NCBI RefSeq assembly: GCF_026210795.1
Contig: NC_089442.1
Location: 4,492,501-4,556,500 of the forward strand
DNA length: 64,000 bases
Direction of reading: 5' to 3'
Source of the DNA: Rhizophagus irregularis
Lineage: Eukaryota; Glomeromycota; Glomeromycetes; Glomerales; Glomeraceae
The notes below the pieces were generated by a model that saw only the letters and a program-made list of their open reading frames with translations, was not told where the DNA came from and did no database searches. The translations under genes were made by a program, and so were the position numbers. Positions 1 through 64,000 of the stretch are shown piece by piece. The number at the start of each line of letters is the position of its first letter. The stretch's first letter is position 1.

Positions 1-1885
1 CATAATAGATTTGATTATCCTATCGGCATTATATATATACCGAGGGATTCTTTTTGTCCCGGACCCCCGGTATAAAAAAGTATAAAATCCATCGGTGTAT
101 ACGTCATACACAATCAGATAACCATCTTTACGCATAAATTTTTTTTATTAAATCTTGTTATAATATCCATATACGATCGGAAATCATGATCTTTTTGTTT
201 TAATATCATTGAGCCCTTTTTTTTGTGTTATTCAGGTATATTATAATATAATAATTATTCAATTTTTTTTAAGAATTTTACGAATTTTACTTTTATAAAA
301 AAAATTTGTAAAATTCAATATTATCTAATGTTTTAATTAACTATTATCAATTTTTTATTATTATCATTATGGTTCTATTATTAAATAATTGATCTGTACA
401 CATATTTTTATTAAAAATTATTAAAAAAATTAATATTTAAAACAGAGAATTCTAAATTTATGTTTGTAAAATAGAAAATAATGTTTGTGCGCAATCTACA
501 ATATCTACAATTACAATTTACAATGGTGATTTATTAAATGATTTAATGTCACGACTGCCACGTGTGTATCACACATCATGCAGCTAGTTTATTCTTTGTT
601 TAAATTTTAAATTATTAGTTATTCAATATAATTTTTTTATTTATTGTACGCAGTCGCTCCACATGAGTTCTGACTAGCCGATGTGAGAACCAGGGAAGAT
701 GTTTGGTTAATGTTAATCGCACAAGTAGATCGATTAGGGTTATATAATTCTTATTTTAAATCCAATTAATCCAATTAATCCAATTATAAGCAATATAAAA
801 AAATATATATTATCCTATATTTACAAAACAAAACAAAAAAAAAGTAAAACAAAAATCAAATCAAATTAATGAATGATAATTAGTACAAAAATGTCAAAAT
901 CATATTCGTAATCTTATGAAGATAACGTTCATTTCTTTTTTTATCAATTTATCATATGTTTTTTATTTACAAATAAAAAAAATTAAATTTTTTAAAATTC
1001 CATAATTTTAAAAACTTGATCAAAAACCTGATTCATGTGTTTGATTTTTTTGAAATATTTTTTTATCATTGGTATAATTGATGTCAGACAAGTTTTTCAT
1101 GATTTTTTAAAAAAAAGGTGATTCTCATGAAAATTATATTTACCAATACAAGGTAAGAAAGAACTTTTAAAGATCGGAAAAAAGTTTACTGCAAAGATAT
1201 AGTTAATATAGTTTTACTTATATAGAACAATCGACATCCATACAACTTCTTAATTTTTTTTCCGGTTTTTACGATCGTCACAAAATCAATTTATAATTTC
1301 TCACCTCATTTCCAAACACATTTGATTTTCACTCGTTAATATAGATTGTCAAATTTTCAATATGTGAATAGCCAATCAATCTATTTGTTACTTATAAAAA
1401 AAAATCCAAGGATTTTGATAATATAATTTCATTTGTTCATATATTAGAATATTTGTGATCACGTGCAATATATTTTTGCGAGCGCATTTATTTCACCGAA
1501 AATCGTTTCATCGACTCATCGACAATCAACTTACCAATAGACATTTTACATACAGGATCATTTCACCTACAATTTGTTTCAGTGATGGTCATTTCACCGA
1601 TAGGTTCATTTTATTGACAGGATTATTTCACCGAGAATTATTTCACCGACAAATGATAATAAATGAATTTTTTATAATAAAAATATTCATTGATTATATT
1701 TTTGTATTTTTCGTCCTTTCGTTAGGGTTTTGTTTTTTATCGCACCCGCGAAATATCGCATCCCCTTATAAAAGTCGAAAACAGTATTCTAAATCCTTTT
1801 TGATATTCTAAATATATTAAATAAAATTGTAAAGCAGGCAAAAATACGCATACTATATGGTTTTTTAAAGCGTTAAAATAAGTAT
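1..1885. other. AT-rich non-coding stretch
   Basis: No open frame here looks like a gene. A motif at about 86-105 (TATAAAATCCATCGGTGTAT) recurs at 7367-7449, so the left edge holds part of the same palindromic element. The only long open frame, around 1455-1811, reads through the short TTTCACCGA repeats listed separately and has no recognisable domain. Confidence 0.5.
1480..1655. repeat. Degenerate short repeats of TTTCACCGA type
   Basis: The words TTTCACCGA, TTTCATCGA and TTTCACCTA recur about every 15-35 bases with spacers such as GACAGGA. The same theme (TTTCGCCGAA, TTTCGTCGAA) returns at 3367-3452. This is typical of decayed minisatellite arrays; no coding role is visible. Confidence 0.55.
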
Positions 1886-2243
1886 GTTGTAGACCAAATC
1901 TAAACCAATGTTCCAAATAGTGTTGGTCTCCGTAAATAGTTGTAAGTTCCAAAAATCAAGTAAATATAACGGTTGTAAATCAGAATTACCATCTTTTAGC
2001 TAATCACAATGGTGTAGTATTTACAGCCAATTTACAGCTTACGTTTATAATATTACAACCGCTAAAGGTTGTAATTCGATATATAATAATCGTTACTTAC
2101 GGCAACCAACCTTAGTTCCAAACCTTACCATCGGCCTAAATTAGATCATCATCGTTGGTACAGTCTTTAAAAGGCATTATTAGATTTGGCCGATAATTTA
2201 GGCCGATGGTAAGTTTTGGGACATGGTCAAAATTTGGTCTACA
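1886..2243. mobile_element. Palindromic TIR element with an internal insertion
   Basis: TTGTAGACCAAATCTAAACC at the left end is the approximate reverse complement of the sequence ending GGTCTACAA at 2243. An inner inverted pair (CCTTACCATCGGCC at about 2125 and GGCCGATGGTAAG near 2200) continues the arms. The left arm is broken by about 185 bp (roughly 1920-2105), so a second sequence seems to have entered one arm. No coding capacity. Confidence 0.5.
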
Positions 2244-2745
2244 ATAGGTACATTAAAGGTAAAAAAATCAAAAAAAAAAAATCGAGAAAATTTGGCAAAG
2301 ATCGGCAAATTATTATATAAAAATTGGGGAGCGATACATCGCATATGCGAAAAAATATTATAATATTAATTATTCAATATTATTTCATAATATATAATAA
2401 ACGTTAAATATAAAATATTTAATTTATTCAACATTTAAAATTAGTTATAAAAAATATTAGAAAAAAAAACATCAAATTAATAATTTTTGAAGTTGATCAA
2501 GCAAAGTAAAAAATAAAATTCGGGGAAAATGATTTTTTTAGCTGAAATGACATGATATTAGATGAACAAATTTACCGGTGAGTTGATTGTCAGTGAAACA
2601 ATTGTTGGTGAATCCGAATTTCCTCTGCTAAGTATATGTCATTGATCTTACGAATGTTGACGTATGACATACATTTTTTTCTCTATAATAGATTAATAGT
2701 ATATGTATATGTACGGTATCCGATCAAAATCTCGAAAATCACTTG

Positions 2746-3020
2746 CACGACTAACACAAGATCGACAACAAAATCTCGACAATCCAAATCTCGACAATCC
2801 AAAATCCCGACAAGTCATTAATATATCGACAATTTTGTAAATCTAATGATGTGTGTTCTAATAAAATAATTTGTTGCAATATGTAATATTTAGTTTAAAT
2901 TTGGTAAATTTTATAAAATTGTCAGGATAATCAACTTGTCGGTATAATAATTTGTCGGGATTTTGACTTGTTAGGATTTTGACTTGTCAAGATTTTGTTG
3001 TCGGTCTTGTGTCAGTCGTT
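2746..3020. repeat. Inverted repeat built from 15-17-bp tandem words
   Basis: The left half carries ACGACTAACACAAGATCGAC followed by tandem copies of AAAATCTCGACAATCC-like words. The right half carries the inverse (words such as ACTTGTCGG and ATTTTGACTTGTC, then GTCGGTCTTGTGTCAGTCGT). The arms are themselves minisatellites, giving a hairpin of about 275 bp. Confidence 0.55.
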
Positions 3021-3366
3021 CAAAACCTTTATGTACATAAGAAATTTTTATCCATTATTTCTGTAAAAACTCCTTAAAAATGAGCCTTTATCGAATTATT
3101 TTTCACTAAAATTTTATTAAATATATGATATTAGTTAATAATACATTTAACAATTACTTCGTATATACATAATAAATGAAATGCTAAAGAATACAAAAAT
3201 CAGTGAAGTTATACAATACAATCGATTATTTTCCTTGTTTTTGTAATGGAAAATTTTGAATTCTGGTTAAGAATTAGAAAGAGATAATTTGAATAAAGGT
3301 ACTGAGTATATTGTGGCACGTAGAATGAGACGATTGTAGGTAAAAATTGCATAATTGAAGACGGTT

Positions 3367-3452
3367 ACAGTACATTTCGCCGAAGGGATGTTTCGTCGAA
3401 AGGACATTTCATCGAATTCCATTTCGCTGAATGGACATTTCGCCGAAAATGG
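3367..3452. repeat. Tandem TTTCGCCGAAAGGACA-like words
   Basis: Four to five copies of a roughly 17-bp word, TTTCGYCGAAWGGACA, related to the repeats at 1480-1655. No coding role is seen. Confidence 0.55.
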
Positions 3453-3719
3453 TAGCGATTAACCTGAAAAATATTCATTGCGCAATGAAAATAAAGAAAT
3501 AAATTATTTTAGAGATCTTTATTTTTTTCAGGATATTATCACTTTAACATTCAAGTAACTGATATTAATTGCTAAGCAATAAATAAATTTCAAAATTCAT
3601 CCCGGTTTTAAGGTATAAACGGTATAAACATACGAAAGTTTCAGAACCACCGATCACAGAAATTGAAAGAATTTTACTTCACCTTCAGAAACAGCGTGTT
3701 TAGCCAGTTCGTCAATTAT

Positions 3720-3832
3720 ACATACCATATTTTGCGTAAGCCCCACCCTTGCCAGAATTCTGGCGATTTTGACCAGAATTATGAGGATCTTGGCCGGCAT
3801 GAAGTGCTTATATACCGCAAAATACGGTATTA
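3720..3832. mobile_element. Small palindromic element
   Basis: TACCATATTTTGCGTAAGCC on the left pairs with the inverse of GTGCTTATATACCGCAAAAT near 3807-3826. The centre contains a smaller palindrome, TTGCCAGAATTCTGGCGA. It looks like a MITE-sized foldback. Confidence 0.4.
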
Positions 3833-5120
3833 ATTATAATAATTTACAAACCCAAACCGTATGTACAGTATACATCACCTTCGCCTCAAGAGATTTCTCC
3901 TGTTTTTATAACGGGCGTGCCATCACCCTACACGACACGCGAAAGTCATTTCCTTATGCTATAAAAGCCTCTTCCATCATGAAATCAATTAATAAAATAT
4001 AACTTTACTAATCTATCTCATAAAATCAAAGTAATCAAATGAAAAATATTTTATTATATCCAAAAAAAATTACAGAAGGGGATATGGTTTATAATTACAT
4101 GATCTTGTATAACACGGATGACTAGCTAGGGTGGACGCTTCGCATTAATGAAATGAAATAATATTAACTATATTAGGATTATGATTTATAATTTATAAAA
4201 ATTTTCAGTGCTTTCTTTCTTACAAAATTAGTGCTACCTTACATTTTTTTTTTGAAAAAAAAAAAATTCTTACAATATTATCGTAACTCGTATGGGTTGT
4301 GTTATCACAGCACTTACAATGAACTATGGTAAGAAAATTTACAATTTAAGAATTAATATTAAATAAAAATAATAAATATTTGTTATCAGCACCACTTAAA
4401 TAAAGGATTTACTTATATATATATATATGAACGGTAATTACCGAGTACTCCTCATTATGGATTTACAACATGCATTACCCTGTAAAAAAATTACAATCCC
4501 GAAAGTCTAGGCAGACATTTCTAATGTCAAGGGTAGCTAATCTCTTACGTCATATAAACTATCTTATGTTATTTCATATTCTAATATTTATAATCCTATT
4601 TATAACTCTGTGGCTAACAATCCGTGTTTTCCATTTTTTATAATCATAAATTCCGTGAATAAGATACAATTAAGGAAAACACGTATTTAAATCATTGTCG
4701 TGTTACACAAGGAAGCTAAAATCCTTAATTAGATTTACACTGTTGACTATGCATGAATTAGCAATTAATCAATATTTTACAATTAAAACATCTAATACAT
4801 GTTTCATTTTACCCTTGGCAAAATAAAAAGTTTGTACATAGAATATAATCTTTTGGGATATTATTCAGTATTATAATAAAATCCTTTTCTATCGAAAAAT
4901 AGTCACATGTTAAGAAAAAAAAATTTTTATCAGAAATTTAATTTTTAAAATTTATTGAATTTTTAATACATTCATATTTTTGTTGTTAAGTTATTTCCTT
5001 ATAATATATATATATGTTAAAATACGTAAATCAGGAATTATATACTATGATTAATAAATAAAGATTTTGTTAAAGTAATTAAAATCACGAGAATTTCTTT
5101 AAAATTGAATTTGTGAATTG
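3833..5120. other. Intergenic, nothing recognised
   Basis: AT-rich sequence with homopolymer runs and a short TA microsatellite near 4415. No ORF, RNA or clear inverted repeat was supported. It is downstream of the gene at 5121-5630 (minus strand), so it may include that gene's 3' untranslated region. Confidence 0.4.
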
Positions 5121-5630
5121 TCAGTAACCATTATTCGAGAGATCCTGTTGAAGGTGATTTTCCATATCTAGATTATTTAAATTTACGAATGGTGGAGAGG
5201 TAGGTACAATAATTATTTCGAATCCTGGTATTTCAAATCTAAACATTTGAGGATGATTTGTTTGAGGAAAATTAAATGGTGGGGAAATATTTTGAATGAA
5301 TTGAGGTGAATTTTGATTAACATTATGTCCAATGTATTGTGGCACGTAGGATGTGGTTGTAGAATGATATTGCGTAGTTGTAGTAGTCGAAGTAGTATAT
5401 TGATTGTTTATAAAAGAGAACGTGGCTTGTTGTTCATGATTATTTGATATATAAGACATTGTTGGCGTTGCAGGAAAGTTGGTATTATTACATGGGACAT
5501 TCGACGAGGGCTGTCTCATTTGGATTACATTTGTTGGTGCGTTAGAATAATTATTAATTTCGTTATCAATAAATACATTTTGGATGTTATTGACATCGTT
5601 TCGTAAAATAGTATTATTATTGTGATCCAT
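5121..5630 (-). CDS. Low-complexity Asn/Thr/Pro-rich protein, unknown function
   Basis: A single uninterrupted frame of 169 residues, well above the background ORF length in this AT-rich DNA. The protein is rich in N, Q, S, T and P, with runs such as TTSTTTTTQYHSTTT around residues 79-95. A non-repetitive segment follows near residue 130 (FRFEIPGFEIIIVPTSPP), then a polar tail. There is no signal peptide or membrane helix. The ATG at 5628-5630 is the first in frame and lies about 85 bp below a TATA box. Disordered N/Q-rich proteins are often transcriptional or RNA-binding regulators, but no DNA-binding domain is present, so that is only a guess. The conserved-looking FEIPGFEIII segment is the best handle for a homology search. 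No introns are needed. Confidence 0.6.
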   Translation of the reverse strand: MDHNNNTILRNDVNNIQNVFIDNEINNYSNAPTNVIQMRQPSSNVPCNNTNFPATPTMSYISNNHEQQATFSFINNQYTTSTTTTTQYHSTTTSYVPQYIGHNVNQNSPQFIQNISPPFNFPQTNHPQMFRFEIPGFEIIIVPTSPPFVNLNNLDMENHLQQDLSNNGY

Positions 5631-5715
5631 TGTATAATAAAAATGAAATTTCGAAAATTTCGAAGAGAAAAAAGTATAATGATAATTTTTCTACAGGAAT
5701 ATATTGTGGATCGTG

Positions 5716-5723
5716 CTTTTATA
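5716..5723 (-). promoter_or_regulatory. TATA box for the minus-strand gene at 5121-5630
   Basis: On the minus strand the bases read TATAAAAG, a consensus TATA element, about 86-93 bp upstream of the ATG. A 20+ base poly-A/T tract (plus-strand T run at about 5728-5751) lies just upstream, a common nucleosome-poor promoter feature. Confidence 0.5.
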
Positions 5724-5752
5724 TTGTTTTTTTTTTTTTTTTTTTTTTTTGA

Positions 5753-7366
5753 AAGAGATTCTCTCTATTCTAATTAAAGTCAGTAAATTTACAGCTCTAC
5801 GCAATTTTGGTAAATTTCTACCAATTGTAGTTAATAATTTTTTTTTTCTATATTTAGCATGTCTTTATTACTTCCATATTTAAAACATTATAAAGCAAAA
5901 TATTTCAATATCAATTGATGATTGGTTTAGATTTTTAACTGACTAGCATAAATGCGTTATTATTCGCTTTACATATATAGTAATAATTTTGAACTGCGGT
6001 TATTCCAATAATAGTTATACAATATTTCGTTTCACATATAAGGCTGTGTTGAAGAAGTAGTCATTTTATGTATATATATCACTCAAAAAAAGAAATAGAT
6101 ATTATTATTAAATAATTCCATAATATTAATAATGTTACGTAACGTGAATCAAATATGTTTATATAATTATTGATTTGTTTTACACAATATTTGTTTATGT
6201 ACTAGGAAAAAAAATGATATCATCTAGACTAAACCAAATTCGTTTATTTATCTTTTATTTGTTTTAAACATTTTTAAGCCTGTCCTTTAATATTTTTTTT
6301 TTCATTCGTTATTAATAATTACTTACTATAAAAAATTCTCTTTTTCGACTTTTTTAACATATTTCGACCGATGTTCACTTAATTGCAATGGCCTGAATAG
6401 ATATATTTGTTGTTTATTTATAGATTGTTGGAAGAAATGATGTCTACCTTAAAGGTCATACCAGGCTGATAGGCTTCTCTTGCTCTTTTTATTATTTTCA
6501 GGTTAGGTAAGTTTTAATCCTTGGAGAGTAAACGGAGTAAGCGGGACTTTTCTATATCACGTGATAGAGAATGATTTATGGCGTTTCGCGATAAATCACA
6601 AAAGTCATAAAATTTTATTATGAATACATAAATACAATATTTCACATTAATCATCCACATAATTTTCGCAAATTTTAACACATTTCTATACAATTATACA
6701 CAACTTTTCATATAATATCTAGTTAATTCCCAAAATCCGCGGGCTGCGGCATTTACTATTTAGTAAAGGGAGATATCATTCTAGTTTATTCTAACAAAGT
6801 CATGTGAAGTTATCACAATAATATTAAAAAATTTCGTGAAAAGCGCCACAACATTTCAAAAGATTCACAATCACAACAATCACAAATAAATCACATATAA
6901 AAATTTACTTTATACCGGCCAAAATTGGTTCTTTACCCGCGAGCATCCTTATCTTGGATCAGTGGATCACGGTCCATATCCAGTGAGTTTAATTGGATAA
7001 AATTATTTTGTGTAACATTGAATATTTATTTCAAACAAAATTATATAGTTAACATCCATTAAATCTCTGAATCAAGTTATTATAATTTTTAAAGGGCGAA
7101 GTATTACCATTTTTACCATCTTAATAACATATCACAGAAATATTTATATAACAGTTCTAATACAGTATATACTTGTTATTCAATGAATAACTGACGTAAT
7201 TTCAGATAATACGGCATTAAGGCGGCGTAACGATGAAACACCAGTATTACACCGGGCCGAATTGGTGTAAATGCGCCGTAATATTTCGGCATGGCTTGAA
7301 CCTAATTCGCCCATGTATACCCGTGTATATGATAGATACTCATTGAATATCATTGTGTATATGACG
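5753..7366. other. Intergenic, no gene supported
   Basis: AT-rich with scattered short palindromes. A GC-richer block at about 7210-7310 (ACGGCATTAAGGCGGCG and an inverse-like GGTGTAAATGCGCCGT) may be a decayed foldback element. No ORF above background. Confidence 0.4.
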
Positions 7367-7449
7367 TATACACTGATGGATTTTATACTTTTTTATACTT
7401 TTTTTATACCGGTGGAGTAATTTACAAAAAAATCCATCGGTGTATACAT
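7367..7449. mobile_element. Short foldback element with GTATACAC/GTGTATAC ends
   Basis: GTATACACTGATGGATTTT on the left is the near-perfect inverse of AAAATCCATCGGTGTATAC on the right, separated by about 45 bp of T-rich sequence containing TATACCGGTGG. A partial copy lies at the left edge of the window (positions 36-110). Confidence 0.55.
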
Positions 7450-7596
7450 AAATACCGATGAGATAAAACAGATAAACTCAACCAAATATAATAACTAATA
7501 ATATTAAACTACAATATGATGATTTTTTTTAAAAAAAAAAATGTACGTACTTATGAGAAATACTACAAAGAAGTTTAAATAGTATGAGATACAAGA

Positions 7597-8071
7597 CACA
7601 ACGAAATTCGATATACGATTTTTGACAAATTTTACGGATGGTTCCATTACAGTCAACTCTTCTTATAACGAATTTTGATATAACGAATTTTACAATATAA
7701 CGGATCTTCAGTATGATACAGATTTTAACATATGAAAAAAATCTCATTATACCGAATTTTACTAATTAAATGCCGTATACCGTTTAACGAAGTAAATTTT
7801 ATAAACCGTATATGAAAAATGCCCCTTTTAACAACGAATTTTCTTTTATAACGAATTTTTTTTCAATATAACGAAGATATTTTGTGTAACTTGCGTTTTT
7901 GCATTATAAGATACAATTATTATACGACAATATACCATAATATACAAAATTTTTCCGGGTTATACCAGATTTTCCCATCATATTAACGAATATTCCTATA
8001 ACGAAGGCCTGATCAACCCGGACGCCAACTTCGTTATATTAAGAGTTGACTGTATATCGAACTTCACTGTG
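7597..8071. mobile_element. MITE (GAAATTCGATATA family), split by a second MITE
   Basis: The left end, CACAACGAAATTCGATATA, and the inverse of the right end (ATATCGAACTTCACTGTG) match the ends of the intact 167-bp element at 18855-19021. About 403 bp of another element (7650-8052) sits inside with a TA duplication. Removing it and one TA gives a sequence collinear with 18985-19021. Confidence 0.6.
7650..8052. mobile_element. 403-bp TA-target MITE, CAGTCAACTCTT ends
   Basis: The left terminus CAGTCAACTCTTCTTATAACG and right terminus CGTTATATTAAGAGTTGACTG are inverted repeats flanked by TA on both sides (7648-7649 and 8053-8054). Internally there are many copies of TATAACGAATTTT. TA duplication and CAGTC-type ends fit Tc1/mariner/pogo-related non-autonomous elements. 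It is nested in the element at 7597-8071. Confidence 0.7.
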
Positions 8072-8072
8072 T

Positions 8073-11000
8073 ATATAACACGAATAATTAAACACCAGAT
8101 ATCTATTATGTTGACCAATCAAATTTGACTTGTCAAGGATAAGACTCATAAGAGTTGTCCAGGTTAGTTTTACAAGAGACCAAAAACACGTGATAAATTT
8201 TATTTATAATAATTGCATATTGATACGGATCAGCTTACAAAAATAGCATAGTGGCCCTTTTTTTAAACATTTAGAATGTAATGACAATATATATTACTCT
8301 TCTCCCACTTGTACAGATGCTTATTTTATTTATAATGTTTAGTTTTCCACGACTTCTGATTGATATATTCATAATGTTCTCTTTCCTAGATAGTTTTATT
8401 TTTGGTTCCTTTATTGATAGCGATTTAGGAATAGGCTAGGATTTTATATAATTAGAAGTAAGGGTCCGACAGGGCTTGCCCTGGTGGATGACAGATTATA
8501 TGTTGAACGTACGTTCTTTGTATCGTATGTTCTTTTGACGATCTTGCCAACTTCACATAAAATAAATAAAATAAATAAATAAATAAGCTTACAAAAATAG
8601 TATCGATAGTATCTAAAAAAGTTTAATTCTTTACGGTACGTCACAATTCACAAACCAAAAAAATGTAAGCTCACATTATTACTTAATGAATTCATCATTA
8701 AATGAGAATGTTACATTTTTATAACCTTAGAAGGAAGGTTTATGTTACACCGCATGAAATTTTAATTGTTTCACGTGCAAATGACATTAGTTTAAAATAA
8801 CATAATATAAACATGGAAATCTATTCTTACGCTCTCAGCTCTGAAAAAAAACACGTAATATTAATTTTCAGGTAATGAAATTAATAATGCCTCATATTTG
8901 AATTTTATTAACCATTCATTTATAAATTTATAATTTTCTAGAAAAAAGTGTTCTTGATTTTGAGAAAGAATATGGTTCGAAGCTATCTCAATCGAATACC
9001 AACTTTAAAAGACAAATGGCGTGTCAGTGATTATTAAAGTACCTATTGTTGTTATATTTTACCTGTTTTATTATTGTTGCCATAATGTTTTATTCGCGTT
9101 AATGACACTGTTGCGTATAAATTAGTATTTTATTTACACAAATTCAATATATGTTCTTATTAACTTTATTGTCGAGTGTGGTATGGTCAAGTAATATCTC
9201 ATGAAACAAAATTATTTCAAATTACATTATAATTTGGTTTATAAATAATATAATTATTATTTATTTACACCGTATTAACCGTAAATTAAGTAATTATTCA
9301 TATACATAGGTTTTCTATTATCTTAACTTTATATTAATCATTATACGAAAAAACTTTCATTATTTACGACTTACCAAATTTATTCAACAATTAGGGGTTT
9401 AATCCCGGAATCCTGATCTTAATCTCTATTTGTTCCTTTTTTAAACAGGTAAATTGGTAAATTACCACGGTTGATGATTATAATTATGTAATTTCATTTT
9501 CTTTATTACTAAGATTTTCATCAGATAATTTACTTCTTTTAGTGATGAAAGATTTTTGAACTGATCATTAAAGGCTTTGTGAGGATTATCAATTATTATC
9601 ATTCGTCAAAAGAAATCGGATATATTTTTCCGTTCTGGATCTAAAGAAACTTGATTAAGGTATTAAAGTATCATCAGTTAAATTTTTTTGCTCGAATATA
9701 TGCATTTTTGTTTATATATTTCTGGAAAATCATATTTATAGACGTTCGTTATACCTTCAATAATAATTGAATGTTGGGTATGCTATCAATTTCATTAATG
9801 ATTATTTTATTTGTATAAAAAAAGAAATTTTTTCGTTATTATTGAGGTCAAATTATATTTTTTCTTTGATTTATTTCTTTAATGTCTTTTTATCTATTAT
9901 ATTTCTCAAAACTTGATAGGATATTCTCCTAAAAAAGCCATTCCAAATTTGATCTTTCCCCTACTTTCGTTCACGTAAGGCAAACAATCCTGGGAAAGGG
10001 GTCGAACTAATTTAAAGATCAACAAAAAATTTCTTTAATTAGCATACATTTATTCACATAATTGAATATTGAGTATGACCGGTATGTTATAAAATTTATT
10101 TAGATTTATTTATAATTAGATTTTCTTTGATTAAATATTTATTATAATTTATAATGCCTTTACATCATAACCAAGGATATTCGTCAAAAGTTGACTGAAT
10201 ATTATCCTGGATATTCGTCGAACAAGCTATTCCAAATATTAATTTTAATAAGTTACTAAAAAATACTATTATAGGACGTTCATTATATTAGATGGGTTAT
10301 CAAATTTTATTGATGACTATTTACTTTTTACTTTTATCACAATCAACAAGTTTTATTTTCTTAATAATTTCTCATAGTATAATATCTTTAATGTCTTAGT
10401 GTTTAACATTGCACCAGTGGTAAGTCTTCCCTGTACGTTTGTCAAATGTAGAACTAATGTGGAGAGGTTGCACAACAAAATCTTCAAAGAGCTTATGGAG
10501 GTACTGCAAATAATCGTATTGTTCCATAGAGTCCTGAAATATCTTTTCACATTGAACATCACCAAATTTGATAATGTGGATTTATCCAACGAAAAGCCAA
10601 ATCCAAAGTAGGTTAAAAATGAGGTATCAGAGTTTAATTAAATCACGTCAATAGAATGGTTAGGTAAAGATAATTTTACAATTAATAATTAATATTCAAT
10701 CTTATCGTCCAAAACTTTTGGATTAGCAACGAAATACCACCTTATCAACAGTCGTTGGGATCTTAAATAATGAGAATGTATGTATTTATAGCAAATTATT
10801 ATAATATATATAAGCTTTAGACGCAAAATATGCATTTATTTATTTATTTGTTTGTTTTTTTTTAAAAAAAAAGATTTTGATTTCCCATCAACTGTAACAA
10901 ATACGTTGAAACGAGCAGAAGTTTCAGGGACAATCATCCTTTAGCGATCCATCGAAATATTTACGGGTTAGTCTTTACACTTACTCGTTACTGTTATAAT

Positions 11001-11648
11001 TAGAACAGGTTTTCCCTTTAATACTCGCAATTTGTTTATTTACGAATTCTATGATGTCATATTTACCACCGGTTAGTGAATAAGTTGATATTGTTTTTTT
11101 GTAAACAAGTTGCAAAAGAAGTTACTAACCTGTTGTCAGGTAACCTATAGAGTTTGCCCCATTTTTTTTTATTGTTTGTAAAAATAAAATTAATAATCGT
11201 CTTATAAAATTAGAAAAAAAGGGTTTTTTTTTCCCTACAAATTCATTTCTTTGACAAAAAAAGTAATACTCCTGCGTTACTTTGAACAAAATAATATTTA
11301 ATTATTTCCATTTCTTCCATTTCCCACAAATAACTACATATTCAGAGATCAGCTGATAAAATTCACGCGTACGGCGAAATTCGGGACCGAGTTTTTTTTA
11401 ATATATACTGAAATGTTTGATCAGCCACACATACAGAAAAGAAAACAAAATAAATGAGCTTCTTTAACTGCAAAGATAAAAGGGAGCTAGTGACTGGGGA
11501 AACATAAGCCAAACTATCTGAATTAGTAATCTCACTCTTTTAACCTACGCGTATTGTTTAAAGAAATCATGTACGGTAACTGTATAATATCAACACACAA
11601 TAACCTACGTGTATTCGTATTATTAATGTCCGATGGAAAAAAACAAAT
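8073..11648. other. Intergenic, two weakly similar blocks
   Basis: No gene is supported. Segments at about 9600-9960 and 10180-10400 share phrases such as GATATTCGTC, ACGTTCATTATA and TTTAATGTCTT in the same order, suggesting a decayed direct duplication. Overlapping frames on both strands at 10353-10611 carry no recognised motif. A short TAAA microsatellite is at about 8555-8585. Confidence 0.35.
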
Positions 11649-12085
11649 TTTCGTGAACGGCGCGTTCATGTTAATTCTCATTTAACTTGTTTCAAAAAAG
11701 TATGTTTTTTTGTTTTAACCATTTCTTTTCGTTTCGATTAATATTTGGATAATAGAATTCTTTATAAGTGGGAATAGCGGCATCTCGCGTAAACGAGTTA
11801 ACCAAAAAGAAATTAGTATCATATTGAGAGAATTTGATTGTTCCCACACAATTATTACTGGTAGATGAATTTCGTGAGTGGCGCATTCATGTTAGTTCTC
11901 ATTTAACTTATTTCAAAAAGTATTTTTTTTTTGTTTTAACCATTTCTTTTCGTTTCGATTTAATATTTATTCTTTATAAGCGGTAATAGCGGCATCTCGC
12001 GTAAATGACTTAAATGAGTTAAATGAGTTAACCAAAAAGAATTTAGTATGATATTGGGAGAATTTGAATTGTTCCCACACAATGA
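11649..12085. repeat. Tandem direct duplication, about 220-bp unit
   Basis: Two copies (about 11649-11868 and 11869-12085) share TTTCGTGA, GCGTTCATGTTA, TTTTAACCATTTCTTTTCG, AGCGGCATCTCGCGTAAA and GTTAACCAAAAAGAA in the same order. On the minus strand both copies stay open over FLVNSFTRDAA, so the unit may come from a coding sequence, but the family is not recognised. Copy 2 has an extra short GAGTTAAAT repeat. Confidence 0.65.
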
Positions 12086-15000
12086 TTTTGTCACATAAAA
12101 TTTGATTATATTCACACATTCTGATAATTGTAAATCTGTACCACAAAAAAAAACTCAGGTGACAAGGCTGATCCATTATCAATCATGAAATTCCCGATGA
12201 TCTATTTTTTTGAATTTTTTTATTTTTTTTTTTACGTTCTCAAAAGTATAAAATAGTAAAAACTGGTTCTAAAGTGGTTTGAAGGATTCAGAAAAGAATT
12301 AATAATGTTAGTTAATAATATTATTTTATTATTTTATAACAAAATTTAATGGAATATGAACTGTTAGACCGTTTTTTAAGGGCTTATAGTTTGTAGATTG
12401 CAAAAAGGTTTAAAGGTTTAAACAATCGAAAAATACAAGTTATTATTATTTAATAACGTTTAATAAGTATTAATTATTAATTATTATTTCTTTATTACAG
12501 GCCTTTATTGGTAAACAAAATTTAATAGAGGTGTTTTAAAACTTTTATGGAATATATTTAAATTTTTTATTTGTTTTTATAATAGCTTGATTTTTTTTTT
12601 TTTTTTGTAATTTATTAATTTATTTGAATAATTTTTAATTTATTAATATAATCACAATTATTAATATTGTTCTATTTAATAAGAAAATATTTGTTTTTTT
12701 TTTAATTGTAAAAGTTATAATAAAAAATTATTTATTTTCATCTTTTTCTTTTTCGCGATTCTTTCTTTATTGACATGTTGATCATCATGTGAAACTGGAC
12801 CAATAACCGGATTTTAACTAATTTATCCCATATTATTCAAATATGTGACAAACGCATCAAATCAGATGATACATAGTCAAGTGTTGTCACGGGACAATAT
12901 CCGGACAAGTGACACAAGAAACAATGCAAAGTGCGGACATATCCGGACATCAAAAAATGGACAACATTGCTTTTACGCGCGTTATTAAAAAAGGTATTGA
13001 GTACAGCTGATAAAGCCATTTCGCCAAAAAATAATCTTTGGCTTGAGTCATTCATAAATGTTATCAGTGAAACGGCAAAATGTTATTATATAAACTGTAT
13101 ACCCGAATTATGGCATCACTTATTAAACAAAAAAAAACATTGAAATCATCTAATTTGTTAATTTGTAATAATTCTGAAACATGGCATATTCGAACGTCTG
13201 TTACACACATAAAAATAAGGTTTTATTCGATAATGAATTTCTTCTTTCCTTTACGCCCCCTCATTATTCTTAGTTTAGCGTGTTTTTTAATCGAAAAAAA
13301 TCACTTTAAACCTTTTAACCATTTTTTTCGTGTCTATCTTTAAATTAAAATTCCTTGGGTGACAATCGGAATTAACCGAAGGAAATTATCAATAGAATTC
13401 ACTCATTGATGAGGTTATAGTTTAAAAGATGCGGATAATTAAAAAAATAGCAGACACTTATCGATTATCTTGAGATTGATATTGTCACAAATTCACATAT
13501 TAAGATGCATATGGGATAATTGTTAATATGTAAGATATCACACCACTGTATTTTAAAATATTTAACCACAAAAATTACGCGTATATATCAAATGATATCA
13601 CGCATAGTGACACTGTATTACATCCTATATATCTATGTTTGCGCTTATAATCTTGTTTAAAAATTGGATTCCAATTCTGATGATTAAGAATTTTTTTTTC
13701 GGATTCCGATTGTGTAATACTGAATCACGTGTTACCATTTTTTTTTTTTAAATATTCAGGTTAAAAAACAACGAAAGTTTTTTTAATGCATGCACAATGT
13801 ATGCGCAAATCAAACAAATTAAGAATATGTTATTTTTATTACATTGTAATAAAGTTTTTGATCTGGTCTTTTTAAAAACTTTAAAAAAAAAAAATTTTTT
13901 TCCTAAAATTCAATTATATTTTTTTTTAATTAAAGGTTTAAAAATATGATGAAAAGAAATATGAATCCGGCGAAACAAACGTGTTAGTATAACTATAATA
14001 ATAACATTATTTATTATTAATAATATTATTATAATTATTTCCTTGAAATATATAGGTAAAAATAAAGGACGTTCCAATATAATTTATTTGTTTGGAGTCG
14101 GAATTTTTCGGTGTCCAAGCATATTTATTTGGTTTCTTTTCTCTCCCCCCCTTCTGAGAAAACCTAAACAAATAATCAAGGTTGAGATTTTAAGTTTGAA
14201 CAAGATTTGATTCAAGACTTATTTTCATTTTCCCGATGTGTGGCGGGTACCTTAATAATTTCATTTTCTGGATACTTTATTATTATTATTTATCATTATT
14301 ATTAAAATATCAGAGAATAAAAAAAAAAGAATAAAATATAAACATTTGATATCATGAGAATAAAAAAACCTTTTTGTAACGTATGATTATCCCCACGGGA
14401 TAAATGTAAATAATAAATAACATGTAATCGTTTCACTTATTTATAAAAATTCTTGTTTTAGAGGTGGGTTGACGCCTTTATTCCATGAATAAAATTCAAA
14501 GATAAATTATGGTAAAAAAAAAAATTTTTTTTTTATTTAAACAAATTCACATTAGTTTATTTATATTTAGAAAAAATATTGTTTGACAAAATAATTTACA
14601 TTAATTGGTTCTCAATTCCTTTTGAAAACAAGTAATAAAGGTTTTGTGTGATTAATTTTTCGCATTTATCAAGATTAAATTAACAGACAAGTCGATCCGA
14701 ATATAAACAATGAACAATATAAAAAAAAAACCAGGCAAAGAAACAATAATCAACCAGTAATCGGCGTAAATAACAATAATAATAAATAAATAAAAAAAAA
14801 ATATGGACAATTATTCTTTTTTAATATTTAAAGGATATGACGAGCAAAGAAAATTTTTTTTCTCTATCACAATATCTTGATGGTCTTTTTCTACATTTTC
14901 TCGTCATATATTCACTCTTTTAAAAATTTCTTCACGCTCAAATGTATGAATTTACGTAATTTATATAAAAATCGAGTAATTTTTTTATCAAATATTCTTT

Positions 15001-16286
15001 ATTGTAAATTTAATGCGGTTTTGAAATTTTATTATTTTTATTTTAATTTTTTGAAATATTAATTAATTAATTATTAATAACTTTATTTCTTTTCTATATT
15101 TTAGAACTATTTGCTAAAAAGCAAAAAAATTTAAAAAAAAATCCATTATAAAAAATGGACATGATTATTATTTACTAATGTGAAGAATACTTATGATGGG
15201 AAGGTATATTTAGATCATTGGGAAACACAATCGACTAATCTAAATTTATTGCGGGGAAAATTTAATTATTTTTTTTATTTTATATTATTCGAAAAAAAAA
15301 ACGCCTTTTATTTTTTACATTATTATTTTGAAAAGCCAAACTTATTTCTTTTTCTTTCCTTTTGATAAATCGAAATCATTAAAAAAATTTTTAAGGGAAA
15401 CGCATTAAATGCATTAAATTAATAATATATGATAAATATGTATGATATAATTATAGGATTTATATGATTCATTAAATTAAGAAATTTAAGTACCAACTCG
15501 TGAAACTTGTGAATTACTGGAAATGTATTTCATTTTTTTGATCATATCTTAAATCTTTGTATCATACAATAATTTTTTTGGTAACTTGATATAGGACGAT
15601 ACATAATCATACTTAAGGAAATTAATTATATTCTATAATTACATCATAATACCTCTTCACGTGAGTACAAAAATATCCGTGTTTTTCGTTTTCATCCCTG
15701 TTTTAATATTTCGCGCGACATTTTTACATATACATCACGTGACTATTAAAAATTGATTCTTTGTTTTATTTTTGATACCGTAAAAAAAAAAACTCTCATG
15801 TAACATAATTTAACCATACGCAGTATATTCTAGAATCTTTTTTTTTTTTTTTCGGGTAAATTAATCCTCCCTTGAACATAAATATTATTATTCGGGTATT
15901 ACAAAAAGTACAGAAGAGCACGTGAACGATTTAGTCATATCAACCCGCCCTGATTTTGATACAAAAATAGAAAGTTTGTTTGTCGATTTATTTTATTTTT
16001 AGAAATATATCAATTTTACTAATCAATTTACTAATAAGTTTCCATAAATAAACAATAGAACAAAGAACAAAATTGGTAATGGTAAAGATAAACAATAGTT
16101 GATAGCCACAATATCCACAATATGATGGCAAAAAAAAAAATGTGATTTATTAACTAAGGCTTTGAAATTTTTTTTTTCCAATTTTTTTTCCAATTTTTTT
16201 TTTGTCCTCTAAAAAAAAAAGGTTATCTATTATATTTATTGGAAATAAAAAAAAATTAGACATAAAATAATATAATAAATAATAGA
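12086..16286. other. Intergenic, nothing recognised
   Basis: Very AT-rich with long A/T homopolymers. Overlapping open frames at 12837-13343 on both strands have no domain and no splice context that would make one preferable. No RNA gene or clear TIR was identified. Confidence 0.35.
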
Positions 16287-16770
16287 ATGACTCTATTTAA
16301 GTCCACGACAAGGGTTAAACCCTCTAATACTGAAGTTAATGAAAAGAAAGATGAAAAAAATTACAATTCATCTATAATTCCAACGGATGATGATAATTGT
16401 ACTATCACGATAATAGTACCTCCTACTGCTCGTCCGGTAAATTCACGTTATTCAATGCAATATTTAAAACAATTTCAACATGAACAACAATCTCAACAAC
16501 TTTATACTGAAGATTATTCACCAGGAAGATTGAGTTCACCTAAACAAACATTAGTAGAAGTCCCAAAATATTCTTGGAAAAATATTCTCATTATTACTCT
16601 AATTTCTTTGATTTTAATGATTACTGTTGGTAAATATTTTTTATAATTTATTATTTAAAAAATCATTTATTTAAAAATTTTTTTTTTAAAAAAAAAATAA
16701 TTTACATATTTTTTTAATATAATAATAATTTGTAGGCATATTATCATATTACGTTGCGAGCAATGTATAA
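16287..16770 (+). CDS. Small tail-anchored-type membrane protein, two exons
   Basis: Exon 1 (16287-16629) encodes 114 residues: a charged and polar N-terminal half with a DDD acidic spot and an IIVPPTARP segment, a Q-rich middle (about residues 64-72), then a hydrophobic helix starting near residue 97 (NILIITLISLILMITVG). Read without splicing the frame ends at KYFL*. However, a GTAAAT donor at 16630 and a TTGTAG acceptor ending at 16735 join in phase to a 35-nt exon that extends the helix with ILSYYVASNV and a stop at 16770, giving 125 residues. One C-terminal membrane helix and no signal peptide suggests a tail-anchored or type II protein. No family is recognised. Confidence 0.55.
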
Positions 16771-17200
16771 ACTAAATTCTCACGGAAAAAAACCCTTAGT
16801 TTCACCACCTTATTCTTGGATTTTTGTGTTTCATAATTTAACTAAATTTTTTAGAAATTGGCGTTAATGTACATGACATGACGCATTTTGTATTTATAAC
16901 CTTAATTAAAACTAAATTTAGTATATATTAAAAATGATATCTTAATAAATAAACAAAAATAAAAATAAGGTGCGCTTGATGCTATCATAAGTACTCCTTA
17001 TTTGTAAATGATATGCCTAAATTTAGGATATGTATATATATATATAATATCCTGTATATATATATAATAACTAGTATATATTTTGTTAAAATTAAAAGTA
17101 TCGGTTTATTTTCTTTTAATATAACGATAACCGGATCGTGAGCGGGAATTTTCTATATTAAGGAGAACTACAATATGAACATATATATAACATATATAGA

Positions 17201-17392
17201 TTATTTTAATAAACAATTGTTATTGTAATCAAGCGTTCTTCGATTAATAATATATTTACGATAAATCCTTTGATTAACGTAATTATGTAATCGGGCTGGG
17301 ATACGATTATTATTATGAATATATTTGCCTAAATTCAAAGAATAAGTAATAAAGCCAACAACGATTGTATAACCAATGAAAATCCTGCTCAT
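17201..17392 (-). CDS. Small protein with N-terminal membrane helix
   Basis: 63 residues starting MSRIFIGYTIVVGFITYSLN, one hydrophobic segment at about residues 4-19, followed by a basic, Asn-rich tail with RIPARLHNYVNQRIYRKY. A short N-terminal helix with a basic tail is common among small mitochondrial inner-membrane assembly proteins of fungi, but no family signature is visible and that idea is inference. It converges on the gene at 16287-16770. The length is near the background ORF limit, so it could be spurious. Confidence 0.4.
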   Translation of the reverse strand: MSRIFIGYTIVVGFITYSLNLGKYIHNNNRIPARLHNYVNQRIYRKYIINRRTLDYNNNCLLK

Positions 17393-18854
17393 TTTTCAAT
17401 CGGTTTATCTTATCCGATTTAAAAAATTTTAACTAACCGAATTGACATCACTAATTACACATTATTATTTCTTGCGTGACCTTCAATGAAAAGGTTCTTA
17501 CAAAAAAATTATATATATAGAAATAATTGATATCTTGTTAATATCAAGGAAAGCCTAATGGTCATCCTAAATCATTGACAACGACACAGGATGATGATCA
17601 CGGTTCCCGCGAGAATCCAATTTATATATATAAGTATATATGTATGAATATTTATGGAATTATCAAAAAAAATTTTGCTGATTTCAGCGATAAGGAAGAA
17701 ATGAGGTAATTCAATTAAACTATAAATGTTATAAGACTCTTTATTCAATAATCCACAATTTTTTTTAAAAAAAAATCAACATTTGAGAATATCATGGATT
17801 TAAGTCATTTTTGTCATATCTTTAATCGTAAAATCTAAAAATTTTTCTTTAAATTTAAATTAATAAAGCTTGAACATTCGCGTAAACTTTTATCCATCTA
17901 ATCAGTCGCTGGCTACAAATTGTATATTAATAACGAAATAATCAATAAACGCGTGGACGAACACATTTATAGATCCTGAAACACATTACGCAAGATTATA
18001 CGCGTAATAGACGATTACTTAACGTCACTTTTCAAGTGTATAATACTTTTTGAGGCGTATAATGGATGACAAACATTTGTAAAAACAGGAAAAAAAGGGT
18101 GTGACAAGGTGTGAATAGTGCTGAGTATGATATCATCTTGACGCACTGATTTTATTTATTTGCTCCTGAAATGTCGCATAATTTTGCATCCATGTCATTA
18201 AACTAAAATCGGGCATAATTATGCTATCCAGATAAAAATAAATTTAGAAACTGTGAATTAAGTGCAAATCATATGTAATTGCATTTTTGCATTTTGATTG
18301 ATTTTGCCGATCGAATAGAAAAAAAGAATTTTTTGTCGGCATCCCACTAACGAATTCTTATATTTATCATGTATACTTTTCGTGATTATATGAAAGATAT
18401 TTGTTGCACCCTCTTTTACGGGACTTTTAAAATCCTATTTGTCACATCACATTTTATGCCACCTACAATAAATTCCATAATGCTATAACTCCGGCAATAA
18501 GTCATGTGAAATTGTCGGTAAAACCTTGTAATGTAAGTAAAGCTGCAATATAAACATAATATATATTGGCTTTAACTTTTTTAAATATTATATCTGATTA
18601 TTCCAATTTTTATTATATTTGTTTAAGGATTTACCAGAATTCACCCTGGAAGTTTTTAATACAACTTTTATATAAATATGTAAACATTATATCCATTATA
18701 AAAATTCTTTATATATAATAAAATTTTTAAACTAGAATTTCTTTTTCAAATATATTATAATATTTATAAATATTTTATTAAATATTTTTAAAAGTAATTT
18801 TTATTATACTACTGCAGAATATAAAATTACTGTATTCCAATTTTACTTGTAATA
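17393..18854. other. Intergenic, nothing recognised
   Basis: AT-rich DNA with a TA-rich tract near 17630. The first few hundred bases are the presumed promoter side of the small minus-strand gene at 17201-17392; no clear TATA element can be singled out among the AT-rich words. Confidence 0.35.
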
Positions 18855-19021
18855 CAAGTGAAATTCGATATACTGGAACCTTGATATAACGGAATATAAG
18901 TAAAGTCTTGATATATCGGAATTGGGTCTGGAACGGATTATCATAATCTATAATTAATTTACCTTCGATATAATGACTACTAATGGAACGGATGGTTTCC
19001 ATTATATCGAATTTCACTGTG
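18855..19021. mobile_element. 167-bp MITE, GAAATTCGATATA ends
   Basis: The left end CAAGTGAAATTCGATATA pairs with the inverse of the right end TATATCGAATTTCACTGTG; TA flanks both sides. It is the intact reference for the split copy at 7597-8071. Confidence 0.6.
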
Positions 19022-19378
19022 TATTTATATTGCCAAAAGTCACTTGATTGGAATGCCATTTTACCAATATCTATTTTATTTACTAAAGAAATATTTATTA
19101 AATACCAAAGGGATATTTGCCAAAATTTTTATTTTTATTTTTTTATTTTTATTTTTATTTAATTTATTGTTTATTTTAATTTATTATTTGTATAAATTCA
19201 TTCAATATATATATATTTTTTTTATTATACTCAAAGGGAGTAGTACTCCTTATTTAAAGGGAAAATTATTCATTCAATATTCTAAAATGTTAAAAATTAT
19301 ATTTTTTACTTAAATAATAAATAAACTTAATTTAAATATAAATGTATATATTTATTCTTAATAGATTTTTACTTCAAA

Positions 19379-19492
19379 TCACCGGGGTGATCATCACCGT
19401 TGGCCAGAATTATCAATTTTTACCGGCACTATGTTTTTTTAATGCTGGTCGATCATCATAATTTCAGTCACCGGTGATCATCACCCCGGTGA
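19379..19492. mobile_element. 114-bp GC-rich foldback element
   Basis: TCACCGGGGTGATCATCACC opens the element and GGTGATCATCACCCCGGTGA closes it, a near-perfect inverted repeat of about 21 bp around a 70-bp centre. Its base composition stands out against the AT-rich surroundings. Confidence 0.65.
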
Positions 19493-19839
19493 TAGCTAGA
19501 AAAATTCTAAAAAAATTAATTATTGGTATAATGGTATTTTGTTAAAATACAAATACTTCTTTGGTAAAATGTATTTTGAAAACATAATAGTCTTTTATTC
19601 AATAATTTTCAGTTGTATAAATTTTACAAATAAATTTGATAAAGATTATATTATAATTTAATATTATTTATAGAAAATTTCATAAAGTATTCAAAATATG
19701 GATTTTTAAAAAAGTAAATTTTATGCTGATTATTTAATATTAAATAAATTAAAAAAAAAACCTGATTTATTAAATAAGTCAAAATTAATATTCAAACTAA
19801 CTTTAATACTTTAAATAATAAATCTTTTTTAAAATTATA

Positions 19840-20130
19840 CAGTCAACTCTCTATAAATACACCCCCCTTGGAACCAGGTATAAGAGTGCATTTAAAGAGG
19901 GTGTGCATTTATAGAATACATATAAATCTATATGATATTAATCTAAAATTAAGGTAATACAAAAATTTTATAAGTAAACTATATAAAATTTTTTTATAAA
20001 GGATGCATTTACAGAATATATATATATATAAACCGTGCATTTAGCATTAAGGCCCAAGTTGGGACTAGATAAAAGGTGCATTTATAGAGGGTGTGTATTT
20101 ATAGAGGGTGCATTTATAGAGAGTTGACTG
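19840..20130. mobile_element. 291-bp TA-target MITE, copy 1
   Basis: Ends are CAGTCAACTCTCTATAAA and its inverse, flanked by TA (19838-19839 and 20131-20132). Internal repeats of GCATTTATAGAGGG/GTGCATTTA are frequent. A copy of identical length lies in reverse orientation at 50163-50453, including the shared core GGCCCAAGTTGGGACTAG. Confidence 0.8.
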
Positions 20131-22123
20131 TATATATTTATTAAAAATTTTTTTACATGATTTTTTTTATAAAGTTATATGATAAGAGTTTTGCTAACTT
20201 GCTTCCTAATCAAATAACCTGGGTTAAATCACCGTTAAATCATCCCTTTAAAATTTATATTTTACATCAATATTTTTTTTTTATAAAAAAAAATTATTTG
20301 TGTTATTATTCATTTCACTTTATATAGATTTTATTAATTTGAATATTATAAGTACTAATAACCAATTTTTCTTATATTTTTGACAATTAAGGATGCTTGC
20401 CAAAACTATTTTTTCAAAATTTTAGTTTGGTCAAAATTCAATCTGAAACTATTTTTTATAATAAACTTAATTGTCAAAACTGTTTTTATACTTTTCTGAA
20501 ACTAATTATAATTTAGAAAAGTTTTAGATTTACCAATTTTTTCATTAAAAATAAAGTTTTTAAGTTTCGGATTTTTGAATTTTATCGTTAAATGAGTTTC
20601 AGGCAGCAACATTATTAACAATATCTCTTATTTTTTATTGTAATTATAATTTACATTTTTTTAAAAAATTTGAGCAAAATTATATAATTATATAAAATTT
20701 AATAGTATGTTAAATTAGTTTTATGTATATAATAAATCATAAATATTATAAAAAAAATTTTATTATAAGGAATATGCATATTTTCCCTATCATGTGATTT
20801 TATGATTATATAATTTTAATATATAAAATTTTTTTTTTATTATTTACCCTTATAGAGATCGATATTTAATTATAGTAAAAAGTTTATGTAATCATAAACA
20901 TTAACCTCTAAAATACCCCACTTGACCAGCAAATGTTCCTGATGAACTATTAATATATAAAATAAATATTTAATATTATATATTTATATTATAATATCTT
21001 ACTTATTATATATTTTAAAGTTACAATAAATCTTACGATTTCAAATTTAATGCAGATTTAGAAAATAAAACTAAAATAAAATTAATCAGCAATTAATATT
21101 TCTAGTAGCTAAAAGAAGCTGAACTCAAATTACTACTGTAATTTAAGTCTTTTTATTTTATTATTTTATTTATAGTATATTTTTAAACATTTTTCTTATT
21201 CTCAATATATACTTCTTTATTTTTTTTGTAACAATTTCATAAATTGTAATATCATGATTGCATATAGATATTGTTTTTTATTTTTTTCTCTTCTTGCATT
21301 TGAAGTTTTTTCTTAAATATTATTATTTGTATTGCTTGAATAGTTTTTAATAGCTAATAAATACCTTTTATTAGCAGGTTTTTCCTTTTTTTTTTATATT
21401 AGTAGATTTGCAATATTAACAGTTTCAGCTTCATTAAATATGTTATTATATTAATTGATTGCAGTTACATCTAAAATATTTGTTTGTGCTTTAATAAAAT
21501 ATTGTAAAAACTTTTCAAATACTTAACATAATTGCTAAGTTTAAAGTTTTTTTACAAAGCCCAAGACTATGCTTATATTATTCATTTTTTGAATTCAAAT
21601 ATTTAACAGAATTATTATAAATATCATTTATATGAATAAAATTTATTATCAAAAAAAGTTTCGTTTCTTGTTTTTCATTTTGAATAAGTTGAATGTGCAA
21701 AAACATATTTTTACTACTATAAAGTCTTCTTCAAAATACCAATAGGAAGGAACTAGTTTAATATTAAACTGAACTATTTTTAATTGCAACATTACTACAA
21801 AAAATATCTATATATGAACTTAACATAAATTAAATAAAGGTATATACAATAATAAGTGTCATTATCAAGTAATACAATAAATTGTAACCATTTTATTATA
21901 TTTTAAATATACTTGACTTTCTAAATTTCCTTTATGATACTATACAAACAATCTTCAAAAATCATATTAAATAAAATTTGTAGCTTTTATAATCATTTCT
22001 AAAAATCCTATATTATATTGATTAAATTTTCAAAAATTAAATATTATTATATTTATTAAAATAATAAATGTAATATATAGTTATATGTATGTAAATTATT
22101 ATCTTTATTATCATATTGCTATA

Positions 22124-23294
22124 GTGCATACAACTAAAGTTGCTGGGCGAAACTAAGTAGTTTAGACAATTGTTGAAATCGAAACTAGTTGAAACATTTT
22201 ATTAAAAAATTAAAATTGTGAAACTGCGAAACTGACGAAACTGATAAAACTGTAAAAGGTTTAGACATATTTTTACATAGTAATTAATAAAGTTTACCAT
22301 TTATTATAATAAATTATATAATTTAATATAAATTTAACCAGTTTTGCAATTATACAATTTAATATACATTATATTAATTATTTAAATCATTATATATATT
22401 AAAATATATAGTAAGTTTAATTAATAACCAGTTTTATAATTTACTTTTTATATATTATTATTAGTACAGTCAGATCTCTATATAGTTATTTAATCAGTTC
22501 TATAAAAATTGGTAACTATATAGAGGCTTTTACTATAATGTAATTATATAAAGGTTTTTTTATATAATAAGTATATAAATTGTAGTTTCCCAAAGGTGTG
22601 ATTATAAGGAGAAATTTTTATGATGTAACTATATGAAATGTTACTATATGGAAGTCTAACTATATTTATTAATAATTATATAATATTTATTTATAAAAAA
22701 TTTATTTAAATATATATAATAATGTATTAATAATTATTTATTTTAAATTTTATTAATTAAAAAGTTTAGACATAGTTTAAACATTTAGCTATTGTCGAAA
22801 CCTTTGTTATAGTTTAAACTATTACTAATTAAAGTTTAGACTTTTATCAAAAGTTAAAATGAGTTTAGCCAAGCAACCTTACATACAACCTAATTCCAAC
22901 AAAAAAATTTTTAAGTGGCCAAATTTTTTATATTATATAATACTTAACCCCGTAATTTTATTGGTCAGATTTATTTAATTTAAGTTATAATTTTTAATTC
23001 TAGCCAGATTTACATAGTTAATAATTAAATAAAAGTAATTTTGGCCAGATTTACATGTAATTCTGGTTATAATAAAATGGCCAAATATTTAATTTAATAG
23101 TAAAATATTTCAACTTTGAATTGCTATTACTTTCTTAAAAAATACTTTATAGGAAATTTAAAAACATAGTTTTATTAAGTTTAATTTGGTTTATCATTGT
23201 ATGTTTATACTTTATGTTTATCTTTTTTTTTGAATGAATAGTAGTGATTTAAATTTCATCAAATTTAATTGCTGGGACTAAGTTGTATGCACTG
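22124..23294. mobile_element. 1.17-kb TIR element nested in the 3.3-kb element
   Basis: GTGCATACAACTAAAGTTGC at the left and the inverse of a sequence ending AAGTTGTATGCACTG at the right, flanked by TA at 22122-22123 and 23295-23296. No coding frame. A further MITE (22467-22660) is inside it, and TGGCCA-bounded sequence at about 22916-23086 may be another. Confidence 0.6.
22467..22660. mobile_element. MITE, CAGTCAGATCTCTATATAGT end
   Basis: The left end CAGTCAGATCTCTATATAGT resembles the inverse of the right end (ACTATATGGAAGTCTAAC), flanked by TA. Internal words CTATATAGA and ACTATATGAA repeat. This is the innermost layer of the nest. Confidence 0.5.
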
Positions 23295-24366
23295 TAGTGT
23301 CTTTAATTTAAATTCTATATAAAAGTGATTCAATTATTTGTTTTTGTTATAAAGCTAATAAATTTGAAATACAATATTTTTTGCAATTTCATTAATAGAT
23401 TTAAAAATAGTATTAGAAATTAGTGGCATTTCTGTAGTTAGTGTTGCTGTCTGAAACTCATTTAATGATAAAATTTAAACATCTAAAACTCAAATATTTT
23501 ATTTTTAATGAAAAAATTGGTCTAAAACTTTTTTAAATTATAATTAGTTTTGAAAAAATATAAAACAGTTTTGGCAATTAAGTTTATTATAAAAAATAGT
23601 TTCAGATTGAATTTTAATTAAACTAAAATTTTAAAAAAATAGTTTTGGCAAGCATTCTTATATACTATCAGTATATTTTTATGCCACAGATCCTTAGAGA
23701 ATTCTTATTTTGAATCTTTGATTTTAAAATTTTATAGATTTATGTTATAAAATAATAATAATAATTCATATTTTTGATTTATTTATTCTATTTACTTTTA
23801 TTCTAATATTTATTTTGTATATATTTATTATTAATATATTATAAAGTTATTTATTAATAAATATATTTTAAAAATTTAATATGAAGTATAACTTTTTAAA
23901 ACTATTACGTTATAAAATTAGTGATCGTTAATTACTATACTACCTAAAATGATAATAATTTATTTAAAAAATTATCCATAAAACTGTAATATAATTTATA
24001 TAAAACAATTCTCATTTAAGTTTATCAATCATATGTTAAAATTAAAGATAAAGTTCAAAGCACAATGTATAATAACATAATAAATTTTTTTTATTTTATA
24101 CAAGAATAACAAACTGTTTAATTATTACAAACTTAATTATTACAAACTATTATTCTCTATCTGACTGAATTTCACAAATATCTTTTAAATACTATTAATA
24201 TTGTATAAATTGATTTTAATAACTAATAATTATATAATTAGTATAATTAGATTTTAAATTTTAAATTTTATAATAAATTACAATAAATATATTAAAATAA
24301 ATTATTTTACATATTTTTATAATATGTTTATTATTGAAATATACAAAAAAAAAATTTTTCTGTTTA

Positions 24367-24432
24367 TAGTCATATCTCTTTATTTATAATCACAGAAAAT
24401 GTTTTAAATATGTGACTATAGAAAAAGTTGAC
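24367..24432. mobile_element. Very short TA-flanked foldback (about 66 bp)
   Basis: TAGTCATATCTCTTTATTTA on the left and AAAAAGTTGACTG on the right are loosely inverted and belong to the CAGTCAACT end type seen in the larger MITEs. It may be a deletion derivative. Confidence 0.35.
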
Positions 24433-24899
24433 TGTATTTGTAATATTATAAATTATTTGTGAGTTTGCAGATTATTTGTGGGTTTATGAATTATTTGTGA
24501 ATTTGCAGATTACTAAGCATAAATGATTTCCAAAATCTGCAATATTATGGGTTTTAAAAATCAATTGAGGATTCATGATCTTTAACTATAAGTTTATAGC
24601 ATATCCAAAAAGAACTTTTATAAAAATAGTTCTTTAGCAAAAATTGGATTTACAAAATAGATGAAATATATATAGAAGGAATCAATAGTACATAGACTCC
24701 TAAAAAACCCATATCTGACCCTAAGGCCTTAAAAAAATTCTTGGTAAAAATATAATTCAGTTAAAAAGACTTTACTACTTGTTTTACCTAAATCTGACCA
24801 CTTAAAAATAAATCTATATTTGTCATTAAGGAAAAATCTGTTTTTAATCAAATCAAAAAGACCTTATGAATCAAATTTTAAATTACTTTCAAGTTCTTG

Positions 24900-25110
24900 A
24901 TAAGTCAAATCATGAGAAAAGCAAAAAAAGGAAGAACTACCTGCTGAGAAACCTGCATCTTCTGCTACTGAAGAACTTGCATAAGTTAGTACTAAGAAAA
25001 AGTTTGTACTTGCTGAGAAATCCATATCTATAGCAGATGATATCTACAACTTAGTTCTTAGAAAATATGCTATAAACTTAATTGCCAAAACTGTTTTTAT
25101 ACTTTTTTAA
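24900..25110 (+). pseudogene. Degenerate coding remnant, unknown family
   Basis: The plus strand reads KKEELPAEKPASSATEELA, one TAA stop, then VSTKKKFVLAEKSISIADD and continues into the repeat arm at 25067. The amino-acid usage looks like a real protein rather than random AT-rich DNA, but no domain is recognised. It ends where the TIR arm begins. Confidence 0.3.
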
Positions 25111-25215
25111 AACTAATTATAATTTAAAAAAGTTTCAGATTTACCAATTTTTTTATTAAAAATAAGTTTTTGAGTTTCAGATTTTTGAATTTTATCGTTA
25201 AATAAGTTTCAAGCA
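25067..25215. repeat. Solo arm of the AGGATGCTTGCC TIR family
   Basis: Matches the inner part of the arm at 20390-20612 in the same orientation (for example TTAATTGCCAAAACTGTTTT and TTTATCGTTAAATAAGTTTC). The outer end is missing and no partner arm is close by. Confidence 0.55.
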
Positions 25216-25464
25216 GTAATATTATATAATAGTATTAATTAAAATAATATAATGTACTATTAAAACTTTATTAATAAATTATTAGCTATTACTTATTATC
25301 TATTGATTATATATTTAATCTAATTATATTAAGAGAAAATACAAAGTTTCATAACTTTTAGTTATAATATTTACCATCTAACCTAAATTTAAAGTATATA
25401 ATGAAGTTTTATAACTAAAGTTACGAAACTTAGTAATTAGTATCATTCAATTCCAATTTTAAAA

Positions 25465-25790
25465 GTTCTGATACGATGTTTATAAAAAAAAAAGAAATAT
25501 TAAAAAACATTTTAGACAAATAATACCAAAAAATAGAAGTTTCACAAATATATAAAACTTACTATTTTCAGGACTAGTAAGTTAGGTTTTACAAAGAAAC
25601 TTACTGTTTTCAACTTCTAGTTCAAATTGAAATCTCAAATCTCCAGAGAATCTATACAAAAAATAAAATAAAAAGAAACGTTAAAAATATTTTTAATAAT
25701 AAAAAAATAAAAACAAAAACGAAAGCTTTACAAAATTTTGCAAAACTTACCATTTCTATAATCTGAAACTCCAAAGTTCTACAAATAAAA
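25465..25790 (-). other. Remnant micro-exon block (same type as 59078-61466)
   Basis: On the minus strand, short segments are bounded by T-rich...AG and GTAAGT: a 28-nt segment near 25750-25777 (AACTTTGGAGTTTCAGATTA...), a 48-nt segment near 25610-25657 that reads FSGDLRFQFELEVEN in one frame, and a very short one near 25570. Intervening sequence contains AACGTTAAAA-like words as in the larger array. The boundaries look like real splice sites, but transcription is unproven. Confidence 0.35.
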
Positions 25791-26114
25791 GAAAAGGGAA
25801 TATTAACTAATAAAGATCCTAGGCAAAACTGAAATATTTAGTCGTTTAACTAAACTGAAATAGTTTAGACATTTAAAATTAAAAGACAAAATGCTAAAAT
25901 TTAATATTCCATAGTATTTTCATGAATTTTTTATAGATTTCTATGGATTTTTAATTATAATAATTACTTATAAAAAAAAATAATAAATTTATATTAAAAT
26001 ATAATATTTTTTAAAGGAATTTATAAAACTATTATATATATAATATAATTTTATATATTTTTATAATAAAACTATAATTTTATATAATTAAAAATAATAG
26101 GAAAAAATCAGCTT

Positions 26115-26338
26115 TAGCATTCTCAAGAAAAAAACACTTGACATATGACCATGTAAAAAATTATCATCTGTTACATTCCTCAGTGTTTTCATTATTTATA
26201 TTTATTTATCTGGGAGACAGTTTTTTTGAATTAGTAAAAACTTATTCATCATATTATTTGTCATCACACTGTTCACGTGATAGTGCATAATTTCACATAA
26301 TGCTGGACATCAAGTGCTTTTTTTTCTTGAAAATGTTA
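26115..26338. mobile_element. 224-bp MITE, TAGCATTCTCAAG ends
   Basis: TAGCATTCTCAAGAAAAAAA on the left pairs with the inverse of TTTCTTGAAAATGTTA on the right; CACTTGACAT and its inverse ATCAAGTG extend the arms to about 30 bp. No coding frame. Confidence 0.55.
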
Positions 26339-26782
26339 GAGTAGTTTAGAGAAGATTTGTAACTGCATATATAATTAGATGAACAGCTTCTTATTATTTA
26401 ACATATGAGCTAATTTTACTCATCTTTGATTTTATCACATGTAATAATTACATATACATATTAGTTATATCAGTTGTACATAATTTTTTTTTGTGTCCTA
26501 TTTTCAACATTATTTTTATACAGTAATAATGAAAAACCAGTCATCTATTTATTGCAAACTTTGCTTCAAAGCTTTTACAACTTGTCAAAAATTACTTATT
26601 TATAAAAGAAATAAACATTTACATAATAAAATAATACCTTATTTTTATTTGTTATCTTAACCTTTTTTAGAACAAATGTAATTCTCTCATAATTCTTATT
26701 AAAAAAAAAACTTGGTTTTTTAAGACATACCATTGAAAAAAAACGTTTTTCAATTGAGAACTTTTCAGAAAATGTATTTGTA

Positions 26783-27111
26783 CAGTCGACCCCCTTTATA
26801 GGCACCTCCCATATAAGAACTCCCCTCCTTAAGGCACACATTTTTTAGTCCAGATTTTTTTATATATAAAATACCCCTTTTATAATCACTTTATTAGTTA
26901 TAAGTACAATCACACCAAACGTCAGTTCCATATTATAGTAAATATATGTAAAATTCCTCCTGCATAAACACACAAATCACGTGATTTATAAAATAACTGT
27001 GCGTTTCATTTTATTATTTTATTGTTTTACCATGAGGAAAAATTTAAGTTTTTTATTTTTCAAAAATTTGATGGTTTTAAGTATATTTTACATATAAACT
27101 TTTTTTTTAAT

Positions 27112-27142
<31 letters not shown>

Positions 27143-27267
27143 ATCACGTTTACTTAAAAATTTATATATGTGTAATTATATATTTAACCCTTACCAATAG
27201 GCACACCTCATTATAATCACACCATTGGATAGTCCCGAGGGGTGTGATTGTAGAGGGGGGCTGACTG
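26783..27267. mobile_element. 485-bp TA-target MITE, CAGTCGACCCCC end
   Basis: The left end CAGTCGACCCCCTTTATAGG and the inverse of the right end (GAGGGGGGCTGACTG) are imperfect TIRs flanked by TA (26781-26782, 27268-27269). Internal words AATCACACC and GTGTGATTGTAGAG repeat near the right end. A (TA)n microsatellite is at about 27113-27141. It resembles the ends of pogo/Tigger-type elements. Confidence 0.65.
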
Positions 27268-27517
27268 TATATCTTTTTAAAGATGAAGAAATGTTTAAAT
27301 ACAGCCTAATATTTAATACAAGTATTGATGTATTTTTGGAGGATTTGCAGAAGAAATAAGACTTAAACAAATACTTCATTATGATCAATGAAGCTTTTGA
27401 CAGAACCCTATTACAAATACTATAAGTTATGTTTTACTTGAAAACTATGAAAATACATATTAAATCAAATTTATATAGAACCAAACAGTATTATCAGAAA
27501 ATAATAGAGAATTCATA

Positions 27518-28118
27518 ATGGAAAAATTGACCTATAATTTTATTACTGATTCTGAAGAGTTTCAAGAAAAGTAAGTTTTTAAATTAATTTTACAATATAA
27601 TATAAATTTATTTTTAAACATATTATTTTATTATAGTAATAAAAAGCAAATATTAATAAATGATAATTCTATTTTAAACCCCACCATTTTTCAAAAGAAT
27701 TCATTATTTCTATTATATCCTTTAAAAAAATTTCATTATATTTTACCACAACCGCTTCAAAATGTAAATAACAGTAAGTTTAATTTTACCCTTTGTTTTC
27801 TTTATCTTTTGCATTAATACTTTATATCAGAATTTCTTTAAGGGAGTTTACAGATATTACGTAATTATCAAAGGGAGGACGGAGGGGGTAACTAAAATCT
27901 TATGTTACACTTAATAAAATATATAATTTATAAATATTATAATTTGATTGGTTATTAAATCTAATAAGGAGGGGGAGGGGAGTAAGTTTATATTAAACTA
28001 AATATTACGTAATATATATAACTCCCCTTATGGAGTATTATTAATTCAAATTCCATTATATTATGTATCACAGATTTCCTTTAATTCTACCATCCATAGT
28101 AGTTCCACTAAAAAATAA
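27518..28118 (+). CDS. Small spliced gene, exon 3 split by a MITE
   Basis: ATG at 27518 opens exon 1 (27518-27570, MEKLTYNFITDSEEFQE). A GTAAGT donor follows, with the acceptor ending at 27636. Exon 2 is 27637-27773, another GTAAGT donor follows, and the next acceptor ends at 27830. Joined, the first two exons give 63 residues without a stop. The third exon starts at 27831 and is cut after 10 nt by a 188-bp TA-flanked element (27841-28028). With the element and one TA set aside, the frame stays open to TAA at 28118 (about 30 codons, starting KFLYG). The match of phase at three junctions argues for a real gene that the insertion has disrupted or turned into an intron-like segment. No domain is recognised; the short protein lacks a signal peptide. 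Confidence 0.4.
27841..28028. mobile_element. 188-bp TA-target MITE inside an exon
   Basis: AGGGAGTTTACAGATATTAC at the left and the inverse of TATTACG...ACTCCCCT at the right form TIRs, flanked by TA (27839-27840 and 28029-28030). The core (AAAATCTTATGTTACAC, GATTGGTTAT, GGAGGGGGAGGGG) is shared with the element at 58181-58355, so both belong to one family. Confidence 0.65.
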
Positions 28119-28352
28119 TTGAACCTAAATAAAAATAAAAATAAAAGTAAAAATTTGTTTGGTAATGTAATTAATGTAATTATTATATATACCTGATTAT
28201 GATTTTTTTTTAATACTTGAAGTAGAAAAAGATCACAATTCCAAATTTTTTTCCTTTAAGTTTCACAAAAATTCTGGAATATGCTGAGAAAAAATATGCA
28301 TATAAGGAGTGATGTTTTCTTTTCTATATATAAATCTGGTTTATTTGCATTA
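28119..28352. other. Short intergenic stretch
   Basis: AT-rich sequence between the stop of the small gene and the GGGTC-rich end of the old composite element. No feature supported. Confidence 0.4.
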
Positions 28353-28505
28353 GAGAAAATCGCACGGTCGGATCGGGTCGGGTTACCTGGTTAACCCGAA
28401 CCGAAATTTTTTCAGGTCAGGTCGGGTCGGTAAACCATTCTGATCCGACCTGACCCATTCGACCCGAAAGTAGCCGGGTCACTTCGTAACTCGCAGGTTA
28501 CCCGA
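28353..28505. repeat. GGGTC/GACCC-rich left end of an old element
   Basis: Many copies of TCGGGT, GGTCAGGTCGGGTC and GACCTGACCC in an otherwise AT-rich region. A matching block of the same words occurs at about 50685-50835, beyond the palindrome array and the retrotransposon. The two blocks look like the ends of one non-autonomous element of about 1.2 kb before later insertions. ATTTG next to both outer ends may be a remnant target duplication. Confidence 0.5.
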
Positions 28506-28688
28506 AGTTTTATTATTAAATATTTCAATTAAAAAAACGTTTTGTAACGTTTTTTTTTATTAATTATACAAAAAATGTCAGGTTCGACATTTTTAATTAA
28601 AAAAAAAAAGATTTTTTAATTTTTATTGAAAAAACGTCAGGTCCCGGCATTTTACTTTTGTTTTTATATATAAAAACGCCGAAACTAT

Positions 28689-29050
28689 TTGTTTCGGCAT
28701 TTTTTTTTCGATCTTAGATGCAAAAACGCCAGAATCATTAGTTCCGGCATTTTTCATTTTGATTTTACATGTAAAAACGCTGAAACTAATAAAAACGCTG
28801 AAACTATTAGTTTCGGCATTTTTTTTTCAATTTTACATGTAAAAACGCCAGAATCATTAGTTCTGGCGTTTTTCATATTGATTTTACATGTAAAAACGCC
28901 GAAACTGATAGTTTCAGCATTTTTTTTGATTTTACATGTAAAAACACTGGAATCATTAGTTCCGGCATTTTTCATTTTGATTTTACATGTAAAAACACCG
29001 AAACTGATAGTTTCGGCATTTTTTTTCAATTTTACATGTAAAAACGCCGG
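28689..29050. repeat. Palindrome array, left part
   Basis: Units of about 50 bp each carry TTTTACATGTAAAAAC followed by a perfect or near-perfect palindrome. Two palindrome types alternate: GCCGAAACTGATAGTTTCGGC-like (21 bp core) and GCCGGAATCATTAGTTCCGGC-like. Open frames on both strands through this block are only translations of the repeat. The array is cut at 29050 by the LTR retrotransposon and resumes at 50054. Confidence 0.8.
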
Positions 29051-30144
29051 TGAGATCCCCCAATTCCCTCTGTCATCAATTTACAGAGTTGCCACATCGA
29101 ACGGGCATTCCCATGGTCGAATGAACGAATGAACGAATGAACGAACAATTAAACGAACAAACAAATAATCAACAACTTAATTATCAAACGACATAATCAA
29201 CGAACAACATACAATAACATTCTTGGTTCACGACATAAATAGCGTTAGTAATATAAAACGTCGAACGATATAAAATAAAATTTAACTTCTCTAAATTTTC
29301 CCCAAATTATATCCACTTTTACCTTTAATTTCAAACTTCGATGGCTCTCGCTACGAATTATTACTTTTCAAAAACGTATATTTAATTCATCTTCATTTTA
29401 TTCAATTAAAATTAATTAAGCAAACATTAATTAAAGTTTAGGGCGAACCTATTACCTTTAATTAACATTAAACTTTACTAACAAATAATTAAAAAATAAA
29501 ACTTATATTTTTATTGAGTTCTGTGGATGAGAACTATGGAATTACCTTGAATTCCGCTCTCTATATATACAATTTTTATACTACTTTCTATTCTATCTAT
29601 ATACTATCTTTTATGTTCTTTTTACATATTATCTTTGAACTATCTTTCTAATATACTATCTATATTTTAAATACGCTATCTTTTAATATGCTATCTTTTA
29701 ATATGCTATCTTTTTATATATGTTCTTTTTAATGTATTATCTTTTACGTTCCATCTTTATACTATCTTTTTATATTATCTTTTACATTATTTTGTGTTCT
29801 TTAATCTTTCTGACATTATTTTATACGTTCTTTTAATTCGCTTTATGTGTTTTGCTTATAATCTATCTTTTGTGGCTTATAATTATTCTTTCTTATCGTT
29901 CTTATTGTTAAAGATTGCTAAGCCGCAATTGATCGACTCTATTTATCCTATTGGTTCCTTGTCAATCATTCAATAAATATTACATCATGTAGATCATTAC
30001 TCTTCCTAAATGTTTATCCTTTTCGGCTAATTATTTATCCATCTACGCCAATCCACGATTAATTTGTTCGTTCTTAATATTTAATAATTACATTTGGTGG
30101 TTGAATTTTATCATCTTTTCGTGCTTGATATTTGACCGTTTACA
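29051..30144 (-). repeat. 3' LTR of the retrotransposon
   Basis: 1,094-bp direct repeat of 48957-50049. On the minus strand it starts TGTAAACGG and ends GATCTCA. Small differences from the other LTR include the count of GAACGAAT words near the TGAGATC end, one missing G in the TTTAGGGCG context, and single substitutions. A low-complexity stretch of CTATCTTTT-like words lies at about 29580-29780. Confidence 0.95.
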
Positions 30145-30159
30145 TTATCCCCTCTTCGC
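30145..30159 (-). promoter_or_regulatory. Polypurine tract
   Basis: On the minus strand the bases immediately before the 3' LTR read GCGAAGAGGGGATAA, a purine-rich primer site for plus-strand DNA synthesis, abutting TGTAAACGG. Confidence 0.7.
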
Positions 30160-30219
30160 TATTTGTGACCTCACAAATAACTTTAATAGAATCGAACTCG
30201 TGTCTTATCCATAATAATT

Positions 30220-31020
30220 TTAATCGAATCGAACTCGGGTCTTATCGAATACCTCTTTTCCTTTAATTACTATTTTTGGTGTAAATCCCCTTCGATCATA
30301 AAATTTCTTTAACCATTCTCCATTTTGTGGTGTTTTTAGTATTCTTCCGTCTAATTCTTTGAGTTTATACGCTCCATTTCCAAATTCTTCGTGAATTAAA
30401 TATGGTCCTTTCCATTTGTTCTGCAATTTTCCCGACCATTGTTTTTCTCTCCATGCTTCATATAATAATACTTTTTCTCCTATTTCAAATTTAGGTTTTC
30501 TAATTCCCCTTTTGTCGTGTTGTTGTTTTTGTTTCTCTTGAGCTTCTTTCACATTTTCTTTTATTTTCCTTCTTATTACCGGTAGCTCTTCAATTAATAT
30601 TTTTACTCTGTCAGCTAATGTTATTTTATTTTCGTCTTTATCCAATGGTAGTTTTGCTCTCCTTCCGTATGTCGCATAAAAAGGTTTAATCTTTGTTGAA
30701 GATTGCTTCTTTGTTCTATATGCAAATAATACAGATGGTATATGTTTATCCCAATTTTCTTCTCCTAATTTGGCTAATCCTTCGCATAAAGTTTTATTGA
30801 ATCTTTCGACCAAACCATTCGTTTGTGGCCTATATGGTGTACTTAATCTATGATTTATTCCACATCTTTCTACTAATTCTTCCATCATTTTATTGTTAAA
30901 GTGAGTCCCTCTATCGCTAATTATTTTCTTTGGACATCCATGTCTACAAATTATGTCCCTCCAAATAAATTCTACTACCTCTTTTGCTGTAGCTTCTTTT
31001 AGTGGTGCGCCTCGGGCCAT
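30220..31020 (-). pseudogene. Integrase, catalytic core second half and C-terminal domain
   Basis: 266 residues continuing the integrase begun at 30999-31445 in another frame. It contains the second and third catalytic acids (SDRGTHF with D36, and NGLVERFNK with E72), the TPYRPQTNG motif, and a C-terminal chromatin/GPY-type region (KWKGPYLIHEEFGNGAYKL). It joins strand-transfer core to C-terminal DNA-binding domain. The break from the N-terminal part lies at about 31000-31020, just after FTKWPEA, where one base appears to be missing. A continuous integrase is expected in an active element, so I read this as a disabling frameshift in this copy rather than a programmed shift. The ORF runs to TAA/TAG about 75 bp before the PPT. 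Confidence 0.85.
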
Positions 31021-31445
31021 TTTGTAAAATAATCCATTGCTACTACAATATACTTATTTCCCTTTTCTGTCTCTTTTAATGGTCCAACTATATCTATTCC
31101 AATCATCTCGAATGGTTCATTTATCTTTATCGGCATTAATTCGTTCCTTCCTCTTGGTTTTCCTCTCATTTGACAATTCCAACACGTTTTTACATATTCT
31201 TCTACATCTTCTTTCATATTTTTCCACCAATAATTTTCTTTTATTCTATCTAATGTCGCTTCTATTCCAAAATGTCCTGATAATTCGTTATCATGCATCA
31301 TGTACATCAATCCTTCGTATTCATAATCCCTGATTACTCTAAATTTGTTTTGTCCTTTTACTCTATATAGAATTCCTTCTTTCAATTCATATTTATTCTC
31401 CTTTTCGATATTGTCAATTATTCTCTTGTAATTATTTTCTTCCAT
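30999..31445 (-). pseudogene. Integrase, zinc-binding N-terminal domain and core first half
   Basis: 148 residues with the HHCC zinc finger (H51, H58, C88, C91) and the first catalytic aspartate D118 in GIDIVGPL, ending DYFTKWPEA before the frame is lost. It is in the same frame as the RT-kinase ORF upstream but separated by about 60 nt with two stops (31446-31508), so pol is broken there too, or the integrase is made separately. The region between has a second open frame reading ITKITNLEAKSIEEVL, which may be the original linker. Integrase inserts the cDNA copy; here the core is split over two frames. Confidence 0.85.
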
Positions 31446-31505
31446 AATACCTCTTCAATTGATTTCGCTTCTAAATTTGTTATTTTCGTTATGTGTTCTG
31501 TATTT

Positions 31506-33587
31506 TTAGTTCTGTGCTCTTCTCCATTTCTCCACCTCTTTAAATACTTTTCTCCAACTACTATTGTCATTTTTAACTTTTACTCGACTGTATCTTTTAG
31601 TATCTTTGTACACACTCTGATTTTCTTCAAACATTCTAACCATGTCCAAATATTCATCCTTCTTTAATGTTGGATATGATGATTTTTCCGTTTTCTTTGT
31701 TTCTCTTCCAATGTAATTTTTCCAACATACGTCGCCATCTTTTTCTAAAAATATCACTATTGATTTATCTATTGTTTCTTTCAATCTGAATATTTCTTTC
31801 TCCATCTCATGATTTCCGTGTGGAGTAATTAATCCTCTGTCAAAACTTTTCGTCTTTTGATAATAATATTCACAATATGGTGATTTGTCCAAAATTATTA
31901 TATCTGCATCTTCGTCATATTCTAACATTCTTCTATTTATTTGTTCTACTACTTCTTTTCTGAATCTCCATTCCGTCTCCATCTTTGATTCATAAAATTC
32001 ATCTTTATCTTTTCTTCTTCTTTTATAAGTATTGAATCTTACTTTTAATCCTTGTTTTTCCCATTCTTTAATTAAATTTTGTACTATACTTGTTTTTCCT
32101 AATCCGTCTACTCCGTCGATTATTACTATTTCCGGTTGTTCCTCCACTATCTTTAATAATCTGCTTAATGCGTCGGCGTTCATATTTTCTTTTCCTGACC
32201 TATGTATTACTTCAAAATTATATTGCTGTAATTCCATTACCCATCTTGCTCTTCTTCCTTTTGGTATCTTCGCATTCATCAATCCTTTTAATGCGCTGTG
32301 ATCTGTTATTACTTTAAACTTTCTATCGATCAAATATTTATGAAAATGTTGAATTCCCCAAACTATTCCTAAACATTCCAATTCTGTTATCGGATAATTT
32401 TCTTCTGCTGGTAATAAACTTCTACTTGCATATGCTATTACTACTTCTTTTCCTTTTTCATCTTTTTGGCTTAATACTGCACCTAATCCTTTTCCTGATG
32501 CATCTGTTATTAATAAAAATTCTTTCTTCCAATCTGGATGTCGCAATATTGGATATTGTATTAACTTTTCTTTCAACTTTTCAAACGCTTCTTGTTGTTC
32601 TCTTCCCCAAATGAAAGGTATTCCCTTCTTTCTCAAATCACTTATTGGTCTTGCTATCTTTGAAAAATTCTTCACAAATTTTCTGTAATATGAACAAAGT
32701 CCCAAAAATGATCTTACTTCTTTCACTGTTGTTGGTGCCTTCATTTCTTTTATCTTTTCTATCTTTTTATCGTCTGGCCTTAATCCATCATTTCCTACTA
32801 TATGTCCTAAAAATTCTATGTTTCTTTCCAAAAATCTACATTTTTTTAGTTTTATTATTAAATTATTCTCCTGTAACTTCTTTAATACTTTTTCCACATG
32901 TTCCATATGGTCTTTTAAATTTTCTGAATATATCATAATATCGTCAATATATACTACTACAAAATCGTTTATGTATTCTTCTAATATTTCATCCATTAAT
33001 CTTTGAAATGTTGCTGGTGCATTAGTTAAACCGAATGGCATTACATTATACTCAAATAATCCCTTTGAACATACAAATGCTGTTTTTTCTTTGTCTTCTT
33101 CTTTCATTTCTACTTGATTAAATCCTGCCGCTAAATCTATACTCGAAAACCATTTTGCTTTCCTGTATTTATCTAGTAATTCATCCATTCTTGGTAAAGG
33201 AAAACTATCCATTATAGTTATCTTGTTTAACTTTCTGTAGTCAATACAGAATCTATATTTTCCCGTTTTCTTTCCTGCTAATGTAACCGGTGAACTCCAT
33301 GGACTTTTTGATTTCCTTATCCTTCCTTGTCTTAGTAATTTATCTACTTCTTCGCTTATAAATTTTGCCTTCTCATCTGTTTCTTTGTATCTTCTTTGCT
33401 TTATTGGTTCTACCCCATCTTTTATTTTTATCTCATGTTGTGCCGCTTTTGTTCTTCCTTCTATTTCTTTGTCATATTCTAAAATATCTTGGTATTCTAA
33501 TAATAATTTTACCATATTTTCCCAAATTGGTTCTTCTACTTTCCCTATACTTAATTTTTGCATAAATTTTTCACTTGGTTCGAGCAT
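31506..33587 (-). CDS. Reverse transcriptase - RNase H - thymidylate-kinase-like fusion (pol)
   Basis: 693 residues in one frame. RT occupies about residues 50-260 with the RQGRIRKSKSPWSSP and MPFGLTNAPATFQ blocks and the YIDD catalytic box (213-216). RNase H is about 350-476 with D362 (TDAS), E402 (TELE), D429 (TDH) and D472 (NADALSR). Directly after, from residue 486, comes a P-loop kinase: IVIIDGVDGLGKTSIVQNL with Walker A G492-S500, then IIILDKSPYCEYYYQ (D567) in the position of the DR[YSH] motif of dTMP and deoxynucleoside kinases, IVIFLEKDGD, and a basic, lid-like GRETKKTEK stretch. Pfam-type Ty3 pol proteins normally go straight from RNase H to integrase. The likely role is phosphorylating a deoxynucleoside (mono)phosphate to feed cDNA synthesis; activity is inference. 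The frame opens upstream of the ATG (IESLGSEERETEK), and protease is in another frame. Confidence 0.92.
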   Translation of the reverse strand: MLEPSEKFMQKLSIGKVEEPIWENMVKLLLEYQDILEYDKEIEGRTKAAQHEIKIKDGVEPIKQRRYKETDEKAKFISEEVDKLLRQGRIRKSKSPWSSPVTLAGKKTGKYRFCIDYRKLNKITIMDSFPLPRMDELLDKYRKAKWFSSIDLAAGFNQVEMKEEDKEKTAFVCSKGLFEYNVMPFGLTNAPATFQRLMDEILEEYINDFVVVYIDDIMIYSENLKDHMEHVEKVLKKLQENNLIIKLKKCRFLERNIEFLGHIVGNDGLRPDDKKIEKIKEMKAPTTVKEVRSFLGLCSYYRKFVKNFSKIARPISDLRKKGIPFIWGREQQEAFEKLKEKLIQYPILRHPDWKKEFLLITDASGKGLGAVLSQKDEKGKEVVIAYASRSLLPAEENYPITELECLGIVWGIQHFHKYLIDRKFKVITDHSALKGLMNAKIPKGRRARWVMELQQYNFEVIHRSGKENMNADALSRLLKIVEEQPEIVIIDGVDGLGKTSIVQNLIKEWEKQGLKVRFNTYKRRRKDKDEFYESKMETEWRFRKEVVEQINRRMLEYDEDADIIILDKSPYCEYYYQKTKSFDRGLITPHGNHEMEKEIFRLKETIDKSIVIFLEKDGDVCWKNYIGRETKKTEKSSYPTLKKDEYLDMVRMFEENQSVYKDTKRYSRVKVKNDNSSWRKVFKEVEKWRRAQN

Positions 33588-33622
33588 CTTTTCCGTCTCT
33601 CTCTCTTCAGAGCCAAGACTCT

Positions 33623-34126
33623 CTATTTAAAATTCTGGTGCATTTTGAATACCTCTCCTTCATCATTACTTTCATATTCTTCATCGTCCTCGCTCTCCTC
33701 ACTTTCATATGCTGCTTCTCTTTCATATCCTACCGGAATCGTTATTATTTCTCCCTGTTCTTCTATTCTTAAGGTATGATCTTCGAAATTTATTTTTGCA
33801 TTATACAACTTCCATATGTCATTTCCCAAAATTAGATCCTCTTCTTCCGAATCGATTACTTCAACTTCTTTTAATATCTCCAATTCATCTTTGTATCTCA
33901 AAGTTATATTTGCCTTTCCTAATGCTGCTATCTTTTGTCCATTTGCTATTGTACATCTAAATTTACTCTTTCCAAATATAGGTATATTCAATCTTCTTCT
34001 TAATTTATCTGTTATCACACTTACTGCTGCTCCGGTATCTATTATTACATTTACTAATTGATCTTCAACTTCTAATTCTGTTCTCATTGCTGTGGTTCTC
34101 TTTTCCTCATTTTTCATAGTTCCCAC
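33623..34126 (-). CDS. Retroviral-type aspartic protease
   Basis: About 167 residues, in the same frame as gag but after one UGA codon. The catalytic motif DTGA (D30-A33, counted from the in-frame GTG) sits in VNVIIDTGAAVSVI, and LILGNDIWKL is the second conserved block of pepsin-like retroelement proteases. A methionine at 34115-34117 could start it independently. An acidic tail (ESEESEDDEEYESNDEGE) precedes the stop at 33623-33625. Reverse transcriptase lies in the -1 frame relative to protease; no convincing slippery heptamer is seen at the junction. It processes Gag and Pol after assembly. Confidence 0.85.
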   Translation of the reverse strand: MGTMKNEEKRTTAMRTELEVEDQLVNVIIDTGAAVSVITDKLRRRLNIPIFGKSKFRCTIANGQKIAALGKANITLRYKDELEILKEVEVIDSEEEDLILGNDIWKLYNAKINFEDHTLRIEEQGEIITIPVGYEREAAYESEESEDDEEYESNDEGEVFKMHQNFK

Positions 34127-34132
34127 CGAGTG

Positions 34133-34138
34133 TAGTCA
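34133..34138 (-). promoter_or_regulatory. UGA-CUA stop context between gag and protease (possible readthrough)
   Basis: The gag frame ends AAT TGA CTA CAC and the same frame then runs through protease without another stop. UGA followed by CUA is the established leaky context used for programmed readthrough in several viruses and cellular genes. Frame identity plus this hexamer suggests gag-pol expression by readthrough, but a chance stop cannot be excluded. Confidence 0.5.
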
Positions 34139-35245
34139 ATTTTTCTCGTTTATACTTCTTGGTCTATACGTTCCTTCCCTCAATTGCTTATGATACTTAA
34201 CATTCCCGTTTATTAATTGTCCATATGTTATATTCGCTCTACAATTTTTCACGTCTTCCACAATATCATAAGGTGGTATTCCGTCAGTTAATCTTGGTCC
34301 ATACTCTCTGGGTTTTGTTGGTCCTCCTGCTTCTCTCCATTTTCTTAGTCCTTCTGTTGGGTCGTAATAAGCTTGTCTTTTATTGCTCCATTTCATTCCT
34401 TTTGGTCTTATCATTCTATCCCCATTTTGTTCAGTTTGTTCATGTATATAATTTGGTGCCGTTGTACCACTTGGTATTTCTCTATCGTCCATTCTATTTC
34501 CCGCTTCTCTTAATTCTTCTTGTAAATTTCCCTCTTCATTATTATTTTTATATCCCACTATTGGACTCGTCCTTCTTGATTGTCTTCTTCCTTTTACTGC
34601 GTCATCTTTTGCGTATAATTCATTATGATAATTTAATTCTCCATCTTCATAATCATCGTAATAGCCTTGTGTGTAATATATTCCGTTATATTGTGGTTCC
34701 TCGTATCCATATTCATCATAATAATATTCTTCTTGATCATCATATTCGTCTATCATATTTACTCTCGCATTCCTTCCTTCGGGACAATTATTCTTATAAT
34801 GCCCCACTCTATTACATCCGTAACATGTCGGTACCCTATTCTGATTTAATTGATAACTATTCCTATTACCATTATTTAACCTTTTTCCCATATTCGGTCG
34901 ATACCTATTCCTATTATCGTTATTTAATCTTCTCTCCATACTCGCTACTTGTGCTTCTAATTTATTAATTCTTGCCTTTTCTTCAAACGCTTTAACTAAT
35001 TCGTCCTCATAATTTTCGTTCAATGGTTTTGCGAACATATTTTGTCTATTATCATCTTTTCCGGTATCTATCCTCGTACTAATTGGTTGTCCTATTGCTT
35101 TTCTAATAAATTCGTCCTTTGCACCTTCTTCTCTTACTGCTATTTCTATTGCTCCATTTAAGTTCCCTGGATTCTGTCTTCTAACTTGATATCCTATTGT
35201 TGGTTCCAGTCCTTCAATATAAAAATCTACTTGATATTCATCTGC
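34136..35245 (-). CDS. Gag, C-terminal part with zinc knuckle
   Basis: Open from the DNA-transposon junction (35245) to UGA at 34136-34138. The first methionine in this piece is at 35038, but the frame continues upstream (DEYQVDFYIEGLEPTIG), the end of the capsid-like domain. It contains coiled-coil-like KARINKLEAQVASMERRL, a CX2CX4HX4C nucleic-acid-binding knuckle (C72, C75, H80, C85 from that methionine) and a Tyr/Asp/Glu-rich region. It is the nucleocapsid end of Gag, separated from its capsid half by the 9.7-kb insertion. Removing the insertion and one TA joins both halves in frame. Confidence 0.85.
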   Translation of the reverse strand, partial: ADEYQVDFYIEGLEPTIGYQVRRQNPGNLNGAIEIAVREEGAKDEFIRKAIGQPISTRIDTGKDDNRQNMFAKPLNENYEDELVKAFEEKARINKLEAQVASMERRLNNDNRNRYRPNMGKRLNNGNRNSYQLNQNRVPTCYGCNRVGHYKNNCPEGRNARVNMIDEYDDQEEYYYDEYGYEEPQYNGIYYTQGYYDDYEDGELNYHNELYAKDDAVKGRRQSRRTSPIVGYKNNNEEGNLQEELREAGNRMDDREIPSGTTAPNYIHEQTEQNGDRMIRPKGMKWSNKRQAYYDPTEGLRKWREAGGPTKPREYGPRLTDGIPPYDIVEDVKNCRANITYGQLINGNVKYHKQLREGTYRPRSINEKN

Positions 35246-35470
35246 TACATCAGGAAATTTTATAGTGCGAAAAATTGCGTAAGTTTACGATTTTGTAAGT
35301 TTACGAAAGTTTATGGCATAATATTTCGAAAAATTTCAAAATATTACGTAAGTTTACAATTTCGTAAGATTTATGTGATATTACGGTTAAAATATTACGT
35401 AAGTTTTCAATATCGTAAGATTTACGCAATATTACGGTCAAAATATTCTGCAAATTTACGAAACTGTAAA

Positions 35471-35920
35471 CCTGCGTAATATTACGGTTGAAATATTTTG
35501 AAAATTTACGAAACTGTAAACCTGCGTAATATTACGGTTGAAATATTTCGAAAATTTACGAAACTGTAAACCTGCGTAATATTACGGTTGAAATATTTCG
35601 AAAATTTACGAAACTGTAAACCTGCGTAATATTACGGTTAAAATATTTCGAAAATTTACGAAACTGTAAACCTGCGTAATATTACGGTTGAAATATTTCG
35701 AAAATTTACGAAACTGTAAACCTGCGTAATATTACGGTTAAAATATTTCGAAAATTTACGAAACTGTAAACCTGCGTAATATTACGGTCAAAATATTCTG
35801 CAAATTTACGAAACTGTAAACCTGCGTAATATTACGGTTGAAATATTTCGAAAATTTACGAAACTGTAAACCTGCGTAATATTACGGTTGAAATATTTCG
35901 AAAATTTATGAGATTGTAAA
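35471..35920. repeat. Nine 50-bp tandem repeats, subterminal
   Basis: CCTGCGTAATATTACGG starts at 35471, 35521, 35571, 35621, 35671, 35721, 35771, 35821 and 35871, an exact 50-bp period with few substitutions. Each unit includes the palindrome CGTAATATTACG and AATTTACGAAACTGTAAA. Diverged copies extend left to about 35275. Such arrays near CACTA-type ends are usually transposase binding sites. Confidence 0.9.
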
Positions 35921-36144
35921 CTGCATATGCAGTAGAACGTATACAAGGGCATGTGATACTATTGAATAATCAAAAATAATATAAACACCTTTTCTTTTAT
36001 ATAAACACCTTTTTTTTAAGTTTGGGAAAGCAAATTTATTTTTATTTACGAATTTTTTATTATTTATAATTTTTATGTTAAAAATTAAAGTAAATTCTAA
36101 TTTTTATTATAACTTAATAAAAAAAATACACATTTGATACTTGT

Positions 36145-36270
36145 TCGCTACTATTTTATAAAATAGTACCCAGGCTGTACGGCGTGGACGTCAGTATCAG
36201 TCACAGCCCAAAAAAAACGTGAGTCTCCAGCCGATATTTGGTACGGACTGGGCCTAGCTACACTTAATAA
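36145..36270. repeat. GC-richer imperfect inverted repeat
   Basis: The palindrome TACTATTTTATAAAATAGTA (about 36149-36168) is followed by CCCAGGCTGTAC, whose inverse-like partner GTACGGACTGGGCC lies about 75 bp on. It is the most GC-rich patch of the left transposon arm; its function is unknown. Confidence 0.35.
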
Positions 36271-36291
36271 ATAATAAAAAAATAAAAATAA

Positions 36292-36913
36292 TTATCTTCT
36301 TCTACGATACGTAGGTAAGTTTCTCCTTTGCCCTACGATCATCACGCGACTAAAATTGATCAAATTTATCAAATTTAAAACATGAACGTAAATATTAATT
36401 ATAAATTTTATTATAGTATAATTACCCGGCCTCTCCCAAAATCTCGTTCTAAATTCACGATAATATCTTGCGCCGGTACGCGTCCACAGCCGCCGCCCAG
36501 TGGTTACCATTACGATAAAGGACATAGTTCTAAATATCAAAATCAGTTTGAATATTCGGTAAATACATTTAATTTATATGAATGTAATGTTATTTATTTA
36601 CTTACATGGTAATCCCCTGACGAGGTTCCTCCACTTTTGGCTGCACTGTTGCCCGGAAACCCTCGTTCGAAATATTCTATTTATTCTGATTCAATTAAAT
36701 GGATTGGTTAATTTGAATTTAAATTCTTTCTTAAAGAAATTATAGATATTAGTCATATGAACCTATTGGCAACAGAGTCCCAAAAATCTTGGCGGCTTCT
36801 ACCATTAATATTATGGTAGGCACGGTTTCTGTCGCGCGTATGCCGACAAGTTCGTCCATCATAGCCAAGTTCCAATGGACGTTATAGGAACGACGACGTG
36901 TTTGGCGAGGCAT
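36292..36913 (-). pseudogene. Decayed SANT/Myb-like DNA-binding gene
   Basis: The start MPRQTRRRSYNVHWNLAMMD lies at 36911 downward. After VGIR the frame is lost by what looks like an extra CG in a CGCGCG run; the next frame continues RDRNRAYHNINGRSRQDFWD, a tryptophan-spaced pattern like trihelix/SANT domains of transposon-associated proteins. A second open piece at 36425-36545 (GARYYREFRTRFWERP) may be a later exon. Small SANT-like proteins often accompany DNA transposases. Assignment rests on pattern only. Confidence 0.3.
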
Positions 36914-37477
36914 TATTAGATTTGATTTGATTTTTATAATTTGATTTTGGGATGAGTAAAAATTTGAAAGAAAGTCGTAAAATGTCACTTTAAATAAAAT
37001 TTGAACAATACCTCTTTGGTTTGATTTTATTTCTCGTTTCAATTAAAATTTAATTTATTAGACTTTTCATCATTAAACATATTAATTAAATCTCATGCGG
37101 ATATGGATTATCTAAATATAAATATCATGATTCTAAATATAAATATAAATCACTTAATTTATTTTAATTTTTTTTAAAAAAAAATCTTAGTTTGATTTCA
37201 ATTAAAAATAATTAAAAATCATGTACATGATTTCAATTAAAAATAATTAAAAATCATGTACATGTTTTGGTTATTTAAATATAAATATCAATATATTATA
37301 TTTAAAAATAAACCAATTTATTATTAGCACATTCTATTGAATTTTAAAAAAATCAATTTTTTTTTAAAAAAAAATCATCAATATATCATATTTAAAAATA
37401 AAACAATTATATTCTGATTAAATATTTTGCGTACATTTCTTAAAAAAATCATAAAAAAAAATCTTGTACGTCGTACA

Positions 37478-37690
37478 TGCAATTACTAAATATCATCCCC
37501 TTGTGATAAATAAAAAATTACGCAACACAAATTCAACACAAACTCAACACAAATTTAACAAATTTAACGAAATTTGGCCAAAATTAATAATTTTTTACCA
37601 GAATTATCAACACAAATTGAACACAAATTGAACACAAATTTCAGTCACGATTTATTTATGTCACACCCGTGTTGTTAATAATTAAATAAA
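37478..37690. repeat. Internal inverted repeat, left arm
   Basis: About 205 bp, including the words AACACAAATTGAACACAAAT and GTCACACCCGTGTTGTTAA, that recur inverted at 43385-43590. The two arms bracket exactly the transposase gene and the accessory gene, forming a 6.1-kb cassette inside the 9.7-kb element. Confidence 0.75.
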
Positions 37691-37786
37691 TAAATCTGCA
37701 TTTTATTTATGATATGGGAAACGTGACCATAAATTCTTTAAGGATATAATTTTATTAAAATAAATCAAAACTCCTATATCAAGTGA

Positions 37787-40766
37787 CTAAAAAATATATT
37801 TATTTACGAAATATTCATTTTGTTTATCAAATCGGGGTACTATGTGAACGACACCATGTATAGACTCTATAGCTACAAAGTTATATAATTCTATCAATTT
37901 TAAGTGAGGACATCCATATAAATATGGGTTCCTTTTAGATTTAAAATCGTACCAATTGAATTAATGCGAGATTTAGCGGTGGGTCTGTTAATACTTCTGC
38001 TAACAATAAGGCCTATAAATAATAAATATTTATTAATACTTTATAATAAATTATTACATAAATTGGAAAAATACCTGTCCATAACAAAGTTCTTTGTCTG
38101 ATATATAATCATTTGATTCTTCAGAATCCATTGAAATAGCTATGTCGCTAAACCATACTTTATTATGATACCTGTTTGTGGCACGCATTATGGCACCATT
38201 TTCCAGTGTTACCGATCCGTATATGTTTATTCGGGTTTCACCAATAATTGTGAACCCATCAAGTAAATCTAGATATGAATCCAGACAACTTATAAATCTA
38301 GCAAAACCGGTCTGCATTTTATTGTCTACGGAATCTTTTTTTTCATTAAAAAATGTATTTGCATCTTGTAAAGAGAAATCAAAGAGTCTTGCAGAAAATT
38401 TACAAGTGCGAGGTGTTTTTGCCGGATTCACTGAATGTTGAGACATTCTAATAGATATTGCTTGACGTTTTATCTATTAATTTAATTTCCATCTTAAGTT
38501 ATATAATAAATATATACAATAAATAAATTTCCAAATACTTACAGTTCGTAAAAGCTGAGGTTCGACATCTTTTTTATTGCTAATTCGGTAGGGTATTTTA
38601 ACGAAATATTTGTGGAGACTTTCGTAAGTTTCTGTGGTATAGCCATTTATTGCGCCATAAGATCGTATTGAGTCAATAATGCGATAAACCCATGAATGCA
38701 ATTTAGGCAACTTCAAATTGGAAGGAGAAACAAATTTAAAAGCCTTGACAAACATCCGCGCCCATCTATGTATTGCATCCTAAAATTTAAATGTTAATTT
38801 AATTTATTTAATTTAAATTTTCGATTTTACTAAAATTTTAATACATACATTAAATTTCTCCAAGTCACTTTCACTAAATTCTTCATATCTACTTAAAATA
38901 TACATTTCATTCCAATATTCGTACAATTTCACAAGATCATCATTATTTACAAAATTATCTACTTCGTTATTATTTTCATCATATAAATTATCAATAACAA
39001 ATATCATGACTTTCATCAAACTTCGATATTCATTAGCAGTTAATCTTGCAATTGACTGCAGTCCATTGGAAAAAATTTTAATGGCGGGAAAACGTGGAAT
39101 TGCTGCTAGACGGCGATCTACTTCTTCAACTAATTTATTACCATTAACATGTTGCAATTTTAAGATATCGCACGTGAAGATAATTTGATAACGAAATAAA
39201 CCCAAATCTAAATGATGCATTCTGTCAGGAACAGTAGCCAAGTAGATATTTATATTCCTTGATAATATAAATATTTATAATTAATATATATATATGTTAT
39301 TATAATTATTTCTACTTTTGCATACTTACGGCAAATCCCAAAAAAAATTAGGTACAGATTCTATGCAAACAGATTTTTGTGTATCATTTTCAAAATATTT
39401 ACGCATTTCATCATGAGTTCTTAGTATTACATCATTAACCGATAAGTTTATATTTGCAAGATTGTCCCTTTTAATTAAACAGGAGTGACATGGAAGGCTT
39501 GAATTGGAGGATTTATAAACTAAACAAAAACTTGCGGCTTCTGGCCAATCTGCAATAATAGTTGAAACTCTAGGATAAAACCAGGTATTTTCATTATTTA
39601 TAAAAAGGTCTATACCATCTTTTAATAAAATAATTGGTTCTAGTAAATGACGTAAAGATTTATGAAAGGTATCACAAACCAGATCTTTATTTGCAGCTTC
39701 TAAAATTGGTAAATATCCCAAAAGTTGCTTTGCATCCTGTTTATTACGACGCCATATTGGAATATTGCCTAATGAAATATATATTGGATGCAATTGACTT
39801 TTTCCTAATGTATCTGTAGTTGTTGCATCTGAATATAAAATAATTGATAATAATTTGGAACCAGTAGGTAAGGATTCTTGCGTAGTTTTCCACCATTTTC
39901 CAGTGTTTTGTTCACTGTAAATACTTTCTCTATTATACTATAAAATAATATAAATAAATTAAAATAAATATTATTTAAATTATTGAATTAACTAATATTT
40001 ACTATTTACCTCATAGTTTTCGTAAGATAGCGCAAAATTTTGTGTTATGTCAGGAACAGTTAAGATATTTTTGATGCACTGTATTAAGTTTTGATAATAA
40101 AGAAAATAATCTTTATCCTTATGTTTTGTTATAAGAACTTTACTAAATTCTAAATTAGAAAACTTCATATTATTCATAAATGCTCGTCCTCGTTCAATAT
40201 TTTTTGGTAATGGTGATTCTGTAAGATTTGAATGTTTATTAAAAAAACGTATTATTTCATTACCACCTTTATTGTTTATTTTATATTTCGTTACTAATAA
40301 CATTAGATCTTTATAAGCATCATTAGAAATTCTGTGCAAGTTTTGGTATTGAGATTTTTGGGTTCTTCAAAAATTTCAGGCTCTTCAGACGAATCTAATA
40401 TATTTTCAAAGTTACTATCTTCGCGCTCATCTCTGATATTGCACTTCCAATACTGTCAAATGACATATTTTGTACATTATTATCATCATCCACCTAAAAT
40501 TATAAACCAAAATGAGTTAGTATAATTTGAGCTTTTTCTTTAAAAAGAATAATCTGGAATAACATAATTACCTCAACTTTATCATTTTCATATTCACTAC
40601 TTAGATTACTTCTTGTATCCATTTCACTGCTATATTTTTCACTATCATTATTATCATCATCATCTTCTACTTCTACTTCTACATTTTTTAAGCATTTTTG
40701 GGCGTGTTGAGTATATGCAAAGCGTTGACTGAATATTCGCATACAAAGGGGGCATTTGAAACTCAC
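37787..40766 (-). pseudogene. Plavaka-type zinc-finger transposase, seven exons, frameshifted
   Basis: Exons by splice signals: 40766-40572, 40493-40010, 39937-39330, 39257-38849, 38779-38543, 38473-38075, 38012-37787. It starts with a C2H2 finger (CPLCMRIFSQRFAYTQHAQK), then an acidic linker. The core carries the Plavaka hallmarks ILYSDATTTDTLGKSQLHPI, LGNIPIWRRNKQDAKQLLGY and VPDRMHHLDLGLFRYQI. The C-terminal part includes DAIHRWARMFVKAF and TTETYESLHKYFV. Introns are 50-90 bp with GTAAGT/GTATGT donors. Three single-base shifts are visible: two in exon 2 (before RDERED and before QNLHRIS) and one in exon 7 (extra T before WYDFKSKRN). The enzyme would cut and join the element's ends; this copy looks inactive. 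Confidence 0.8.
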
Positions 40767-41018
40767 GTTACTTAAATTAACGCGTCAAATTTGATGAAAA
40801 GTATCAATTCACTATTTAATTTATATGAGATTATGTGTGCTAATAAAATTATATTGCAAATTCATTGTAAAAATTTAATGAATTAATTGAATGGATTACA
40901 ATTGATTGAGTTATTTGAATAGACACGACTACGCAAATTTACGCATTAATGAATGGAACTGGCTGTAAGAATCTGGTGGCTAATATCGCGGAATCATTCG
41001 CAATTTTACGCATTATAG

Positions 41019-41231
41019 CAAAATTTAAAATATGCGAAACACTCAGCAATTTTGCTGTCGGGAACTTGCCAAGTTCGTGGGTTGGCAAATCTAAAAATAA
41101 ATGTAACAAGTCTATGATGTACCATATAAATATTGTTTATTATTTTATTTACTATTTCAATTTGCCGGCAACTGCCAAGTGAATCTGACAGCAAAAGTGC
41201 TGAGTGTTTCGCATATTTTGAATTTGCTGTA
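41019..41231. repeat. 213-bp palindrome in the divergent promoter
   Basis: AATATGCGAAACACTCAGCA on the left is the inverse of TGCTGAGTGTTTCGCATATT on the right; TGCTGTC...CTTGCCAAGT and ACTGCCAAGTGAATCTGACAGC extend the pairing. It could be a MITE inserted into the promoter or a structural element of the transposon. Confidence 0.6.
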
Positions 41232-41774
41232 ACGGGCTGTAAGAATTCGGATGGCCGGCTAATCATCTGATAATCAGCCGCAAATTTATTGGCTTAACAC
41301 GGCAAATCACTTTTACAATAATGGACGGATGATCAGCCACAAATTTATGCGATAATCAGGTTATAAGCGCTATCAATCTGATCAGCCAAATGAGTTCACT
41401 GGCTGCAACTTTTTTTTTCCATGCATAAAAGCCCCCAGCATAGCAGTACGTTATTTTTTTATAAATTGGATTTGATTAATATTTCGATTGTACTATGTAT
41501 GTGCTTTTACGAGAGTTTTTTTTTAAAGTTCTCTTATGAAAGTGTTACAATATTTTTTCGTAATATCACGATGCAAAATTTTTGCATTAGTACATTCATT
41601 TTTCGTAATATTTCGCATTAGTTCATCCATTTTTCGCAATATTTCGCAAGTTTTTTTTCTTTTTTAAGTATAGAATGGCGGAAATTACCACTATGACAGC
41701 TTGCCTCCTTTTTCTGAATTCCTGATTCATGTATTTCCCCCTTTTTCCTCATCCTTTTCGAATTTTCTAGTTCA

Positions 41775-41857
41775 CCTTTTTCTCATATATTTCCTCTTTT
41801 TTCTCATATATTTCCTCTTTTTTCTCATATATTTCCTCCTTTTTTCTCATATTTTCG
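41775..41857 (+). repeat. CT-rich 21-bp tandem repeat before the accessory gene
   Basis: About four copies of TTTTTTCTCATATATTTCCTC end 20 bp before the ATG at 41878. Pyrimidine tracts next to the start are common in fungal promoters. Confidence 0.65.
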
Positions 41858-41877
41858 TTTCAAATTTATTATCATAA

Positions 41878-43302
41878 TGGCTACAAAGCGTGGCGAGAAA
41901 CGAAGAATTCGACGATAATGAAAGATTTTCAAAACGTAAGTATGCAGGTAGCGAAGCTAGGTGATGGAATATCCGATGATAAGTGTTATGGTATATATGA
42001 CATAATACGTATCATATTCTTTATAAAAAGAAATTATATAATATATAGTTAAATTATATTTTATTGTTAAAGTTAATAAAAAAACAATAGAAAAACTATT
42101 AAGAACCAATTCGCAGATAATTTCTAAGCTTGAAGTTCTTATCACCGGACAAAAAAATCTCGAAACCCGTCTCGAGCATAGAAAAAAAGCTCAACGATAA
42201 TAACAAAAATAATAATAATACAATAGATCCGGAGTATGTAAAGGTAATAAAGATGAATATTATTTAATGTAAACCTGAAATGCTAACCTCGTTTGATTAG
42301 GAGCTCGTTAAGAAGGTGTCGAAAATTTTATTTGAAAATTTTGTTTATCCTTCGCAAGACGAGTACAAACTCGCTACCGAAAAATATTTAAAAGACGAAA
42401 ATCCGGAATTTATGCGCCAGTTCAAAAAAATCAATGGATTATTTTTTTCGAAAAAAAAATTGCCCCGACTGTAAGTTAAAGCAATTATGAATTTTATTAA
42501 ATTTCATACTAACATTTTTTTTTAATAGTTAGTACAACAACATAGAAGCATACGAGGGACGTTCACGTCTAGAGTTAAAGACGTTATGTATTCTGTTTTC
42601 GAAGCGACTGGGCATAAATTACCGTCTATTAACACTAAGGCTAGTCCGTCAAAGATTCAGGAATGGAAGAGTAAGGCGGAGGTGAAAAGATGTTACAACA
42701 ACCTATTTAAAAAGGTTAAAGATGGGCAACCTACGACATATATGTCGCTGATAATTGATGTTTGCGAAAAGAAAATAAAAATCCCTCAAAAACACAAATA
42801 GCGTATGCGATTAGCATATGCGAAACGTACTTAAATCCTAATAATCAAAACATTCAAATGAGCGAAAGTATAATGAAGTCGAAGATAATCAACAACTTAG
42901 TAAGTTTTTAATTTACAATTTGCAAAATGTGAATTATTTGAATTACAGTTTATTTATTTATTTATTGATTTTTAGCAAAAGTTGGAAAATAGGGATAAAT
43001 TTACACATTCGGACGATGATTCTCATGATGGTAATGATGTAGACGATGGTGGTGATAGAGCAGCTGACGATAGAGCAGGTGCGGCTGATAATGGTGCTGA
43101 CTAACGACAGAGGGCCAACGAACGATATGCGGAACGATGATGCGGCCAACGACAAGGCGCGCGAATGGTGCGGCAACGATTGGTGGCGGCCAATGATGGC
43201 ATAGCTGACGATGATATACTTTCTATTGACTCTTATAACACGGAGGAGGAAGGTCGGTATGTAAATAGTTTATTAGAGAATTATGGGTTGCATAAAAAAT
43301 AA
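41878..43302 (+). pseudogene. Accessory gene of the DNA transposon, decayed
   Basis: Starts MATKRGEKRR at 41878; the frame then shifts to RNEEFDDNERFSKRKYAG. Later pieces are TNSQIISKLEVLITGQKNLE (coiled-coil-like), ELVKKVSKILFENFVYPSQD (42301 onward), SRVKDVMYSVFEATGHKLPS (about 42571 onward), an acidic Asp-rich stretch after 42980, and a final DDILSIDSYNTEEEGRYVNS ending TAA at 43302. Introns with GTAATA/GTAAGT donors are likely at about 42242-42300 and 42471-42530. At least two frame breaks, one in an A run near 42183, disable it. It is not a transposase family I recognise; second genes in CACTA-like elements often encode DNA-binding helpers, which is an inference here. Confidence 0.5.
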
Positions 43303-43384
43303 ATATTATTTTTTATATATATCACACGTAATAGCATTTTTTTTACCATAATTAATATAGTTTTAATAAATAAAATGGTTATTA

Positions 43385-43590
43385 ATTCTTAACAACACGG
43401 GTGTGACATAAATAAATTGTGGCTGAAATTTGTGTTCAATTTGTGTTCAATTTGTGTTGATAATTCTGGTAAAAATTTGTTAATTTTGGCCAAATTTCGT
43501 TAAATTTGTTAAATTTGTATTGAATTTGTGTTGATAATTTTTAATTTATCACGAGGGGATAATATTTAGTAATTGTGCATATACAATTTC
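43385..43590. repeat. Internal inverted repeat, right arm
   Basis: Reverse complement of 37478-37690 with scattered substitutions (for example ACAACACGGGTGTGACATAA and GTTCAATTTGTGTTGATAAT). It begins about 80 bp after the stop of the accessory gene, mirroring the transposase stop on the other side. Confidence 0.75.
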
Positions 43591-43836
43591 TGTGATTTTT
43601 TAAAATGCGGATTTCCGTAATTTTACGATATCGTATTTTCTGGCCAATCAAAATTAGGCTGATCCTTGCATGTGATTTAATCATTTAATCATTTAATCAC
43701 GCACGCGTTTTTGTCTTATTTATTTTTGTTTCTTATTTCTTTATTCTTTTGTTCAATATTTTTAATTTTTTTGTCTCTTCTTTCTATTTATATTTCTTTA
43801 ATTATATACAATATATTTACATATATTTCATAATTT

Positions 43837-44235
43837 ATTGCTTTGCAGGTATAGAAATATTTGTTTATTAATACTAATTATTTTCATTTTTTTTTACCTC
43901 TTTGTTATTTTGTATCGTAATACTAACAATAATATCCATGTTTCCTTTATTCCTTTTTACTTGTACTTTAATACTAACGATACTAACAATACTAACAACA
44001 TGTTTATTTTTTCCTTTCTCTTTATTTCTTTATTCTTTTGTTCAATTACTTTGCAGGTATAGAAATATTTATTTATTAATACTAATTATTTTAATATTAA
44101 CGCGTTTTTTTTTACCTCTTTGTTACTTTATGTCGTAATACTAACAATACTATCTACGTTTCCTTTATTTCTTTTTACTTGTACTTTAATACTAACGATA
44201 ATATCCATGTTTCTTTTACTCCTTTTACTGTTTCT
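43837..44235. repeat. Two copies of a roughly 210-bp repeat
   Basis: TTTGCAGGTATAGAAATATTT and TTTACTTGTACTTTAATACT recur about 207-215 bp apart with TAATACTAACAATA words between. It is part of the right subterminal region of the DNA transposon. Confidence 0.6.
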
Positions 44236-44469
44236 TTAACTCTTTTTACCTTAATACTAACAATAATAACAATATTTCTTTTATCTTTATATCTAATACT
44301 AACGTTACTATAGCTGTTTCTCTTCTTTTTACGTCTAATAATATTGTTACTCTACTCTTTCTTTTTTTTACTTTTATGTATTCTGTATATATTAATAAAT
44401 ACTTGTAATTTTTTATGATTATATCTAATAAAACATACATTATATAAACTTATAGTACAGAAAATGAAG

Positions 44470-44900
44470 TATTATTTATCGAAATATTTTGAAATATTAC
44501 GAAATATTAAGTTGTGTAAAATCACAGAATATTACGAATCGTCAAATTATGGAACATTACGCATCATAGAATTTCGAAATATTTTAAAAAGTTGCGAAGT
44601 ATTACGCAGTAAAATTACGGAATATTACGAATCGTAAAATTACGAAGCCTTGCATACAGTAATATTTCGAAATATTTTAAAAAGTTACAAAATATTACGC
44701 TTACGCAAACTTGCGGCGGGTCTGAAAACTTACGAAATATTATGTAAAATTACGAAATATTGCGAACCGCAAAATTACGGAATATTACAAATCGTAAAAT
44801 TACGAAGCTTTGCATATCGTAATATTTCGAAATATTTTAAAAAGTTACAAAATATTACGCTTACGCAAACTTGCGGCGGGTCTGGAAGCTTACGAAATAT
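44470..44900. repeat. Right subterminal repeats of the DNA transposon
   Basis: A 160-bp unit (GTAAAATTACGAAGC at about 44633 and 44793, GCAAACTTGCGGCGGGTCTG twice) plus many AATATTACGNA words. The short words match those in the left 50-bp array, as expected for transposase binding sites at both ends. Confidence 0.75.
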
Positions 44901-44951
44901 TATGATGTGTAAACTTGCGCAACTTTTCGCACTATATAATTTCCTGATGTA

Positions 44952-46278
44952 AGGCATGTCCTCTAGTTGCTATTCTTAATATTTGTCTAAATCTTCTTGT
45001 ATATTCCTCAACACTTTCATTCACTTCTTGTCGAGTTTTTCTTAATTCTAGCATTTTCTTTCTTCTAACATCCTCTCTAGTAAATCTCCTTTTTATTCTA
45101 TGTTTTAAATCGTTATCATTATCTGCATCTACCCAATTCACTAAGTGACCTGCATTTAATTCTTTCATTTCATTGTACCATTGTGCTGCTGCTCCTCTTA
45201 AATGTGCTGCTGCGTATGCCGCTTGTCTTATACCATTAGCTCCTGCTGTTTTTCCGACCGCTGTAAATGCTACCTCAAATTGTCTAACCCAATCACTAAC
45301 ATCTTCATCTTCTCTTCCATAAAAGAGTGGTATACTAATTGTTCCTCCTGCTTCATTCCCTGCATTTTCGATCCTTTCTATCAAACTTTCTCCTGCTTCT
45401 ACTGCTGCGTTCAAAGTATTAGCTGGATAACCTAAAGCATTCTCTATCAATCTTTTTATTTGGTTCTCAGTTGCCATATTTAATATATTCTCTTGAAATA
45501 AATCTCGTAAATTGTAATCAGATAATTCACTTTCGTTGTCAGAATTTTTAATATTTAATGAACTATTCGTATCTGAGTTTTGACTTAAGTCGATATCTCC
45601 TCTATTTATAACATTTTCAATTTCATCTTCAAATTCTTCTTCATTAAAATTTTCAATATTTTCATCCCATACTTCATCCGGACTTAATATTTCTCCAGTT
45701 TTTTCTGAATCATCTGTATTATCTTCTTCTGATTCTTCATTATCACTCTTTTCACCACTTTCTTCACTATCTATTATTCCTGCTTGTTCTTTCAACAACT
45801 TATCTAACTTTTTCTTTAATTCTTTTTCCGACTCATTTTTATTTTCTTGAAAGATTTCAATGAATTCTTTATCTAAAATTTCTCCATCTGTATATCCCAT
45901 ACTAGTTAATCTTAACAATTCTTCTTCAGTTATTATTGTTCCAATATCTTCAAAAATCTTCTGTAATCTTTTTACCCGATCATTAATTTCATCGACATCT
46001 TCTTCCTCACAATCTTTGCATATGGTTTTTCCTAATCTAAACATATCATTCATCCATCTTATTTCGCATCTTTCGCACCAGGTTGTGTTCTCATTTAACC
46101 ATTTGTGCACCTCTTTTCTTAACTCTCTATCTTCTAATTCTATTATTCCCATATACCTTTCTATGAATTCTTCTGTTACCATTATTCGATTATTAACTCC
46201 GAACTTCTTCATTCTTCGAATTTCCGATACATCTATTTCGTATCCTAATTTTTCTAAGTTGTTTATTAGATTCTATTA
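44952..46278 (-). CDS. Gag, second zinc ribbon, acidic linker and capsid domain
   Basis: The frame is open from about 46278 (first methionine 46212) to the DNA transposon at 44949. From that methionine: a four-cysteine ribbon C46, C49, C65, C68 (WCERC...ICKDC), an acidic, probably disordered stretch (about 145-245), a methionine in NMATENQIKRL (246) that may be the classical gag start, and a capsid-type retrotransposon gag domain at about 292-420 (PLFYGREDEDVSDWVRQFEVAF, AAHLRGAAAQWYNEM, VEEYTRRFRQI is its end). The last few codons before the stop at 44932 belong to the transposon end. It builds the virus-like particle. The upstream N-terminal part is in the frame one base away. Confidence 0.85.
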
Positions 46279-47407
46279 GTTCATCTTGTTCGTTTTTCTG
46301 CGCTTCTTTGATACATTCCCCGCATTCGCTATCCGCCTCTTCCATTTCGAACCTTCTATTACCACATTTTTCACATATTATTGTTTCTTTTTCTAACCAT
46401 TCTTTTATCCTCCGTTCTTTTTCCCTCTCATCCATTTCCTCTATCTCTTGAATTTTATCCATAAATATTCTTGTTACCAATATATCCATTTCTATCATCA
46501 ACTTTATTCCTATCTTCCAAATGTACCTCAGTTGATCTTTATCCATAGCATTTGACCTTCTTCTTAATTCACTAAATTTCCATGATTTATCTCCTATTAT
46601 TATTTCTAATTCTTCCTCAGAACTATTTTCCAATTCGTAACTTGCTGGACTATCTTCACTTTCTGAATCTTCTGGTTCTTTTGTAAAACCCCTAGTATCT
46701 ATAAATATTCTTATTATCTTCTGTACCATATTCTTATGATGTTCATGAACATTATCTATTTCTACATTCTCATGTTTTATTCCTCGTATTAATTCTTTTA
46801 CTTTTTCTTCACTTTCTGCTATCTTTTCTTCTTCATACAATAATTCCTTGAACTTTCCTATTGCTTCTACTTCTGCTCTTACAGCCCTAATTTCTCCTAA
46901 TGCAACCCTATACCATTGCCAAAATTTTTCAAATCTTCTTTCAACATCCCAATCTTCTAAAATATATTTGTGTTCTATTAATTCGGGATTTCCAATTAAT
47001 CTATCAAATACTTCGTTCTCTAGATTTCTTTCAATACAATCTCTTACGATTACTAATATAATTGTTCGTAATCCTTTCTCTTTTATTTTCGGCTGTATTC
47101 TATATCTTATTGATTCTGTTATTCTATCCATTATATCCCTACATTTTCCTTTATGTATTGTATCTTCTCTTTCCGAATTATTCATACTTAATAAATCTAA
47201 TACTCCCTTAATCGTCACATCATTATATATTATTATTGCATCTTCAAATTTAAATAATGCGTCCCAAAATTTCTTGAATACTATTGGTTCATTTACTATT
47301 GGATAACATAATTCACAATTTAAACATTCGTCCAATTCTTCCGTTCCTACTTCGTGTTCCTCTTTATGTGTTCTATATTCACTTTCCCATTGATGATACC
47401 ATTCCAT
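46193..47407 (-). CDS. N-terminal Gag extension with zinc-ribbon module
   Basis: 404 residues from the first ATG after the 5' leader. It contains a CX2CX2C cluster near the start (C28, C31, C34), long charged helices (for example EIRAVRAEVEAIGKFKELLY), and a four-cysteine ribbon C345, C348, C362, C365. The segment before and through the ribbon (MDKIQEIEEMDEREKERRIK, then WLEKETIICEKC) matches the corresponding segment of the next ORF (IERYMGIIELEDRELRKEVH, then WLNENTTWCERC), so the module is duplicated. Ty3/gypsy Gags normally lack such an extension. It ends at 46193 shortly after overlapping the next frame; the two are probably one protein joined by a +1 shift, or were split by an indel. 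Confidence 0.75.
   Translation of the reverse strand: MEWYHQWESEYRTHKEEHEVGTEELDECLNCELCYPIVNEPIVFKKFWDALFKFEDAIIIYNDVTIKGVLDLLSMNNSEREDTIHKGKCRDIMDRITESIRYRIQPKIKEKGLRTIILVIVRDCIERNLENEVFDRLIGNPELIEHKYILEDWDVERRFEKFWQWYRVALGEIRAVRAEVEAIGKFKELLYEEEKIAESEEKVKELIRGIKHENVEIDNVHEHHKNMVQKIIRIFIDTRGFTKEPEDSESEDSPASYELENSSEEELEIIIGDKSWKFSELRRRSNAMDKDQLRYIWKIGIKLMIEMDILVTRIFMDKIQEIEEMDEREKERRIKEWLEKETIICEKCGNRRFEMEEADSECGECIKEAQKNEQDELIESNKQLRKIRIRNRCIGNSKNEEVRS
46252..46258 (-). promoter_or_regulatory. Candidate +1 frameshift heptamer CUUAGAA
   Basis: Where the two gag frames overlap, the zero frame reads CAA CTT AGA AAA and the next part needs a +1 shift to GAA AAA TTA. CUU AGG C is the known +1 site of yeast Ty1, in which the CUU-bound tRNA slips to UUA; CUU AGA A has the same layout. 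An ordinary one-base indel in this copy would look the same. Confidence 0.35.
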
Positions 47408-48938
47408 TGTATGCCTTAGTTAAATTGCCATGAATATCCATCCAGAATCTCAATCGGACTCCTCCCTCTATATATATATTTCACCCTTAACATTTCTATT
47501 TTCAATCTTTTAAACATTCTTTTATCTTTAAATAGTTTGCTTCTTTCAATCTTTAGATTCCATCCTTCAGTTTTATGTATTCGCTACGCCATATTTTACT
47601 ATTAATTTTTACTGCGCCTCAAAATTTCAAAAATTATTCTAAGTCCACGATCTCCTCAGACTGCAGAGGTTTTTACTGCGCCACAAAGTTTATCTTTTGT
47701 CACCAAGATCCATAATCTCACATATCACATTCTAAAATTTATCCCCTATCACCGTGATTCATAATTTCACATATCACATATCACAAACTCCAAAATTTTC
47801 ATAACTTTTAAAGTTTGCGAATCTTCAATCTTTCTTATTGTCCACATAAATCCTTCTTACTATATATTCTATATTATATAAATTAATCTATGATACACAA
47901 AATGTCGTTCTTTTCAAATAAATGTCCTTCTTTTCAAATAAATGTTCTTTTTCAAATAAATATTCTTTTTCAAATAAATGTCCTTCTTTTCGGATTTTAC
48001 TCTATTATTAAATACTGCACGTAATATTCATTATACGGCTCGTTAATGTGTAAATATCCTTCTATTTTATCTTCTTTTAACGGAACATTGTAATGAGAAT
48101 GTGAACTAGGACACTACACCAGGAACCTTCATCTGAAATGTAGCCTGGGACCTGTAACAATACAACGTATCCATTTTTTCCTCCTTCGTTGGCCGACTTG
48201 TCTCTTAACGGGTGAATCTAACCTTCCAAAATCCAGTTTCAAAAGTCATCAGCTATCCATAAAACTCATCTAAACCAACTTATCTTTCCTCAAATTAGTG
48301 GACCTATACTGGGCTTATCTCTATCTCTTTCCCATTGGGTAAAAGCATGATAGTTTACAGGTTTGTCCTATTTTATCCATTCAATGTTTCTTGATAGTAG
48401 GTGTCTTTACAATTTTCATTTCCCGTCCCCAAAGCAATTTGCGCATTATTGAGCTGGGTATCCAGATTTGACGTAACCCATACGTTATAATCTTTAATGT
48501 CGAAGAATAAAAATTTTCCAATCTCGAGCATTTATCCAAAATCCAAACTCAGAGGTAACCCATACCACACAAATGAACCCCGGACAATACATTGGTGTTC
48601 TCCCATTATTAATCTTTATTCCAAAATTTATCTTTCGCTTCCCCATCTCCTTATGAAATTTCTCAGGTACTTTATTCCCGAAAGAAACATTCTTGTGCTT
48701 TCTATCGATTAAGTGATTACTTGCACAACTTCAAACTCCAATCTTTCACCTTTTCAAGTTTTTAACTCGTTAAATCCTCATTAATTTATTGGTTCCTTTT
48801 GAACTCGTCAAAACCTGAAATCTAAAAATAAATTCTAAAATAAAATATTGATTAATAATACCTATCAGTGACTTACTAACGAAATTAAATTTTCATATTC
48901 ATTATAACAATAATCATGTGATGATGATCATTTCCTTT
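47408..48938 (-). other. Retrotransposon 5' leader (non-coding)
   Basis: About 1.5 kb between the PBS and the first gag ATG with no supported ORF. It includes repeated CAAATAAATGTCCTTCTTTT words at about 47905-47995 and unusually mixed base composition compared with the flanks. A long leader may hold packaging or translation signals; none can be named. Confidence 0.55.
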
Positions 48939-48954
48939 CTCGGAGCATGCACCA
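48939..48954 (-). promoter_or_regulatory. tRNA primer binding site
   Basis: Two bases after the 5' LTR the minus strand reads TGGTGCATGCTCCGAG, complementary to a tRNA 3' end finishing GCATGCACCA. The tRNA identity is not determined. Confidence 0.7.
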
Positions 48955-48956
48955 TA

Positions 48957-50049
48957 TGAGATCCCCCAATTCCCTCTGTCATCAATTTACAGAGTTGCCA
49001 CATCGAACGGGCATTCCCATGGTCGAACGAACGAATGAACGAACGAATGAACAATTAAACGAACAAACAAATAATCAACAACTTAATTATCAAACGACAT
49101 AATCAACGAACAATATACAACAACATTCTTGGTTCACGACATAAATAGCGTTAGTAATATAAAACGTCGAACGATATAAAATAAAATTTAACTTCTCTAA
49201 ATTTTCCCCAAATTATATCCACTTTTACCTTTAATTTCAAACTTCGATGGCTCTCGCTACGAATTATTACTTTTCAAAAACGTATATTTAATTCATCTTC
49301 ATTTTATTCAATTAAAATTAATTAAGCAAACATTAATTAAAGTTTAGGCGAACCTATTACCTTTAATTAACATTAAACTTTACTAACAAATAATTAAAAA
49401 ATAAAACTTATATTTTTATTGAGTTCTGTGGATGAGAACTATGGAATTACCTTGAATTCCGCTCTCTATATATACAATTTTTATGCTACTTTCTATTCTA
49501 TCTATATACTATCTTTTATGTTCTTTTTACATATTATCTTTGAACTATCTTTCTAATATACTATCTATATTTTAAATACGCTATCTTTTAATATGCTATC
49601 TTTTAATATGCTATCTTTTTATATATATTCTTTTTAATGTATTATCTTTTACGTTCCATCTTTATACTATCTTTTTATATTATCTTTTACATTATTTTGT
49701 GTTCTTTAATCTTTCTGACATTATTTTATACGTTCTTTTAATTCGCTTTATGTGTTTTGCTTATAATCTATCTTTTGTGGCTTATAATTATTCTTTCTTA
49801 TCGTTCTTATTGTTAAAGATTGCTAAGCCGCAATTGATCGACTCTATTTATCCTATTGGTTCCTTGTCAATCATTCAATAAATATTACATCATGTAGATC
49901 ATTACTCTTCCTAAATGTTTATCCTTTTCGGCTAATTATTTATCCATCTACGCCAATCCACGATTAATTTGTTCGTTCTTAATATTTAATAATTACATTT
50001 GGTGGTTGAATTTTATCATCTTTTCGTGCTTGATATTTGACCGTTTACA
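48957..50049 (-). repeat. 5' LTR of the retrotransposon
   Basis: 1,093 bp, direct repeat of 29051-30144, the upstream LTR in the minus-strand reading direction, so it should contain the promoter. Near-identity with the other LTR indicates recent insertion. Confidence 0.95.
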
Positions 50050-50053
50050 CCGG

Positions 50054-50674
50054 AATCATTAGTTCCGGCATTTTTCATTTTAATTTTACATGTAAAAACG
50101 CTGAAACTATTAGTTTCGGCATTTTTTTTTCAATTTTACATGTAAAAACGCCAAAACTGATACAGTTAACTCTCTATAAATGCACCCTCTATAAATGCAC
50201 ACCCTCTATAAATGCACCTTTTATCTAGTCCCAACTTGGGCCTTAATGCTAAATGCACGGTTTTTATATATATGTATTCTGTAAATGCACCCTTTATAAA
50301 AAAAATTTTATATAATTTACTTATAAAATTTTTGTATTATCTTAATTTTAGATTAATATCATATAGATTTATATGTATTCTATAAATGCACATCCTCTTT
50401 AAATGCACTCTTATACCTGGTCCCAAGGGGGTGCATTTATAGAGAGTTGACTGTAGTTTCGGCATTTTTTTTCAATTTTACATGTAAAAATGCCAGAATC
50501 ATTAGTTCCGGCGTTTTTCATTTTTATTTTACATGTAAAAACGCCAAAACTATTAGTTTCGGCATTTTTTTTTTCAATTTTACATGTAAAAACGCCGGAA
50601 TCATTAGTTTTGGCGTTTTTCATTTTGATTTTACATGTAAAAATGCCAGAACTATTAGTTTCGGTGTTTTTAAT
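50054..50674. repeat. Palindrome array, right part
   Basis: Continues the array cut at 29050, with the same alternating 21-bp palindromes and TTTTACATGTAAAAAC linkers. A 291-bp MITE interrupts it at 50163-50453. After the array come GGGTC-rich repeats. Confidence 0.8.
50163..50453. mobile_element. 291-bp TA-target MITE, copy 2
   Basis: Same family, same length and reverse orientation relative to 19840-20130. Ends CAGTTAACTCTCTATAAATG and its inverse; TA at 50161-50162 and 50454-50455. Removal with one TA restores the palindrome ACTGATAGTTTCGGC of the host array, proving insertion rather than co-amplification. Confidence 0.85.
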
Positions 50675-50684
50675 TTATTTGACC

Positions 50685-50835
50685 CAAATATATGTCGGGT
50701 CAACAGGTCGGGTCAGGTACCGACTAGCACTGATCCGACCCGTGTCAGGTCATGAATTTGATGACCTGACCTGAATATTTCGGGTCAACCCGTCGGGTCA
50801 CCCGATCTGTCAGGTCAGGTTGCGGAGCTCTATTT
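50685..50835. repeat. GGGTC/GACCTG-rich right end of the old element
   Basis: Words GTCGGGTCA, CAGGTCGGGTCAGG and GACCTGACCTGA match the block at 28353-28505. It ends at about GTTGCGGAGCTCTA, whose inverse (TAGAGCTCCGCAAC) is loosely similar to the left end TTAGAGAAAATCGCAC. Confidence 0.5.
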
Positions 50836-52209
50836 GTGATGCTGAATTTATTTGTCCTTGACTTGAACGACAAAATAATTTAACCCATTATTTTACTTTA
50901 TTTTCAAAATTATTAATTTCAGAATTTGTTAGATTAAGATGTTTTAAAACTAAATATAGATCATAAAAATTATGCCATAATTTTTGAATATCTATACCAC
51001 ATTTTCCTAAAATAAAATCAACAATAGGAAAATGTTGCAAACCCTTTTTCTTATCAGATTCCATTAATGAAGTCCACCCATTTGCCACTATTTGATCTTG
51101 ACTTAAAAAATTCAAAATGAACTTTAATTGATATCATGGTTTGTTCAACTTGATTTTTTATTTCTCATTTGAATTCCTTTTTTTTAAATAAATCATTAAA
51201 AAAATATTCTATCAATACATCTGAAATGTATAATAATAGATATAACTTATCTGGAATGTAATTTTCTTGTTTAATAATAAGAAATAATGATAGTTTTTTT
51301 TGACTTATTAGAATTTTACAATTAGAATAAAATTAATTTAATAAAAATTGTTTTTAATAAATTTATACTTACATTTTGTATTTTTATTAATTGGCCAGCA
51401 TAAATCCATATTCCAGTGTATATTTACTTGCTTCACAATCACAATATAAACAAAAATATTTTGAATTTGAAGCACTTAATCCCATTATATTGTACATAAT
51501 TACATAAACTTCCAATCACCAGAAAAAAACAACTCAATTGGTTAATGCACATCATTAACAGAAATCCCATTTTCTTGAAGATCTTGAAGTTGATATTTAA
51601 ATAGATTTCCAACTTTAGCCAATGTTTTGTATCTTTCTTTACCTATACTTTACTAAAAATAATCAATTTTTAAAATGATTTTATAATAATTTTAAAATAC
51701 TACTAAAATACATCTAATATATTAAAATGTTTTTATTATACTTTAGTTATTATTTTGTAATTGTATTGTATCTAGATCTATAAAATATCTCAAAATAATA
51801 TCACAATAATTTTTAATGCTTTTATTATTATTTTATTATTATAATTTAATTAACTTTGATATTATTTTAATATTTTAATTTTAAAAATACTTTAAATATA
51901 TTTTGATATATTTTAAAAATTTTACAAAATAATTGCACAATTGTTTTAAAAGCTATTGTATCTAGATCTATAAAAATATTTCAAAAAATTGGCAATTTTT
52001 AGTAAAGTATAAAGACAAATACTAATTTATTATTTAATAATAAATGCTCTAAAAAATTTATAAAATTTAATACTACCTATATTGATGGTCTGGTTTTAAC
52101 ACTTCATCTTTTTCATTTAATAAACAAATAGTTATCATCACATGATTTTGTTTACGTCCTACATTTCTTCCATCTCCACCAAGCTTCAAATTAATTGTAT
52201 TTCCTGGTA

Positions 52210-52907
52210 AGGCCACTCCAATTTAATAGTTTGTTTAACGTACTCCACCCCCCTCGTTTTTGAAAAATTTTTAAAGATAAACAAACATATGTTATATCAC
52301 ATGATTTATAACAATATTGCCAATCTGTACAATATTTAAAAGAATTTCTTTGAATCTTCCGAATTTATGTTTTTATAATAAAAATAAATAAAAATAAATA
52401 AAAAAATTTCTTTGCATCTGAATCTATATTTCTAGTGGTACAATTAATAATAGTAATATACGTAAACTTATCAATTGCACTATCTGTAATAAACCAAGAT
52501 ATATTTTTAGTAAAATTGCAGAGTGATAAAGAAAAAACTAATTTAGAAATTTTATTAAATAATGTGATTTATATTTGTGGATCTCCTATAACTCCTGAAA
52601 TACATAATCTTTACAAAAAAGTTTATGTTAGACAAAAAATCTATTGTAGTAGTCCAATTGAAGCTGTATATTATTCATGTCATCATTAAATTATTTGTTT
52701 TTATTGTAGGGAAAAAAATGAGTTATTAGAGTCAGATGATAGCTTGAAGAAAAATTTACTACTATATATTCATTTTGCCAAACTTGTAAAAGTAAAGGTT
52801 ATTAATTTATATGTTTATTTTTAAATGTTTACTTAATTTGACCTCCTCCCCCCCTCAATTTTTATATAAAGTTAGAACGTTAAACAAACTATTAAATTGG
52901 AGCGGCC
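52210..52907 (+). mobile_element. 698-bp TIR element with a small coding remnant
   Basis: The left arm GGCCACTCCAATTTAATAGT and the inverse of the right arm (ACTATTAAATTGGAGCGGCC) with TA on both sides. Inside, the plus strand has an open frame at 52435-52689 (ending SPIEAVYYSCHH) and, after a TTGTAG acceptor-like site, NELLESDDSLKKNLLLYIHF at about 52720-52795. These may be one degenerate spliced gene; no domain is recognised. Confidence 0.5.
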
Positions 52908-52910
52908 TAA

Positions 52911-53130
52911 TGTTGCTGCCCGAAACTCATTTAACAATAAAATTCAAAAATCCAAAACTCAAAAACTTTATTTTTAATGAAAAAATTGGTAAATCAAAAA
53001 CTTTCAAATTATAATTAGTTTTGGAAAAGCATAAAACCAGTTTTGACAATTAAGTTTATTATAAAAAATAGTTTTGGATTGAATTTTGACTAAACTAAAA
53101 TTTTGAAAAAATAGTTTTGGCAAGCATCCT
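52911..53130. repeat. Solo arm of the AGGATGCTTGCC TIR family
   Basis: Matches the right arm of the 3.3-kb element (23440-23658) in orientation and sequence, ending at AAGCATCCT followed by TA. No left arm is nearby, so it is a remnant, now directly adjoining the 698-bp element. Confidence 0.6.
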
Positions 53131-54140
53131 TATTTACTGGTTGAAGAATTGGTGGGTTTGATCTGCTCCAAATAGGAATAAATATTTGAAGAAGATTTCT
53201 AATAGATTGATAAACACCATTACCAATTTCTTGTTCATCAACTATGATTCCAATAAGATTATCTTGATGTTCTTCATCATCATCAAGTATGGATTGTTGA
53301 TTCAATTCTTTATCAAGGTTAATTATTTCAATTGGTATTTGTTCATTAATTAATTTTGTAATTTCTATTCTCCTTTGTGCAACTTGATATTCACGCATCA
53401 ACCTTGTTTCCACAGCAGCAAGTCTTCGATATCCCATCATGACCTAATAAAGCTTCATCACAGGCACGTACATAGGCATCTAATTTTATATGATCTAATG
53501 ATAAATTGTATTTTATATTAATAGTATGATCTTCATATCCCAATTCCATATTACGTAAGTGAATTGGCTCCCCAGATTCTGATACCATTCGATGTTGTAA
53601 AATAAGCTGTTTAATTTTCTTGTGAGCATCTCTTATTTTGTTGTGATACTGATACTACTTCACTAAGTGGTCTCTTTCTTTTATCAATAATAGTAGTTTT
53701 TTCTAAAGATGATTCTCCAGTTCATACTTGATGTAATATTTCAATATCAAATCCAAAAAACATGTATTCCAGAAATTTTGGATTTTTCACGATTAGTTTT
53801 CTATATTAATATGTAACAATTCGTAACAATTAATAAAAAACGCGTAAAAACGCGTATTTATTTTTTTTAAAGAATATTAATATAAATTTAATTTCCCGAA
53901 AATAAATAATTAAATACCTTTAAAAATGCATTTACAGCTCCACTAGCAGACCGCTCACTAGATACTACCCATTCTGCTCAACCTTCTTTCCATGTAATTG
54001 TATATAAAATTTTATTTGCAATAGTATACTTTGTTTCACAACACAGCATTTGGTCTGCAACTTCCGTCTTTACGATATATCCATCAGGAATTTGATATTG
54101 AACAGCGTTTTGACCACGACCACTTTTCTGTGTATATTTA

Positions 54141-54921
54141 ACATTTTGTGGATATTGCCCAAGTGCTATTATCTTATATTTTGAGCGAAAAACCTTTCCT
54201 CCAGCTATATACTGAGCGTATATATATAAGGGTTATTAAGATAATCCTGATAAAAAATTCTTGCAGGCTATATTGTAAACATTTAATAGTTAAGTTAATA
54301 AACGTGTATATTATTCATAAAGAAAGTAAATTTGCTTACCATAGGGTGATTAGAATGTTACAGAGAGTCTTTTTATGTATTTTCTGTTTTTTTTATCAAA
54401 AATTTTTGAAACCCGAATAGTAAAAATAAAAAAATAACAGCTATTAGAAAACCTCTTCTATATTTTCTCAATTTTGCAATGAACCCTTTTCAAACTAATC
54501 TACAACTAATCTGAAACTTGCGATTCCAATAGTAAAAAAAAAATTTTTTTTTTTATCATTAGCATGTTAGGAGCTCTAAATTAGAGTTATCAGTCAGATC
54601 AGGTTACATCACAAAATGCACTTAGTGAAGCGAGATCAGCCCATATGATAAATCAATGGACGCCCCTTGACTATATATATACCGGTACCTTATTAATTAA
54701 AACATGATCTACAACTAACATTTTTTTGTTGACTTTTAAAGACAAGCATATTCGCTTAAATTGGGGTTTACAACGGCAAAAAAAGTTGTGGTGTTAATGA
54801 AAAAAAAAAATTTTTTTTTTTAATTTAATTAAATAAAAGGACAACCTTTTATTTTTATTTTACACAAATTCTTTTTAATTATATACTTTTTTTCTAAAAT
54901 ATTTTTCACCGTAATGCCATA
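54141..54921. promoter_or_regulatory. Upstream region of the pseudokinase gene
   Basis: No gene is supported. TATATATATACCGG at about 54671-54684 could serve as a distal TATA element, and T-rich tracts precede the ATG at 54922. An open frame at 54148-54420 has no recognised feature. Confidence 0.35.
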
Positions 54922-57012
54922 ATGAATACTATTAACCAAGCTTTCGGTGCCGTAGGAAACGCTGTAGGTTCATATATGCCTTTAGTTGAAATAGCTTCGG
55001 GTTTAATTAAGGCAATAGTAGAAGTTTATCGAGCGGCAGAATATAACAAAAAAATTTGCCGTGCTCTAGCAGAACGAGTTGGAATAACTGTTGCACCTTT
55101 GGAGTTGTTAAAAATTAGACATGAAAATGAATTACGCGATGAAGTATTTTATTCCGCTTTTTATAAATTTATTTATGTTTTAGAAAATATTAAAGAATAT
55201 ATTAATGAAGTTTCGAAAATTCACGGTTTTAGAAAATATGCAAAAGCAATTGTTGTAAGGGAAAAATTTGAAAAACTTACGGAAGATTATGATACTGCAA
55301 TGAAAGATTTAAATTTTACTTTGGTAATTGCTAATGAAGAACGAAGAAAGAATGACGAAATAGCTTTATCAGAAGATCTTGCCGAATTTGAAAAATATCT
55401 TAGTGCGATTGATAGTAAAGCTGACAATATTTATGAAGAGGTAAAGTATATTAGGAAACATCTTGACGATAAAACATTTCATGGTGCAAATAAGATTGAT
55501 TCAAAAAGTCTATTACTTCCTGCACGAGGGAAACCTGATAATAGACGTGGTAAATTTCCTAATTTTGTGGAGAAAAGAACTCTTAATGGACAAGAAGTAG
55601 CATGTAAATTAACTTCAACGACTGACGAAGAAATGGAATCAAATACAAGAGTGCAAGGACATCTTGAAATTTTAATGAAATTATCGACATGTAATCATAT
55701 TCTTAGATTTTATGGTGTCTCAAAAATTGACGAAACTAATGCCATGGTTTTTGAATGGGCTCAACGTGGAACATTGAAAGAATTATATGAATTAAAGGAT
55801 ATTCAATGGCATTATAAGGTTCAAATTGCTCTTAAAATTTGTCGCGGGCTTATATTTTTACAAAGTGCTGAAATTTTACATCATGACCTGAGATGTGAAA
55901 ATATCTTGATGACAGAAAGTTTAGAACCAAAAATTTATAACTTTAAGTTGGCACGTCATACTTTCGACAAAACCACTACTTTAAAGGGAGAAATTAACGA
56001 CGCTGTACGTTGGTTAGCCCCTGAGAAATTAAGCAACTATAAGTCAAAATATACGACGCAATGTGAAATTTTTAGTTTTGGTGTTCTACTTTGGGAACTT
56101 GCTTTTGAAAAAATTCCATATAGAAGTCTGGAAGTAGATAAAATTAGAGATTTCGTGATTAAAGGTGGTAGAGAAAGAATTAAATTTGGGAATTCCACTT
56201 CTGAAATTTCTAAACTTCAAGAAGCTTATAAACAAATTATAGATGACAGTATGTATTATTCATATCAACAATCATATAATATACTAGTAAATTATTAAAG
56301 AAAATGCTTTCATTAACTTTTATATAACTAACTAGCTTGGAAGAATAATCCACAAGAACGTATTTCCTTTTTGAAAGCATTAGACATGCTAGAAGAATTA
56401 TATAATTCTATCAATCATATGTTCGATGAAAATTTACCAGCTTTACTTGAGGATAAATCCCTGGACTTAGATGGATCAAAAGCAATTGATGATATCGATG
56501 ATGATGATGAATTTGTATTACCAGACGATTTTACAGTTCCAGCAATTCCATTAGATGAAGGTATACAAGCTCATAAGAAAGGTGAATATCAAAAAGCATG
56601 GAATTGTTTTGAATATCATGCAAAAAATGGTAATACACTAGCAAAGTGTTGGAAAGGTCGTTATTTATGGGATGGATACCTTGACGGTATTAAAGAACGT
56701 GATGACGGTAGAAAATTACTTAAAGAAGCTGCCGATGAAGGACATGCTGATGCTCAGTTATTTTATGCTTTTACTTTAAAAAAGTCAATGAATGAAGGTA
56801 AAAATATAGACACGTTTATTGATTATATTACTAAAGCTGCCAAAGGAAATAATGAAGTTGCGCAATATAATTTGGGTGATATATATTATAAAGGAAAATT
56901 GAATATTCCAAAGGATGAAAAAGAAGGAATTAGATGGTTAAAAATGGCTGCTTTACGTGATAACACTAGGGCAATTAAATTACTAAATGAAAAGGGAATA
57001 AAATATATTTAA
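54922..57012 (+). CDS. MLKL-like helical domain - pseudokinase - Sel1 repeat protein
   Basis: Exon 1 is 54922-56248; the intron 56249-56335 has donor GTATGT and branch CTAACTAACTAG; exon 2 is 56336-57012. The product is 667 residues. Residues about 5-185 are helical (LVEIASGLIKAIVEVYRAAE, YNKKICRALAERV), resembling the four-helix N-terminus of MLKL/HeLo-type proteins. A kinase fold spans about 200-455: VACK lysine K229, alpha-C glutamate E249, HHDLRCEN with D322 and N327, but N340-F341-K342 replaces DFG, and the glycine loop is poor, so catalysis is doubtful. WLAPE (A366-E368) is intact and a TKL-like end (W444 KNNPQERISF) follows. An acidic linker precedes Sel1 repeats (about 515-665), which bind partner proteins. 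Sel1-kinase proteins are greatly expanded in this fungal group. Signalling or regulated cell death is inference. Confidence 0.85.
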
Positions 57013-58180
57013 TTTATTATTAACCGTGTTATTATTTTTTTTTTATTATATTTTTTTTTATACCAAATTTTAAAATAAAATTATAAATTTTTTCCTTTTA
57101 CTATTTTTACTATGTAAACTGATACTCCATAATATAAGTATTAATTTATTTTTCATTTGCACAAATAAGGAATCTGAAATTAAGAACTTCACCATAACTT
57201 CAATAATCATACTATAATCAGGCCAGTTGGAGCGAAAAAAACCAATAATTTCAATAGGGATAATAGGATATAAATAAATAAATATTTGATCTTAAACCGG
57301 ATTATGTCAAGTTTTGTAAGTACAGTATGTTACTACAGTATATAAATTAAATATTAAAAATCTTATAATTTAACAAAAAAATCCCGCCTTGCCAGTATAT
57401 TCAATGAGTTTAGAGAATCAATTAATTGCAAAATTGATGTTGCATGAAACGTTCTGTATCAAAATTTTTTCCATTGTTATGAAAAACAAAAAATGTAATA
57501 TTACAATCAATATTTAATTAACCATACATCGAGTGTGAAATTATCTAAATTTCATGAAATTAACATGTCAAGAAACATTTAGTACATTTTGTAAAATTGT
57601 TAGTACAGTACTAAAGAGAAAAAATGATTGATAATGATAAATAATTGATGACTGAAGAAAGTCAAAGCTTAGAAAATGGATCAAAAAAAAATAAAAATAA
57701 AAATTATGAGCAACATTGATATTTTTATAAAGATCAGACATTGTGAATAAAGTGATAATTAAAGATGAAAACTAAGTTATACTAAATGTTTCTCGTTGAT
57801 AAAAAAATTAAAAATTTACAGAGAACTATAAACCACAGTTACCTATATTTGAATGAATACTAGTAATAAAAATATTTTATTAGTTTTAATTGAATTATAA
57901 TTTATTCATAAATTGAACAATAACTTATTCGTAATTCATAGTTATATATACACAAATATTGAATTATTTTATTGTAAGTTAAACTTTAATAACAATGCAA
58001 TAATACATTATACATTAAGGGCCATAAGGGATCATATCAATTTGCATTATTTGCACAATGAAAGTATTCTTGCATTCTTGCATTTAGGATGGCATGTAAT
58101 TTAAAACAAGTTGTTTTAAAACAATTTAAATCAGTTTTTTATGTTTTTTATTTGATTTAAAATATTGATTAGCATGATTA
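57013..58180. other. Intergenic, nothing recognised
   Basis: AT-rich region downstream of the pseudokinase gene, including its 3' untranslated region. One open frame at 57913-58104 has no supporting feature. Confidence 0.4.
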
Positions 58181-58355
58181 GGGCAGTGACATATATTAGC
58201 TAATATTATTTTAATAGTAACGTTTACTCCCCCACCCCCAGGTAAGATTTTATGACCAATCACAACCATTTTACATGGTTTATATTATGTGTAACCTAAG
58301 ATTTTCTTTTACTCCCCCACCCCTAAAATATTAGCTAATATATGTCATTGCCCTT
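58181..58355. mobile_element. 175-bp MITE, GGGCAGTGACATATATTAGC end
   Basis: The left end and the inverse of GCTAATATATGTCATTGCCCT form TIRs flanked by TA. The core words CTCCCCCACCCC, GTAACCTAAGATTTT and ATGACCAATC are shared, inverted, with the element at 27841-28028. Confidence 0.6.
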
Positions 58356-58429
58356 ATCATAATAATAAAATTACACATATATTTTTAGAAAAAATTTGAT
58401 TTTATCTCATTTTTCTTAAAATTATGTTT

Positions 58430-58620
58430 TGCAGAAGACTACCATTAAAAGACATTCACAAGCACTTTAGAAATTGATGGTTGTAGTCAAAAAATACTTT
58501 GTCAAATATGTAATTATTGTGAAAGTAATATTATTGATTTTATTAATTGATTAAAAAATCATTTGATAAAATGTAAAAGTTTTTTAGAGAATTTAAAAGA
58601 AATTTTACGCAGAAGTTTTA
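58430..58620 (+). pseudogene. BED-type zinc-finger remnant
   Basis: After an acceptor-like TTTTGCAG the plus strand reads TLEIDGCSQKILCQICNYCE, then SNIIDFIN, a TGA stop, then LKNHLIKCKSF. C-x2-C followed by H/C spaced residues resembles the BED finger at the N-terminus of hAT transposases. The rest of such a gene was not found. Confidence 0.35.
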
Positions 58621-59077
58621 TTGTGGTTGAACATGTCTGCTGTATTCTTTCAATTCCAACTTTTTTAGTTGCTGCTGAATGTAACTAGTCCAATTTGGAT
58701 TTATTTTTTAGGATAAAAATCTGCAAAGATCTTAAGCTTAAATTTCTGTACAAATCTGCTACCCTGTCAACGTATATCAGAAAAAAATTTTTAATAAAAT
58801 CTATGCAGATCTGTAAATGTTAAAAAATCTGCGCAGAATTTTAAAAACAAATCTTCAGAATTTTTCAAAATAACTCAAATTCAGTTATCTGCTATTAAAT
58901 ATTAACTAATGTCAATTTATTTAATTTATTTAATAAAAGCATTACTACAAATTAATTAAACTACACAAATTTATACATTGTTAATAGTTTGGATATTATT
59001 CCAGTTAGTTCGATTTCAACAAACAACAAATAAAATAGAAAATTAGAGATATTTATTACAAATTTTGAAGTTATTAC

Positions 59078-61466
59078 TTTTAAAATGTTTGACATAAAAT
59101 CTCAGGATCTGAAAAATAAAGAAAATCGAATGTTAGTAAAATATTTATTAAAATAAACCAAAAAATTTATTTTGAAGTATTATTACCTTCCAAATTTTTT
59201 CAAATAAAAGTCCAGGACCTAAAAATAGAAGAAAAATAAACGTTAGTAGAATGTTCATTAAAGAAAATTAAAAAAAACTTCAAAATGTCATTACCTTTGA
59301 AGTTTTTTCAAATGGAGCTAGGACTTAAAAAATAAAAGAAAACGAACGTTAGTAAAATGTTTGTTAAAGAAAATTAAAAAAATAGACATTTCGAAATGTT
59401 ATTACTTTTGAAATTCTTTCAAATGAAGCCAAAACCTAAAAAATAAAAGAAAACGAATGCTAGTAAAACATTTATTAAAGAAAATTAAAAAAATAGAAAT
59501 TCTGAAGTGTTATTACCTTCAAAGTTCTTTCAAATGGAGCCAGAACCTAAAAAATAAAAGAAAATGAACGTTAGTAGAATATTCGTTAAAGAAATTAAAA
59601 AAAAAGAACTTCAGAGTATCATTACCTTTAAAGTTCTTTCAAATGGAACTGGAATCTAAAAAATAAAAGAAAATAAATGTTAGTAGAACATTTGTTAAAG
59701 AAAAAAACCATAAAAAAATATAAAGAATTTGAAGGTTTACCTTTAAATTTTTTCATTCAGTAGCCAGAGAATTAAAACTCTACAAAAAAAAATAAAACAT
59801 TACTAATAAATGTTTTATTAAATTAAAAACCAAGTTTTACCTTTGAAATTCCATACAAGATCCCATTCAGTAGCTATAGACCTAAAAAAAAATAAATAAA
59901 ACGAAATGTTAGTTAATGTTTCGTTTAAATAAAAAAATGAAATAATTTCAAAGTTTTACTTTCAAATTTCCATTCAGACAGAACTGAAGAGTCAACAATC
60001 TAAAAAAAAAGATAAAGAATGTTAGAAACGTTCTTTTATAAAAATAATAAAAAAAAATATAAATTTTATAATAAATTTTTCATTACAAAACTTACCATTT
60101 CAAAGTTTTGGAAACCTTTGAAGTACTAAAACCTGTTAACATTTCATTTAAATAAAAATAAAAAAAAACAGAATTTCAAAATTTACCATCGAAATTTTAT
60201 CCAGAAAGCATCTGGAGAGCCATATTCCTATAAAACATAAAAATAAAACGTTAGAAAACGTTTTATTAAATAAATAATAAAAAAATTTTTAAAGGCTTTA
60301 CCTTTGATATGGAAGTCCAGAATTCATTTTCAGCTTCCTTTATCCAAAACAAAAGGAAATAAACGTTAGTTTAATGTTCATTATATTAATTTAAAAAAAA
60401 TAATTTTTTTTTCAAAAGTTTTACCTTTGATATGGAAATTCAGCTTGTTAATCAGCTTTCTTTAACTAAAAAAAAGTAAATAAACGTTAGTTTAACGTTT
60501 ATTATATTAATTAAAAAAAATAATTTTTGGCCACTTAGAAAGCAGGCTTTTTTTTTATTATCAGTTGACGTTTGAGATGTTTGGGTAGTTGGAGGCTTGA
60601 TGTTTATTACCCTTTTTATTCAGTTTTTCCCCTTGGGGTTTTCTGAAGTTATGACTTTCCTTTTATTTTTTTTAATTTTTTTCTTTTTTTTCCTGGAATT
60701 TTAGCATTATTATTAGTTCTTGGTTTTCTTTTGAGAAGACTGGGGGTACTGGAATGTTGATCATTTGGGCTGGAGGTTTGGTGTTACTTAACTTTTTTAG
60801 ATTTATGTAAATTGGTCAATAAGGAGGGCTGATGGGATTGGTGGATTTTAGTTTTTAATTTTTACTAATCATAGTTGATTAGCAGGTGATCCCTCAAAAG
60901 TAGTTTTATTAATTTACTTTTAGTGTTATTGGCTGAATCTGGTATATCTGCCTGAGTTTAGGTGAGTAAGCCAGCAAATGGTTGTTCATCCCAGAATATG
61001 CCAACTCTAGATAATAGGACTTTGTCTTAAATGCAGTATACTTTGGTTGAGCATATCCGTGAGTAGATGAGGCCCTATTATGCCATTTTGCTGATGGGTG
61101 GAGGAACCCTGTAGGGATTATAGGGGTTTAGTTGCTAACAATCTTTTAGTTCGTTGATACTTCTACAATAGTAATAAGGATATTTGGTGTATTTCAGCCT
61201 TATATTATAGTGATCTTAGGTTTTTCACAGTTAAATTGAAGGATTTAAGTGAATCTCATAAGGTGTTAGCAGTATATAGGTACAATCTTTTTGATGCTGA
61301 CCTGATTAGGAGTCTATTAGTTGCTAGTTATTATGTTAATACTTTTGTATTATTGTTTTAATGAACTCACTAATTGCATTGCTTGTATTAAAAAAAAAAT
61401 AATTTTTTTTTTGAAGGTTTTACCTTCGATATGAGAGCCCAAAACTTGTCTTTTAGCTTTCTTTAA
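59078..61466 (-). other. Tandem micro-exon array (about 14 exons of 29-43 nt)
   Basis: On the minus strand, short segments are bounded by TTTTTTAG-like acceptors and GTAATA/GTAAAA donors, repeating every 90-136 bp. In plus coordinates: 59078-59108, 59187-59218, 59295-59323, about 59406-59435, 59517-59546, 59626-59655, 59741-59779, 59841-59881, 59960-59999, 60096-60125, 60187-60227, 60302-60337, 60425-60465, 61424-61466. Each intron carries ACTAACGTT-type branch sites before the acceptor. Four neighbouring 30-nt segments read in phase 0 as VLAPFERTLK, IPVPFERTLK, VLASFERISK and a related VLAPFEKTSK with a damaged acceptor. Others are similar in pattern (aromatic residue, then Lys before the donor). 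Some carry stops (TGA in 59741-59779, TAA in 60425-60465), so part is decayed. It may belong to one long gene or to a repeat that spread with its splice sites. Confidence 0.55.
60541..61380. other. Unexplained block between two micro-exons
   Basis: About 840 bp with higher G+T content than the flanks, lying between the twelfth and outermost micro-exon. It has no long ORF and stop-broken phrases only (for example PEYANSR near 60998). It looks like an insertion of a decayed mobile sequence, family not recognised. Confidence 0.35.
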
Positions 61467-61547
61467 CTAAAAAAATAAGACGAAATATTAATTAATGTTT
61501 GTCAATATAAATTAAAAAAAAAATAAATTTTTTTTTTGAATCAACAT

Positions 61548-61751
61548 CCAATGATTGTAGTGTAGAAAGATGTGCTATAGCTCATTGGAATCATCTTATA
61601 ATAATAAGTCGAATGATAGTTAAATCATCTTTCTATGATTATTGGATGCCGAGGTAATAAGCAAAATGTTAAATGGTGTAGTATTCTAAAATACAAAATA
61701 TTGATTTTTGATATTTCATTCAATATCTCAACATCCAGTAATTGTAGAAAG
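61548..61751. repeat. Palindromic repeat, CATCCAATGATTGTAG / CATCCAGTAATTGTAG type
   Basis: TTTCTATGATTATTGGATGC at about 61629 and the inverse of CATCCAGTAATTGTAGAAAG ending 61751 form a 124-bp hairpin. A further inverted arm (CATCCAATGATTGTAG) lies at 61548. A second copy of the hairpin is at 63515-63638. Confidence 0.6.
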
Positions 61752-63410
61752 CCATTCGTCTCTAAAAGTCATTAAATAAATTGGATATCAGTATTATGCA
61801 ATGGATATAAGAATAAGTAGACAGTATATTTCTAGCTTCAGATCAGCTTTAAAAGTAGCCTGATGGAGATGTCCTCATATAAGGTGCTGTCTTCCTGAGA
61901 AATTTTAAGTACATAGTTGAATGGTTATCCCTTGAGGATGATAGGATACTAGTCTGAGAATGCCTCATAAAAGATAGAGGGAGGTTTGGCCATAAAACTA
62001 TAGCAAAGTAGAAAGCCAATCAACTCGTTATTATGAGACGATTCCAATAAGCTATAGCGCATCTTTTTATTTTGCTAGAAGTTTATGGTCAAGGTTTTCG
62101 TTCCAATCCATCTGTCTATGTGACGGGGTCATTTCGCCAAGATCCTATTATTCCCAAGAGCAACCATATTACCTAAGCACTTAATTCCTCGTATAATCAG
62201 CACCAAGTATAATATTATTGTTAAATCATTTAACGGATAATGGCTTCGATATGAGCGTATTTTCTGATCGAATAGACCATCTACTCATCCTTATATTCAT
62301 TGCATGACACTGGTACTCAATTTATTTTACGACCTTTAGAGAGCACCTACTTTCATGGAGGACTTTCATCAACCATCTAATACCTTTCTATACCACCATT
62401 TTAAAGATTTGCGTTTCACTCAAAGCTTACTATGGCAGGTAACCACCTATAAACAACAATAAATTCCAAAATTTTGAAATTTATTTATTTATATTGTGTA
62501 ACTTATGTTTTAAAGTACTTTGTCAAAATATTAATTGCCGCATGAGCGGCAAAATTTTTTTTGCCATATTACATGGAATTCTTGTGGATTTCCATGGAAT
62601 TTTTGTAAAATCCATAAAAATTACATGAAAACTAAATCGAAATTTTATATTTTTATTATTGCTACTTATTAAAATTATCCAACTTTAACCCATAATATTA
62701 ATTAAAATTCTTATTAAATTCTATAAAATAATCTGATAGAAATGTTCAGTACATGTTGCTATATCATTTTATCGGTTTAGTTTTTTCTTTTTACTATTCA
62801 ATTTACAATTTATAAAAATTTGAAGTTACTTAATATTAGTGTGGTTTATAGGTGACAGCCACCATACAGCTTGCAATTATCCAGCACCGATAATACAGTT
62901 AAGTGGTATACTTTGTAGTGACTACTGCATGACCAGAGCACAGGCAGTATCAGGCCCCATCACCCCTAACGTAGTATTAATCATCAGGGATCATCAACTA
63001 GGATCTAAAGAGTAGGAAATCGAACCTCATAACCATACGTTATCTATCCCTGCGCACGAAGACTTTGGTTAGGCCTATCTAAGATCTAACAAAAAGTCAA
63101 ACTACTACAAAGACATTGCACCCTCAGCTTTATTATTTAGGATGACCATCTAGCCTCTAAGAACTTCAAGTGGTATCGTAAAGTGACTATCTGGACAGAA
63201 AGTCCTCCTAAAGTATAGTAGTGACCTCAAGAATAGAACTGCACATACGCCAATGGTCTCATAGGGAACATTAGAAGGACATCATGACCCTTAGTTGAAA
63301 TGTGTAGCCTAACTGTACACACTAATTCACCATGATGCAGTCCAACTACGTTAATCTCTATACCTTTACGCTATTAGTTGTAACATCTGCAGTAAAATTC
63401 TTTTTATTTT
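61752..63410. other. Non-coding region of mixed composition
   Basis: Less AT-biased than most of the window, especially 62840-63410, but no ORF above background. A B-box-like GGTTCGATTTCC on the minus strand at about 63018-63029 hints at a second degraded tRNA-related unit; its A box is not evident. Probably a mosaic of old repeats. Confidence 0.35.
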
Positions 63411-63499
63411 CGTAGTCATGAGAATCGAACCTGCAATTTCACTATACTCAGACTATATAGGGATACTGCCACCTTAACAACTACACTAGGGTGACTACT
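63411..63499 (-). ncRNA. tRNA-like pol III unit (tRNA-derived SINE or pseudo-tRNA)
   Basis: On the minus strand GTAGTCA at one end pairs with TGACTAC at the other (7 bp). Between them are TAGTGTAGTTG, a perfect match to the pol III A-box consensus TRGYNNANNNG, and GGTTCGATTCT, one base off the B box. The D stem CCT/AGG can form, but the T stem is short by one base and the anticodon stem does not pair cleanly, so this is a tRNA-derived repeat or pseudogene rather than a confident functional tRNA. Confidence 0.45.
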
Positions 63500-63514
63500 A
63501 ACCCTTATAGCACA

Positions 63515-63638
63515 TTTTTCTATAATCATTGGATGCTAAAATATTAAGTGAAATATCAAATGACGCAGTATTGCAAAATATAAAATGCTAATTTTTAACA
63601 TTTTGCTCAATATCTTAGCATCCAGTAATTATAGAAAG
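63515..63638. repeat. Second copy of the palindromic CATCCAGTAATT repeat
   Basis: TTTTCTATAATCATTGGATG at the left and CATCCAGTAATTATAGAAAG at the right are inverted; the interior matches 61640-61735 (for example AAATATCAAATGACG and AAAATATAAAATGCTAA). Another half arm, GATTATTGGATGCTGAG, follows at about 63707. Confidence 0.6.
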
Positions 63639-63719
63639 ATGATTTAATTACCATTTAATTTATCATTATGAGACAATTCCAACGAGTTATGGTGTATCTT
63701 TTCATGATTATTGGATGCT

Positions 63720-64000
63720 GAGAATATAGTATTCTGATACTGTGAATTATGCTATTGAAGAGTTGAAACCAATCCAAATTTAAAATCAATCTGAGGTGTG
63801 AATCAGCAACATCAGATCAGAAAAAATTATTCAAATTTTCATTTATTGTTTCTTTAAAAGTTTTCCAAACTTCACTATCATATATATCAGTTAAGATATT
63901 AAAGTTGAACAATTTATCCAATACCTTAAAGAACTTTCAAAGTTAGGTTGACAATACATTGCTTTCAATTGTTACTTAATACTCACAAATGGAAATAATA
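63720..64000 (-). pseudogene. Transposase-family remnant running off the right edge
   Basis: The minus strand reads FNILTDIYDSEVWKTFKETI, then NENLNNFF, a TGA stop, SDVADSHLRLILNLDWFQLF. The ADSHLxLxLNxDWFQ phrase is one I associate with transposase-related protein families repeated in Rhizophagus genomes (recollection, not checked). One in-frame stop and loss of similarity near 63735 mark it as decayed; the upstream part lies outside the window. Confidence 0.45.

Follow-up and report, generated by a model that had tools for sequence, protein, structure and literature searches.

A thymidylate-kinase-like domain in the Pol of a Ty3/gypsy retrotransposon clade from Glomeraceae

A clade of Ty3/gypsy LTR retrotransposons encodes a P-loop kinase domain (hereafter KIN) in its pol region, which belongs to the elements and is kept in fusions with RNase H as well as in fusions with integrase. 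Sequence comparison indicates that its nearest profiles are those of thymidylate kinases (TMPKs), most clearly the phage-type ones, and the domain is under purifying selection in all four element families that carry it. That natural selection has retained KIN suggests that the elements may themselves provide part of the building blocks from which their DNA is copied. We consider it rather probable that the clade uses a pol-encoded (d)NMP kinase of the TMPK branch to support the supply of dNTPs, dTTP in particular, for reverse transcription.

Overall organization of the element

The window, which is the whole stretch of DNA that was analysed, covers 64,000 nt of Rhizophagus irregularis (NC_089442.1:4,492,501-4,556,500; GCF_026210795.1). 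The kinase domain resides in a Ty3/gypsy LTR retrotransposon on the minus strand, bounded by a 5' LTR with TG...CA ends (48957..50049) and a 3' LTR (29051..30144), which share 99.27% identity over 1094 columns with 7 mismatches and 1 gap. The target duplication CCGG is found at 50050-50053 and 29047-29050. A purine-rich tract (30145-30157) sits immediately upstream of the 3' LTR, and 2 nt past the 5' LTR the minus-strand sequence TGGTGCATGCTCCGAG (48939..48954), which starts with TGG, reads like a primer-binding site. The window copy spans 21 kb, for which reason its LTRs escaped a self-comparison of window positions 24000-44000 and were revealed by a whole-genome DNA search; self-comparison of 10-kb loci displayed LTRs in L046 only.

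All coding regions lie on the minus strand. A leading ORF of 404 residues (46193..47407), with no Pfam family above the cut-off, is followed by the first part of gag (44932..46212; Retrotrans_gag PF03732, E 4e-11) and its remaining part (34136..35248), which is 47% identical to P0030 across 34157-35248 and contains a CCHC zinc knuckle (18.7 bits, against a cut-off of 20.8). The two parts are separated by a nested DNA transposon that interrupts gag in this copy. Further downstream are the aspartic protease (33623..34126; gag-asp_proteas, E 3e-9) and a 693-residue ORF (31506-33587), the latter composed of a reverse transcriptase (RT) domain (residues 106-264, 32796..33272; RVT_1, E 6e-45), an RNase H domain (residues 327-456, 32220..32609; RT_RNaseH/RT_RNaseH_2) and, in the same frame, the 214-residue TMPK-like P-loop domain KIN (31509..32150), which terminates at the stop codon 31506-31508. 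Gag, the protease and RT-RNase H all precede integrase, as in Ty3/gypsy elements (Metaviridae).

The integrase starts at its own ATG with a zinc-binding part (30999..31445; Integrase_H2C2, E 3e-22), and the catalytic core and C-terminal part (30220..31020) follow in a different frame, so that the integrase of the window copy is broken across two frames at 30999-31020. An earlier note on this DNA had placed the kinase between RNase H and integrase within a single ORF; the position stands, but not the common ORF, as KIN and the integrase ORF are separated by 63 nt with two stops. The same gap and stops occur in 24 of the 27 family-A copies tested.

Conserved motifs of the kinase domain

In agreement with the earlier note, a P-loop kinase follows RNase H in frame without a stop, the stop-free stretch being residues ~480-693 of the 693-residue ORF. 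When the KIN DNA was shuffled 2000 times, a stop-free run of at least 213 codons appeared in 0/2000 shuffles (maximum 95), which together with the genome-wide recurrence of the domain excludes a chance ORF.

The three motifs reported by that note, namely Walker A, DKSPYCEYYYQ and a basic lid, are all present. The Walker A motif GVDGLGKT (32091..32114, minus strand, as for the following motifs) fits the TMPK pattern GxDGxGK[ST] in 13/13 members, with V14, D15, G18 and K19 invariant in 13/13 and 16/16 sequences. Beyond the P-loop, conservation was counted in a set of 80 sequences, which was picked largely by the Walker motif and is thus no test of P-loop conservation. In this set, W61, F63 and R64 of the W.FR motif (31959..31970) are each found in 80/80; by comparison with TMPKs, we take this stretch to be a candidate for base or phosphate binding. 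The motif DKSPY[CS]EYxYQ (31857..31889) stands where TMPKs have their DRX motif, with D88 and K89 in 78/78, and the L054 copy has NK, in which D is replaced by N. The arginine of the TMPK DR[YHS] motif is therefore absent, with a lysine instead. Toward the C-terminus, R149 (80/80) and K153 (79/80) mark a basic RE.KK stretch (RETKK in the window copy; 31692..31706), which we infer to act as the lid.

Relationship to thymidylate kinases

Profile searches revealed that a TMPK profile ranks first for the window KIN in Pfam, NCBIfam and PHROGs, which bears out the proposed similarity to nucleotide kinases. PHROG 761 ('thymidylate kinase') matches 13/13 KIN members and aligns with residues 7-209 of the window copy at E 6.4e-14. 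As controls, E. coli Tmk matches this profile at 7e-38, Cmk at 1e-6, AroK at 8e-4, Gmk at 0.14 and Udk at 0.19, the last four aligning across just 25-65 residues at the P-loop end. PF02223 matches 13/13 KIN members with E-values no higher than 0.01, and 23 of 116 homologues have it listed; the window copy scores 20.9 bits against a Pfam cut-off of 27, which two other element copies exceed. For some other members, generic P-loop families equal or outscore TMPK, as do Pfam AAA_28 (2.2e-6 versus 7.7e-6) and NCBIfam PRK08233 'hypothetical' (2.2e-6 versus 8.3e-6). We term the domain TMPK-like because the window copy is under the Pfam cut-off and the DR arginine is a lysine; the thymidylate-kinase likeness claimed earlier stands, and on these grounds a true thymidylate kinase is not established.

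The best profile relatives are the phage TMPKs of PHROG 761, from Microbacterium, Gordonia and Agathobaculum phages. An hhalign comparison of KIN with five of them gave 97.4% at E 1e-11; this alignment ends at residue ~135, which leaves the lid half of KIN to be supported by PHROG 761 and a by-eye alignment. They have GxDGxGKT and a D[RK]xxx[SC]EYxY-like motif in common with KIN, but are stand-alone genes of 171-180 residues without DK, and share 25-33% identity with it (tblastn). Two of the five genes adjoin a dUTPase gene, one adjoins MazG and lies three genes from ThyX, one adjoins a MazG-like gene named dUTPase, and one sits amid hypothetical genes. By eye and by profile, cellular TMPK (E. 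coli Tmk; PF02223) displays the same succession of P-loop GxxGxGK[ST], D-basic-x and basic lid as KIN, but has DR where KIN has DK. When profiles are compared, the KIN set and E. coli Tmk align at the P-loop only, barely better than KIN does with Gmk; the phage TMPKs, taken together, fare no better. Searches of PDB sequences by phmmer and profile yielded only P-loop-level matches, among them yeast TMPK (1tmk, E 0.12), and also a spurious cytochrome c peroxidase group. The putative substrate is dTMP; a different (d)NMP, or the end of a polynucleotide, could serve instead.

Distribution and linkage to Pol

The genome of the window has 151 KIN matches, of which 150 are listed with 53-100% identity (150 of 173 candidates scored). 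Among the listed matches with at least 93% identity and at least 200 residues, 53 of 57 have no internal stop. Of 363 RT-RNase H candidates, 90 were scored and listed; 89 of these are followed by KIN on their own strand at a distance of no more than 1 kb, and for the remaining one the distance is 15.3 kb. By comparison, none of the 55 matches of the more distant L055-type Ty3 group (at least 51% identity to L055) has KIN within 3 kb. This group from the same genome shares 47% RT-RNase H identity and the order PR-RT-RNase H-INT with the KIN elements, but in L055 the integrase directly follows RNase H; in some copies of the group the RT frames stay open to 1041-1665 residues.

KIN occurs in four diverged element families, A-D. 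In families A-C it is fused to RNase H, with integrase in an ORF of its own; in family D it is fused to integrase; and in some relatives it looks like a separate ORF. This variety does not fit the view that an open reading frame explains why the domain is kept with Pol. Genomic matches, homologues and the RT-RNase H linkage rule out a domain unique to the window copy. KIN is present in four named species, and among named hosts the clade is so far seen only in Glomeraceae; a protein search with 22 diverse members (88 proteins, a minority of them with a named host) returned no named host beyond this family. Scans of IMG/VR and GTDB by short conserved patterns found no relative at that sensitivity, and a place in prokaryote genomes or viral contigs was dropped from consideration.

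Purifying selection and exchange between families

Within families, pN/pS of KIN is 0.064 in A (n=30), 0.237 in B (3), 0.082 in C (5) and 0.142 in D (5), compared to 0.051 (24), 0.143 (2), 0.061 (5) and 0.031 (4) for RT-RNase H; pN is lowered in sample A, whose 30 copies have the highest KIN protein scores, and in samples B-D, whose loci were picked partly for long open frames. In A and C, KIN and RT are under similar constraint; in B and D, the constraint on KIN is the weaker of the two. Between families, dN/dS of KIN is 0.08-0.18. Values so far below 1 rule out neutral decay, and the fusion recurs in relatives instead of being peculiar to one decaying copy. An AU test on a kinase swap gave p 2e-5 for KIN and 4e-49 for RT: one family is a mosaic that acquired its KIN from another. 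A pol enzyme has thus been exchanged between element families.

A putative role in nucleotide supply

Retroelements are generally regarded as relying on their host for dNTPs, and no exceptions other than dUTPases are known to us. These enzymes clean the nucleotide pool and return dUMP, and do not phosphorylate precursors. A conserved pol kinase would represent a second, biosynthetic route to dNTPs besides dUTPase, in a host lineage that is coenocytic, lives as an obligate plant symbiont and is AT-rich by computed composition, and the question of whether dNTP pools limit retrotransposition would become directly testable by biochemistry. Our literature search found no description of a kinase in retrotransposon Pol. 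In non-primate lentiviruses, a dUTPase lies in pol between RNase H and integrase (PMC4531489); the slot parallel drawn by the earlier note thus holds, with the same dNTP-pool theme, despite a different enzyme (~130 residues, versus ~210 for the P-loop kinase) and different hosts. LTR retrotransposons of rotifers, planarians and fungi carry a dUTPase between PR and RT, which like KIN is an accessory nucleotide-pool domain in pol (PMC5408684, PMC6431247); the main text of neither paper contains the word 'kinase'.

We propose that KIN would be an active enzyme, a (d)NMP kinase of the TMPK branch. Made as part of Pol and located inside or at the particle, it would phosphorylate dNMP, most likely dTMP, and thereby contribute dNTPs, especially dTTP, during reverse transcription, in parallel to the lentiviral dUTPase of the same pol slot. 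Supply of dNTPs for reverse transcription appears to be the best explanation of KIN. The pol part of the element RNA is 43-46% A, in a comparison with one KIN-less element only, and copying it into the first cDNA strand would take about that share of dTTP. An unlikely alternative in substrate range is a kinase of broad specificity for deoxynucleotides or nucleosides (dNK- or T4 dNMP-kinase-like), not for dTMP alone, that salvages several precursors for RT. The dNK profile PF01712 matches 5/22 KIN members (best 1.6e-4), lysine replaces the DR arginine, and KIN is very distant from canonical TMPKs; against this reading stand the first-ranking TMPK profiles, the absence of the PHROG dNMP-kinase phrog_139 from the 18 families matched at E ≤0.1, and the SEYxY-type motif common to KIN and phage TMPKs, four of five of which are near dUTPase, MazG or ThyX.

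We regard as improbable a polynucleotide 5'-kinase or an RNA/DNA end-processing enzyme acting on primer, template or cDNA ends, plausible as that role is beside RT and integrase. The annotation 'polynucleotide kinase' is given to some relatives in Gordonia phages, but the RefSeq copies of Cozz and SheckWes name the same genes thymidylate kinase, and no polynucleotide-kinase family is among those listed, though generic P-loop families such as AAA_33 are. Ty3-type replication is also not known to include a 5'-kinase step. The variable linkage to RNase H or integrase, as of a loosely tethered part, and selection that in families B and D falls short of the selection on RT would suit a non-catalytic spacer, dimerisation surface or host-interaction surface of Pol; this is very unlikely given that the Walker lysine and acidic residue, DK and the lid residues are invariant or nearly so down to ~45-50% identity, with pN/pS far below 1 in four families. 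Retrotransposons do capture host sequence, but a chance capture, neutral passenger or annotation accident is hardly credible in view of the 151 genomic matches, the low pN/pS, the four named species and the inter-family exchange. The host CDC8-type gene (C13:3242213-3242981) has different motifs (GCDKAGKST, DRYAYSG) and matches in several pieces, as though interrupted by introns, and its recent capture was rejected.

A more elaborate version of the proposed dNTP supply, judged to fall short of even chances, is that a clade-encoded Pol thymidylate kinase, tethered to RT or integrase, would feed dTTP to the copying of a strongly A-rich RNA, for which the first cDNA strand in pol is ~45% T, and form a selectable cassette that moves between families.

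Kinase-like domain in the pol frame of the window element

In the 693-residue open reading frame (ORF) at 31506-33587 of the reverse strand, reverse transcriptase (RT) and RNase H are followed by a 214-residue stretch with a Walker A motif, DKSPYCEYYYQ and a basic lid-like segment. This open fusion, which an earlier note had read from the sequence, is present as described, and none of 2000 shuffles of DNA of the same composition contained a comparably long open stretch. The added domain (31509-32150, reverse strand, residues ~480-693) is hereafter termed KIN.

Profile searches relate KIN to thymidylate kinases (TMPKs). The TMPK family PF02223 is the top Pfam family for the window KIN, with 20.9 bits for the whole ORF versus a cut-off of 27. 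It matches 13 of 13 members with E values no higher than 0.01 (the lowest being 7.7e-6). Generic P-loop families match too: AAA_14 all 13, and AAA_28 down to 2.2e-6 in some. In a wider set PF02223 is found in 21 of 22 sequences, its best value of 7.4e-8 being the lowest among the families shown; of 116 homologues, 23 are listed with it. The NCBIfam dTMP kinase models match all 13 members and rank first for the window KIN, with a "hypothetical" model scoring better for some members. The phage-type thymidylate kinase profile phrog_761 again matches 13 of 13 (window E 6.4e-14, residues 7-209), and the dNMP-kinase family phrog_139 is absent among the PHROGs matches of the members. In controls, phrog_761 recovers E. 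coli Tmk at 7e-38; Cmk (1e-6), AroK (8e-4), Gmk (0.14) and Udk (0.19) match it over just 25-65 residues at the P-loop end.

Profile-profile comparison of KIN with five phage TMPKs gives a probability of 97.4% (E 1.2e-11; 97.5% with the wider set), and the alignment spans the D[RK]...EYxY motif and reaches residue ~135. The single sequence of E. coli Tmk aligns with KIN in the P-loop alone, no better than Gmk (8.1 and 5.8 bits, respectively, in HMM scores), and the phage TMPKs are likewise limited to the P-loop when aligned with E. coli Tmk. PDB searches with KIN yielded nothing beyond P-loop-level matches. Public proteins of the family are named, for example, "enzymatic polyprotein" or, from JGI, "thymidylate kinase", so the similarity had already been caught by automatic annotation.

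All 16 of a set of diverse members share V14, D15, G18, K19, R64, K89 and R149. W61, F63, R64 and R149 are conserved in 80 of 80 sequences and D88-K89 in 78 of 78, in a set whose Walker A residues were partly fixed by the picking of sequences; the locus L054 has N at D88. Because DK replaces the DR of the TMPK motif, KIN falls, judged by its residues, outside the TMPK family in the strict sense. The earlier assignment to a thymidylate-kinase-like domain thus holds in part: PF02223, the NCBIfam dTMP kinase models and phrog_761 all come first for the window, with a Pfam score below cut-off and DK for DR on the other side. Altogether, KIN is likely a TMPK-like P-loop kinase.

Genes of the related phage branch adjoin dUTPase in two Microbacterium phages, MazG in Gordonia phage Cozz (three genes from ThyX) and a MazG-like gene named dUTPase in SheckWes; in an Agathobaculum phage the gene lies amid hypothetical genes. 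The neighbouring dUTPase, MazG and ThyX favour a role in the dTTP pathway for this branch.

A second thymidylate-kinase-like host sequence (L047, C24:3288271-3288729) reads EGCEDTNTTLQ in the Walker A region and therefore probably lacks ATP binding; the ORF upstream presumably encodes an HMG box.

KIN marks one Ty3/gypsy clade

The genome (146.7 Mb, 32 contigs) was searched for KIN and RT-RNase H. It contains at least 151 KIN matches (150 of 173 candidates scored, 150 listed), grouped into families A-D with about 93-100%, 83-87%, 59-66% and 53-57% identity to the window domain, which belongs to A; single or partial copies fall between these ranges. The search with the window's RT-RNase H listed 90 matches (90 of 363 candidates scored). 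In 89 of them KIN follows on the same strand at a distance of 1 kb or less; in the remaining one it is 15.3 kb away. Conversely, 92 of the 150 listed KIN copies have one of those 90 RTs within 1 kb upstream; the others are partial, or their RT went unscored or was not found. In L055, a KIN-less element from a remoter Ty3 group of the same genome, RT-RNase H is 47% identical to that of the window and integrase follows RNase H directly. Its search listed 95 matches (95 of 360 candidates scored), of which 40, at 48-49% identity, are RTs of the kinase clade; the remaining 55, at 51% or more, have no listed KIN within 3 kb. KIN is therefore the mark of one Ty3 clade.

Homologues come from R. irregularis (DAOM 197198 proteins ~97% identical to the window KIN), R. 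clarus, R. diaphanus and Glomus cerebriforme, a host range drawn from the named homologues, as the others carry no host name. Taxonomy look-up placed two of the four in Glomeraceae, and the other two share the genus Rhizophagus. The fusion is thus not unique to one copy, as the earlier note had allowed it might be.

KIN is a real, conserved accessory domain, and no nucleotide kinase in a retroelement appeared among the matches listed from the open PMC library, whose coverage stops short of subscription papers and preprints; within these listings and passages of PMC5408684, PMC8647823, PMC11075540, PMC6431247, PMC4531489, PMC8679000, PMC10653934 and PMC6338049, the domain is undescribed. In one Ty3/gypsy clade from arbuscular mycorrhizal fungi, pol includes this likely TMPK-like P-loop kinase as a constant component.

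Linkage to RNase H and integrase

In families A-C, KIN is joined behind RNase H and terminated by a stop codon, with a spacer of 52-490 nt before integrase. Stops between the starts of KIN and integrase occur in 37 of 37 A-C copies tested (excluding L001, a duplicate of the window copy), and 24 of 27 family-A copies share the exact 63-nt spacer with two stops. Integrase opens with its own ATG in the five loci translated. RNase H and KIN lie in different frames in two family-A loci, L023 and L027. Family D (five loci) shows KIN leading into integrase 30 nt away without a stop; the RNase H frame differs from that of KIN in three loci, L044 has both in one frame with stops between them, and L042 has no RT within the 10 kb examined. 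RT frames of 493 aa were listed for family-D copies. Several unnamed homologues of 251-267 aa, starting with Met and a ~50-residue leader, look like separate ORFs; a similar leader precedes KIN in B, C and several others and is missing from A. L049 and L054 carry kinase and integrase and show no RT across the ~1.5 kb examined upstream; they may have arisen by deletion or belong to a different type of element. L046, which belongs to family A, is missing most of gag-RT but is open through KIN.

Selection and exchange of the kinase

Within families, KIN has pN/pS (NG86 counts) of 0.064 in A (n=30), 0.237 in B (n=3), 0.082 in C (n=5) and 0.142 in D (n=5), values in which pN is lowered by taking the best 30 A loci by KIN protein score, picking B-D loci with long open frames in view, and dropping copies with stops or incomplete domains. 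Corresponding values are 0.051 (n=24), 0.143 (n=2), 0.061 (n=5) and 0.031 (n=4) for RT-RNase H, and 0.061-0.206 for integrase parts. In A and C, KIN is constrained nearly as strongly as RT, in B and D less so, and all values are far from 1, so the neutral decay that the earlier note had set against its reading is not seen. Between families, KIN dN/dS is 0.08-0.18, at a partly saturated dS of 0.8-2.4.

The RT tree joins B to C2 (100/100), whereas the KIN tree joins B to A (98/98). A KIN tree in which B is forced to join its sisters by RT (AU p 1.7e-5) and an RT tree in which B is forced to join A (p 4e-49) were both rejected, with p-values that are indicative as the groups were named after the trees were seen. 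Identity along B is C-like up to the N-terminal edge of the kinase, where it turns A-like; in integrase, B resembles C once more (dN 0.08-0.13 to C versus 0.29-0.32 to A). The conflict between the trees, this switch and the C-like integrase indicate that the kinase has been exchanged between element families. Template switching among RNAs packaged together is the probable route.

Proposed role

We propose that KIN is made as part of Pol, possibly cut free by the element protease, and would act in or near the particle. There it would phosphorylate a dNMP, dTMP being the likeliest, and so increase the dNTPs available locally. The RT-RNase H and integrase regions, read on the plus strand in one element from each of families A-D, contain 43-46% A and 9-13% C, compared with 30-32% A and 18-21% C in L055, a comparison limited by an AT-rich host (the window is 73% AT) and, with one KIN-less element, too small for a correlation. 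RT stretches of other KIN-bearing loci examined have 40-45% A. Third codon positions of RT-RNase H hold 50-58% A and 4-9% C in L031, L034, L041 and the window (32163-33587), and 27% A and 22% C in L055; such A-rich, C-poor positions resemble those of lentiviruses. An A-rich plus strand would make the first-strand cDNA T-rich, which lends some support to the proposed dNTP-supply role. A dTMP substrate and a role in reverse transcription are our best guess.

Structure and state of the window element

The element lies on the reverse strand between a 5' LTR (48957-50049) and a 3' LTR (29051-30144), with TG...CA ends and a CCGG target duplication; their 99.27% identity over 1094 columns points to a recent insertion. 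Similar ~100-bp tandem repeats flank both LTRs (28670-29050 and 50047-50670), so the insertion site seems to be a tandem-repeat array. The Retrotrans_gag domain was found, and gag is split by a nested DNA transposon (~35246 to near 44950) with a Plavaka transposase fragment at 39329-39793 (E 5e-13). Integrase occupies two frames versus one in L046; the split gag and this integrase mark the copy as damaged, yet RT, RNase H and kinase lie in one open ORF. The part of the insert adjoining 35246 matches at least 39 other genomic places (40 of 426 candidates scored). Similar inverted sequences lie near 35250 and 44947, and a 50-bp unit forms a tandem array inside the transposon (35325-36021). A 404-aa ORF without known family (46193-47407) lies between the 5' LTR and gag.
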